Below are positions 1 through 43,930 of a DNA stretch of 43,930 nucleotides, piece after piece; position 1 is the first letter of the stretch; every line of letters starts with the position of its first letter. Position numbers and translations under genes: made by a program. The stretch covers positions 1 through 43,930 of the forward strand of contig JAISGK010000038.1 in the NCBI GenBank assembly GCA_031263155.1, in the 5' to 3' direction. The stretch is from Clostridiales bacterium (lineage in GTDB: Bacteria > Bacillota > Clostridia > Lachnospirales > WQUN01). The notes beneath the pieces are model-generated. The model was not told where the DNA came from. It searched no databases and saw only the letters and a program-made list of their open reading frames with translations.

Positions 1-76
1 CGCTCCCCCCCCGCTCGCCATCACCCCCTGAGCCGCCGAGCCCCCCTGCCGCTGGGGGGGGGCCGCGGCCCCCCAG
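1..76. other. G/C homopolymer-rich low-complexity edge
   Basis: The first 76 bases are almost only runs of C and G, including a palindromic stretch of G10, CCGCGG and C6. They contrast sharply with the AT-leaning coding sequence that follows. The reading frame of the downstream gene meets a stop at 29-31. The segment could be an assembly or sequencing artefact at a contig end, or a real unstable GC tract. No gene is visible in it. Confidence 0.5.
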
Positions 77-1549
77 TGTAGAGAGTTTATAGGTGAAATT
101 CCGGATACCATTCTCTATAGCCAAGCCGGTTCTTATTTTGAATACGCATTCCCCGGATATTTCGAGGACAGGGGTTATAAAGGCGATGTCTATTGTGAAA
201 ATACTGATGATTTGAATTATCCGTTACTCCATAACCCCATCCGTTTGCTTAGGGATAAACGTATGCCAATTTTTAAAAAGCGCAGTTTTTTTCATCATTA
301 TACGGATGTATTAAACAATACCCTGGGTGAAGCAGCGGTTGAATTACTTAAGTTTCTGAAAGAGGAAACCAATTATGATACAGACCTGATTTGGAAGTCC
401 GTTATCAGGACGCGTGCCCTTTCGGATTTGGTTCGATGCGCACAATTAAATAGAGTTCTGCCACGCAACTTTCTCACGAACAAGGTTACAATGAGTGAAC
501 AAAAAGTTGGACTTGTGTTTCATATGTATTATGAAAACTTATTTGATGAGAATATTTCTTTTGTTCTTAATTTTCCATCAAACGCCGATATTTTTATTAC
601 AACCAATTCGGATGCAAAAAAAAACGCAATAAAAAACAAACTTGCAAAAATCGGTCGCGAGGCAAATATAATCACTATTGAGAACCGAGGATGTGATGTT
701 TCGAGCCTACTTGTTGGCGCAACCGACTTTGTATTTAATTATGACCTAATCTGCTTTATGCATGACAAGAAGCCTTCACATGTTTCACCGCCCAGCGTAG
801 ATCGTTCGTGGTCATACAAGCTTAATGAGAATATGGTCGCCACAAAAGAATTTGTTGCAAATGTTATTGACTTATTTGCAAGAGAAAAATGGCTCGGGAT
901 GGCTTTCCCGACAGCGCCGAATCATAGCATGTACTCATCTTATATTGGCGATGGCTGGAGCGGCAATTACCAAAACACAGAACGCTTGCTTAAGGATTTT
1001 GGAATAAATGTTAAAATAAATGAACATTCACTTTGTGTGGCTCCACTCGGTACTTGCTTTTGGTTTCGCCCGATTACGCTCAAAAAACTGTATATGGGCT
1101 ACAACGGAAAAGGTTGGTCATATAGAGATTTTCCCCGAGAACCCAACCAAACAGAGCAGACCATTTTGCACGCAATAGAGCGTGCGTATGCCTATTTTGC
1201 GCAAGATGCGGGTTATTACCCTGTGTATCTATATAACGATAAGTTCACCGAAATTGAGCTAACAAATCTGGAATTCTGCAAAGTCGGATCACAAGACATG
1301 CGCAATTGGATGGACCTTTTGGTTCTGAATGCTCTAGGGTATATGCCGAACACCAATGAGCCGACCGTTCAAATTACGGAATGCACACCACCTGATGGTT
1401 TAACCGCCTATCGTCAAATTACTATAAATTACGGCGTCAGACACGCGCTGAAAATGCTTGCCATTGCCTTGCGTATTAAGTTTCCGCATATGTGGGGCGC
1501 GCTACTGCCGTTTAGACGTATGGCAAAGTTGATGTTGAGGGTGGAGTAA
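77..1549 (+). CDS. RgpF-like rhamnan/polysaccharide glycosyltransferase, C-terminal part
   Basis: The frame is open from about 32 to the TAA at 1547-1549 and encodes about 490 residues. The first ATG/GTG/TTG-type codon in frame is the TTG at 212, which has no ribosome binding site and lies inside evident coding sequence. I therefore treat the gene as 5'-truncated by the odd GC edge. The segments VGLVFHMYYENLFDE, ENRGCDVSSLL, ICFMHDKKPS and GTCFWFRP resemble the rhamnan-synthesis protein F family (PF05045), whose members build or decorate rhamnose-rich wall polysaccharides in the cytoplasm. This fits the surface-glycan genes downstream. The family call rests on motif recognition; the exact sugar is unknown. 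Confidence 0.7.
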   Translation, partial: CREFIGEIPDTILYSQAGSYFEYAFPGYFEDRGYKGDVYCENTDDLNYPLLHNPIRLLRDKRMPIFKKRSFFHHYTDVLNNTLGEAAVELLKFLKEETNYDTDLIWKSVIRTRALSDLVRCAQLNRVLPRNFLTNKVTMSEQKVGLVFHMYYENLFDENISFVLNFPSNADIFITTNSDAKKNAIKNKLAKIGREANIITIENRGCDVSSLLVGATDFVFNYDLICFMHDKKPSHVSPPSVDRSWSYKLNENMVATKEFVANVIDLFAREKWLGMAFPTAPNHSMYSSYIGDGWSGNYQNTERLLKDFGINVKINEHSLCVAPLGTCFWFRPITLKKLYMGYNGKGWSYRDFPREPNQTEQTILHAIERAYAYFAQDAGYYPVYLYNDKFTEIELTNLEFCKVGSQDMRNWMDLLVLNALGYMPNTNEPTVQITECTPPDGLTAYRQITINYGVRHALKMLAIALRIKFPHMWGALLPFRRMAKLMLRVE

Positions 1550-1551
1550 TT

Positions 1552-1644
1552 GCTCTGGCTATAGGCTTTTTGCGTGAGCAGAAACCGCAGTACGCTAAAC
1601 TTATACTGTGGCTTAAGGTTAAGTCAATAGAAAACCACGGATAG
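1552..1644 (+). pseudogene. Coding-like remnant downstream of the RgpF-like gene
   Basis: A frame different from the preceding gene reads ALAIGFLREQKPQYAKL and continues to a TAG at 1642-1644. It has protein-like composition but no start codon or ribosome binding site. It could be the tail of a decayed gene or the true C-terminus of the upstream protein after a frameshift. I cannot name it. Confidence 0.25.
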
Positions 1645-1716
1645 GCATAAATTGTTATCGATTCCTAATTTATCACGCGCTATGCATTATGCTTGAGCAC
1701 CATTTGGGGGGCAGCG

Positions 1717-2223
1717 ATGAATAAGGCTATATTTTTGGACCGCGATGGCGTAATTAATGAGGATGGCGGGTATATATACAAGCCGGAGGATTTTCACTTC
1801 AAGGATGGCATATTCGATTTCTGCCGCGCTGCGGGGGATAAGGGCTATCTGCTTATAGTCTGCACAAACCAATCCGGCATAGCTCGGGGGTATTATACAG
1901 AAGAGGAGTACCTTGCTCTTAATGACTGGATGCTTGAGGAATTTAAAAAGTATGGCGTCCGTATAGCAAAAACCTATTGCTGCCCTGATTACCCGGATTC
2001 TCCCGACCGCAAGCCAAACTCAGGTATGCTGCTGAAAGCAAAGATGGAATTTGATATTGATATGGCAGGCTCAATAATAATCGGGGATAAAGCAAGCGAC
2101 ATTGAGGCAGGGCGCGGCGCTGAAGTGGGCAAGCTGATATATTTGCAGAGCAGCTACGATAAGCCAAATGGCGCAGATTTTGAAATTATTATTTCTATTA
2201 TGGAGGTTGTGAAATTCTTATGA
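1717..2223 (+). CDS. gmhB: HAD-superfamily phosphatase, GmhB/HisB-N type
   Basis: The protein has 168 residues from the ATG at 1717, which follows a G-rich ribosome binding site; a TTG at 1693 in the same frame is less likely. It opens with the HAD motif DRDGVINED, whose two Asp are nucleophile and acid/base. It then has [20 protein letters not shown] and the Asp-rich motif [11 protein letters not shown]. These are typical of D-glycero-D-manno-heptose-1,7-bisphosphate 7-phosphatase and histidinol-phosphate phosphatase. The zinc-binding loop is shortened: Cys-Cys-Pro is present but the later Cys pair before RKP is missing. Family relatives act on sugar bisphosphates for nucleotide-heptose synthesis, which would suit this island. 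A second degenerate copy of the 3' end lies at 2683-2807. Confidence 0.75.
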
Positions 2224-2389
2224 TGAATAAAGGGTTAAGGTGAGGGTGATGTGTTTGCCGTCAAACGCGGCATTAACAACGGCTCCTTGGCAAGTGATGG
2301 ACACAGTGAAAATACTGCAAGTGTCGTGTGTCATTTGAGTTTCAAAGAAGTGTGTTGTTTGAGGGTAAGTTGTTTGGGTCCCAAAATAT

Positions 2390-2418
2390 TTGACATAAAC
2401 TTCACACCATGGTATTAT
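2390..2418 (+). promoter_or_regulatory. SigA-type promoter upstream of yfhO-like gene
   Basis: TTGACA at 2390-2395, a 17-base spacer and TATTAT at 2413-2418 form a near-consensus housekeeping promoter. A transcript from about 2425 would carry a leader of some 380 bases before the YfhO-like gene, including the palindromes at 2481-2643. The rest of the 2224-2480 gap shows no convincing gene. Confidence 0.55.
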
Positions 2419-2480
2419 TGTCGCAATTTTCAGGTAATTAGACAGAACGATATTATTTACTCAATTTATAGTATTTATAC

Positions 2481-2643
2481 AATTCCCATGTAACCGTTTA
2501 TTAAAACTGTTACATGGGAATTTTTATGCCCAAATAGCCAGGGCTTTTAATCCTATGATAGTAAGTTCATTTAAAACTAAATAAATACACCTCGGATAAA
2601 TCTTTTGATATCAGGCGTTCAAGCCCATGTAACAGTTTTAATA
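2481..2643 (+). repeat. Overlapping palindromes with two mutually exclusive pairings
   Basis: Positions 2481-2494 and 2509-2522 are a perfect 14-bp inverted repeat followed by five T residues, so this can be a terminator-like hairpin. Positions 2499-2518 are also the exact reverse complement of 2624-2643 (20 bp). The arm 2509-2518 can therefore pair either upstream or downstream, but not both. A weaker hairpin (ATGTAAC with GTTACAT) follows at about 2627-2655. This could be a small palindromic mobile repeat or a transcription-attenuation leader for the gene at 2804. Confidence 0.55.
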
Positions 2644-2682
2644 TTGTGTTACATAGAACTCGCGAATAAATACCTCATCGAA

Positions 2683-2807
2683 GATAAAGCAAGCGACATA
2701 GAAAAAGGACGCAGCGGGCAAGCTGACAATTTATAGAGCAGTACGGAAAACCGAATGGCGCTGATTGCTAAATTATTATTTCTATGGAGGCCGTAAAATT
2801 CTTATGA
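2683..2807 (+). pseudogene. Degenerate duplicate of the gmhB 3' end
   Basis: This stretch matches 2086-2226 of the upstream HAD phosphatase gene with small deletions. It shares GATAAAGCAAGCGACAT at its start and ends in AAATTCTTATGAT. It carries internal frame breaks and cannot encode the phosphatase domain. Its final TTATGA supplies both the old stop and the ATG of the YfhO-like gene. This suggests that gmhB and yfhO once overlapped by ATGA and were later separated by an insertion or tandem duplication. Confidence 0.75.
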
Positions 2808-5557
2808 TAAGCAAAGGTTTTAGAGCGCAGGCTTATGACTGGTTTGAGCGCAATCAGATGCTGTGTTGGTGCGCTGGGATTTGCTTTGCGCTGGCCGTGG
2901 TGGTGTATTGGGAGTTTATACTAAATGGGGTAGGTATTATATATGGGCAATATGATGGAATTTCAACCTTATCATTTGTTACAGAACAACATAGATTGCT
3001 ATTTGTTGAGGGTTTGCCTCAGTGGGATTTTAGTTTATCTATTGGAGGAAATAATTTTTTAGGCTTGCACGATATTTTTGAATTTATTCCAATCGTAATT
3101 GGGTACGGGATAGGAACTATTTTCACGTTGTTACAGTTGTTGAAAATCGTCTTGTCCGGGGTATTCTTTTTTTCTTATCTTAAAAAAGTAAGAATTACCC
3201 AGTACACTTGTCTCCTTGGTGGAGTAGCTTATGCCTTTTCCGAGATAATTCTGATTCGTGGATTTTGGGCACACTATGCAACAGAGGTCTGCCTGTTCGC
3301 CATGTTACTTTATGCGAGCGAAAGATTTTTCCAAGATGGTAGGTGGGGATTGCTCATAGTCGCACTTACATTCAGCTTTCGTTCACCAATAAACATGTAT
3401 TTATATGCTACATTGTTGCTTGCGTATGCAATAGTTCGATTTTATATCCCCAATGGTATCTCAAAAAAGATATATGTATATTTACTTAAATGTGCAGGAC
3501 TATTTTGTTGCTCGCTATTGGCCTCATCGTTTTTTACATTTCCTTTGATTCGCGGTATGTTGCAATCTCACCGCTTTGATAGCGAGCTATCAAAGGTGGG
3601 CGCGGTTTTTACAGGATCACTTTCAATTAAAATGATAGTTGAAAAGATATTCGGTCTCTACTCCCTGGAAATACTCGGTAATGCGACAGGGAGCTATCCT
3701 GGGTTATGGTCTAGTCCTTTAGTCGCACCAATGCTCTCCGCAGGGTTATTCTGTTTAATAGGTCTAGTTTTTGCTATTTACTATTCTAAGGGAAGGATTA
3801 GAAGCGTATTCGCCTTTCTCGTGATTGGAATTTCTTGTTACATCCTTTTCCCACATGTCTCAAAACTGCTTGCAGCTAATGTCAGAGGAGAATACCGCTT
3901 TACTTCTCTTAGCGTTCAAACACTAATCCTTGTAATGGCAGTCTATGGATTAGAAAATCATTTTCAACATTGTAGCTTAAGTAAAGCTAAAGTCATGCTT
4001 GCTGGAGTGATTGCATTATTACCGTTAATTGTAGGGATTGTGGCAAATGCGATTTATTCATATTACAAAATCAGCAATAGATACATCGTTATTTGCTCTG
4101 TAATCTCGGTGCTATTTGTGGTTGTGTGTTTGTTTAGCCGTAATTTGAGTATTAGAACTTCATCATTTATATGTATTGGCTTGCTATTTTTTCAAATAAT
4201 TACTGTGACAACCGCATCTTTTCAGAAAGTGTATGATTTTGCGGCAAACGCAAAATTTGCTGTTTTCAAACAAAGTGAACGCGCACTAAGCAATCTTGGA
4301 AAAATCAGTGTTGCTGATGAAAATTTGTTCTATAGGATAAGCGAAGGTAATACTATCGATGGCAGAGTCCGCGATCTGCAACAGCTTGTCGGCTATCCCG
4401 GTGTACATTATGTTTTTGATAATAATTCATTCGCTGTTTCAGGCGAATTGTTTGAGTTTTTAAGTTTAATTGATTCTGCCGGGAATGTTCCATATAGATA
4501 TAATTCGCTCAATTCCTTTCTTGGCGTAAAGTACCTTTTCGGCGACTTGCCTGACATTTACGGCTACGCGCCACTACGCGGCACAGAGGGAATTACCATT
4601 AACACCCTCGCCCTGCCACTTGGCTTCACCTACGACAAATACTCTCGTGAGGAGGACTTTGCCACGCTTGATGTATCCAACCGTCAGCTTGCGCTCTTGG
4701 ATTCCGTTATCATTGGTGATGGCGATAACACGGGAGGTCTTGCGCCAGATGTTGTAGATCCTGTTGAAAAGCGATACATCGAAATACCCACCCAAATGCT
4801 GCGTTACAACAACCTGAATATAATAACAGAGATAACAGAAGACTCCATTACCTACGACACCACTCTGTCGGACAGTTACACGAATGTAGATCCGTTTATA
4901 ACCTATTCCGCGCCGGGTTCGGAGAGCGGCGAGCCCGTCAGCTATGCCGTGACCTTTGATATAGACGCAAGCGTATCAGGTACGGGCGTGATCATGACAG
5001 ATTGGCTGGGTTGGCCGGAGGTTGAAACCAATTCAACGTCATTTAACATCTCTGAAGGCAAGAAGTCGTATTCAATTATGCACTCAGGCGTAATGGAGCC
5101 GGAGCTCCGCTTAGACATACCCGAACACGAGGAAGGCACATTCACAGTTTCTAACGTGCGGTTGTATGACGCATCGGCGTACAACCTAGTCTATGAAGAG
5201 CTTATAACCGAACGCAGGGCGGAAACCTTTGAGTTGGAAAAATTCAGCAACAACGACTTTGGCGGAGCAATTACCACTACAGGCGATAAGTTCCTTATGG
5301 TATCCGTACCATATGATAAGGGTTGGACTTGCTACGTTGATGGTGTTAAGACGCCGCTTGTTAAGGCTAATATTGCGTTTCAGGGCGTGCATCTCACGGA
5401 GGGTACGCATTACGTGGAGTGGAAGTATCATACGCCATATCTGTACATATCGCTAACAATCACGCTTGTGTCAATAGGGTTGTTTATTTACCTACATATT
5501 AAGCGCAAAAACGTCTTCTCCCTTGATTTTCTTCGTGAGGATGCGCCAAAAGAATGA
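2804..5557 (+). CDS. yfhO: YfhO-family multispanning membrane glycosylation protein
   Basis: From the ATG at 2804 the product has 917 residues. This ATG sits in an ATGA overlap with the gmhB remnant and has GGAGG at 2786-2790. An N-terminal helix is followed by about a dozen hydrophobic segments up to about residue 475. A large, probably extracytoplasmic C-terminal region comes next, then a last membrane helix (YISLTITLVSIGLFIYL) and a basic tail. The segments GWTCYVDGV, ANIAFQGVHL and GTHYVEWKY are typical of the YfhO family (PF09586). In Bacillus, YfhO is the GT-C-like partner of a CsbB-type lipid-linked sugar synthase in lipoteichoic-acid glycosylation. A CsbB/GtrB-type gene lies immediately downstream, which supports that role here. 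The acceptor is unknown. Confidence 0.8.
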   Translation: MISKGFRAQAYDWFERNQMLCWCAGICFALAVVVYWEFILNGVGIIYGQYDGISTLSFVTEQHRLLFVEGLPQWDFSLSIGGNNFLGLHDIFEFIPIVIGYGIGTIFTLLQLLKIVLSGVFFFSYLKKVRITQYTCLLGGVAYAFSEIILIRGFWAHYATEVCLFAMLLYASERFFQDGRWGLLIVALTFSFRSPINMYLYATLLLAYAIVRFYIPNGISKKIYVYLLKCAGLFCCSLLASSFFTFPLIRGMLQSHRFDSELSKVGAVFTGSLSIKMIVEKIFGLYSLEILGNATGSYPGLWSSPLVAPMLSAGLFCLIGLVFAIYYSKGRIRSVFAFLVIGISCYILFPHVSKLLAANVRGEYRFTSLSVQTLILVMAVYGLENHFQHCSLSKAKVMLAGVIALLPLIVGIVANAIYSYYKISNRYIVICSVISVLFVVVCLFSRNLSIRTSSFICIGLLFFQIITVTTASFQKVYDFAANAKFAVFKQSERALSNLGKISVADENLFYRISEGNTIDGRVRDLQQLVGYPGVHYVFDNNSFAVSGELFEFLSLIDSAGNVPYRYNSLNSFLGVKYLFGDLPDIYGYAPLRGTEGITINTLALPLGFTYDKYSREEDFATLDVSNRQLALLDSVIIGDGDNTGGLAPDVVDPVEKRYIEIPTQMLRYNNLNIITEITEDSITYDTTLSDSYTNVDPFITYSAPGSESGEPVSYAVTFDIDASVSGTGVIMTDWLGWPEVETNSTSFNISEGKKSYSIMHSGVMEPELRLDIPEHEEGTFTVSNVRLYDASAYNLVYEELITERRAETFELEKFSNNDFGGAITTTGDKFLMVSVPYDKGWTCYVDGVKTPLVKANIAFQGVHLTEGTHYVEWKYHTPYLYISLTITLVSIGLFIYLHIKRKNVFSLDFLREDAPKE

Positions 5558-5609
5558 CTACAAGTATATGGTGCATTGGGGATATTTTCTTGAGATTGGA
5601 GAATTGCAA

Positions 5610-5660
5610 GTGAAAATACTTTGCGTCAACTACGAATACTGGTGGTGTGGGGCTCAATAA
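5610..5660 (+). pseudogene. N-terminal stub of a GT4-type glycosyltransferase
   Basis: A GTG at 5610, preceded by GGAG at 5597-5600, opens a 16-codon frame reading VKILCVNYEYWWCGAQ before a TAA. The first ten residues look like the usual start of family-4 glycosyltransferases. Just downstream, in another frame, EQMMKEYVALDHELSLL resembles the C-terminal helix of the same family. The two pieces suggest an old gene reduced by an internal deletion. The match is by eye only. Confidence 0.35.
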
Positions 5661-5727
5661 AGAACAGATGATGAAAGAGTACGTTGCGCTAGACCACGAG
5701 TTGTCGCTTTTAAGAGGAGATAGTGCT

Positions 5728-6726
5728 ATGACACAATCGACCAGCCAACCAACACTAACGCTTGTCATCCCGTTTTTTAATGAAGAGGAATCGTTAAGCG
5801 AACTCTATTCCTCCATAAAAGAAGTGATGGAGGCAAATGACTATACTTACGAGTTGGTATTCGTTGACGATGGTTCCACCGATCAATCCGCACATGTAGC
5901 ACAAGAGTTTGTTAAGTCCGACGGGGCGGTCAAGCTGATCAAATTTAGACGCAACTTTGGCAAAGCCGCCGCTTTGCAGGCGGGATTCAAGATTTGCCAC
6001 AGCGAGTACGTTGTCACTATGGACGCCGATTTGCAGGACGACCCCAACGAAATTCCAAGGCTTATCGGAAAACTGCAAGAAGGTTACGATGTTGTTTCTG
6101 GGTGGAAGCTCAACCGCCTCGACCCTTTGGAGAAACGCCTGCCTTCCAAACTTTTCAACAAAGTCACCTCTTCACTTTCAGGTGTAAAGCTACATGACTT
6201 TAACTGCGGTTTTAAGGCTTACAGGCGTATTGTCATTGAAACGATAGACGTTTATGGGGAATTGCACAGATACATCCCGGTACTGGCAAGCCGCTATGGT
6301 TTCCGTATAGCGGAAATCCCCGTATACCACAAAGCCCGCAAACATGGCAAATCAAAATATGGCATAGAGCGATATTTGCGCGGGCTGTTCGACTCCATAA
6401 GCGTTACGTTTGTGTCAAGGTATTCCACAAAGCCTATGTACATATTTGGAAGGGTCGGCTTATTCCTCTCGCTGGCGGGGTTTATTATTTGCGCATACCT
6501 GGCAGTTATCCATTTTATGGGTGAAGTAGTAGGGCAAAGACCTTTATTGCTGTTAGGCGTGTTATGCCTAATACTGGGCGTTCAGTTTTTCTCATTTGGT
6601 CTAATAGGTGATATGCTTACAAATATCAGCTTTAGGCGCAATTACAGCGATGCACATATACTCGAAATTTTCTCAAACACAAACGTCGATCTGCAAAAGT
6701 CAGATGATACACATTTGCGTGCATAA
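5728..6726 (+). CDS. Polyprenyl-phosphate glycosyltransferase, GtrB/CsbB type (GT2)
   Basis: The ATG at 5728 is chosen because AGAGGAG lies eight bases upstream; the frame extends to 5647 without another good start. The 332-residue protein has a GT2 domain with LVIPFFNEEES near residue 12, VFVDDGSTD near 44-52, RRNFGKAAALQAGF near 74 and the DxD-type motif MDADLQDDP near 98-106. Two membrane helices follow at about 240-265 and 275-300. This layout is that of GtrB, CsbB and dolichyl-phosphate mannose synthase-like enzymes, which load a sugar onto undecaprenyl phosphate at the inner membrane face. The YfhO-like and second GT-C-like proteins are plausible users of that lipid-linked sugar. The sugar is not predictable. 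Confidence 0.85.
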   Translation: MTQSTSQPTLTLVIPFFNEEESLSELYSSIKEVMEANDYTYELVFVDDGSTDQSAHVAQEFVKSDGAVKLIKFRRNFGKAAALQAGFKICHSEYVVTMDADLQDDPNEIPRLIGKLQEGYDVVSGWKLNRLDPLEKRLPSKLFNKVTSSLSGVKLHDFNCGFKAYRRIVIETIDVYGELHRYIPVLASRYGFRIAEIPVYHKARKHGKSKYGIERYLRGLFDSISVTFVSRYSTKPMYIFGRVGLFLSLAGFIICAYLAVIHFMGEVVGQRPLLLLGVLCLILGVQFFSFGLIGDMLTNISFRRNYSDAHILEIFSNTNVDLQKSDDTHLRA

Positions 6727-6761
6727 GGGTTAATTTTTAGGTTAAAAAGGTGGTATGGCTT

Positions 6762-7439
<678 letters not shown>

Positions 7440-7554
7440 TCCTTGGTAATTCCTCAAATAGGAGGTCGTCATGTATAAATAGTTTATGTGTTGTGGATAT
7501 ACACTCTGGTGTTGCTATAGAGGACATATCTGACACCACAGATTGAGAGGATTT

Positions 7555-9489
7555 ATGATTCATATAGTGGCGTTTATAGTTTTAGTAGTTCCTGGGTTAA
7601 TTGCCGCTCGGTTACACGGAGTAAAAAAGATTAGTGGAGATAACTGGCAGGCCGCACTTTATACCTACCTTTGTTATACCCTATCTATAATATCCCTAAA
7701 CCTGGCGGTGACTTATGCCATGTACGTTGTCTCTACTGGTAGCCTCTGGCCTAGTGTAACGTTAGTAACCGCATTTACATCTCTTGCGTTTTTATTTAAG
7801 TGGCTTGTAATTAGTTTGGTAAGCGCATTTGGGTTGCCCCAGATTTGGAAGCGTTGGCAATTTATTTGGCAGTGCTTCCGCAGGAAGTTGACCGAATTTA
7901 AGGATCGCGGAAGAACTCTTCCTCAATTAAAGCTAGAAAAAGGCGCGATAGCTGTAATAATTACATTTGTTATTATATTTATTGTCGGAGTTTGTGTATT
8001 TAAAGACTATGGTATATCAGTAGACGAACCTGCGCAGCGAAACCACACGCGGATAGCCTTTAACACCATATACAAGCAAATATTCGACAGAGATTATTAC
8101 GAGGGTATTACTGATATAACCGAATATTCCGCCAGGTTTTATGGCACGGCCATCCAGATACCTCCCCTACTGATAGAAATCATCTTTAAGCTTAAGGACT
8201 CTAGGGATATATTCCTAGTTAAGCATTTTTACAGCTTTCTTCTGTATTTCGCAAGCCTCATATGTTTTTACTTTATCAACAAGCGATTTTTCAAATCAAG
8301 GCTCTTTGCAATCCTTGGGGTTTTGATGCTGTTTTTATACCCTCGGTTCTTTGGTAACTCGTTCTTTGACATCAAAAACTTAGCGTTCGCTAGTTTACTA
8401 ATAATTGCGCTGTATTTTATCCTAGTATTTCTTGAAAAACGTCAGTTTAGTTACGCCATACTTGCAGGATTTTTAGTGGCGCTTGCTACAAACAGCAGGT
8501 GGATTGCGTTGATGTTGGTTGGGGCAGTGGCCTTGGTAATACTGCTTGAAGTGCTTGTAGCCAAATCAGAAGTGCGGCATAGGCGCCTGTCGCTTTTACA
8601 TCTGTTGGTGTTTGCCGCTGTGTTTTTTATAAGCTTTATTCTGCTAACCCCCGCAAGTTGGGCAAATCCGTCAGGCTTTTTGGTCGAATATGTCAAAAGT
8701 TTCTCAAATGGCTGGGAGGCATGGGACGGCACCTTTGTTTTTAATGGTGAATTGATAAAGAAGGCGACAATGCCGCGTTACTATGTGCCAGTGTGGATGG
8801 GAATTACAATACCCATATGCTATTTATTACTTAGCGCCATAGGTATTGTATCGGTTGTTAAACGTGCCTTAACCGGCGGCATAAAAGCGGGCTTTTTGTC
8901 GCATTTATACGAGCTTGTTCCGCTAGGGATGTTTCTGATCCCGGTTTTGGCCACAGTACTAAAGCGAGGGCTTTTATATATTGAGTGGAGGCATCTTTTC
9001 TTTTGTTATCCACTTCTGATGATTTTGGCGTTGTTTGGCTTGCATTGGGTAATGGAGTATGGCGGGTGGAAGAAGTGGACGATGGTTGCGCTTGTAGTTT
9101 TAACCCTTTTAACTCAAGCCGGGTGGATTGTTAAAAACCATCCTTATGAAGTCGCCTACTTTAATGTAATAGGCAGGCAGGTGGCAGCAAAGTATGACCG
9201 CGATAGCTGGGGAGTCTGCACCTATCAGCTGTTGCAGTATTTGGCGGAGAATACCGAAGCAGTGCCAGCTAAAGTTAAAATAGGAATGGACAGACCAAGT
9301 TTAGGTATGCTCCCCAAACAGTTAAGGGAGAGAATAAAAACCGTCAGCGATATTGCAGAGGCCGAATACACCACCAGTTATTATAGGAACATTATTGGCA
9401 ACGCCCACGCCATTGAGGGCTTTGAAGAAATCTATACCATATGGGTAGATGGGTTTAAGATAGGCTCACTCTATAAAAGGATTAATTGA
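7555..9489 (+). CDS. GT-C-like multispanning membrane glycosyltransferase
   Basis: The ATG at 7555 has GAGAGG just upstream; an in-frame TTG at 7543 lies before that site. The 644-residue protein has an N-terminal pair of helices, a polar region near 105-130, and then about ten more membrane segments. The loop after the helix near 145-160 carries YGISVDEPAQ, an acidic first-loop motif like those of GT39/GT-C enzymes that use polyprenyl-phosphate sugars. A C-terminal NHPYEVAYFNVIG segment is also typical of this group. It probably transfers a lipid-linked sugar on the outer face, using the product of the GT2 enzyme upstream. The acceptor is unknown. It is not a close YfhO paralogue by eye. Confidence 0.7.
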   Translation: MIHIVAFIVLVVPGLIAARLHGVKKISGDNWQAALYTYLCYTLSIISLNLAVTYAMYVVSTGSLWPSVTLVTAFTSLAFLFKWLVISLVSAFGLPQIWKRWQFIWQCFRRKLTEFKDRGRTLPQLKLEKGAIAVIITFVIIFIVGVCVFKDYGISVDEPAQRNHTRIAFNTIYKQIFDRDYYEGITDITEYSARFYGTAIQIPPLLIEIIFKLKDSRDIFLVKHFYSFLLYFASLICFYFINKRFFKSRLFAILGVLMLFLYPRFFGNSFFDIKNLAFASLLIIALYFILVFLEKRQFSYAILAGFLVALATNSRWIALMLVGAVALVILLEVLVAKSEVRHRRLSLLHLLVFAAVFFISFILLTPASWANPSGFLVEYVKSFSNGWEAWDGTFVFNGELIKKATMPRYYVPVWMGITIPICYLLLSAIGIVSVVKRALTGGIKAGFLSHLYELVPLGMFLIPVLATVLKRGLLYIEWRHLFFCYPLLMILALFGLHWVMEYGGWKKWTMVALVVLTLLTQAGWIVKNHPYEVAYFNVIGRQVAAKYDRDSWGVCTYQLLQYLAENTEAVPAKVKIGMDRPSLGMLPKQLRERIKTVSDIAEAEYTTSYYRNIIGNAHAIEGFEEIYTIWVDGFKIGSLYKRIN

Positions 9490-9575
9490 CGGGGTGTGAA
9501 TACGATGACCCTATCCAAAGCAATCCGCAGGCGGTTAGCCGGGCACTGAGGAAATTAACGGCAGGAGATGAGTAA
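9486..9575 (+). pseudogene. Short coding-like fragment between GT-C and methyltransferase genes
   Basis: A TTG at 9486, overlapping the preceding stop, opens 29 codons that include GCEYDDPIQSNPQAVSRALR and end with TAA at 9573-9575. The composition is protein-like but there is no ribosome binding site. It may be the tail of a deleted gene. I do not recognise the family. Confidence 0.25.
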
Positions 9576-9577
9576 GG

Positions 9578-10343
9578 ATGCGAAGTGATGTCTACGAACG
9601 CATATTTGAGATACAGAATAAACATGGTGGTATATTGGAAGAAGAGACATCGTGGAGGATGTAGTCGTCCACACAGTCGATATAATTCGGGGGGGGGGGG
9701 ACTTACCAATCGCCCTTTGAAACTGCTTGATATCGGTTGCGGTTGCGGTGCTATGCTTAAGACACTTAGCAAATACGGAACTGCCTATGGTACGGACATG
9801 TCTGATACAGCCCTAGCTTTCTGCAATATCGAGTATTCTAACAAAGACCAAGTAAAAAAAGGCTATTTGCCGGATGGGTTGCCGTTTGAACCAGAGAGTT
9901 TTGACATAATAACTATTCTGGATGTGCTTGAACATACCGAAAATGATAAGGCATCAGTGGCTACGACACTCCGATTGCTTAACCCCGGTGGGTTTATGAT
10001 CGCGACCGTTCCTGCTTATATGTCGCTTTGGAGTAATAAGGACATTGTTGTTGAACACAAGAGAAGATATACTCGTCGGTCGTTGTTGAAATTGTTAGAA
10101 AATGAGAACTGCGAGATTGTTAAAGCAACTTATTTCAACAGCATACTGCTACCACCTATATTTGTATTTCGCAAACTTAACAATATTCTGCGTCCGAACC
10201 ATATGGAAAATGATAACAACCTGCCGAATGGATTCATTAACGCCCTCTTCCTTAATGTAATGAGAATTGAAAGGTGGATTCTGCAAAAACATAGATTTCC
10301 AATGGGAGTTTCTGTCATGGCGGTAGCTCGGAAAAAAACTTAG
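9578..10343 (+). pseudogene. SAM-dependent methyltransferase split by two frameshifts
   Basis: Three frames together give one normal methyltransferase. Frame one starts at ATG 9578 with RSDVYERIFEIQNKH. A missing T at about 9625 then shifts to WWYIGRRDIVEDVVVHTVDI, giving the expected HWW-Y-GRR N-terminal motif of this family. At the 12-G run (9689-9700) the frame shifts again to LLDIGCGCGAM (SAM motif I), followed by ILDVLEHTEND, LNPGGFMIATVPAY and the C-terminus at 10343. Thirteen or ten G residues would restore the second junction, and one T the first. Real decay, phase variation at the G run, or sequencing indels are all possible. If translated from an ATG near 9585 alone, the product would lack the conserved N-terminus. 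Confidence 0.75.
9689..9700 (+). repeat. 12-base poly-G tract inside a methyltransferase gene
   Basis: Twelve consecutive G residues lie exactly where the methyltransferase frame changes. Such G runs slip during replication and are also error-prone in sequencing. It is the second unstable tract in this surface-glycan island. Confidence 0.9.
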
Positions 10344-10531
10344 AGTCTATCCAACAACGACAGTTTTTTAATGACATACACAGCCCGAATATCACAGGGT
10401 TTGAAATTCGGTGCAAGATACGCCGCCTATTTGCCGTTTGCAGATACTGCGCAGAGCAGGAGTGGTTTGACTGGCAGCCTGCCGGTGCAACTCCCAAGAT
10501 CGATGACTGGGTTGACGCAGAAAAGAGGTAA
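10319..10531 (+). pseudogene. C-terminal-like gene remnant, family unknown
   Basis: A frame without a usable start reads ESIQQRQFFNDIHSPNITGF, then a Cys- and Arg-rich stretch, then WFDWQPAGATPKIDDWVDAE before TAA at 10529-10531. It overlaps the last codons of the broken methyltransferase. The composition looks like genuine protein, so I take it as the tail of a gene whose 5' part is gone. No function can be assigned. Confidence 0.3.
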
Positions 10532-10546
10532 AACATTATCAGGAAA

Positions 10547-11533
10547 ATGATATCAATTATCAGGAGCAACCGCATTGCCGATATGCTGCTTAAGCTGTGT
10601 GTCGCGGCAGTTCTCTTGGGGCTTATAATCAGCAAGGTGGATTTTTTAGGCGCGGTGCGCTCGCTTTGCGCAATTACATTTTGGGACATTGTCGTGTGCG
10701 GGCTGATATACAGCGTTTCGGTGTTTGTAGCCGCCGCAAGTTGGAAGGTGCTTGTTTGGGATTGTAGATTTGCAAAGCTGGTTAGTGCTATGCTTGTAGG
10801 GCATTTTTATTCGTTTGTGCTACCGGGGCAATTGTTCGGCGAGGCTTCGAAGATGCTTTATCTTGCGAAAGGCAACCCCAAAGGCACAGCCGAAAGATAT
10901 TCAGCGTCAATCATTGTTGATAAACTCACCAGCCTATTGGGGCTGTTGCTAATCGGCGTTATAGGCATTATTGTAGATTGGAAAATAGAAGGTGTACGAT
11001 ATATAGCGATTTTACTTGCCGCTCTGTTTATCGCCGTCGCCGTCGCGCTCTTCTTGCTTCGCTTTGATAATGTGTGGAGCTTGGTTGGAAAGATTAAGGA
11101 ATGGTTGGACAGGTTTCAAAGACTAAATAAGCTCTCTGCGTTGGGTATGCGCTTTTTTTCCGCTTGGCGGAATTTCGCTAGACAATCGGGAATAATCCTT
11201 GCGTCAATAGTTATAGGCACAGTTTTCCAGTTGATACTGGTATTGCTCAATTGGTATGTTTGCCAGGCTTTGGGCATCCCGATCTTGTACCATTCGCTAT
11301 GTTGGATACATGCGGTAATGTCGCTGGTCGCCCTGCTGCCGATAACCATAGGAGGCATAGGGGTTAGAGAGGTAGGCTATGCAGGGCTGTTCGCCTTGCT
11401 TGGGCTAGATGTTACAAATGCCGTTTCGGTATCGCTGATTATGTTCGCTGTAGGCGTGGCAGTTGCTTTGGTCGGCGGTTTGGTGGTGTTGAAAAATATG
11501 CTCATCAAAAGAAAGAAGAATGGAAATGAGTGA
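10547..11533 (+). CDS. Flippase-like LPG-synthase transmembrane-domain protein (UPF0104)
   Basis: The 328-residue protein starts at ATG 10547 after AGGA. It has about eight membrane helices and the family signature VLPGQLFGEASKMLYL near residues 88-103, then a late ITIGGIGVREVGY segment near 266-278. These mark the lysylphosphatidylglycerol-synthase TM domain family (PF03706), also called AglD/UPF0104, which includes membrane proteins tied to lipid or glycan translocation. There is no fused DUF2156 aminoacyl-transfer domain, so it is not a complete MprF. It closes the glycosylation island and may move lipid-linked intermediates. Its stop overlaps the start of a small membrane ORF. Confidence 0.75.
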   Translation: MISIIRSNRIADMLLKLCVAAVLLGLIISKVDFLGAVRSLCAITFWDIVVCGLIYSVSVFVAAASWKVLVWDCRFAKLVSAMLVGHFYSFVLPGQLFGEASKMLYLAKGNPKGTAERYSASIIVDKLTSLLGLLLIGVIGIIVDWKIEGVRYIAILLAALFIAVAVALFLLRFDNVWSLVGKIKEWLDRFQRLNKLSALGMRFFSAWRNFARQSGIILASIVIGTVFQLILVLLNWYVCQALGIPILYHSLCWIHAVMSLVALLPITIGGIGVREVGYAGLFALLGLDVTNAVSVSLIMFAVGVAVALVGGLVVLKNMLIKRKKNGNE

Positions 11534-11681
11534 CCTGAAGTTGGCGCTGTTTACTGGGGGAGGGGATATATCCGATAACTTCCACCCGATACTCACTGTA
11601 GCGTTCTTACTTTCGGGTTGCTTTCTGCTAATATGGGCAGACTCCTTGCGCGGCATCACGAAAATAAGAGGCGTTACTTGA
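11526..11681 (+). CDS. Small 51-residue single-pass membrane protein
   Basis: An ATG at 11526 overlaps the end of the flippase-like gene (ATGAGTGA), a common translational-coupling arrangement. The 51-residue product has a short polar head ending DNFHP and one hydrophobic segment, ILTVAFLLSGCFLLIW, followed by a basic tail. It resembles the C-terminal anchor of a wall protein but has no LPxTG motif. It could equally be a real small membrane protein or a remnant. The end of the frame lies inside the terminator hairpin for the opposite strand. Confidence 0.4.
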   Translation: MSDLKLALFTGGGDISDNFHPILTVAFLLSGCFLLIWADSLRGITKIRGVT

Positions 11682-11690
11682 CGCCTCTTA
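11661..11690 (-). terminator. Intrinsic terminator of dacF
   Basis: TAAGAGGCGT at 11665-11674 and ACGCCTCTTA at 11681-11690 form a perfect 10-bp stem with a six-base loop. Read on the - strand it is followed by TTTT. It lies 43 bases beyond the dacF stop and may also stop the convergent + transcripts. Confidence 0.8.
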
Positions 11691-11732
11691 GAATACAGCA
11701 TATGATATTTACCCTACCGGAGTAGATATTAT

Positions 11733-12965
11733 CTACTCAAGCCAGCGTTCCAATGTGCGCCGCATCGTTTCGCCCAATCCGGCGCGGGTTACTCCGCTGC
11801 ATGTAACCAACTCGCTGCGACCTACCTCTTTACCCTCATAGTAATATATTATTTCGCCCGCCTTTGTACCTTCTTTAAAGGGGGCTTTAAGCGAGCTTAC
11901 AGATTCTATCTTCTTTTCCATCTCTGTGCTTTTGCCCTTGGGTATAAGCGCGTGTACCTGGGCGCTAACCTTAACTTTAACGCGCTCCTGCTCACCCTTG
12001 TTAACCGGAACATCGCCAATAACTGTCTCCGTCGCGTCGCCGTTGGCCATAGCGTAATTGGCAAAGCCGTAGTCCATCATCTTTATCGCCTCGCCGAAGC
12101 GGGTATTGGGGTCAGGGGCGCCCAGCACAACAGCGTTTAACGAGAGCCCGTTCTTTTCCGCTGTGGCGGATATGCAATACAGGGCTTTGGAGGTAGATCC
12201 CGTTTTTAACCCTGTAGTCGCGGGGTAAGATTTTAGTAGTCTGTTGGTGTTGCTTAGGCCAAACTCATCCTGCCCGCGCGCTGTTTTGTGTATAATCTTA
12301 TCCATCCAAATGGTAGAATATTCGAATATCTTGGTATGCTTGGTTATCAACTCACGCGACATAATCGCTATGTCATAGGCGCTGGTGTAGTGTCCGTCGG
12401 CGTCCAATCCGCAGGAGTTCACAAAGTGCGTGTCGTTCATGCCCAATTCTTTGGCGCGATTGTTCATCATGGTCACAAACGCGTCCTCGCTGCCCGCTAT
12501 AAACTCCGCCATAGCGACGGCCGCGTCATTGCCCGAAGCTATTACAATAGCCTTCACTAGGTCTCTAACGGGCTGCGTCTCCATCGCTTCAAGGTATATC
12601 TGTGAGCCGCCCATACTTGCGGCGTGTTCGCTGGTGGTTACAATGTCGTCCCAATTTATCCTGCCCTGATCCAGCGCCTCGAATATCAGTAGCATACTCA
12701 TAACCTTTGTAACAGAGGCGGGCGGCAATTTCTCATGCTCGTTTTGAGCCAGCAATATCTTCCCTGTCAGCGGCTCCATCAACAAAGCCGATCTGGCGTT
12801 TACTTTCAGCTCGGGCATAACGCTTCCCGCTGCGTTTTGATCGTCCTGCTGAGTTTGCGACCGGGCGGGCTCTTCAGTGTATGCCGCCACGGGAGCGAGT
12901 ATTGCGCAAAGTAAAACAATAGCTGTTACTTTAGCGATAATTACGGTGCGTCTTGCCAATTTCAT
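11733..12965 (-). CDS. dacF: D-alanyl-D-alanine carboxypeptidase, DacF/PBP5 type
   Basis: The 410-residue precursor starts at an ATG preceded by AGGAGG. A signal peptide occupies about residues 1-30. The penicillin-binding active-site motifs are all present: SxxK as S84-V-T-K87, SGN at 144-146 and KTG at 254-256. A PBP5-type C-terminal beta domain follows, and a C-terminal helix (LGETMRRTLERWLE) could tether it to the membrane. The enzyme trims the terminal D-Ala of peptidoglycan pentapeptides outside the cell. Length and layout match S11 peptidases of spore-forming Firmicutes. Confidence 0.92.
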   Translation of the reverse strand: MKLARRTVIIAKVTAIVLLCAILAPVAAYTEEPARSQTQQDDQNAAGSVMPELKVNARSALLMEPLTGKILLAQNEHEKLPPASVTKVMSMLLIFEALDQGRINWDDIVTTSEHAASMGGSQIYLEAMETQPVRDLVKAIVIASGNDAAVAMAEFIAGSEDAFVTMMNNRAKELGMNDTHFVNSCGLDADGHYTSAYDIAIMSRELITKHTKIFEYSTIWMDKIIHKTARGQDEFGLSNTNRLLKSYPATTGLKTGSTSKALYCISATAEKNGLSLNAVVLGAPDPNTRFGEAIKMMDYGFANYAMANGDATETVIGDVPVNKGEQERVKVKVSAQVHALIPKGKSTEMEKKIESVSSLKAPFKEGTKAGEIIYYYEGKEVGRSELVTCSGVTRAGLGETMRRTLERWLE

Positions 12966-13061
12966 GTCGTCCTCCTATAGCGGTTTTGCACCCGCAAGTT
13001 ATTCTAAAGATAGGTTGGACGTTTTTTTCTAAAATATGCAAAAATTTTCTTGATTGGATTT

Positions 13062-15569
13062 TCACGCCAATTTAAAATCAGACAGCATCTTTCTAAATTC
13101 TTCAGACTGGTGTGACAAGGGCGACGCCACATGCGGCGTTTCCTCAAAAATAGCCGTCATAACGCGTAAGCCCTCAGATGTTTTACCTAAACGTATATTT
13201 ATGTCATTTATAGCGTGTGCTTGTTCAAGAGATTCGGGGGCTATTTTAGATACGATGGCGATTACGGCGTCCAGGCTCTTCCCAATTTTTCTCATTGCGT
13301 CACTTGTCGTGTTGGCAATATCGGCGCTTACGTTTATTCCATCTATATTGTTCAACAACAGCGCGGAGGCTTTTCTTGCCACCTCGCCGCTGCGTGAAGC
13401 CAGGCCCCGCGCCTCCCTCGCGACTACTGCAAAGTTTTTGCCGTATACGCCTGACCGCGCGGCCTCCACACTCGCGCTAAGAGCAAGCAGATTGGTTTGA
13501 AACGCGATATCGTTCGCTGCTTGTATAATATCTGATATGTTGTCTGACGACGTCTTTATGCTATCTATAGCGTTGATCAGATCGCTTGTGGCCAGCGCGC
13601 CCCGCTCCAGATCTTCCGCCGCCGCTAGCGCGAGTCTTTCCACCTGTTTGGCGTCGTTGCCGCTGTCATGTCCCTTTTGAATAATATCGGCGAGAGACTT
13701 TGCCAAATCGTCCGCAAATTCGATTTGCTTCGCGGATACGCTGGATAGGCTCATACTTTGGTTTGACAATAAATTCAGGCTGTCGTCTATTCTGTCAGAC
13801 GCTTCGTGTATCCCGCCCATAACCTGATTAAGCATCTTCATTGTCTCGTCGCTGTATGTTTTTATCGGTGCGAAATCACCAAGGTATTGACCTTCCACAC
13901 TTTGATCAAAACGTTTATTGGCCATGCGCTCCAGCATGGCGGTTATCCCGCTCACATAGCCTGCCATGGTGAACATGGCAGAGTTTACAGCATTTTTAAG
14001 GGTAAGCAATTCGCCCTGATAATCGCCTGTCATGCCCACACCCAGTTTGCCCTGGGACATATTGAGCATGACCACATTGATCTCACGCAGCGGCATGGAG
14101 ACCTTATCTAACAGGTCGTTAAGCGCGTGGGCCAACATTTGCCAGTTGCCGTTAAGCTTATCAACGCTAATGCGTATATCCATCTCTCCTTTTTCTATAG
14201 CGAAGGCAAGCTCTTGTATCCCACTTATGGTGAGTCTCAGTTCATGGCAAAGATTGGCTATAGTCGACGACACCTCATTCTTTTTGCCGGGCATTTTTGG
14301 AAGGTCGAATTGTAGATTACCCTGATTTACATTGCGCAGGGCCAATATCACCTTTAGCATATCGTTCTTGGAACACTCAAAAGCTAAATTAAGGGTATCG
14401 ACGGCATAACGATAGCCGCCCTCGTAGCCGATAGGATCTATTCTATAATCTAAATCGCCCAATTCGTTTTGGTGGTACGCGAGGTCGTTTATATCACTCA
14501 CAAATTTTTTGATAACCCGCAAAATCTTCCCGGCCTCATGCGCTAAAACGCCTATCTCATCGTTTCCACCCGCAAATATATCTGTGGAAAGATCACCTCG
14601 GGCAGCTTTCTCTAAATCCATTTCCAGCCGGCGCATGGGTCGAAGCGCTTTTGATATCACAATAGAAATAATCGCGAACATGATGACAACCGCGATCCCC
14701 GACACAAATAGGGCGACATTGCGAATGGAATACAGATCGTCCATTATCTCCGCTTTCGGAATGGATGCAACCAAAAGCGAGTTACCCGCTGTTTGCAAGC
14801 TAGAGTAATATTCTTTCGCGTTTATTGTGATCCACGATGGCGATCGGCTTTGCAAGGTAGGCAGAAACGCCTCGCTGGACACATCCGCGCCTATTAGCGA
14901 AGCCTCCTGATGCGCGGTGACGGTTCCGTCTTCTATGATCATCAAGAATCCGCCTTCTCCGATTTTCGCGCCGCTCACCATATTTTGAACATTGATAATA
15001 GATTCCACTTGGGACAAAGCCGGGGCATAGATCCCTATCTGCACGATGCCAGGGGCGTCCTTGCGCGCCACACCCACGTACTGAAACGGCATATCACTCA
15101 CGTCGCCGGCCTGCGGTTTTTGCGCCAACTCTAAAGACGGATCATCTAAAATAGTTAAAAACGGCGCAGTCTGTTCGCTGCCACTAAATTTGAATCCATA
15201 ATAACCAGGCGTGTTGCCCCATCTCAGCACCCCTTTACCATCCGTTACATGCACCTCGTCCACCGCAAAGAGTTTTGCCAGGTATTGCATGTTCGCGGTC
15301 TCAATCATTTGGGGGGAGTTTTTTATAATCTCCGCCAGCGCCTTTGCCAGCATAAGATGTTTCTCGCTCATGTTATCTGTCATAAAGGAGGTCAGGTTCT
15401 CGTTAAGCGCAATCATTTCGGAGAGACTGTTCAAATGGGATTTCATGCCCGTTTCGTGGATAGCTAATATATCTTTTTTGGCGTAGTAGTAACAGGCAAA
15501 TGATATCGCCAACACAGACACAAGAAGTATAATCATAACCGGAATCAATATCTTATTTTGGATTTTCAT
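13062..15569 (-). CDS. Methyl-accepting chemotaxis protein
   Basis: The 835-residue receptor starts at ATG 15569 with AAGGGG upstream. A membrane helix at about 7-28, a roughly 250-residue extracellular sensor region probably of dCache type, and a second helix near 283-305 are followed by a HAMP domain. A cytoplasmic signalling region follows. Its hairpin tip reads DIAFQTNLLALSASVEAARS and FAVVAREARGLASRS, which matches the CheA/CheW-contacting tip but has Arg-Glu-Ala where many receptors have Asp-Glu-Val. A long extra segment lies between HAMP and tip. The ligand is unknown. No other chemotaxis gene is in the window. Confidence 0.88.
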   Translation of the reverse strand: MKIQNKILIPVMIILLVSVLAISFACYYYAKKDILAIHETGMKSHLNSLSEMIALNENLTSFMTDNMSEKHLMLAKALAEIIKNSPQMIETANMQYLAKLFAVDEVHVTDGKGVLRWGNTPGYYGFKFSGSEQTAPFLTILDDPSLELAQKPQAGDVSDMPFQYVGVARKDAPGIVQIGIYAPALSQVESIINVQNMVSGAKIGEGGFLMIIEDGTVTAHQEASLIGADVSSEAFLPTLQSRSPSWITINAKEYYSSLQTAGNSLLVASIPKAEIMDDLYSIRNVALFVSGIAVVIMFAIISIVISKALRPMRRLEMDLEKAARGDLSTDIFAGGNDEIGVLAHEAGKILRVIKKFVSDINDLAYHQNELGDLDYRIDPIGYEGGYRYAVDTLNLAFECSKNDMLKVILALRNVNQGNLQFDLPKMPGKKNEVSSTIANLCHELRLTISGIQELAFAIEKGEMDIRISVDKLNGNWQMLAHALNDLLDKVSMPLREINVVMLNMSQGKLGVGMTGDYQGELLTLKNAVNSAMFTMAGYVSGITAMLERMANKRFDQSVEGQYLGDFAPIKTYSDETMKMLNQVMGGIHEASDRIDDSLNLLSNQSMSLSSVSAKQIEFADDLAKSLADIIQKGHDSGNDAKQVERLALAAAEDLERGALATSDLINAIDSIKTSSDNISDIIQAANDIAFQTNLLALSASVEAARSGVYGKNFAVVAREARGLASRSGEVARKASALLLNNIDGINVSADIANTTSDAMRKIGKSLDAVIAIVSKIAPESLEQAHAINDINIRLGKTSEGLRVMTAIFEETPHVASPLSHQSEEFRKMLSDFKLA

Positions 15570-15629
15570 GACTACCCCTTAACAAAATCTTCTATATCTG
15601 TTTATTATGCGCGTGAGAGCAAAAAAAAA

Positions 15630-15644
15630 TCCCCCGCAAAGGGA
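15630..15644 (-). terminator. Weak terminator after the helicase-loader gene
   Basis: On the - strand a short stem (TCCC with GGGA) immediately after the stop at 15647 is followed by a run of nine T residues. The stem is only about four base pairs, so termination may be partial. Confidence 0.35.
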
Positions 15645-15646
15645 AC

Positions 15647-16633
15647 TCAAACGGCGTTAGCCGTTTTATACTTGCGCATTTGTCGTATATCTTTGCCGAA
15701 AAATCTCATCCCATCATAATAACCTATCAAGCGGCTTGTAATACGTTCGCTGTATGTGGCTCTAAGTTTATTTAGATCCAAATTGGTGCTTATTATGGTT
15801 GCCTTATTGTCCAGCAAGCGAGAATTTAATATGTTAAACAGCTCCGAGTTTGTAACGACAGTGGAAATCTCCGCGCCCAGATCGTCTATTATCAGCAAAT
15901 CTACCTCATTTAGCATCTGCGGCATTACATCGTCCGCAGACGATTGACGGTTAAATCGAATATTTTCTATCGCCTTGAACAGACGGGGCGCCGTGTTATA
16001 AAGCACAGAACGTCCGTTATCAAGCAAATCTTTCGCTATGCAGTTGCATAGAAATGTTTTGCCCAAACCTGTGTCGCCCAAAAATAGGATATTTTGAGCC
16101 GTTTTGCCAAATGCGTCGCAAAACTTGCCGCAGGTTTCCAGTATCGCTCGCATATTGTCTCGCGGAGAGATGCCCCTGTCTTTATCGACTACCAGCGAAT
16201 ACACATCAAGGTCGAACGTGCTAAAATTTTCTTTGCTTAGGATTGCGCCAAGGTTGGAGACATTATAAAATTTCTCTGACAGCCGGCGTTTAAGGCAATC
16301 GCAGCGCTTGTTGTTCACAAATCCGGTATCGCCGCACAGAGCGCATTTATACTTTGGCGCAAAGCCGGAAACGCCAAGCGACTTAAGCAGCGCCGCCCTT
16401 TGTTCCGTTAAAACCGTGTGCGATTTGCGCGTCTTTGATAATTGCGCCGCCGAATCTCGCGAAAGCGCAAGCCTTGCGATTGCCAGCCCGGTTTTCGCAA
16501 TCTCTCCGTCTATCTCTTCCAGTTTTGGGCAATTTCTATAGGCGTCGCGCCTCGCCTGCTCGGATTTTTTCTTCGCAAAGTCGCGATCACGCTCGTATTC
16601 TCTCATTATTTCCGCATAAATAGAATTAGTCAT
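15647..16633 (-). CDS. dnaI: DnaC/DnaI-type replicative helicase loader ATPase
   Basis: The 328-residue protein has an N-terminal helical part and a Cys cluster (CALCGDTG and CDC, residues 97-113) that can bind zinc. An AAA+ domain follows, with Walker A GDTGLGKT at 186-193, Walker B LLIIDDLG at 246-253 and an arginine-rich C-terminal sensor region (ERITSRLIG). This is the layout of DnaI and primosomal DnaC, which load the hexameric helicase onto origin DNA. It starts three bases after the stop of the DnaD-like gene, so the two are co-transcribed as in many Clostridia. The gene symbol follows the Bacillus counterpart. Confidence 0.85.
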   Translation of the reverse strand: MTNSIYAEIMREYERDRDFAKKKSEQARRDAYRNCPKLEEIDGEIAKTGLAIARLALSRDSAAQLSKTRKSHTVLTEQRAALLKSLGVSGFAPKYKCALCGDTGFVNNKRCDCLKRRLSEKFYNVSNLGAILSKENFSTFDLDVYSLVVDKDRGISPRDNMRAILETCGKFCDAFGKTAQNILFLGDTGLGKTFLCNCIAKDLLDNGRSVLYNTAPRLFKAIENIRFNRQSSADDVMPQMLNEVDLLIIDDLGAEISTVVTNSELFNILNSRLLDNKATIISTNLDLNKLRATYSERITSRLIGYYDGMRFFGKDIRQMRKYKTANAV

Positions 16634-16636
16634 ATG

Positions 16637-17857
16637 CTACCTGCCAACCGATCTTAATAGCCGTTCCTGTTCCATGCGTTCTATCTCACCAAGGTCGTCG
16701 TCACGCTGAGCAAAGTTTACAAACTTGTTTTGCTTGGCCGTTTGCGCCTGATGCTGGGTTTGCGACCCCGAGCGCCGCGATGCTGTCTTTAGCTCCGCCA
16801 CATTTGCGGCGTGTAAAGACTGCTCGCGTTTTATGTCTTCTATAGTGCGTATATCTTTCGCGTACCAGTCACTCAGCACTTTATCCACATAAGTGATACG
16901 GGGTCTGCCTATCTGCACGCTGGTAATGTCACACGCCTCGACAATTACATCTACCGGCATGCTGTAAGTATTTATCCATTTATCTATGTAGCGCTTCTGC
17001 GACGCGGATGGTTGTCCACTGCCTCCCAGCGCGGCCATTATGTCCTTTACCTCTCTATTAAAGCTGCGCGTATACTCAATCGCGGTTGAAACGTCATTAA
17101 CGCCGTTGTCAGCCCATTCTACCGCTACCTTTTCTATATACCGTAACTCTCTATGGCCACGATCGGCGCAATATTCAAAAAGGTACTCTATAACTTCGGC
17201 AGGCAAACGCAACCAGTCATAAAACCCGAATATGATGTTAAGATCGTTATGTGTCAACATCTTGCCCATTGTCTTTTCCGCGTGCTGCACAATCGCTTTC
17301 AGCTTGCTGTCCATCTGCTGGTATCTCTCCATCTCGAACACAGCGTAGTGAGGTCTTTCGTTCGATACCACTGCCGGGGTCATCGCCGGGTAAGCGCGTG
17401 TCCTCTCCTGCTGTGATTCGTTCGCAATCAACCCCCTCACCATCTGACCGCTCGAATCTGATTTGTCTAAATTCTGCTGTATGGAGGAGTTCGGGCAATA
17501 GGGGCCTGTCAAGTTGATCTGTCGAGTTTTTTTTTGCGCCGAAACACTAATATCTAATCGCGCGTCGTTTTTGGGCATAGGTAAAAAGACGACATCCAGC
17601 TGATCGTCATTGCGAATCAGTTGCACCAGACCCTGGCGCTCCCAATATTTCCACGCGTTTTCAACATCCGACTCTAATATGTTAAGGCTCTCGGCAAGCT
17701 CGGAACTGGAAAGACCGCCGCCTCCCGCGCACAGTCGCGCGCCGTATATGTAGATGAGGGAGTAAACGGGATTGGCGCGCAACATATAATTATCAATAAA
17801 GAAATTGGAAATAGGAGTTTCACTGTATTCACGTACAGTCATGTTAATACGCCCCAT
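16637..17857 (-). CDS. dnaD: DnaD/DnaB-like primosomal protein
   Basis: The 406-residue protein begins at an ATG behind GGGGAGAGG. The N-terminal 90 residues look like a winged-helix domain (LSSSELAESLNILESDVENAW, then KYWERQGLVQL). After a low-complexity stretch, two DnaD-type helical modules appear at about 180-270 and 275-345, including LPAEVIEYLFEYC and VDKVLSDWYAKDI. A Gln-rich basic tail follows. In Firmicutes this family remodels origin DNA and recruits the helicase loader, whose gene is next in the operon. The start is clear. Confidence 0.82.
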   Translation of the reverse strand: MGRINMTVREYSETPISNFFIDNYMLRANPVYSLIYIYGARLCAGGGGLSSSELAESLNILESDVENAWKYWERQGLVQLIRNDDQLDVVFLPMPKNDARLDISVSAQKKTRQINLTGPYCPNSSIQQNLDKSDSSGQMVRGLIANESQQERTRAYPAMTPAVVSNERPHYAVFEMERYQQMDSKLKAIVQHAEKTMGKMLTHNDLNIIFGFYDWLRLPAEVIEYLFEYCADRGHRELRYIEKVAVEWADNGVNDVSTAIEYTRSFNREVKDIMAALGGSGQPSASQKRYIDKWINTYSMPVDVIVEACDITSVQIGRPRITYVDKVLSDWYAKDIRTIEDIKREQSLHAANVAELKTASRRSGSQTQHQAQTAKQNKFVNFAQRDDDLGEIERMEQERLLRSVGR

Positions 17858-17946
17858 GGGTACCTCTCCCCTTTTTATCTCCGCAACCCAGTGTCAGTAA
17901 CTTGGACTGTAAACTAGTGTACAATTATTTGGAAATTTTGGACATA

Positions 17947-17977
17947 GAAAAGTTACGCACAGGGGGTGTGCGTAACT
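17947..17977 (-). terminator. Intrinsic terminator of murC
   Basis: AGTTACGCACA at 17951-17961 and its complement at 17967-17977 form a perfect 11-bp stem around five G residues. On the - strand the stem is followed by CTTTTCTATG-like sequence with four T residues. It sits 111 bases past the murC stop. The remaining part of the 17858-18087 gap holds no gene I can see and should carry the promoter for the dnaD-like operon. Confidence 0.75.
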
Positions 17978-18087
17978 AGGCCACACGCCAAAAACCGCAA
18001 GGGCGAATCTGGCGCAAGTTCAATGTAAAATAGGGGTATGGAAATTTTGAGGCGAATATTAATAATTCATGCCGCCGCTGTTGATAA

Positions 18088-19485
18088 TTATTCCCGAACA
18101 AGGGATTCGCCAAGCAAATAAACGTCTCCCGCTCCTACAGTTATCAACAGATCACCTGCTCCGCAGTGTTCGATTAGGAAATTTCGAGCAAGTTCGACCG
18201 AATCGCAATAAATCGCCGAAGTTCCTGTCGAATTAATGCGGTCTGCCAAATCTCGGGAATGTATAAGCCCAGTGTCTTTTTCTCTGGCGGCATATATGTC
18301 CATAACCAGCACCACGTCAGCAGAGCCGAAGGAGTTGGCAAACTCGCTTGCCAGGGCTTTCGTGCGCGTGTACGTGTGAGGTTGAAAAACGCAATATATC
18401 TTTTTGTGCTTGGATTTAGACGCGGCGGTAAGGGTCGCAACTATCTCTGTGGGGTGATGCGCGTAATCGTCTATGACGCGCGCGCCATTAAATATCCCCT
18501 TGTCCTCGAAGCGTCGTTTTGCTCCGTCAAAGCTGTTTAAGCCGGCGGCCACAGATTCGAAATTGGCCCCGGCGGCCATAGACGCGGCGGTAGCCGCCAG
18601 GGCGTTAAGCACATTATGCTCCCCGTGAATCTTTGGCGTTACATCCCCCAGTCTTTCCCCGTTGTGATATATGGTAAAAGCCGGGTGGCCATCGGTATCG
18701 TATTCCACACCGTCGGCGAAGAAATGATCCGCCGCGTGCCCGTCATAATCGTCGCCCTTGACAGATCCTTTTTCCATTCCGTAGGTAATAACCTTGCACT
18801 CTAGCCCCTCGTACACCTCTTTATCCACACCTTCGAAGACAACTAGCGCGCCATCGGCGGGTATCTTTTTCGCGAACTCACGGAATGACTGCTTTATCTG
18901 CTCTAAGCTCGAAAAATAATCCAGATGATCCGCGTCAATATTGAGTATAACGCCTATTTTGGGGTAAAATTTGAGAAAATTATCACAATATTCGCAGCTT
19001 TCCACAACAAAGTATTCCTTGCCGCCCAGTTTGAAATATCCGCCTATGGATGCAAGGTACCCTCCTACTGATACTGTGGGGTTCATGTTAGCGGCAAGTA
19101 ATATATCCGCCACCATAGATGTGGTGGAGGTTTTGCCATGCGTACCCGCCACACATATGGGGCAATCGAATTCGCGCATGATCTCGCCCAGCAGCCGCGC
19201 CCTATCGACTATCTTTATGCCCAATAGGCCAGCCGCTTCCATTTCAGGGTTATCGGGCTTGACAGCGGACGTGTTAACCACCAGGTCAATATCGGGGGTT
19301 ATATTGGACGCGCTATGCCCTTTATAAACAGTAACGCCCAGTAATTTTAAAGATTCGGTTATTTCAGAGGATTTTACGTCTGATCCACTGACGATCCATC
19401 CTTTGCTGCGCAATATCTCGGCCAACCCGCTCATGCTGACCCCGCCGATACCTATAAAATACGCCTTTTTTATATCGTTGCTCAT
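18088..19485 (-). CDS. murC: UDP-N-acetylmuramate--L-alanine ligase
   Basis: The 465-residue protein has the normal length for MurC. It opens with a Rossmann motif (FIGIGGVSMSGLAEIL), then the ATP-binding P-loop AGTHGKTSTTSM at about 113-124. The central domain includes NIDADHLDYF, EHNVLNALAA and RRFEDKG. The C-terminal Mur ligase domain has VIDDYAHHPTEI and FQPHTYTRT. It adds L-Ala to UDP-MurNAc in the cytoplasm at the first peptide step of peptidoglycan synthesis. AGGAGAG-like sequence lies upstream of the ATG. It is transcribed divergently from glgC. Confidence 0.96.
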   Translation of the reverse strand: MSNDIKKAYFIGIGGVSMSGLAEILRSKGWIVSGSDVKSSEITESLKLLGVTVYKGHSASNITPDIDLVVNTSAVKPDNPEMEAAGLLGIKIVDRARLLGEIMREFDCPICVAGTHGKTSTTSMVADILLAANMNPTVSVGGYLASIGGYFKLGGKEYFVVESCEYCDNFLKFYPKIGVILNIDADHLDYFSSLEQIKQSFREFAKKIPADGALVVFEGVDKEVYEGLECKVITYGMEKGSVKGDDYDGHAADHFFADGVEYDTDGHPAFTIYHNGERLGDVTPKIHGEHNVLNALAATAASMAAGANFESVAAGLNSFDGAKRRFEDKGIFNGARVIDDYAHHPTEIVATLTAASKSKHKKIYCVFQPHTYTRTKALASEFANSFGSADVVLVMDIYAAREKDTGLIHSRDLADRINSTGTSAIYCDSVELARNFLIEHCGAGDLLITVGAGDVYLLGESLVRE

Positions 19486-19574
19486 AAAACAACTCTCCTT
19501 CTTTCAATAAATTTTCCGAATCTAGCGTGTAAATTTTGCATCAAATCAAATATCTTTGCGGGCATTGCGCCCGT

Positions 19575-19580
19575 ATTATA
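19575..19580 (-). promoter_or_regulatory. Possible -10 element for murC
   Basis: A perfect TATAAT occurs on the - strand about 90 bases upstream of the murC start. No good TTGACA lies at 17 bases; a TTGAGC lies at only 13. A GGGC/GCCC hairpin follows just downstream. This is a weak call. The rest of the murC-glgC gap (19486-19738) shows no gene. Confidence 0.3.
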
Positions 19581-19738
19581 CATTTTAGACTATGCTCAAG
19601 AAAATAAACTGTTCGTGGCCAACTTCATCATAAATATGTGAACTTTATGCCAAGCAACTCACAAAAGCCCTTACGCTTGCAATTTTATAACATTATGTTA
19701 AACTGTTTATTGATGACTTAATCGAGGAGTTGTTTAAG

Positions 19739-21022
19739 GTGAAAAAGAAAGAAATGATTGCCATGCTGCTGGCGGGCGGACAAGGCAGTCGGCTCGGTGT
19801 GCTGACAAATAGCAAAGCAAAGCCCGCAGTGTCGTTCGGCGGCAAGTACCGCTTCATAGACTTCCCTATGTCCAACTGCATCAACTCCGGGGTGGATACC
19901 GTAGGCGTACTCACGCAATATCAGCCGCTGCTGCTTAATAGGCACATCGGAATAGGTATTCCGTGGGACTTGGACAGGAGCAGCGGCGGGGTTACCATTC
20001 TTGCTCCCCATATGAAAGGTGAACATGGCGAATGGTACTCTGGCACGGCAAACGCTATTTACCAAAACATCGAATTTATCGAAGAATATGACCCTGACTA
20101 TATACTTATCCTCGCTGGCGACCACATCTATAAAATGGACTACAGCAAAATGCTGGACTTTCATAAGCAAAAAAATTGCGATGCAACCATAGCTGTGCGC
20201 GAGGTTCCGCTTGAAGAAGCGGATCGCTTTGGCATTATGAACTGCAACCCAGATGACAGCATCTACGAATTTGACGAAAAACCGAAAAATCCAAAGAGTA
20301 ACCTCGCGAGCATGGGCCTTTATATCTTTACTTGGAAAAAACTGAGGGAAGCCCTCGTCGCTGACTATAGAGATCACGATAACAGCGATTTTGGCAAACA
20401 CATCATACCTCGAATGTTGGGGGAAAATCAAGTAGTGTTCGCATACAGATTTAATGACTATTGGAAAGATGTTGGCACTATCGAATCATATTGGATGGCC
20501 AACATGGAGTTGATAAAAACCTTGCCCGATTTTAATCTTTACGATGATTTTTGGAAAATATATACCGACAGCGAGCACCAATCGCCTCAATACACAGGCC
20601 CCGAAGCGGATGTTCGCGCCAGCCTTTTGGCGGATGGCTGCGAGATTTACGGCGCGGTGTACAACTCTGTTCTTGGTGCGGACACCTTTGTGGGCGAGGG
20701 CACGGTCATACGTGACTCGATTATCATGGAAGGAGGGCATATAGGCAAAAATTCGCGCATAGAGCGAGCCATCATTGACGAGCAATGCGCTATAGGAGAC
20801 AATGTGGTTATAGGCGAAGGAGACAATATCCCTAATAATCTTAAACCAAAGATTTATGACACGGGCATAACCGTTGTGGCTGAACACGCCGTCGTGCCCG
20901 ATGGCGTTACAATAGGTAAAAATTGTGTTATCGCCGGCGTTTCCTCACTTGACGAATACACAGACAACCGGCTTTGCAGCGGGGGTTCCATTATTCACGA
21001 GCCGGGCGCAAACAATAGCTGA
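19739..21022 (+). CDS. glgC: Glucose-1-phosphate adenylyltransferase, catalytic subunit
   Basis: The start is taken at GTG 19739, which has GAGGAG nine bases upstream; the TTG at 19730 lies directly on that site. The 427-residue protein has the nucleotidyltransferase signature [12 protein letters not shown] near the start, then [36 protein letters not shown] and a C-terminal left-handed beta-helix ([18 protein letters not shown]). It makes ADP-glucose from ATP and glucose-1-phosphate, the committed step of bacterial glycogen synthesis. It is followed by glgD, as in Bacillus and Clostridia. The other glycogen genes (glgA, glgB, glgP) are not in the window. Confidence 0.95.
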
Positions 21023-21027
21023 GCGGA

Positions 21028-21079
21028 AAGGAGGACGATACCAAAACCCGCGTAATGAACTTTTGGTATCAATAATATC
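21028..21079 (+). promoter_or_regulatory. Split glgD ribosome binding site: SD, perfect hairpin, then start
   Basis: A strong AAAGGAGGA at 21028-21035 lies 44 bases before the glgD ATG, far beyond normal spacing. Between them GATACCAAAA (21037-21046) and TTTTGGTATC (21061-21070) form a perfect 10-bp stem. If the hairpin folds, the base after the SD and the nine bases before the ATG leave about ten unpaired bases, which is normal spacing. The loop also holds an ATG (21054) that opens a six-codon frame ending before the glgD start. No other SD is visible near the ATG. Confidence 0.6.
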
Positions 21080-22192
21080 ATGAGGGCAATAGGCATTATT
21101 TTAGCCGGCGGCAACAACGAACGCCTGGGCGAGCTTACCGAGATGCGAGCCACATCCGCCTTACCGGTGGGGAGCTGCTATCGCGCGCTGGACTTTCCCC
21201 TTTCCAATATGTCCAACTCGGGGCTGGATAAAGTCGCGGTCATAACACAGTACAACTCCCGCTCGCTTCACGATCATCTCTCCAGCGCCAAGTGGTGGGA
21301 CTTGGGACGCAAGCAGGGCGGCCTGTTTATCTTCTCGCCCTACCTGAGCAGCAAAAGCTCGTTTTGGTTTCGCGGTACAGCGGACAGTATTTATCAAAAT
21401 ATTACGTATCTAAAACGCTCTAATGAGACATATGTCATCATCGCCTCGGGTAACGCCGTGTACAAAATGGATTATAACGACCTTGTTAACTACCATATTC
21501 GCAAAGACGCCGATGTGTCTATTGTATATCGCCACGCGAACGACGGCGACGACCTGCGCCAATACGGCGTAATGGAGTTCGACGCGTTCGACAGGCTCAC
21601 AGATTTGGAGGAAAAGCCGCTGGAGCCGCAAAGCGACTTTATCTCTATGGGTATCTATGTTATTCAACGCACCATGCTTATTAAGCTGCTAGAAGCCATT
21701 CAGGCGGAAGAGCGCTACGACCTCGTGAAGGATGTTTTTATCCGCTACCGTAAAAAACTGCGAATATATGGCTACCGGTTTGACGGATACTGGAATTCGC
21801 TTAATAGCATTAAGTCGTACTATGATTGTAACATGGACTTCTTGCGCAAAGATATTCGCGACCTGTTCACCAAAACAACGCCATACATCGCCACCAAGCC
21901 AAAAGACGAGCCCCCCGGCAAGTACAACTCCGGCGCGATGGCTAAAGGCGCGCTCATTGGCAGTGGCTCTATCATAAACGGCTATGTGGGTAATAGCGTG
22001 TTGTTCAGAAAAGTGTTCACTGGTGATAATTCATCCATACGCAATTCAATTGTTATGGAGGGCAGTTATATAGGTAATAATTGCGTGGTCGAACACGCAA
22101 TACTAGATAAAGAGGTCATACTTTCCGATGGCAAGCAAGTAATCGGAACGCCGGAGCATCCCGTCATTATCGCAAAAAGCACTGTATTATAA
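21080..22192 (+). CDS. glgD: Glucose-1-phosphate adenylyltransferase subunit GlgD
   Basis: The 370-residue protein is a GlgC paralogue: IILAGGNNERLGELTEMR, LPVGSCYRALDFPLSNM, FWFRGTADSIYQN and ASGNAVYKMDY, then a shortened beta-helix tail (IRNSIVMEGSYIGNN). The signature loop is GGNNERLG rather than GGQGSRLG and the usual K-P-A of GlgC is changed. This is typical of GlgD, the modulatory partner of GlgC in Gram-positive bacteria. The ATG at 21080 is the only plausible start because the homology begins within three codons. The leader is described separately. Confidence 0.93.
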   Translation: MRAIGIILAGGNNERLGELTEMRATSALPVGSCYRALDFPLSNMSNSGLDKVAVITQYNSRSLHDHLSSAKWWDLGRKQGGLFIFSPYLSSKSSFWFRGTADSIYQNITYLKRSNETYVIIASGNAVYKMDYNDLVNYHIRKDADVSIVYRHANDGDDLRQYGVMEFDAFDRLTDLEEKPLEPQSDFISMGIYVIQRTMLIKLLEAIQAEERYDLVKDVFIRYRKKLRIYGYRFDGYWNSLNSIKSYYDCNMDFLRKDIRDLFTKTTPYIATKPKDEPPGKYNSGAMAKGALIGSGSIINGYVGNSVLFRKVFTGDNSSIRNSIVMEGSYIGNNCVVEHAILDKEVILSDGKQVIGTPEHPVIIAKSTVL

Positions 22193-22276
22193 CGTTTTGG
22201 CGTGTCGTATTCTCGCGTATTGTTTGAGCTATATAGCAAAAAAATTCCCTATAAGCTGTATATTCGCATTTTATTA

Positions 22277-22305
22277 TTGATTTTTTTTGCGATGGACTCT
22301 ATAAT
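22277..22305 (+). promoter_or_regulatory. SigA-type promoter of spoVG
   Basis: TTGATT at 22277-22282, a 17-base spacer containing a T-run, and a perfect TATAAT at 22300-22305 lie about 75 bases before the spoVG start. The 22193-22381 gap has no other convincing feature. I do not see a clear SigH promoter, which drives spoVG in Bacillus. Confidence 0.6.
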
Positions 22306-22381
22306 ACTAGGAGCAAGAAAATTTTGGCAGGCGGTAGTTGGCGAAGCGAAATGTCTAACGCAGGGGGAGAAGACAGTACAA

Positions 22382-22684
22382 ATGGACATCACTGACGTGC
22401 GGATCAGGAAGGTAAACCGCGAAGGCAAGATGAAGGCCATTGTGTCCGTTACATTTGATAACGAGTTTGTCGTTCATGATATTAAAGTCATCGAAGGCGA
22501 CAAAGGTCTCTTTATCGCGATGCCCAGCCGTAAAACTCTAGATGGCGAATTTAGAGACATAGCGCACCCCATCAATTCTTTGGTGCGCCAACGTATTCAA
22601 GATGCGGTACTGGAGAAATACGAACTGGCGTTGTTGTCGGACGAGGCGGCCATTGCGGAAGTCACGACCACATTGTGGAATTAA
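22382..22684 (+). CDS. spoVG: Septation/sporulation regulator SpoVG
   Basis: From ATG 22382, preceded by GGGGGAGA, the product has 100 residues. This start matches the family N-terminus ([12 protein letters not shown]); the frame is open to 22202, but that part is AT-rich and non-homologous. The core segments [20 protein letters not shown] and EFRDIAHPI are near-invariant in SpoVG. The protein is a small site-specific DNA/RNA-binding regulator that affects septation and sporulation in Bacillus and surface genes in other Firmicutes. Its presence supports a Firmicutes origin but does not prove that the organism sporulates. Confidence 0.95.
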
Positions 22685-22716
22685 ACAATAAACACGCAAA
22701 ATTTATTTGCTGCCGC

Positions 22717-22764
22717 AAAACCCAACTGCCTTTGCGAGGCGCGGGTTTTACGACAGCCTTTTTT
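22717..22764 (+). terminator. Terminator after spoVG
   Basis: AAAACCC (22717-22723) pairs with GGGTTTT (22743-22749), enclosing a GCCT/AGGC inner stem. A T6 run follows at 22759-22764. It lies between the convergent spoVG and glycosidase genes and may serve both. Confidence 0.7.
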
Positions 22765-22798
22765 GTTTGTCTATGCGTGAAGACGCCGCCCTCTATCG

Positions 22799-24571
22799 TT
22801 ACGCGTTATCCATTATCCTGTTTGCCAGCGACAGAAATACCGCCGACCCCCACGACATAAGCGGAGCGCGTATCTGCCCCTTGTCTTCTGAAAACGGGAT
22901 ATCTTGCCAGGTTTTGGGTTCCTTGCGAAAGGTGCTGTAACCCAGCGCGGGGCCATTTACTAGCACGGCGTTGAGATAACGCGCCGCTATTAATCGGGCG
23001 GCGTCTATTTTACCCGCGTCGAACAAGCCGTTGATCATTAACATATTTACCGGCGCTATAACGGGGCCTCGCGTAAACGAAAACACACGGAATTTCTCGC
23101 TCTTTTGCGATTCAGACGTGATGCCACAATCGGTGAGAAAGTCTTCTTCGTCTGTCAGCCGCGCCGTGATTTTGTCTATAATATCTTTCGGCAAACGCGA
23201 GCCCAGGCAGATGGGCTGCAACTGCGCCGCGCAACCGCACTTGTGCAGAGCGCCCGTCTTGGTCGCCTTGCCTAAAAATTGCTCGCCGTCCCATAATTCA
23301 TTAATCAAAAAGTCAATAACCCGCTGGCTTTCGCTTTGCCAACGCTCCGCTTCATCCGTTTTGTTCAGGCGTTTGGCAAGACGAGCCAACGCCTCGTTGG
23401 TAAACACCATATAGGCCATGAGATCGGGCGATTGCAACGGCAAGCCCGCCTCAAAAATGGTCGCTTCATCATACCCTGATTCGTCTGGGTGATAATACGC
23501 GGGCAAACCTGTGTGCGCGTGGTCGTGGTTGGTATACCACCATTCGCGATATTTTGACAGGCGGTCATACATACGCTCATAATCTTCTATCGCAAGAGGG
23601 GTTGTGTCAAAATTGTCCAACATGTAGCAGATGGTGTAGCCAAACAGCGGCGGCTTTGTGGATACCCATATCGCCTGGTTCATGTCGGTTACGTTATCGG
23701 GCAGTCCGCCGCGCTCGTCTTGAAAATTGAAAAACGACAGAATGAGCCGCCACGCCTCTTTTATATTTTGTCGCATCGCCAAAGCCGCAAAGCATTGCTG
23801 CCATCCAGAGGCGCAAACAAGCAGCAGTTTGTGCATGTAAACGACTGTGTCTGTGAGACTGCCTTGAGGGCCCATGCGCGATATCCACGCTATCCACGCG
23901 GCGCGGCGGGCCATTTCTTTATACACAGGGGCAACCTTGGCGTACACCGTGTTAAATTGTTCAAACTCCGCAAGCATATCGGCGCGAGCCTGGTCAAATT
24001 CCTTGTACGACTCGAAGGTCACACCGTTGGAATAATATTCGTGTATGGCTACTTCGCCCGCGCCGTCGATGCTCTCCATAATATCAATCTTGTAAGGGAA
24101 GGGAGAGACCTCTCTAAAATTCCATTGGGCCTCGGTGGTCATTACCCCGCTTATGCGCTTGAACAGCAGCTTGCCTTTGAAATTAAACGCCGCCTCCAGC
24201 TCGTTACCCTCGCGTCGTATTGCCGCGCCTTCATGCATCTCCGGCTCGTGAAAAACGCGCGCGATAACCCCGCATACGCGAACGCGCAATACCTGCGGCG
24301 TCTCGTATGTAAACTGCGCGACGCCTTCTGGGGTCTTTACGGTAAGGCAGGACTCGTCAGAATGGTAAATAAACGGCAGCTCGGTTCCCGCCTTGCCTAT
24401 AAAAGCTATACGCATGAGGTTGGGTCTGTCCAGCACAACGGCCTCGGATCGGCAATGGGTCAAGTAGAGTTGTTTGTCGCCACGAAACTGGTATATGGAC
24501 AAAAAAGCCCCCGCGCGCGAAAAAGGCGCGTCTTCCAGTGTAAACTGTCTGTTCGTTCCAAATAGTATCAT
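22799..24571 (-). CDS. (alpha/alpha)6 glycosidase-like protein, GH63/MGH1-like, copy B
   Basis: The 590-residue protein lacks a signal peptide, so it is probably cytoplasmic. An N-terminal beta-rich domain occupies about 1-200. A helical (alpha/alpha)6 domain follows with GWQQCFAALAMRQNIKEAW, GGLPDNVTDMNQAIW, PDESGYDEATIF and SWGSAVFLSLA. The ESG-Y-D motif sits where GH63/GH37-type inverting glycosidases have their acid Asp. I see no obvious Glu-containing base motif just before the SWG segment, so activity is uncertain. The ATG overlaps the stop of the upstream paralogue by ATGA, so the two are translationally coupled. With the ABC importer genes upstream, it likely trims imported oligosaccharides. 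Confidence 0.7.
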   Translation of the reverse strand: MILFGTNRQFTLEDAPFSRAGAFLSIYQFRGDKQLYLTHCRSEAVVLDRPNLMRIAFIGKAGTELPFIYHSDESCLTVKTPEGVAQFTYETPQVLRVRVCGVIARVFHEPEMHEGAAIRREGNELEAAFNFKGKLLFKRISGVMTTEAQWNFREVSPFPYKIDIMESIDGAGEVAIHEYYSNGVTFESYKEFDQARADMLAEFEQFNTVYAKVAPVYKEMARRAAWIAWISRMGPQGSLTDTVVYMHKLLLVCASGWQQCFAALAMRQNIKEAWRLILSFFNFQDERGGLPDNVTDMNQAIWVSTKPPLFGYTICYMLDNFDTTPLAIEDYERMYDRLSKYREWWYTNHDHAHTGLPAYYHPDESGYDEATIFEAGLPLQSPDLMAYMVFTNEALARLAKRLNKTDEAERWQSESQRVIDFLINELWDGEQFLGKATKTGALHKCGCAAQLQPICLGSRLPKDIIDKITARLTDEEDFLTDCGITSESQKSEKFRVFSFTRGPVIAPVNMLMINGLFDAGKIDAARLIAARYLNAVLVNGPALGYSTFRKEPKTWQDIPFSEDKGQIRAPLMSWGSAVFLSLANRIMDNA

Positions 24572-26421
24572 GCCATGACCCCCTTTTCCGCCTTGTCAGC
24601 TTTGGAATCGTTGTATAGCATCGCTCCAAGCACAAGAAACACCGCAGCGCCCCACGAGCTATAAAAACCCGGCATCATACGACCGCCTTTAAACGGCGGC
24701 AACACAGGCTTAAAGCCTGTAGGCCTGGGATCTTTCTGCGGCGGGCTTTGCACTATTGTCTGCGGCCCCACCTCAAGCGAGCGTTCACACCAGTTGTACG
24801 CGTTTTTGAGCGCCACTTCTTTTTCGCCGGCGTTGTATAACCCCACTGTCATCATCAATTGAACAGGCGCAAGAATGGTGCCCAGCATAAACGACCCATA
24901 AGTTACGTCATAATACCTGCTTTGCTGGCTTTCGGACGCGAAACCGGCAGGCATGAAAAAGGTGTCTGTATTACCCGCCGCCTCGCCAATTTTACGCCTT
25001 ATCTGTTCGGGCAGCCGCTTGCCCAGTATAATGGGCTGGTATACGGCGATGCTTTCTTCGTCAACAACCTCGCGGGTCGTGTCCATAAAGCACACGAATT
25101 TAGCGCCGTTCCAATATACCTTTATCATGGTGTCCAGCAATTCTTTTGAGCGAATGTCATATGCCCGCGCTTCTTCATGCTTGCCCATGCGGGCGGCGAG
25201 TTTGGCAATCGCTTCAAACATCAGCACAAGGAACGCGCACAAATCGGGGGTGGATGTGGGCATACCCCTGCGGAAAATGGAGGCGTCGTCCCAGCCGGAT
25301 TCGTCGGCGTGCATATACGATGGTATGCCGTCCCTATCCCTGTCCCGCAGGATGAACCAATATTCTGCCCACTTTTTCATAGGCTCGTACAGTTTTTCGC
25401 AATGCGCGGGGGTAAGGGCGTCTATACCCACGCGATCCAGGATATAGCTGAGAGCGAAGCCTTGAAATACCGGTTTCGCGGCCAGCATGGTCACGTAATG
25501 ATCGCTTACGCTGTCTGGCAGCATACCAAATTCATCCTGCACGGAAAACATGGAATACAACAGATCTATCGCGGTATCCAAATCCTTCCACAAAGCCATG
25601 GCGTGATAACTCTGATGCCAGCCCATAGCGCGCACCAGCGGCCCGTTGCGCATCATAAATACCATATTTGTTTTTACCATGCCCTTGGCGCCCAGGTAGC
25701 AGCTCCAGATAACGTATATGGCAAACAAGCGAATATGCGCGTATTTATCTGGCACAGGCTCATATTTCATGGCCCAGGCATAAAAATCGTCCCAATTCTC
25801 TTTAACGCAATCGTCAAAGCCGCGTGGCGTTGCTTTCTCCACAGTCGTTTCGGCGTAGTGGATGTAGCCATGGGTCTCGCCGTCTTTGTCTGGCGTCCAG
25901 ATGATCTCGCCGTCGTCGGCTTTTATGCTCCACGCGTCCCAGCGGGCATTGTTTGTTTGCGCGCCCTTTAACGTTTCCCACAAAAAAGACCCTATCAACG
26001 CGAACGACGCGCACACGCTGCCGTCCAAACGGTCGATAAACAATTCGTGCGGCCGCGTTTTTATAAAGAATCTGACGCCAAGGCCCCCTGTCGAGCGTAT
26101 CTGCATAGTGTTAACGCCGTCGTAACACATCTCGATTGTGCCTCCCTCGGCACACGTGCCTCTGTCGGTACACACTTTAAGAACGCCCGGGTTTGCCTGA
26201 TATGTAAAGGGTACTGCCTCGCCGTCAACCAGCGGTTCTACTTGCACAAGGTTATAGCGGTTGTATCTTTGCATGTCGTAATAGCTGTTTGATATAGAAA
26301 AGAAGAGCTTTTGCGGCCCTTCCTCCTCGGATATGTCATAGCCGTAAAGCACCATCAAACGTGACAAGCGACGACTAAACGGTATCATTGATATATCGAG
26401 ATTATTTATGGAAAAATCCAA
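24568..26421 (-). CDS. (alpha/alpha)6 glycosidase-like protein, GH63/MGH1-like, copy A
   Basis: I start this at TTG 26421, behind a run of six G residues. The frame extends to 26508, but that extension would encode a terminator hairpin, and homology to copy B begins only at this point (DFSINNL...PFSR). The product then has 617 residues. It shares the layout of copy B: a beta domain, MGWHQSYHAMALWKDLDTA, GMLPDSVSDHYVTML, ADESGWDDASIF and FYSSWGAAVFLVLG. No secretion signal is visible. The paralogues have diverged strongly, suggesting different substrates. It is downstream of the sugar-binding protein gene, separated by a hairpin that may lower its expression. Confidence 0.7.
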   Translation of the reverse strand: MDFSINNLDISMIPFSRRLSRLMVLYGYDISEEEGPQKLFFSISNSYYDMQRYNRYNLVQVEPLVDGEAVPFTYQANPGVLKVCTDRGTCAEGGTIEMCYDGVNTMQIRSTGGLGVRFFIKTRPHELFIDRLDGSVCASFALIGSFLWETLKGAQTNNARWDAWSIKADDGEIIWTPDKDGETHGYIHYAETTVEKATPRGFDDCVKENWDDFYAWAMKYEPVPDKYAHIRLFAIYVIWSCYLGAKGMVKTNMVFMMRNGPLVRAMGWHQSYHAMALWKDLDTAIDLLYSMFSVQDEFGMLPDSVSDHYVTMLAAKPVFQGFALSYILDRVGIDALTPAHCEKLYEPMKKWAEYWFILRDRDRDGIPSYMHADESGWDDASIFRRGMPTSTPDLCAFLVLMFEAIAKLAARMGKHEEARAYDIRSKELLDTMIKVYWNGAKFVCFMDTTREVVDEESIAVYQPIILGKRLPEQIRRKIGEAAGNTDTFFMPAGFASESQQSRYYDVTYGSFMLGTILAPVQLMMTVGLYNAGEKEVALKNAYNWCERSLEVGPQTIVQSPPQKDPRPTGFKPVLPPFKGGRMMPGFYSSWGAAVFLVLGAMLYNDSKADKAEKGVMA

Positions 26422-26447
26422 TGCCCATGCCCCCCAAAAAACATCAC

Positions 26448-26475
26448 AGCAGAGGCGACAACTCTCGCCTCTGCT
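26448..26475 (-). terminator. Intercistronic hairpin/terminator between binding-protein and glycosidase genes
   Basis: AGCAGAGGCGA (26448-26458) and its complement at 26465-26475 form a perfect 11-bp stem with a six-base loop. On the - strand a T6 run follows after GTGATG. It would cap the messenger of the importer genes and allow partial read-through into the glycosidases, as is common in sugar ABC operons. Confidence 0.75.
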
Positions 26476-26531
26476 TATACAAAAATAGATTGTCAGAATG
26501 CGCTTCACAAGAACACAGGGAGCCAGGTCTC

Positions 26532-28166
26532 TTAGCTATTGGCGGCCATAAATTCTCTAAGCTGTGTCTTTGTCTGTTCGAGAATCAAATCCATACCCGC
26601 TTGGTTAAGCAAGCTGATATACTCGTCAAGTTTGGCTTCTGTTTGGTCGCCGAACACTCCCAGGTCAAATGAGGTTGCCCATTCTTGGTTAAGTGAGTTG
26701 ATCAACGCGCTTTCAGCTTCAAATTCGCTATTGTCTACAGTAAAGCCGTCCACCGGGAAACGAGCGGGGTCTAGGTTCGCCTTGTCGTATTCTTCGCGTA
26801 TCGCGGCTACTTTTGGCACAATACCGCCTTCACCTGGGTTAAGCTGGCTGCGCAGACACCACGCCCAGCCGCTCCACGGGTAAGCTTCCGCTGCCGGGCC
26901 GTTGCTGTGCGAATTTGTGGCTTCGTCATAGATATAATGCTCGCCGGGTATGCCGCCTTGCAGCCAGTTGTTAATATCATAATCATTCTTCATAACGTCT
27001 ACGGCCAGCGCGGCGCGCTCAGGGTTTTTGCTGAATGACGTAATGGCCAACGCGTCATAGTTGTAGGGTGATATACGCGTGTTGCAGCCTTCTGGAAGAA
27101 TATTGAAATATTCTACTTCTACACCCTTGGCTTCCATCTGTACTATATCCTCGTTCGCGGCTTTATACATGCATATGTCAGACGCGCTTTTACCCTCTTT
27201 AAATAGATCGGTTATATGTGTTACGCCGGTTATGGCATTGGACGGCCAAACGCCCGCTTTTGCCCATTCAGCCATGCGCAGGCAATACTCTCTGTACTCT
27301 GGCGTCTCTACAGAGTTAAACAGGGAATCGGGGTTAATGACGCCTTCTTCATCGGCGTCCCATAAGGCCGCGCCGACTGTTTGCCAGTTATTGATACCCT
27401 GTAAAAAAGTAAGCGTCATTGGTACTGTGGGGTTGGCATACATAGCGAACATGCCCGTTTCTTTCTCGCCTGCCGCGACAGCCAGCAAATATTGCTCAAA
27501 TTCGGCGAATGTAGTTATTTCAGGTATGTTGTATTTATCGCGCATATCTTTGCGCACAACCACACCATACGCCTGCTCATAATCAGACGCGTTGCGGGGT
27601 ATTTGATACAGTTTGTCACGATAACTCGCTTGATTCCAGCTATTGGGAATTTGAGACTTCATGGTCTCGGGCATCCATGTCGCCAAAAAATCATCGGTCA
27701 GCTCATAGAAAGCTCCATTGTCAGCGTGGGTAGTAAACGGCCCGATGTAGGGGTGAGTCATGATAATGTCTACCTCTTCGCCGCCGGCCAGTACCAGGGG
27801 GTACTTGGTCTGAAAGTCTGACAGCGGGATAACCTCTACCTCGAATGTTGTGTTAATAAGCTCTTTCATCCTGTCGCTCGCCATGCTGACGACGCGATCA
27901 TGATCGGTGCCTTCGGTACCGACAGCATAGAATATGAGATGAACTTCCTTGGACGTGTCGAAAGAGGCCCAAGGATTGTCCGCTTCATTTTCAGCTGAAG
28001 CTGGTTCGGTTGATGCTTGCTCGGATGAAGCCTGTTCGCCGCTGCCGGCGGTAGCGGCGACGTTTGGCTCACTGGCCCCAGACGTGGTCGTTGGCGCGCC
28101 GCCCGCGCACGCGGACACCGCTATGAGCAGCGCCAAAAGCAATGCCGCTATTGAAAAACGTTTCAT
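26532..28166 (-). CDS. Extracellular sugar-binding lipoprotein of an ABC importer (LplA/YtcQ type)
   Basis: The 544-residue precursor has a lipoprotein signal peptide with lipobox AVSAC, so Cys20 is the likely lipidated residue. A Ser/Ala/Glu-rich linker reaches about residue 65. The following solute-binding fold (family 1) and C-terminal region (SALINSLNQEWATSFDLGVF, then KLDEYISLLNQAGMDLI) resemble the DUF3502 end of LplA/YtcQ proteins. These bind plant or host oligosaccharides such as pectic fragments outside the membrane. AGGAGG lies upstream of the ATG. The gene follows the two permease genes, and no ATPase gene is nearby, so a shared MsmX-type ATPase is likely (inference). Confidence 0.88.
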   Translation of the reverse strand: MKRFSIAALLLALLIAVSACAGGAPTTTSGASEPNVAATAGSGEQASSEQASTEPASAENEADNPWASFDTSKEVHLIFYAVGTEGTDHDRVVSMASDRMKELINTTFEVEVIPLSDFQTKYPLVLAGGEEVDIIMTHPYIGPFTTHADNGAFYELTDDFLATWMPETMKSQIPNSWNQASYRDKLYQIPRNASDYEQAYGVVVRKDMRDKYNIPEITTFAEFEQYLLAVAAGEKETGMFAMYANPTVPMTLTFLQGINNWQTVGAALWDADEEGVINPDSLFNSVETPEYREYCLRMAEWAKAGVWPSNAITGVTHITDLFKEGKSASDICMYKAANEDIVQMEAKGVEVEYFNILPEGCNTRISPYNYDALAITSFSKNPERAALAVDVMKNDYDINNWLQGGIPGEHYIYDEATNSHSNGPAAEAYPWSGWAWCLRSQLNPGEGGIVPKVAAIREEYDKANLDPARFPVDGFTVDNSEFEAESALINSLNQEWATSFDLGVFGDQTEAKLDEYISLLNQAGMDLILEQTKTQLREFMAANS

Positions 28167-28227
28167 AAATATATCCTCCTTTTATAATTAGGGCGTTGTC
28201 GCCATAAGATTTAGCGCAAGCCCAAAA

Positions 28228-29130
28228 TTAACCCTTTACCGCGCCGATAGTAAGACCTTTTACAAAGTACCTTTGCACGAATGGGTACAAAAGTATAATA
28301 GGCCCGGTAGTTATAACTGTCATAGCCATTTTGAGCGTTTCGGTCGGCAACGATATGCGTATGGTGCTGGCGGAACCGCCCAACGATACCAGGTTTTTTA
28401 ACGCCTGTATGCTGTTAATCATTTCCTGCAAGAAGTACTGCAAACTCATCTTCTCTTCTTTTGTTATGTATAATAGTGTGCTGTACCAGTCGTTCCAATA
28501 CGCCAGCGCGGAAAACAGGCCCAGCGTAGCGACAAGCGGTTTGCACAGCGGCAAAATAAGCCTGAAAAATATTAAGATATCGTTTGCCCCGTCTACCTTT
28601 GCGCTCTCGGTAATCTCATACGGCACGCTCGTGATGAAACTTTTGGCGATAATCATGTTCCATACCGAAAACATAAGCGGCAGCAACAACGCGGCGTAAT
28701 TATTTTTAAATCCCAAATATCTTACACACAATATGTATGTTGGAACCAACCCGCCGTTAAAAAGCGTGGTGAAAAAGAAAAACAATGAAAACCCATTGCG
28801 TTGAGGGAAGTCCCTGCGTTGCAGCACATAGCCGGTCATGGTAGCTATAAGCACAGCGCAAGCCGTGCCAATTACCGTGACTGCTATAGTGTTGCGATAC
28901 GACCAGAAGATTCGTTGCGGGTTACCAAACGCCAGAGAGTATGCTTGGGTAGAAAACTCTTTTATAAAAAATGTGTACCCGTTGCGCATCAGCGACGCCT
29001 CGCTGGTAAAAGAGGTTACCAACACCAGCAGAAACGGCAGTACGCACGCCAATCCAAACAGCGTGACCAACAAATATCCAAAGGCGTTAAAGATCATCTT
29101 ATCTTTTTGAATGATTTTACGCGGCGTCAT
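28228..29130 (-). CDS. Sugar ABC permease, LplC/YtcP type
   Basis: The 300-residue protein has six membrane segments and the ABC permease EAA loop near residues 180-205 (ITESAKVDGANDILIFFRLI). It ends in YFVKGLTIGAVKG, a typical C-terminus of CUT1-type permeases of the LplC group. It forms the channel with the next-upstream permease. It starts 15 bases after that gene, behind GGGGG. Confidence 0.92.
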   Translation of the reverse strand: MTPRKIIQKDKMIFNAFGYLLVTLFGLACVLPFLLVLVTSFTSEASLMRNGYTFFIKEFSTQAYSLAFGNPQRIFWSYRNTIAVTVIGTACAVLIATMTGYVLQRRDFPQRNGFSLFFFFTTLFNGGLVPTYILCVRYLGFKNNYAALLLPLMFSVWNMIIAKSFITSVPYEITESAKVDGANDILIFFRLILPLCKPLVATLGLFSALAYWNDWYSTLLYITKEEKMSLQYFLQEMINSIQALKNLVSLGGSASTIRISLPTETLKMAMTVITTGPIILLYPFVQRYFVKGLTIGAVKG

Positions 29131-29145
29131 TCTTTAACCCCCTTT

Positions 29146-30099
29146 TTAGAATAGAGAATAATCTGGCTGCAATTTTTTAATGATGCCGTTAACGGTCATG
29201 ATTGTTATGAAACACAACACAGACTGAAACAATCCCGCCGCGCTCGCCATGCCCATATCACTGGTAGAGGCCAGGGCGCGGTAGATAAACAGATCCAAAA
29301 TATCGGCCTTTTCCAGCAATGCGGCGTTGTTGCCCACCAATTGGTAAAACAGTCCGAAATCGCCTCTAAACACCTGACCCAACGCCAGTAGAAACAGGAT
29401 GATCATAGTGGGCACAAGGCAGGGCAGGGTTATGCGCCTTATGCGCTGCAAAAGGCTCGCGCCGTCTATCTGCGCCGCCTCGTGCAACTCCGGGTCTATG
29501 CCGGTAATGGCCGCGAGATATACCACTGTGCCGTAACCGGCGGTTTTCCAGGCTCTAAACATAACTATCAGGTACGGCCATAAGCCGGGGGAGTCGTACA
29601 GGTTAATACGGGTGCCGCCCAAAGCGGAAATAACCCCGTTGATCATTCCATATTCGTAGCTAAATAGCGCTTGAACAATGGCGGCTACCACAACCCATGA
29701 TATGAAGTAGGGTAAAAACATAAACGATTGAAACGCGCGTTTAAATACGCGATTGCCCAGCTCGTTTATAATAATGGCAAAGCCAACTTCTAGAATAACG
29801 CCCACCGATATAAACGCCAGGTTGTATAACAGCGTATTGCGCACCAGAAACCATAGCTTGTTAGACATAAACAGAAATCGGAAATTTTTAAGACCAACCC
29901 AGTCGCTTCCAAAAATACCTTTAACATAATTAAAATTTTTGAAAGCCAATACTATGCCCGTCATTGGTAAATAAGCGAATACAATTACATAAATAATGGC
30001 CGGAAGCAACATGATTAAGAGGAAACGGTTGTTCCATGTGGTACGGAAAAATCTGCGGTAATCAAAATGTTCACGCTTGCGCTCCGTCGCGTTTTGCAT
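29146..30099 (-). CDS. Sugar ABC permease, LplB/YteP type
   Basis: ATG 30099 is preferred over the TTG at 30105 because GGGGG then has normal spacing. The 317-residue protein has six membrane helices and an EAA loop reading ELHEAAQIDGASLLQRIRRI. It matches the LplB/YteP permease of CUT1 importers. It is the first gene of the importer operon. The preceding - strand gap holds a TATAAT at 30136-30141, without a clear -35, which would suit an activator-dependent promoter. Confidence 0.92.
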   Translation of the reverse strand: MQNATERKREHFDYRRFFRTTWNNRFLLIMLLPAIIYVIVFAYLPMTGIVLAFKNFNYVKGIFGSDWVGLKNFRFLFMSNKLWFLVRNTLLYNLAFISVGVILEVGFAIIINELGNRVFKRAFQSFMFLPYFISWVVVAAIVQALFSYEYGMINGVISALGGTRINLYDSPGLWPYLIVMFRAWKTAGYGTVVYLAAITGIDPELHEAAQIDGASLLQRIRRITLPCLVPTMIILFLLALGQVFRGDFGLFYQLVGNNAALLEKADILDLFIYRALASTSDMGMASAAGLFQSVLCFITIMTVNGIIKKLQPDYSLF

Positions 30100-30148
30100 T
30101 ACCAAGCCCCCTTTCCATTCAACTTTACTGTATACATTATATTAAAAA

Positions 30149-30180
30149 AAACAACGGCACAGCTAATTGAATAGCTGTGC
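30149..30180 (-). terminator. Terminator upstream of the importer operon
   Basis: GCACAGCTA (30157-30165) and TAGCTGTGC (30172-30180) form a 9-bp stem. On the - strand it is followed by CGTTG and eight T residues. It would end transcripts of the histidine kinase operon. Because it lies about 50 bases before the importer start, it could also act in a regulated leader. Confidence 0.75.
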
Positions 30181-30221
30181 TGTTCATAAAAATCTTGCGG
30201 TCATATCGAAATTACTGATAT

Positions 30222-30510
30222 GGTTTTGCGCAATATCGCTTGCGCATACATTAATTATTTGGAATTATGCACATTATTTATAATTTTATCGCAAAAATTT
30301 ATGTAGAACTGACAGCATAATTAATATATAATACTAGTGGGCAATCCATACATAAGCCTAACGTCTAAACGTGTGTTTTCCAAATTTGGTATGGGCGCGC
30401 AGCGGTTGGTGGGTATGATTTCGTAGGGGCGCGCAGTGCGCGCCCGTCATCACCCGATATCGACGAAGCCGTAGAGATGCTTGCGGGCGCGCACTGCGCG
30501 CCCCTACGAA
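30222..30510. repeat. 27-bp perfect inverted repeat in the 450-bp gap, plus a small palindrome
   Basis: Positions 30420-30446 and 30484-30510 are a perfect 27-bp inverted repeat (TTCGTAGGGGCGCGCAGTGC at its left end) around 37 bases. Each arm is itself nearly palindromic (GGGCGCGC core). This has the form of a short non-coding interspersed repeat. A GCGCAA/TTGCGC palindrome lies at 30222-30239, in AT-rich sequence. No gene is supported in 30106-30556. Confidence 0.85.
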
Positions 30511-30556
30511 GGCAAAATCCTTTTGTGAAAACGCACAGTTAGAGTTTTTGAGGGAG

Positions 30557-32452
30557 CTAGGGCGCTGGCTGCTCGCCTTTTTTAAGGCGAATGGTAACTG
30601 TAACGCCGCTATCTGTCCAATCGCCATCGGGCGGGCTTTTAAAGCTAAGTCCATAGCCCCGCCCATAATAGGCTATTAACCGCTCTCGTATGTTTTTTAA
30701 ACCGTAATGGCTGCCTCCTACAGACATATCGTTCGCCAGCTGCAAGCCGTGAGAAACCTGCGTGAGCCGCTCGGCTGACATGCCAACGCCGTTGTCTGTG
30801 ACCTGTATGATCAAGTCAGGCCCGTCTTCACTCGCGGTTATTTTTATTGTGCCCTTGGGATCAGTTTTTTTAAGAACGCCGTGTTTTATCGCGTTTTCTA
30901 CAATGGGCTGCAATATTATGTTGGGTACCGACGCGCCTAGCAGGTTGTTTGGTACGTCAATTACAAGGGTTATGGCCCCGCGATAGCGAATGTTTTGGAT
31001 ACTGTGGTACGCTTCTGTGAGTTTTATTTCGCCGGCAAGATCGCCTATGTCGCTGCCCCTGTTAAGGCACAGCCTATAAAATCGCGACAATAGCTCTACT
31101 ATGCGTTCCACTTCTTCCGGCTTGCTCTCGTAGGCGTAGTAGTTTATCATCTCCAGCGTGTTATACAAAAAATGAGGGTTTATCTGCGCCATCAGGGCTT
31201 TCATTTCAGCCTTCTTTTGGTTCTCGGCGGCAAGTTTTTGCGCTATGGTAAGCATTTTTAATTCTTCGGTCAAATAGTTGTAGCTTTCGACCAAGGTACC
31301 CAATTCGTCGCCTTCGGTTGCGTTTGGCAAAGGTTGAAGCGCCCCGTTTTTGAGGTTGCGCATATGGTTAGACACTATACTTACCCGATGGCTTATACGG
31401 CGAGAAAATAGTACCGATATAACAAATATGCCTACCCCGCAGACCAGAGCGCTTATAAGAATACTCGCCCACTGCCTGTCGTCCAGTACGCTGTTGTATT
31501 TCGCGCCGTAGGGTATTAGCATGATAAGCCGCCATGGATTTTGCCTAAAAGCGCGCGCAAGCGCCTGATAACGCGTACCGCCAATGACAACATCGCTCCA
31601 GGTGACCGTGCTGAATTGCTCGCCGGGTATGCCTAGCGCTGTTTCCACTACACTTTCGCCCGACGACGCGCAGGTTATAATATGACCGTCGTCTTCCAAA
31701 AGGATTTGCGAACCTTTTGTCATGGGCAGAGAATTGGCCAGCGTATCGCGCAGGAGGTTTTCGGCAAAGGTTATTCGCAGTATGGACATCGTTTCATAAT
31801 AATCCGCAGGTTTGCATACACGCACCAGGTATGAAAGCGTTTCGTCGCCCTTTTCGTATTGCCAGGTATTCTTGTATGGCTTGGATACCAGCGACTGATA
31901 CCACTGGTCCTCGCTGACAGATTTAATTGGAAAATAGGTGGTATTGTCCAGTATAAAGTCGTTAGCGTCGCTAACATACATTAAAAGTCGCATGTTCCAT
32001 ATGTTTCTGTTCTCTATAAAACTTACCAGGGTATTGACATGACTTTTGATTTTGGTTTGCGAAAGGGCGGGTTGTGTGTCCAGCCCATATTGAAGCAGTT
32101 CACGCGCTGAGGCGTCAATTTGCAGAGTTGTTACGTTGCGGTGTATGTAATCGAAGTTATTGGACAAAACCGCGTAGAGCAAATCGAATGAGTGAACAGC
32201 GGTGGCGCGGGATCGGCTTGACATTGTGCTTGTAACATAGATATTGAACAGGGCCAGCGATATAAACAGCGGCACAAATACCGAAAACATAACCAGCGCG
32301 TGAAGCTTTGTACCCAAGCGCATATATTTTATATGGCCTTTAAACAGGCGATACAGCCGTGAAGCGAGCATAACGCCATGAGGCATAACGCCATGAGGCG
32401 TGGCGCTGTGATTTTTATCGCTTAGATCTTTATTGCTTGATCGAACGCTCAT
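30557..32452 (-). CDS. Sensor histidine kinase, YesM type
   Basis: The 631-residue protein has a cytoplasmic N-tail with a duplicated PHGVM, a membrane helix at about 50-72, an extracellular sensor region to about 325 and a second helix near 328-350. A HAMP domain and a His_kinase domain follow with the phospho-acceptor motif QINPHFLYNTLEMINYY (His427). The ATPase domain has QPIVENAIKHG (N box), DNGVGM and GLKNIRERL. It is the class of kinase that pairs with AraC-type regulators to control sugar uptake genes. Its ATG overlaps the regulator stop (ATGA). The downstream importer suggests the inducing signal is an oligosaccharide. Confidence 0.92.
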   Translation of the reverse strand: MSVRSSNKDLSDKNHSATPHGVMPHGVMLASRLYRLFKGHIKYMRLGTKLHALVMFSVFVPLFISLALFNIYVTSTMSSRSRATAVHSFDLLYAVLSNNFDYIHRNVTTLQIDASARELLQYGLDTQPALSQTKIKSHVNTLVSFIENRNIWNMRLLMYVSDANDFILDNTTYFPIKSVSEDQWYQSLVSKPYKNTWQYEKGDETLSYLVRVCKPADYYETMSILRITFAENLLRDTLANSLPMTKGSQILLEDDGHIITCASSGESVVETALGIPGEQFSTVTWSDVVIGGTRYQALARAFRQNPWRLIMLIPYGAKYNSVLDDRQWASILISALVCGVGIFVISVLFSRRISHRVSIVSNHMRNLKNGALQPLPNATEGDELGTLVESYNYLTEELKMLTIAQKLAAENQKKAEMKALMAQINPHFLYNTLEMINYYAYESKPEEVERIVELLSRFYRLCLNRGSDIGDLAGEIKLTEAYHSIQNIRYRGAITLVIDVPNNLLGASVPNIILQPIVENAIKHGVLKKTDPKGTIKITASEDGPDLIIQVTDNGVGMSAERLTQVSHGLQLANDMSVGGSHYGLKNIRERLIAYYGRGYGLSFKSPPDGDWTDSGVTVTIRLKKGEQPAP

Positions 32453-34068
32453 GCCTGTTTGACGCCGGGGCTGTAGCCCGTTTCGCGCTTAAACGCGTAA
32501 GAAAAGTAATTGGCGTTGCGGTAACCGACCAGACGGGCCAGGTCTTTAACCCTATATGCCCCCGTTTGCAGCAGTTCTTTCGCTTTGTCTATGCGTTGAC
32601 GGGTAATATATTCTCCAATTGTCGTACCCAGCGTGTCTTTGAACAAGTGGCAGATATATGTAGGTGTAAGGTGTATGTCGTCTGAGATCATGGTGACGCT
32701 AAGATCAGGGTTGTCATAGCTTTGCTTAATAAATCCAATGATATGGTTAACCGTACTGTTGTTGGTTTTGTGTTGGGTTTGTTCGTAATATCGTTTGACG
32801 GTGTTAAGCGTAAAGTCGCATAAATCATCCAGAAAAGGCAGGTCGTGTATGTAGTCCCATACGTCGTACTCATCCGCGAAGGCGTCAAGGATTTTGACGT
32901 TCTCCCTCGCGGCGGCGCGTATAACCATGCCCAATACATTGGAAAAAAATCTTACGACCTGACTCGGCGGTGTGGCGTTGCGCATCTTTATAGACGACGC
33001 CAGATTGGCGAGCATGTCGTTAAAATGCTGGGGCTCCGCTTTTGTAAGGGCTTGGGAGAAGTTCGCCAGCGGGATGTGTTCCATATCGTAAGGGGTAAGA
33101 TCGTAGTCGCGATAGTGACAGATGCATCCAGGGCCGTTATAGTAGCAATAAGACAGCGCCTGCTGGGCGGTGGTGTACGACTCGGGAAAGACATCGGGCA
33201 AACGTCCAGATTTGCCAATCGCGCATACGCTTTTAATATTTAGGTCGCGCAGGCGATTAATGAGGTTGTTGAGGTATGGCTCTATCTTTTCGCGGCGACG
33301 GAACGAGTAGCTTCTACAGAATAGGTGTACTGCGGCGCGATCGTGCTTTACAAAGCCTACAGCGACAGATTCGTTATCATGAAACACATCGTTAAGGACG
33401 GCGGCAAAGCTGGCGTCATAAAGCGATGGCTCATCATAAAGCGGTGGCTCGCCGCCATGTGATTGATCATCGTCGCGCGATTGTCTGTCGCCGCGCAATG
33501 GTTCGCTGGGCGTATTGATAAGTCTTAGCGCTACCGATACATAATATGTAAAATCGCTGGAGCCTGAAAGTTGCCGTACAGATTCCGCCGCCTCACTTAC
33601 GGTGTCTGACTTTGTAAGTCCCCTTGCGGCTGATATCAACTGCTCCTGCCGTGTTTTGCTCTGATACTTGTCAAGGTCGCTCTTTAAAAAATGTTCGCGC
33701 CGTAGATCGCTTGCGGCCTTGCGTATAGAATCCGATAACTCCTGTATATTGATGGGTTTTTCGACAAAATTAATCGCGCGCAGGCGGATAGCGCCCCGCA
33801 GGGCGGAGACATCAGAATACCCGCTAATGAAGATGATTTTGCAGTCAGGGTTAGCGCGGGTAACCTCTTCCGCCAGTTGTAGGCCATTCATATTAGGCAA
33901 ACGTACATCGGTTAAAAGAACATCAGGCGAGCAGTCGTTAAGCATACGCACTGCCTCCACGCCGCAGCTTGCCTGGCGCACATCGTCTATGCCAAGGTCA
34001 TTCCAGTTAAGCTGTCTTAGTATTCTTTCGCGTACAAAGAATTCGTCGTCAACCAAAAGTAAGCGCAT
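32449..34068 (-). CDS. AraC-family response regulator, YesN type
   Basis: ATG 34068 is used because GGGGTGA lies just upstream; an ATG at 34083 has no such site. The 539-residue protein has a receiver domain with D7-D8 and phospho-acceptor Asp54 (VLLTDVRLPNMNG) and the conserved Lys in VEKPI. A long middle region follows, and a C-terminal AraC helix-turn-helix pair covers about the last 100 residues (HLTPTYICHLFKDTLG, ARLVGYRNANYFSYAFKRET). It should bind DNA near the importer and possibly the divergent MoaF operon. It is co-transcribed with the kinase gene. Confidence 0.92.
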   Translation of the reverse strand: MRLLLVDDEFFVRERILRQLNWNDLGIDDVRQASCGVEAVRMLNDCSPDVLLTDVRLPNMNGLQLAEEVTRANPDCKIIFISGYSDVSALRGAIRLRAINFVEKPINIQELSDSIRKAASDLRREHFLKSDLDKYQSKTRQEQLISAARGLTKSDTVSEAAESVRQLSGSSDFTYYVSVALRLINTPSEPLRGDRQSRDDDQSHGGEPPLYDEPSLYDASFAAVLNDVFHDNESVAVGFVKHDRAAVHLFCRSYSFRRREKIEPYLNNLINRLRDLNIKSVCAIGKSGRLPDVFPESYTTAQQALSYCYYNGPGCICHYRDYDLTPYDMEHIPLANFSQALTKAEPQHFNDMLANLASSIKMRNATPPSQVVRFFSNVLGMVIRAAARENVKILDAFADEYDVWDYIHDLPFLDDLCDFTLNTVKRYYEQTQHKTNNSTVNHIIGFIKQSYDNPDLSVTMISDDIHLTPTYICHLFKDTLGTTIGEYITRQRIDKAKELLQTGAYRVKDLARLVGYRNANYFSYAFKRETGYSPGVKQA

Positions 34069-34113
34069 AGTTTCACCCCACATGCGGCATGTTATAATAT
34101 ATTTATGCGTATA

Positions 34114-34141
34114 ATTCTACATTATTTTAGGGTTTTGTCAA
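34114..34141 (-). promoter_or_regulatory. SigA-type promoter of the two-component operon
   Basis: On the - strand TTGACA (34136-34141), a 16-base spacer and TAGAAT (34114-34119) form a near-consensus promoter about 45 bases before the regulator start. The rest of the divergent gap holds a GCGCCT/AGGCGC hairpin at 34165-34179. I could not place a convincing promoter for the + strand genes. Confidence 0.6.
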
Positions 34142-34241
34142 GGACGTTAACGCCTTACGGGCGAGCGCCTTACAGGCGCAGCGGGAATTATCATATTTCA
34201 GATAATCGCAGATAACCATATAAAATGGAGGGATGGAACAT

Positions 34242-35129
34242 ATGGCGAAACCTTATTACGGCCTAACGGCGGAAGCGCCGGTTTTTGAAGGCATGAGCCA
34301 GTACCGCGACCCGCTTAACTATGAGCTTTGCGGCAAAAGGACGCGTCTGGTTTTTGACGATGGCCAAACGTACATCGTTAACTTTTTAAGCGGCAGCACA
34401 TTATCCTGGTCCAGGTACGGCGCGCAGGGGTCAGTGGAGTATTACGAATGTGCCAAGATCGCGGACGCCTATTTTGTCAATTTTGAACTTGCCGACGCGC
34501 CCCCAAGGGTTAATATAACGCTGGTATTGGACGCTCCGCAGCGCCTTGTTACCATGGTAATCACCAAAACGGATTATGATGAGCAATACCCTTACATGTG
34601 CGAGAGCGAATATTTTTTTGGATACATCGACACGCCCGGCTATCCCGCGCCCAAGCACAGACACGCCTTTACCGCCGACTTGGTGGGCAAGCGGATACAT
34701 TGGCACTATAACCCCGGGCTGGAGATTATACATGTATACTATTGTACCGATTATTGCCGCGTAACATTCCCCCCGGCTACAGCATGGGGCGACGCTTCGC
34801 CGGAAGAGTGGGAAGCGATGTTGGAGCGCGCGCCATACGATGAAAAGGCGGCCTATATTAAGGTGCGCGATGGGCTGTACCTGGTTAGCGTGCTAGAGCA
34901 AAACATGTCGCGCAGGGGTCTTACCGGCAATTCATTGCTGTTTCTGATAGACGCCAAGCGCGTTCATGATGTGGGCAGGTCGTTTGGCCACGCGGGGCTG
35001 CAAGAGGGCAATGTGCATGGAGAAAACTACATCTTTGGGGCCTATGGAAATTTTGTGTACAGCGATGGCAAGCTGGAAGCCAAGCCCAATATCTATTTAC
35101 AACAAAACAAGCCAGGCGAGGTGAATTAA
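34242..35129 (+). CDS. MoaF-family two-lobe lipocalin-like protein, class A, copy 1
   Basis: ATG 34242 is chosen because GGAGGG lies at 34227-34232, directly abutting the other candidate ATG at 34233. The 295-residue protein has two beta-barrel-like halves: an N-terminal lobe (GKRTRLVFDDG ... NITLVLDAPQRLVTMVI) and a C-terminal lobe (DLVGKRIHWHYNPGLEIIHV, YLVSVLEQNMSRRGLTGNSL and VHDVGRSFG). These resemble the MoaF domains (PF10703/PF17409), named from a gene in a molybdenum-cofactor cluster but of unproven function. No signal peptide is visible. Its stop overlaps the next start (TAATG), so the operon is translationally coupled. It is closest to the fused copy at 37421. Confidence 0.75.
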   Translation: MAKPYYGLTAEAPVFEGMSQYRDPLNYELCGKRTRLVFDDGQTYIVNFLSGSTLSWSRYGAQGSVEYYECAKIADAYFVNFELADAPPRVNITLVLDAPQRLVTMVITKTDYDEQYPYMCESEYFFGYIDTPGYPAPKHRHAFTADLVGKRIHWHYNPGLEIIHVYYCTDYCRVTFPPATAWGDASPEEWEAMLERAPYDEKAAYIKVRDGLYLVSVLEQNMSRRGLTGNSLLFLIDAKRVHDVGRSFGHAGLQEGNVHGENYIFGAYGNFVYSDGKLEAKPNIYLQQNKPGEVN

Positions 35130-36004
35130 TGGCGCTTAACCTTTATCCCCAATTTACAGCGGAAGAGATTGATGAAATAGTTCGCCAGTCTACCGACTAT
35201 ATACACGGCGGGCTGGAAAAAATGCGCCCTCCCTATTATGAAAAGCTGACGGGCACGCGGTTAACATTGCGCTTTGACAATGGGCGCGCCTTGTACTACT
35301 CTTTTTCTGACGCGCATACCTTAACGTGGAGCGACGACGCGGGCGAGCCGAAAGAGGAATATTACGACGCGCTTGAGGCGGATGACGGCATAATCTTTTT
35401 TGAACATATTGTGAAGGGAACAAGCCCGCAGCAGGCGCGTATGATTGTTCTTGACACACATGAAAAACTGGTGACAGCGTTTTTTGCCCAAATTGGCAAT
35501 GAGGTATCCACACGCGAGGTGGATCGCGATATAGTGTTTGGATACATAGACGATGGTGGATATCATGAAAAACGCCATTCGCTTACGACCGATCTGGTAG
35601 GCCGCTCCATAGTATGGACATATTCGCCAGAGTTTGCCATTCAACATATCTATGCCTCCCAGTGGTATTCATGTTTTGTTGATTTTAACACCTTTTACGG
35701 CGGGAACCTGCTTAGCTCGCCCTGCAACTATGTTAAAATAAATGATCACGTGTATATATATTCGTGGGTAGAGACAGAAGGCGCGGGCGTGCAAGGCTTT
35801 GTGCTGATGAACCTGTTTGACATGCATGATGTGGGATGCTTTTTTGGCATTAACGGGAGCAGCAAATTTGAGTGCTATACATTTGGGGCGACGGGCGAGT
35901 ATGTGGGGCAGCTTGCCAGCCTGCATATCCCTAACGATATGAATAAAGATTATTCATGGCCTCCGTTTATCGATCAGTCTATTGATGAAGGAGGAGAGGG
36001 ATGA
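35129..36004 (+). CDS. MoaF-family protein, class B, copy 2
   Basis: This 291-residue protein starts in a TAATG overlap and ends in an ATGA overlap. It keeps the two-lobe layout: an N-terminal lobe with GTRLTLRFDNG, LTWSDDAG and MIVLDTHEKLVTAFF, and a C-terminal lobe with DLVGRSIVWTYSPEFAIQHI, VYIYSWVETEGAGVQGFVLM and MHDVGCFFG. The His-Asp-Val-Gly motif is kept. The QNMSRRG-TGNSL loop of class A is replaced by a shorter VET-GAG-QG loop. It lacks the C-terminal NVHGENY segment of copies 1 and 4. Different ligands or a hetero-oligomer are possible. No biochemical function is known to me. Confidence 0.7.
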   Translation: MALNLYPQFTAEEIDEIVRQSTDYIHGGLEKMRPPYYEKLTGTRLTLRFDNGRALYYSFSDAHTLTWSDDAGEPKEEYYDALEADDGIIFFEHIVKGTSPQQARMIVLDTHEKLVTAFFAQIGNEVSTREVDRDIVFGYIDDGGYHEKRHSLTTDLVGRSIVWTYSPEFAIQHIYASQWYSCFVDFNTFYGGNLLSSPCNYVKINDHVYIYSWVETEGAGVQGFVLMNLFDMHDVGCFFGINGSSKFECYTFGATGEYVGQLASLHIPNDMNKDYSWPPFIDQSIDEGGEG

Positions 36005-36858
36005 ACCAGTTATTACGCCCATACAGACCGCACAGAATGGCCGTTGAAATGACAGAGCGGGAAGTGTTTGAGCTTGCTGAACTTGCGCAATTGTCACCGG
36101 AATATAAAACCGGTGATCTAATAGGCAAGCGCCCGGCTTTCTCCAGTGCCCTGGCCGGAATGGATATGGCCCTAAAGGCTGACAACGGCGGGCCGGAGAT
36201 AAAGTATAGATTTGTGGACGCCCATAAAATGTTATGGGACGATGGCGCGGGGGAACGCGAAGAATACTACGAGGCGCTGCAAATTGACAAAGCGGTGTAC
36301 CTTGTCGCGTATCTTCAAAAAAACAGCCGCCCGGTTACAAGCTGTAGTATTGTACTTGACCTTGAAATGAACCTGCAAACTATGATAATATCTCCCTTGG
36401 GAGCGTCTCCCTTATCGGCGCGGTATGTAGAGCAGCGCGTTTATCATGGTTATATTGAGCGTGAAGGGGCGCCGCGTCCAGTCGCCTGGCGGCATCAGCC
36501 CACGCGTGATTTATCGGGGCACAGTATGGGCTGGTCGTACCGCGATGACATGACTAGCCAGCACATCTTTGGCTCGCCATATTCCATAGCCTGGGTAATA
36601 TTGCAGGGCCCCGGATCAGGCTTGCTTGGTTGCGCGCCCGCCAAATATTTCAGGATAAAAGAGCATGTGTATCTGTACACCTGGGTAGAAACGTTTGGCT
36701 CTGGCCAGCAGGGTGTCGTTTTGATGAACAAAAAGATTATGCATGACGTAGGTACTTTTTATGGCATAACGCATGGACAGCGCTTTGAGTTTTATACCTA
36801 CGGCGCGCGGGGCTACGACCTTGGCGCGTATGATGTAGCACGGTTTTTTAAATGGTGA
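36001..36858 (+). CDS. MoaF-family protein, class B, copy 3
   Basis: The 285-residue protein starts behind GGAGGAGAGG in an ATGA overlap with copy 2. It has KYRFVDAHKMLWDDGAGERE in its N-terminal lobe. The C-terminal lobe has RDLSGHSMGWSYRDDMTSQH, VYLYTWVETFGSGQQGVVLM and MHDVGTFYG, so it groups with copy 2. The N-terminal 45 residues differ from the other copies. HDVG and the W-x-Y core of the second lobe are conserved in all four. Its TGA lies inside a GGTGAC/GTCACC palindrome that begins a repeat array. Confidence 0.68.
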   Translation: MNQLLRPYRPHRMAVEMTEREVFELAELAQLSPEYKTGDLIGKRPAFSSALAGMDMALKADNGGPEIKYRFVDAHKMLWDDGAGEREEYYEALQIDKAVYLVAYLQKNSRPVTSCSIVLDLEMNLQTMIISPLGASPLSARYVEQRVYHGYIEREGAPRPVAWRHQPTRDLSGHSMGWSYRDDMTSQHIFGSPYSIAWVILQGPGSGLLGCAPAKYFRIKEHVYLYTWVETFGSGQQGVVLMNKKIMHDVGTFYGITHGQRFEFYTYGARGYDLGAYDVARFFKW

Positions 36859-36913
36859 CAGTCACCCATGGTGATTAAGTCACCGTGGTGATAAAGTTAC
36901 GCGACAAGTCACC
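36854..36913 (+). promoter_or_regulatory. Alternating GGTGA/TCACC array
   Basis: Six pentamers alternate in orientation: GGTGA 36854, TCACC 36862, GGTGA 36870, TCACC 36880, GGTGA 36887 and TCACC 36909. Neighbouring pairs form several overlapping palindromes, including GGTGACAGTCACC. The array fills the gap before the split-barrel gene, whose ribosome binding site follows. It may be an operator for a dimeric regulator or an RNA hairpin that separates expression of the two operon halves. Confidence 0.5.
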
Positions 36914-36940
36914 TCACTATACTTTTTAGGAGGAAATAGA

Positions 36941-37351
36941 ATGAAGGACGTTTTAGACTTTATCAAAGAAACAGGCGTGGGCTATATCGCCACTGTTGAG
37001 GGCGGCAAGCAGCCTAGAGTACGCGCGTTTGGATTTGGGTTTTACGAAGACGGCAAGTTCTGGTTTTGCACCAATAACACCAAAAAGGTGTTCTCACAGC
37101 TTAAAGAAACGCCCTATGCCGAGATAATGTTCACCAAGCCCGATTTTTCAAAGTACCTGCGGCTTAGTGGCCATGTGGTGTTTGAGAATAGCGTCGAGGC
37201 CAAAGCAAAGGTTATGGACGCGATGCCTGGTGTAAAAGGCATATATCAAACACCAGACAATCCAATTTTCGAGGTGTTTTATCTTGAAAACGGCGAAGCC
37301 GTACTTGAGGCGTTCCCGCCGACGGCGCCGCCCAAAGTGGTAAAATTTTAA
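36941..37351 (+). CDS. Pyridoxamine-phosphate-oxidase-like FMN split-barrel protein
   Basis: The 136-residue protein starts behind AGGAGG. It has the short split-barrel layout: GVGYIATVEGGKQPRVRAFG near residues 12-31, FWFCTNNTKKVFSQLKETPY near 44-63, and a late IFEVFYLENGEAVL. Proteins of this size in the pyridoxamine 5'-phosphate oxidase-like superfamily bind FMN, F420 or haem and reduce small molecules. Full-length PdxH features are missing, so vitamin B6 synthesis is unlikely. Position between MoaF genes and a Rossmann-MoaF fusion suggests a redox role in the same pathway. Confidence 0.8.
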   Translation: MKDVLDFIKETGVGYIATVEGGKQPRVRAFGFGFYEDGKFWFCTNNTKKVFSQLKETPYAEIMFTKPDFSKYLRLSGHVVFENSVEAKAKVMDAMPGVKGIYQTPDNPIFEVFYLENGEAVLEAFPPTAPPKVVKF

Positions 37352-37420
37352 TCAATCCCATCCAATCAACTTGATGCGATTGACAATAGTTGGGAAAGAA
37401 TCTGATGGCGAGGTGTTTGC

Positions 37421-39010
37421 ATGAAAATTGGTATTATCGGCGCAAATGGCAAGGCAGGGGCGCTGATTGCTAAAGAAGCCCTCGAACGCGGGCACGAAGT
37501 CACGGCGATAGTGCGCGATAAGGCTAAAATAGAAGGAAAAGGTTTTCAGCAAGTGATAGAGCGCGATATTTACGACCTTGATCCGTCCGACATAGCCCAC
37601 CTGGATGCCGTAGTCAGCGCGTTTGGTCTGCCGTTTGGCGAAGAACACCACGACGTTTACAAAAATGCGCTGGCAAGGCTTATAGAAATTTTTAAAAAGA
37701 TACCGCAGGTTAGATTGTTAGTGGTGGGCGGGGCCGCGAGTTTGTATACCGACCCGCGCAAAGCGCATCAATATATTGAGCAGATACCAGAGGCTTGGCG
37801 CAGAGACCCTGCGGATATGATGGAAGGGTTTAAGCTGCTGCAAAACAGCGACGTTAACTGGACGTATTTTTCTCCCGCGTACATGTTTGATTATGGCGGC
37901 AAGCGTACAGGGGCGTATACCCTTGGCGGCGATTTCGCCATAACCAACGCGTCCAACGAAAGCTATATAAGCTATGCTGACTACGCCATTGCCATGGTAG
38001 ACGAGATAGAAAACGCGTTTCATGCGCGTCGCAGGTTTACAGCCGTTTCAGACAGCAAGCCTGACGCGCCTGAAGGCGTTGCGCCCGAGCCGGAGAAACC
38101 AAAAGACGAGGGAACACAGCCAGCCGCCGCGCCAAATCCCGATGGATATTATGGCATTTATGACAAAGAGCCAAGTTTTGAGGGCATGTCGCAGTATCGC
38201 GCGCCGCTTAACTTTGAACTGGCCGGTAAAGAGTTTAAGCTGGTTATGAATCTAGAGAAAGACTTTTATGTAAAATTCCTTAGCGGTACCCTGTTAGAAT
38301 GGAACGAATGGGGAGCGAGCGCGACAAAAGAGTCTTATGAGTGCGGCAAGGTAGATGAGCTGACATACTTTGTTAATTTCGAACTTGCCGGGGTAAAGCC
38401 GCGAACCAATATAAGCCTTGTGTTGGACATGGAACAAAGGCTGGTCACTTTTGTTAGGTCTGTCACTAACTTTAACGACAAGTGGCCCTATTTGATAAAG
38501 AGTGACTTTGACTTTGGCGCTATAGACCTGGAGGGATACCCGCTGCCGTTTATACGTCACGGGTACACGGCGGATCTGGTAGGCAAGCGTATACATTGGC
38601 GGTACACCCCGAAGTGGGAGATCATTCATGTGTACTACAGCCCATACTATATGCGCGGTACCTTCCCGCCAGACAGCCCGGCCCTAAGGGGTATGCCTGC
38701 CCCCACCCCGGAAGATATGGAGAATTGGAGCAAGTATCCATACGACGAACCGACAACGTACATTAAGATTAAAGATGGCGTTTATCTTGTTAGCTGCATA
38801 GAGCAAAACATGTCGCGGCGGGGTGCAACGGGCAACAGCCTACTGTTCCTTATGGATACAAAGCGCCTGCATGATGTTGGCCGTTCGTTTGGGCACACAG
38901 GGCAAAAAGAAGGCAATGTGCATGGTGAAAACTATCTGTTTAGCGCGTATGGCGAGTTTGTATATTCCGACGGCGAGATAGAGAAGCAAAAGAATGTGTG
39001 GATACCCTGA
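37421..39010 (+). CDS. NAD(P)-binding Rossmann domain fused to a MoaF module
   Basis: The 529-residue protein begins with an atypical SDR/NmrA-like domain: MKIGIIGANGKAGALIAKEA (GxxGxxG) at 1-20, VVSAFGLPFGEEHH near 64-77 and LLVVGGAASLYTDP near 99-112, up to about residue 206. A Pro/Glu/Ala-rich linker at about 207-241 leads into a complete class A MoaF module (ELAGKEFKLV, DLVGKRIHWRYTPKWEIIHV, EQNMSRRGATGNSLLF, LHDVGRSFG). The linker and the close match to copy 1 argue for a true fusion rather than an assembly join. The first domain suggests reduction or isomerisation of a substrate that the MoaF module binds or also transforms (inference). It ends the operon. Confidence 0.8.
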   Translation: MKIGIIGANGKAGALIAKEALERGHEVTAIVRDKAKIEGKGFQQVIERDIYDLDPSDIAHLDAVVSAFGLPFGEEHHDVYKNALARLIEIFKKIPQVRLLVVGGAASLYTDPRKAHQYIEQIPEAWRRDPADMMEGFKLLQNSDVNWTYFSPAYMFDYGGKRTGAYTLGGDFAITNASNESYISYADYAIAMVDEIENAFHARRRFTAVSDSKPDAPEGVAPEPEKPKDEGTQPAAAPNPDGYYGIYDKEPSFEGMSQYRAPLNFELAGKEFKLVMNLEKDFYVKFLSGTLLEWNEWGASATKESYECGKVDELTYFVNFELAGVKPRTNISLVLDMEQRLVTFVRSVTNFNDKWPYLIKSDFDFGAIDLEGYPLPFIRHGYTADLVGKRIHWRYTPKWEIIHVYYSPYYMRGTFPPDSPALRGMPAPTPEDMENWSKYPYDEPTTYIKIKDGVYLVSCIEQNMSRRGATGNSLLFLMDTKRLHDVGRSFGHTGQKEGNVHGENYLFSAYGEFVYSDGEIEKQKNVWIP

Positions 39011-39022
39011 CCTGATCAAAGA

Positions 39023-39051
39023 CCCCCCGTCTTAAAAAAGCGGGGGGTTTT
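39023..39051 (+). terminator. Terminator of the MoaF operon
   Basis: CCCCCCG (39023-39029) and CGGGGGG (39041-39047) form a strong stem with an 11-base loop followed by four T residues, 12 bases after the fusion gene stop. Confidence 0.9.
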
Positions 39052-39088
39052 ATCTATTCGTTTAAGTCGGGTTGTTTCCAAAAGTATG

Positions 39089-39117
39089 TTGCAATATTCG
39101 GTATCGCGTTATATGAT
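39089..39117 (+). promoter_or_regulatory. SigA-type promoter of the restriction-modification gene
   Basis: TTGCAA (39089-39094), a 17-base spacer and TATGAT (39112-39117) lie about 145 bases before the restriction-methylation gene. The remaining leader has a short CCTGT/ACAGG palindrome near 39200 and no ORF I trust. Confidence 0.5.
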
Positions 39118-39262
39118 AGGGAAAATCTATGATCGGGCGTGGTATTGTAGTGGGGCTTGGCTGAGGTAAAGTCTGGCCAAGTCCAAAGAACGTGCCTAAG
39201 CCTGTAGACGACAGGACGAAAGCCGCGAAGCGGAAAAAAGGGAATACTGGGGAGAAAGAAAA

Positions 39263-41956
39263 ATGCCATTAACATGGGATGAGATACAAGCTAACGCCAT
39301 CACCTTTTCTAAACGGTGGAAAGGATTCAAAGGCATCGAAAAACAGCACGACCAGCAGTTTATTACTGAGCTGTTGGCGTGTTTTGGCGTAAATTCGAGC
39401 GAGGTCGGTATCTTTCAAGAGAAAGCGGGAACAAAATGGATTGACTACCTTTGGCCGAGTATGCTAGGAATTGAGATGAAATCACCAAGTGAAAATCTTT
39501 CCAACGCCAAGACGCAACTGTTCAACTATCTGCCCAAGCTACAGGCGGAAGCGGTTCCACAATACCTTATAGTCAGCGATTTTGTGAATATACACCTATA
39601 TCGTCTATCAACGAACGATATACATATGTTCAAGACCGCCGACCTTCGCAAGCACATCAAAAAGTTTGCCGACATCGCTGGCTACACGACCGAGCGCGTT
39701 CACGACGACCAGGTTGAGGTCAACGTCAAAGCCGCCGAAAAGATGGCGAAACTTCACGATGCGCTGAAAACGCACGGTTACGAGGGGCACGAGCTTGAGG
39801 TGTACCTTGTTCGTCTGCTGTTTTGCCTTTTTGCCGACGACACAGGCATTTTCCCACAGGACAGCTTTTCGGTGTATGTGGAAGCCTCAAAGCCTGACGG
39901 AAGCGACCTTTCGCACCGCATTTCAGACTTATTTGAAGTTCTTAATATGCCGGAGGAAGTCCGTGCTAAAAAAACGCTGCTCTCTGAAGAATTGCGCCGT
40001 TTCCGCTATGTTAATGGCGGCTTGTTTGCGGAACGGCTCGCGCCCGCCGATTTCGACGCGAAAATGCGGCAGGCCCTGCTTGATTGCGCCAATTTTGACT
40101 GGAACGCAATAAGCCCCGCTATTTTTGGCGCGATGTTTCAAGGTGTTATGGACAAAGGCCAGCGGCGCGAGATGGGGGCGCATTATACCAGCGAGGAGAA
40201 CATACTCAAGCTCATAAATCCGCTATTTTTGGATGAATTGTGGGCGGAGTTTGACCGCGTGAAAACAGACCCGATCGCCCTTGAACGCTTTCACGATAAA
40301 CTGGCAGATCTGCGATTTCTCGACCCCGCTTGCGGTTGCGGAAACTTCCTCATCATCACATACCGCGAGCTTCGCAAGCTGGAGCTTGAAGCCTTGAAAA
40401 TGCAGTTCTCGTCTAACCAAATGATATTGGATGTGTCGCCGCTTTTGAAAGTGAACGTGGCGCAGTTTTACGGAATCGAGTATGAGGAATTTCCATGCCA
40501 AATCGCGCAGGTAGGTATGTGGCTAATAGACCATCAAATGAATCTGCGCGTGTCGGAGCAGTTCGGGCAGTATTACGCTCGTTTGCCGCTGACGCAAAGC
40601 GCGATTATTGTTCACGGCAACGCCCTGCGGCTAGACTGGGAGGGCATTGTGCCGAAGCGCGAGTTGTCGTATATACTCGGCAACCCACCGTTTGTGGGAC
40701 ACCAATGGCGTAACAAAGAGCAGCAGGAGGATATGGGTATTGTTTTTGCGGCAGAGCCAACATATGGCAAACTTGATTATGTTTGCAGTTGGCATTACAA
40801 AGCCGCGCAGTTTATAAAAGGAACGCGGATTCAAGTCGCGTTTGTGTCCACTAACTCCATTGTTCAGGGCGAGTCCGTAGGTGCTATATGGAAGCCCCTG
40901 TTTGCTATGGGCATTGAGATTACCTATGCTTACTATACTTTTGTATGGACGAATGATGCCAAGGGCAAGGCTGCTGTTCATTGCGTTATCATAGGATTTG
41001 CAAATCTTGGGCTTAGAAAAACAAAGCAGATATTTATAGACAATCACACAATATCCGCTGATAATATTAACGGATATTTACTCAATGCCCCAAATGTGTT
41101 CATACAATCCCGCAGCAAACCATTATTTGCCAAGTTGCCAGAAATGTCTAAGGGAAGCCAACCGACTGATGGAGGCAATCTAATCCTCACCGTAAGTGAG
41201 CGGAACGAGATGATAAAGTCCTATCCACAAACAGAGAAGTGGATTCGGCAATATATGGGCGCAGAAGATTACATTAACAGCAAAGTCCGTTACTGCTTAT
41301 GGCTAAAAGGCGTTGCACCCGCAGAATACCGTTCTGTTTCCCCGATAATGGAACGACTCTCCAAGGTTGCCGATATGCGCCGTAAAAGCCCGACCGCTTC
41401 GGTCAAACGTGATGCCGAAACGCCAATGTTGTTTACGCAAATACGCCAACCGGAAAGGGACTATATAATTGTGCCTCGGGTATCGTCAGAACGCCGCCGT
41501 TATATTCCGATTGGATTTATGACGCCTGATGCTATAGCGACTGATGCCGTGCTTATTATCCCTGGTGCCACAGTGTATCACTTCGGCGTATTAACATCGA
41601 ACGTGCATATGGCTTGGACGCGGATAGTCTGCGGGCGCCTCAAAAGCGATTACCGCTACACTCCTGCTATTTACAACAATTTTCCGTGGTGTGAACCGAC
41701 AGAAGCGCAACGCGCCGCCATTGAGAAAACTGCACAAGGGATATTGGACGCACGGGCTTTGTTCTCGAACAATAGCCTTGCAGACCTCTACGACCCGTTA
41801 ACAATGCCGCCGGAGTTGCGCAAGGCGCACCAAGCGAACGACCGGGCGGTGATGAAGGCATATGGTTTCACCGCGCAGAACACACCCTCCGAGGCGGCTT
41901 GCGTGGCTAGGTTGATGGAAATGTATCGGTCGCTGACGAACGGGGAGGGTAAATAG
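39263..41956 (+). CDS. MmeI-like combined restriction endonuclease and DNA methyltransferase
   Basis: The 897-residue protein has all parts of a single-chain type IIG/IIL enzyme. A PD-(D/E)xK-like nuclease motif appears near the N-terminus (Asp61, then E71-M-K73). A helical spacer and a Y-T-S-E-E-N segment lead to the gamma-class-like N6-adenine methyltransferase motif I LDPACGCGNFL (353-363) and motif IV NPPF (474-477). The C-terminal third should hold the target-recognition domain. Such enzymes methylate one strand of their site and cut unmodified DNA. The start has GGGGAG upstream. It abuts an unknown gene and a YhcG-type nuclease gene, a small defence-like group. Confidence 0.88.
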   Translation: MPLTWDEIQANAITFSKRWKGFKGIEKQHDQQFITELLACFGVNSSEVGIFQEKAGTKWIDYLWPSMLGIEMKSPSENLSNAKTQLFNYLPKLQAEAVPQYLIVSDFVNIHLYRLSTNDIHMFKTADLRKHIKKFADIAGYTTERVHDDQVEVNVKAAEKMAKLHDALKTHGYEGHELEVYLVRLLFCLFADDTGIFPQDSFSVYVEASKPDGSDLSHRISDLFEVLNMPEEVRAKKTLLSEELRRFRYVNGGLFAERLAPADFDAKMRQALLDCANFDWNAISPAIFGAMFQGVMDKGQRREMGAHYTSEENILKLINPLFLDELWAEFDRVKTDPIALERFHDKLADLRFLDPACGCGNFLIITYRELRKLELEALKMQFSSNQMILDVSPLLKVNVAQFYGIEYEEFPCQIAQVGMWLIDHQMNLRVSEQFGQYYARLPLTQSAIIVHGNALRLDWEGIVPKRELSYILGNPPFVGHQWRNKEQQEDMGIVFAAEPTYGKLDYVCSWHYKAAQFIKGTRIQVAFVSTNSIVQGESVGAIWKPLFAMGIEITYAYYTFVWTNDAKGKAAVHCVIIGFANLGLRKTKQIFIDNHTISADNINGYLLNAPNVFIQSRSKPLFAKLPEMSKGSQPTDGGNLILTVSERNEMIKSYPQTEKWIRQYMGAEDYINSKVRYCLWLKGVAPAEYRSVSPIMERLSKVADMRRKSPTASVKRDAETPMLFTQIRQPERDYIIVPRVSSERRRYIPIGFMTPDAIATDAVLIIPGATVYHFGVLTSNVHMAWTRIVCGRLKSDYRYTPAIYNNFPWCEPTEAQRAAIEKTAQGILDARALFSNNSLADLYDPLTMPPELRKAHQANDRAVMKAYGFTAQNTPSEAACVARLMEMYRSLTNGEGK

Positions 41957-41957
41957 T

Positions 41958-42872
41958 ATGCGTAAGCGCATTTCCGAGCAGAATACGTTTCCCAACTTCA
42001 ATCTTTTCAATGAATATCAGAAGATTGAACGTTATCTTTCCGACATCAATGTTGTGGATGTAAAAAATATTTGGTTGACAGGCGAGGTCTACTACACCTG
42101 CCTAGGAACGATTGAAGCCCTTGCTGCACTCAAATTCTTGACTTGGAATCTTCGCGGTACGTTTCTATCCATTGAGGAAATGAGGTGTGGGCTTGGTATA
42201 GACAAGCAAACCTTGAACAACAAAGAAATTAAGCCCGATAAAATCCTTGATTACCTACAGTTCGCAATTAACTGTCTACACAGAGCGGTGGAGATTGTGG
42301 AGGAATCGGAGGGGAAATATATCTTTCAGAACAATGACTATATACCTGCTTTGCATGAAAACATTCAACAATTATTGTCAGTTCTTAACGCAAGATGTGA
42401 GCTTGAAGAAAATGCGGATGGCACTCAGGAGGCCGTCGTAATTTACAACAACTCTCTTGCTGACGAAGTAGCGGAGAAACATCCCGATGTTACCCGCAGT
42501 ATATACGAGTACAGACATATTGACAACAGAGGTAATTTGCAGCGCAAAGGGGAGATACTCTGTACTCTTGCAAAGGACATAGAGCCACACGTCAAAACCC
42601 TGAAAGATTCTATTTACGGTAGTTTGATTAAAGATACAGAATTTTTGTGGAACAGCATAGGCGCACGACACAATATAGAATTGGACAAAGGTAACTCTGT
42701 GTTTGCCCATATGAACGAAGAAGAATTAGAAACGTGGTATGACAAAGCCTTTGAGTTGTATCTGTTGTCAAAGTATGCCATTCCGAGCCTTGACATTATG
42801 CGCGAGATAAAAAAAAATAAAGCAAAATTAAATCGTCAGTTTACCATACATAAGTCAAAAGTGAGGGAATAA
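41958..42872 (+). CDS. Uncharacterised 304-residue protein of the defence cluster
   Basis: The ATG at 41958 follows GGGAGGG and sits one base after the restriction-modification stop, so the two are co-transcribed. The product is soluble and mainly helical by composition, rich in Glu, Asn and Leu. It carries an N-terminal FNEYQKIERYLSDINVV segment, a hydrophobic stretch TCLGTIEALAALKFLTW and a basic C-terminal tail (KKNKAKLNRQF). I recognise no catalytic motif. Helical toxins, abortive-infection proteins and sensors are possible, but none is supported by sequence alone. Confidence 0.6.
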   Translation: MRKRISEQNTFPNFNLFNEYQKIERYLSDINVVDVKNIWLTGEVYYTCLGTIEALAALKFLTWNLRGTFLSIEEMRCGLGIDKQTLNNKEIKPDKILDYLQFAINCLHRAVEIVEESEGKYIFQNNDYIPALHENIQQLLSVLNARCELEENADGTQEAVVIYNNSLADEVAEKHPDVTRSIYEYRHIDNRGNLQRKGEILCTLAKDIEPHVKTLKDSIYGSLIKDTEFLWNSIGARHNIELDKGNSVFAHMNEEELETWYDKAFELYLLSKYAIPSLDIMREIKKNKAKLNRQFTIHKSKVRE

Positions 42873-42876
42873 ACCT

Positions 42877-42975
42877 ATGGCTACGCGAGGCGAAAGCATA
42901 AACCTACTCAGGATCCTGTCGGGCGCTTCGGTGTTTGTACTTGGCGCGCCGAATACGAATGTGAGGGTGATATAA
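42877..42975 (+). CDS. Possible 32-residue ORF coupled to the YhcG gene
   Basis: An ATG four bases after the previous stop opens 32 codons (MATRGESINLLRILSGASVF, then LGAPNTNVRVI) ending in TAATG, which overlaps the start of the next gene. It has no good ribosome binding site. It may be a coupling leader or the stub of a deleted gene. Confidence 0.25.
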   Translation: MATRGESINLLRILSGASVFVLGAPNTNVRVI

Positions 42976-43345
42976 TGGGGATTATGAAAAATACCGGCAC
43001 ATTATTTGAGGGCGTGGCGAGCGTCATAGAGCAGGCCCGGTCGTTTGCGGGTCGCACCGCCGATTTGACCATGTGCGCCGCCTATTACGAAATCGGGCGC
43101 AGAATTGTTGAGGGCGAGCAGGACGGCAATGTCCGCGCGCAGTACGGGCGGGGGCTTATTCGGCAACTGTCCGCTTATCTCAATGCGCGTTTCGATAAGG
43201 GATTCTCAGAATCTACGCTGAAATACGCAAGACAGTTTTATACAATATATTCCGATTCAATTCGTCAAACAAACTTTGGCGAATTGAATCCATTCCGGCT
43301 CAGTTGGTCACACTATCTTGTTTTGATGAGAGTCAACGACCCCAT
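42975..43345 (+). pseudogene. YhcG/DUF1016 nuclease gene, interrupted
   Basis: The first 120 or so residues match the DUF1016 N-terminal domain: AYYEIGRRIVEGEQ, YGRGLIRQLSAYL, FDKGFSESTLKYARQFY and the hallmark RLSWSHYLVLMRV. Intact members are about 330-350 residues with a C-terminal PD-(D/E)xK nuclease domain. Here the match stops after VNDP and the frame runs on through unrelated codons to a stop at 43400. The break coincides with the start of a structured RNA-like region and an iscB gene, so an element has inserted. The rest of the nuclease gene, if kept, should lie beyond the window. Confidence 0.8.
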
Positions 43346-43356
43346 AGCTAAAGCTA

Positions 43357-43631
43357 GGGGCTTGCAAGGAAGCAATAGCTTCTATACAACCCCTCGTTGA
43401 CTACCCTCAGTCCCATAGGGACTACGTTACCTGAGAATGTATAGGCACCCGCAGATGTATGTCCTGGTCTGCGGCGCTGCGGCAAGTAATTAAAAGTTCT
43501 GATGGGTAGGAACGGTGTTACTTGCGTTTGAAACCTCGGGCAACATTGGGTAGGGCAATCAACGCCGTCAGCCATAGCTTCCAGAGCGAAACGGCGCGTT
43601 ACGCGGTTCACGCCGCAGATAGAGGGAAACA
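43357..43631 (+). ncRNA. Candidate omega RNA of the IscB element
   Basis: About 275 non-coding bases upstream of iscB are packed with nested stems. GAAGC (43369-43373)/GCTTC (43378-43382) sits inside GGGG (43357-43360)/CCCC (43390-43393). AGTCCC (43409-43414) pairs with GGGACT (43418-43423). CCGCAGA (43449-43455) pairs with TCTGCGG (43468-43474). GCAAGTAA (43482-43489) pairs with TTACTTGC (43518-43525) around an inner GTTC/GAAC stem. CGGCG (43592-43596) pairs with CGCCG (43611-43615). Position and structure density match known omega RNAs, which run from the left end up to iscB and take their guide from the flanking DNA. The guide would then lie at about 43341-43356, in the YhcG gene. Confidence 0.75.
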
Positions 43632-43930
43632 ATGGTATACGTATTAAACAAAGAGGGAATATCCATTATGCCGACGGCCAGGCATGGACGCGTCAGGCGT
43701 CTGCTTGAACGCGGGCAGGCTAAAGTAGTTCGCCGAACACCATTCACAATCCAGCTGACTTATGCCACTGAAGGCATAACCCAGCCTGTTACACTCGGCA
43801 TCGACGCCGGCAGCAAAACAGTCGGCGTCTCAACGACAACGGAAACAAAAGAACTCTACGCCGCAGAATGTAAACTACGCGCAGATGTAACAAAGAATCT
43901 ATCCACGCGCCGTGAGTTCCGCAGAGCGCG
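43632..43930 (+). CDS. iscB: IscB RNA-guided nuclease, N-terminal part
   Basis: The first 99 codons are present; the gene runs off the window. The N-terminus reads MVYVLNKEGISIMPTARHGR, the PLMP domain of IscB with SIMP in place of PLMP. It continues with RRLLERGQAKVVRRTPFTIQ and RuvC-I as LGIDAGSKTVGVS, including the catalytic Asp at about residue 59. An Arg-rich bridge-helix start follows (LSTRREFRRAR). This order is unique to IscB, the transposon-encoded relative of Cas9. The HNH domain and RuvC-II/III should follow beyond 43930. The ATG has AGAGGGA upstream. Confidence 0.92.
   Translation, partial: MVYVLNKEGISIMPTARHGRVRRLLERGQAKVVRRTPFTIQLTYATEGITQPVTLGIDAGSKTVGVSTTTETKELYAAECKLRADVTKNLSTRREFRRA

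Follow-up and report, generated by a model that had tools for sequence, protein, structure and literature searches.

A MoaF, PNPOx-type and Rossmann-MoaF gene unit linked to glycosidases in a Clostridiales bacterium, with a possible role in the use of plant phenolic glycosides

The stretch of DNA studied here (the window) is the 43,930 nt contig JAISGK010000038.1 of assembly GCA_031263155.1, from a Clostridiales bacterium (WQUN01, Lachnospirales). Positions 22799-39010 display a divergent layout, one arm of which is a five-gene unit (34242-39010) comprising three coupled genes of the MoaF family, a gene for a small PNPOx-type protein and a gene for a Rossmann-MoaF fusion; the layout also includes YesMN-type regulators, an ABC importer and two MGH1-like glycosidases (Table 1). 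Stop/start overlaps join MoaF copies 1 and 2 as well as copies 2 and 3; in the database, copy 1 has a length of 295 aa, consistent with a start at 34242. Between the arms lies a sigma-70-like site matching 11 of 12 positions (34141-34114, minus strand). The hairpin 3' of the fusion gene folds with -22.3 kcal/mol (z -4.5), a value matched by 1 of 200 shuffles, and is absent from the list returned by the consensus scan for elements. A sequence-only reading of the window had proposed that three MoaF genes, a small FMN-type protein and a Rossmann-MoaF fusion form one dedicated unit with a terminator at its end: all five genes were confirmed, the unit was upheld, and the terminator corresponds to this terminator-like hairpin.

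Table 1. Features of the divergent locus, in order of position in the window
Feature	Position	Strand	Basis
MGH1-like glycosidase, first of pair	22799..24571	-	profile search
MGH1-like glycosidase, second of pair	24568..26508 (true start probably inside frame)	-	profile search
Importer solute-binding protein (PF13416)	26532..28166	-	profile search
ABC importer permease (PF00528)	28228..29130	-	profile search
ABC importer permease (PF00528)	29146..30105	-	profile search
YesM-type sensor histidine kinase (PF06580)	30557..32452	-	profile search
YesN-type response regulator, AraC-type output domain	32449..34083	-	profile search
Gap between divergent arms, likely promoter region	34084..34232		sequence, promoter scan
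MoaF copy 1 (class A)	34242..35129 (start may be 34233)	+	PF10703/PF17409 profile search, pairwise identity
MoaF copy 2 (class B)	35129..36004	+	profile search; predicted structure (pLDDT 88, two 8-stranded barrels)
MoaF copy 3 (class B)	36001..36858	+	profile search, pairwise identity
Small PNPOx-type split-barrel protein	36941..37351	+	profile search; nearest solved structure 2ig6 (NimC/NimA family)
Rossmann-MoaF fusion (MoaF copy 4, class A)	37421..39010	+	profile search, predicted structure
Terminator-like hairpin with T run	39019..39051	+	folding versus shuffles

Profile searches placed all four MoaF copies above the curated cut-off of PF10703; three also exceeded that of PF17409, and the fusion copy fell just under it (21.8 vs 22.1 bits), so that the proposed family membership holds throughout for the former model and in three copies for the latter. 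The suggested division into two classes is borne out by pairwise identities of 58% between copies 1 and 4 (class A) and 37% between copies 2 and 3 (class B), against 30% for copy 1 with copy 2 and 27% for copy 1 with copy 3, and the HDVG and W-x-Y motifs are, as had been noticed, unchanged in all four. Structure prediction covered one copy of each class (2 and 4) and gave a common two-barrel fold, as in 4q51, an uncharacterised Burkholderia cenocepacia MoaF of about 20% identity to the window proteins; 4q51 differs in having Y-x-Y where the window family has W-x-Y and in lacking HDVG. Profile comparison of the two barrels of a single MoaF gave no detectable likeness. Class A also gave short matches to SUMO in the PDB, which were taken as chance. 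To our knowledge no MoaF has an established activity or ligand, and the literature listings viewed, which include few subscription papers, showed no functional study of the family.

In a fold search with the MoaF model, phenolic acid decarboxylases (PADs) ranked next after a crystal structure of MoaF and a single small barrel, and avidin and lipocalin-like folds came after PAD; each of the two modelled barrels matches PAD, suggesting that the PAD-type barrel fold is present in the window proteins. The C-terminal barrel resembles PAD (PF05870; BsPAD, FDC) in fold and keeps the catalytic glutamate as well as a single tyrosine of the PAD pair; the MoaF proteins differ in having two barrels, a tryptophan in place of the first PAD tyrosine and the added HDVG motif. 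W-x-Y is found in 130 of 130 rows of the MoaF alignment, and the twin-tyrosine Y-x-Y of PAD is thus absent. The glutamate aligned with the catalytic one of PAD is kept in 128 of these rows (the others have one gap and one Gln) and in all 18 canonical MoaF rows. The essential arginine of PAD lacks a counterpart at the aligned place in class B, and class A carries an insertion there. Since one PAD tyrosine is replaced by tryptophan and the arginine is without a counterpart in the class B alignment, decarboxylation itself is unlikely. We do not claim a true PAD: besides the replaced Y-x-Y, a PF05870 search of the window proteins at E<=0.1 gave no match.

Outside class B, sequence comparison with PAD gave marginal or negative results. 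For class A, the hhalign score was marginal (10.3; best of 39 shuffles 8.6), and none of 26 match rows was a PAD. Canonical MoaF scored 19.6, below the 23.6 of the best of 60 shuffles (shuffled columns), and its N part 25.2, a score without a shuffle control; for the N barrels of the window classes, kinship by profile comparison failed or was marginal. PADs are found in none of the order's 146 genomes and in 7 of the 398 genomes sampled from the phylum, with 5 above cut-off; these 5 served as the reference set, the other two (one a MoaF-like protein, one with stop codons) being dropped.

The predicted structure of the fusion comprises an NADH-flavin-reductase-like Rossmann domain (residues ~1-214), a low-confidence and probably flexible linker (215-238) and a class A MoaF (~242-529). 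The Rossmann half exceeds the cut-off of PF13460 (NAD_binding_10), with which its fold agrees; it shares 38% identity and the same fold with 4r01, a putative NADH-flavin reductase, and resembles biliverdin reductase B in fold and sequence, the difference from both being its fusion to MoaF. Its matches to SDR models remain far under their cut-offs, and it does not qualify as a FabG-like SDR. The PNPOx-type protein scores 48.4 bits with PF01243 (cut-off 28.1) and belongs to the same small split-barrel family as 2ig6, a NimC/NimA family PNPOx-like protein (E 1.4e-22); unlike 2ig6, it has links, through gene position and fusion, to MoaF and glycosidases. An assignment as F420-dependent reductase (TIGR03618) was rejected (26.3 bits, cut-off 79.05). 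On profile evidence, these two proteins are plausible reductive partners of MoaF.

In the databases the window MoaF is a "molybdenum cofactor biosynthesis F family protein", and on this name alone the locus might be taken for a molybdenum-cofactor gene cluster. That reading is extremely improbable: at E<=0.001, the 92.5% complete genome yielded neither MoaA (PF06463) nor MoaC (PF01967) nor MoeA (PF03453), whereas each was detected in 11 of 14 control genomes. A molybdenum-cofactor role was rejected on the absence of these three marker families, in agreement with the earlier statement that the unit has no other gene of that pathway. Moreover, a paper title in the reference list of PMC9386226 places moaEF in the monoamine regulon. 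The molybdenum name therefore misleads. MoaF genes elsewhere are found among 4-hydroxyphenylacetate or monoamine genes; of the 14 annotated plasmid loci read, MoaF lies near an SDR in 13 and aromatic-compound genes occur in 9. The moaEF genes of Klebsiella aerogenes and the proteobacterial MoaF-SDR pairs resemble the window in combining MoaF with an NAD(P) Rossmann oxidoreductase, with a regulator and often a transporter nearby. Their partner is a classical SDR encoded by a separate gene, whereas the window has an NAD_binding_10 domain and MoaF in one protein, accompanied by glycosidases, a PNPOx-type protein and MoaF of two classes. Klebsiella MoaE bears a fabG-like annotation, and the 25 highest scores it obtained with SDR models (120-167 bits) are likewise under the model cut-offs.

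On the other arm, both glycosidases exceed the PF22422 cut-off (95.3 and 60.3 bits) and match MGH1-like and trehalase models, and alpha-glucosidase weakly; their model matches include no known aryl-glycosidase family, and no signal peptide was seen in them by eye. YesMN systems and importers of this type commonly serve oligosaccharides. Relatives hold MoaF, PNPOx, Rossmann, glycosidase, regulator and importer parts together in varying subsets, and display four types of fusion: Rossmann-MoaF, MoaF-PNPOx, glycosidase-PNPOx and, in one open frame, glycosidase-Rossmann-MoaF. A functional link between the MoaF unit and the regulators, importer and glycosidases, as the sequence-only reading had supposed, is thus well supported by shared neighbourhoods and gene fusions. 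The association is conserved but not universal: of a close group of 14 loci and a more distant group of 29, set apart after the neighbourhoods had been viewed, the distant group contains neither class B copies nor Rossmann-MoaF fusions, with a Rossmann protein in one locus and glycosidases in one. As many contigs end close to the cluster, these counts are minimum values; one assembly contributed loci L032, L037 and L057, and another L029 and L062 (a fragment only). Since the modelled copies share their fold and relatives share neighbourhoods and fusions, neither unrelated folds nor a lack of conserved association was found.

We propose, with a probability of roughly 0.4, that the gene set imports a plant phenolic glycoside, likely removes its sugar and likely reduces the released phenolic part. 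The layout suggests that YesMN would sense the glycoside and turn on both arms; the intact compound would enter through the importer, and cleavage by the glycosidase pair would follow in the cytoplasm. To judge from predicted fold and residues, the C-terminal MoaF barrel may hold a phenol-like ring as PADs do, via the conserved tyrosine and tryptophan, and the conserved glutamate may act as an acid-base group in a proton shift or the elimination of a leaving group. Hydride could come from the tethered NAD(P)H-binding domain of the copy 4 fusion together with the PNPOx-type protein, and the two MoaF classes might handle successive steps or several aglycones. A phenolic substrate is moderately supported, and the PAD-like fold and the phenolic-catabolism neighbours of other MoaF genes speak for its possible origin from a glycosylated plant compound. 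Against the proposal weigh the weak sequence kinship of class A and canonical MoaF to PAD, the altered PAD residues, the glycosidase matches outside known aryl-glycosidase families, and the rarity of Rossmann and glycosidase genes at the distant loci. Of the earlier interpretation, the unit, its links and the fold thus stand, while the reductive partner is plausible only.

It is possible, if doubtful, that MoaF, the Rossmann domain and the PNPOx-type protein act instead on a sugar, an unusual oligosaccharide being imported and a keto- or anhydro-sugar epimerised, dehydrated or reduced. This would suit the usual substrates of such regulators and importers, as well as the fusion of glycosidases to PNPOx and to Rossmann-MoaF. 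The GH95, xylosidase-like and nucleoside phosphorylase genes that lie close to some relatives would be in keeping with sugar or mixed substrates, the first two speaking for this reading. The predicted fold and residues of MoaF, however, point to PAD, as does the company of MoaF elsewhere to 4-hydroxyphenylacetate or monoamine metabolism. We consider it unlikely that the barrels are non-catalytic binders holding toxic plant phenolics, or delivering a small ligand such as flavin to the reductases, in the manner of lipocalins and avidins. Those folds do follow PAD in the fold search, and several paralogues per cluster would fit a binding repertoire, but the near-invariance of the tryptophan, tyrosine and glutamate fits catalysis better than binding alone. 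Very improbable is a biliverdin-reductase-B-like Rossmann enzyme with MoaF barrels binding tetrapyrroles or flavins from host or diet.

If the phenolic-glycoside reading is right, a family annotated as molybdenum-cofactor proteins would consist of phenol-handling barrels, and herbivore-gut bacteria would own a module that reduces phenolic glycosides of plants; thanks to the fusions, this hypothesis can be tested on single polypeptides. A quite unlikely extension makes the fusion a two-site reductive cleavage enzyme, whose C barrel would expel a benzylic group from a para-hydroxyphenyl compound to give a quinone methide for reduction by the tethered NAD(P)H domain, by which gut anaerobes might cleave glycosylated lignan- or phenylpropanoid-type compounds in a cofactor-light and oxygen-free manner.

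A further family (c1, 150-253 aa), three members of which had no match in a Pfam search (3/3), is present in 21 of 44 clustered sources and is suspected to be a half barrel. The close relatives of the source bacterium include gut dwellers, and its own genome encodes a fifth MoaF on a separate contig (C95).

All five genes that the sequence-only reading had assigned to the MoaF unit were confirmed in place (Table), with overlapping stop and start codons at the copy 1-2 and copy 2-3 junctions, and a strong hairpin 3' of the Rossmann-MoaF fusion agrees with the terminator claimed there. Profile searches with PF10703 recovered all four MoaF copies above cut-off and those with PF17409 three of them, the fusion copy (copy 4) being short by 0.3 bit. 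The proposed division into two classes also holds: copies 1 and 4 (class A) share 58% identity and copies 2 and 3 (class B) 37%, whereas copy 1 shares 30% with copy 2 and 27% with copy 3, and the HDVG and W-x-Y motifs are invariant across all four. The unit extends beyond this feature into an opposite-strand arm; both arms are directed away from the 149-base gap between them, and we infer that they are jointly regulated. The repeated GTCACC/GGTGA words 5' of the PNPOx gene might be a regulator site or might be due to chance. The segment after the regulon is possibly a defence region, and its 304-aa protein had no Pfam match.

Features of the MoaF regulon and adjoining segments in the window
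Feature	Position	Strand	Content
Divergent arm	22799-34083	opposite	YesN-type regulator, YesM-type kinase, two permeases, solute-binding protein, two MGH1-like glycosidases
Inter-arm gap	34084-34232		
MoaF unit	34242-39010		five genes
Repeat-bearing gap	36859-36913		GTCACC/GGTGA words: a 17-base repeat in two copies (82%) and an 8-base repeat in three
PNPOx gene	36941-37351		small split-barrel protein
Fusion gene	37421-39010		Rossmann-MoaF
Segment after regulon	39263-43400		MmeI-type restriction-modification enzyme, 304-aa protein, DUF1016 N-terminal piece

The reported lack of other molybdenum-cofactor genes was checked with three marker families in the genome, which is 92.5% complete: it has no match to MoaA, MoaC or MoeA, while each model matches 11 of 14 control genomes, and a molybdenum-cofactor role was rejected on these three markers. 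The Pfam name presumably derives from moaEF of the monoamine regulon. In a Klebsiella record the regulator of this regulon, arylsulfatase genes, MoaE and MoaF are annotated inside 6 kb, and this MoaE matches SDR models. A tblastn search with a canonical MoaF returned 42 plasmid records, of which 19 were inspected; five had no listed genes at the MoaF site, leaving 14 annotated loci. An SDR gene lies at most two genes from MoaF in 13 of these (the exception being Paenarthrobacter), and nine, with five lacking one, have a gene for aromatic compounds no more than 4-5 kb away, namely hpaB or its N-terminal domain, hpaH with hpaI, hpaD, a PheA/TfdB monooxygenase, or arylsulfatase with the monoamine regulator. 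These loci are not independent events: a rhizobial-type group with nearly the same gene order accounts for seven of the 14 (five Rhizobium, Agrobacterium and Roseateles), and the two K. variicola records encode an identical MoaF. The system in the window is a new form of this MoaF-Rossmann pair, fused and linked to glycosidases.

At E<=0.001 a search with copy 1 matched 213 proteins, copy 1 among them, and Rossmann-MoaF fusions make up 83 of the 120 matches listed; class B comprises 29 proteins, counting copy 2. PF10703 matched 7 of the 196 genomes in the "relatives" set, including the window's own. When species genomes were scanned with 24 aligned class A proteins, 43 loci were recovered, all from metagenome-assembled or uncultured organisms by title and bearing Clostridia-type group names; 17 titles name the gut or faeces of goat, sheep, water buffalo, yak or horse, and from isolate codes we take several more to come from termites and rumen. 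When these were split, after inspection of the gene maps, into the 14 with the best E-values to copy 1 and the other 29, the 14 had class B MoaF in 9, Rossmann in 12 (every one as a fusion, 17 ORFs), glycosidase in 5, MatE in 4, solute-binding protein in 9, the two permeases in 9 and 7, YesM in 8, YesN in 7 and PNPOx (E<1e-10) in 4. Among the 29, Rossmann was seen once, PNPOx twice, glycosidase once, permeases twice, and YesN and MatE once each; class B MoaF, solute-binding protein and YesM were found in none of these neighborhoods. At E<1e-5 PNPOx occurs in 15 of the 43 loci, and in the window. Thus, the complete set is typical of the closest relatives, and the MoaF-PNPOx combination is more broadly conserved.

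Importer and YesMN genes are common in such genomes; the gene fusions carry more weight than these shared neighbors. One protein (P0072) fuses MoaF to PNPOx; a search with its PNPOx part against 102 long-protein candidates gave three matches, namely itself and two glycosidase-PNPOx fusions (P0151 and P0150, the latter apparently cut at its start). At L028:6579-9914 a single frame holds glycosidase, Rossmann and MoaF, although a stop codon could have been lost there in assembly, and in four loci (L024, L027, L028 and L030) one protein holds two class B-type units. Together with the Rossmann-MoaF fusions, these combinations indicate that glycosidase, PNPOx, Rossmann and MoaF constitute one functional set, and we estimate a probability of roughly 0.85 that the parts act in a single pathway.

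The window's own genome has a second MoaF locus, on contig C95, with the order permease, permease, binding protein, MoaF, PNPOx and MFS (MoaF and PNPOx called by Pfam, the others by eye), which is identical in a same-family genome. Two of the genome's four PNPOx homologues adjoin MoaF; four such genes in 2.75 Mb amount to 0.007 per average 5 kb. Contig C18 has no PF10703 match and carries a version of the gene set without MoaF: an HxlR-type regulator (by eye), a lone Rossmann protein of the NADH-flavin-reductase type (E 1.1e-94), importer genes, a glycosidase pair and an aldo/keto reductase, called partly by eye.

In profile searches against PDB, phenolic acid decarboxylases (PADs) ranked right behind the Burkholderia cenocepacia MoaF structure (4q51) for class B, where they fill 6 of the 14 rows (E down to 0.012), and for canonical MoaF, where they fill 6 of the 9 (E down to 0.0045); they occupied none of the 26 class A rows. 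With hhalign, the class B C barrel scored 26.7 to PAD, the best of 39 shuffles reaching 10.9; class A gave 10.3 where its best shuffle gave 8.6, and the fusion C barrel had a raw score of 14.3. The canonical C barrel was not significant (19.6, with 23.6 for the best of 60 shuffles). A single-barrel protein from another genome of the phylum (L072) scored above cut-off with PF22036 and just below with PF10703 and PF05870, and is followed by a Rossmann homologue (8.8e-57); by these matches it forms a bridge between the MoaF and PAD families, again adjoining this reductase.

According to PMC13358373 and PMC10116590, PADs depend on a pair of tyrosines together with an arginine and a glutamate, and their reaction proceeds via a quinone methide; PMC5488193 describes that they also catalyse nucleophile addition across hydroxystyrenes. 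We placed these residues using the class B profile-PDB alignment and hhalign on 130 homologues of copies 1 and 2 (24 single class A, 76 fusions and 30 class B). In the C barrel the first tyrosine is replaced by tryptophan in all 130, the second is shared by all and the glutamate by 128; no counterpart of the arginine was seen in the class B alignment, class A having an insertion at that place. Canonical MoaF has tyrosine (10) or phenylalanine (8) at the first site and keeps the second tyrosine and the glutamate in 18 of 18 rows, but, unlike the window type, lacks HDVG. The MoaF barrel would thus retain phenol-binding and acid-base features in part, and decarboxylation proper is unlikely on these residues.

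In the proposed pathway a glycoside would be imported and deglycosylated, the C barrel of MoaF would bind the phenol, the conserved glutamate would drive proton shifts or elimination, and either the Rossmann domain or the PNPOx protein would supply hydride. A phenolic aglycone is a tentative choice of substrate, at slightly under even odds, and reduction of a quinone methide is improbable. The genes, classes, motifs and hairpin were as the sequence-only reading described them, and its inference was borne out only in part.

Among the distant MoaF loci, one neighbor cluster is common to L036, L049, L054, L058, L059 and L060 (the member tested, from L058, is a class III CoA-transferase) and another to L053, L059 and L060 (the L059 member tested is an old-yellow-enzyme-type reductase). 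Close to a cluster of MoaF, Rossmann-MoaF and PNPOx, L033:2-1225 encodes a flavocytochrome c-like protein, truncated where the contig or locus ends, which scores 100.7 of 600 bits with the vinyl phenol reductase model, far under cut-off. In a same-family genome of 8.8 Mb, L065:1102-3798 encodes an 898-aa protein with a central MoaF domain and, as judged by eye, a signal-like stretch close to its start.
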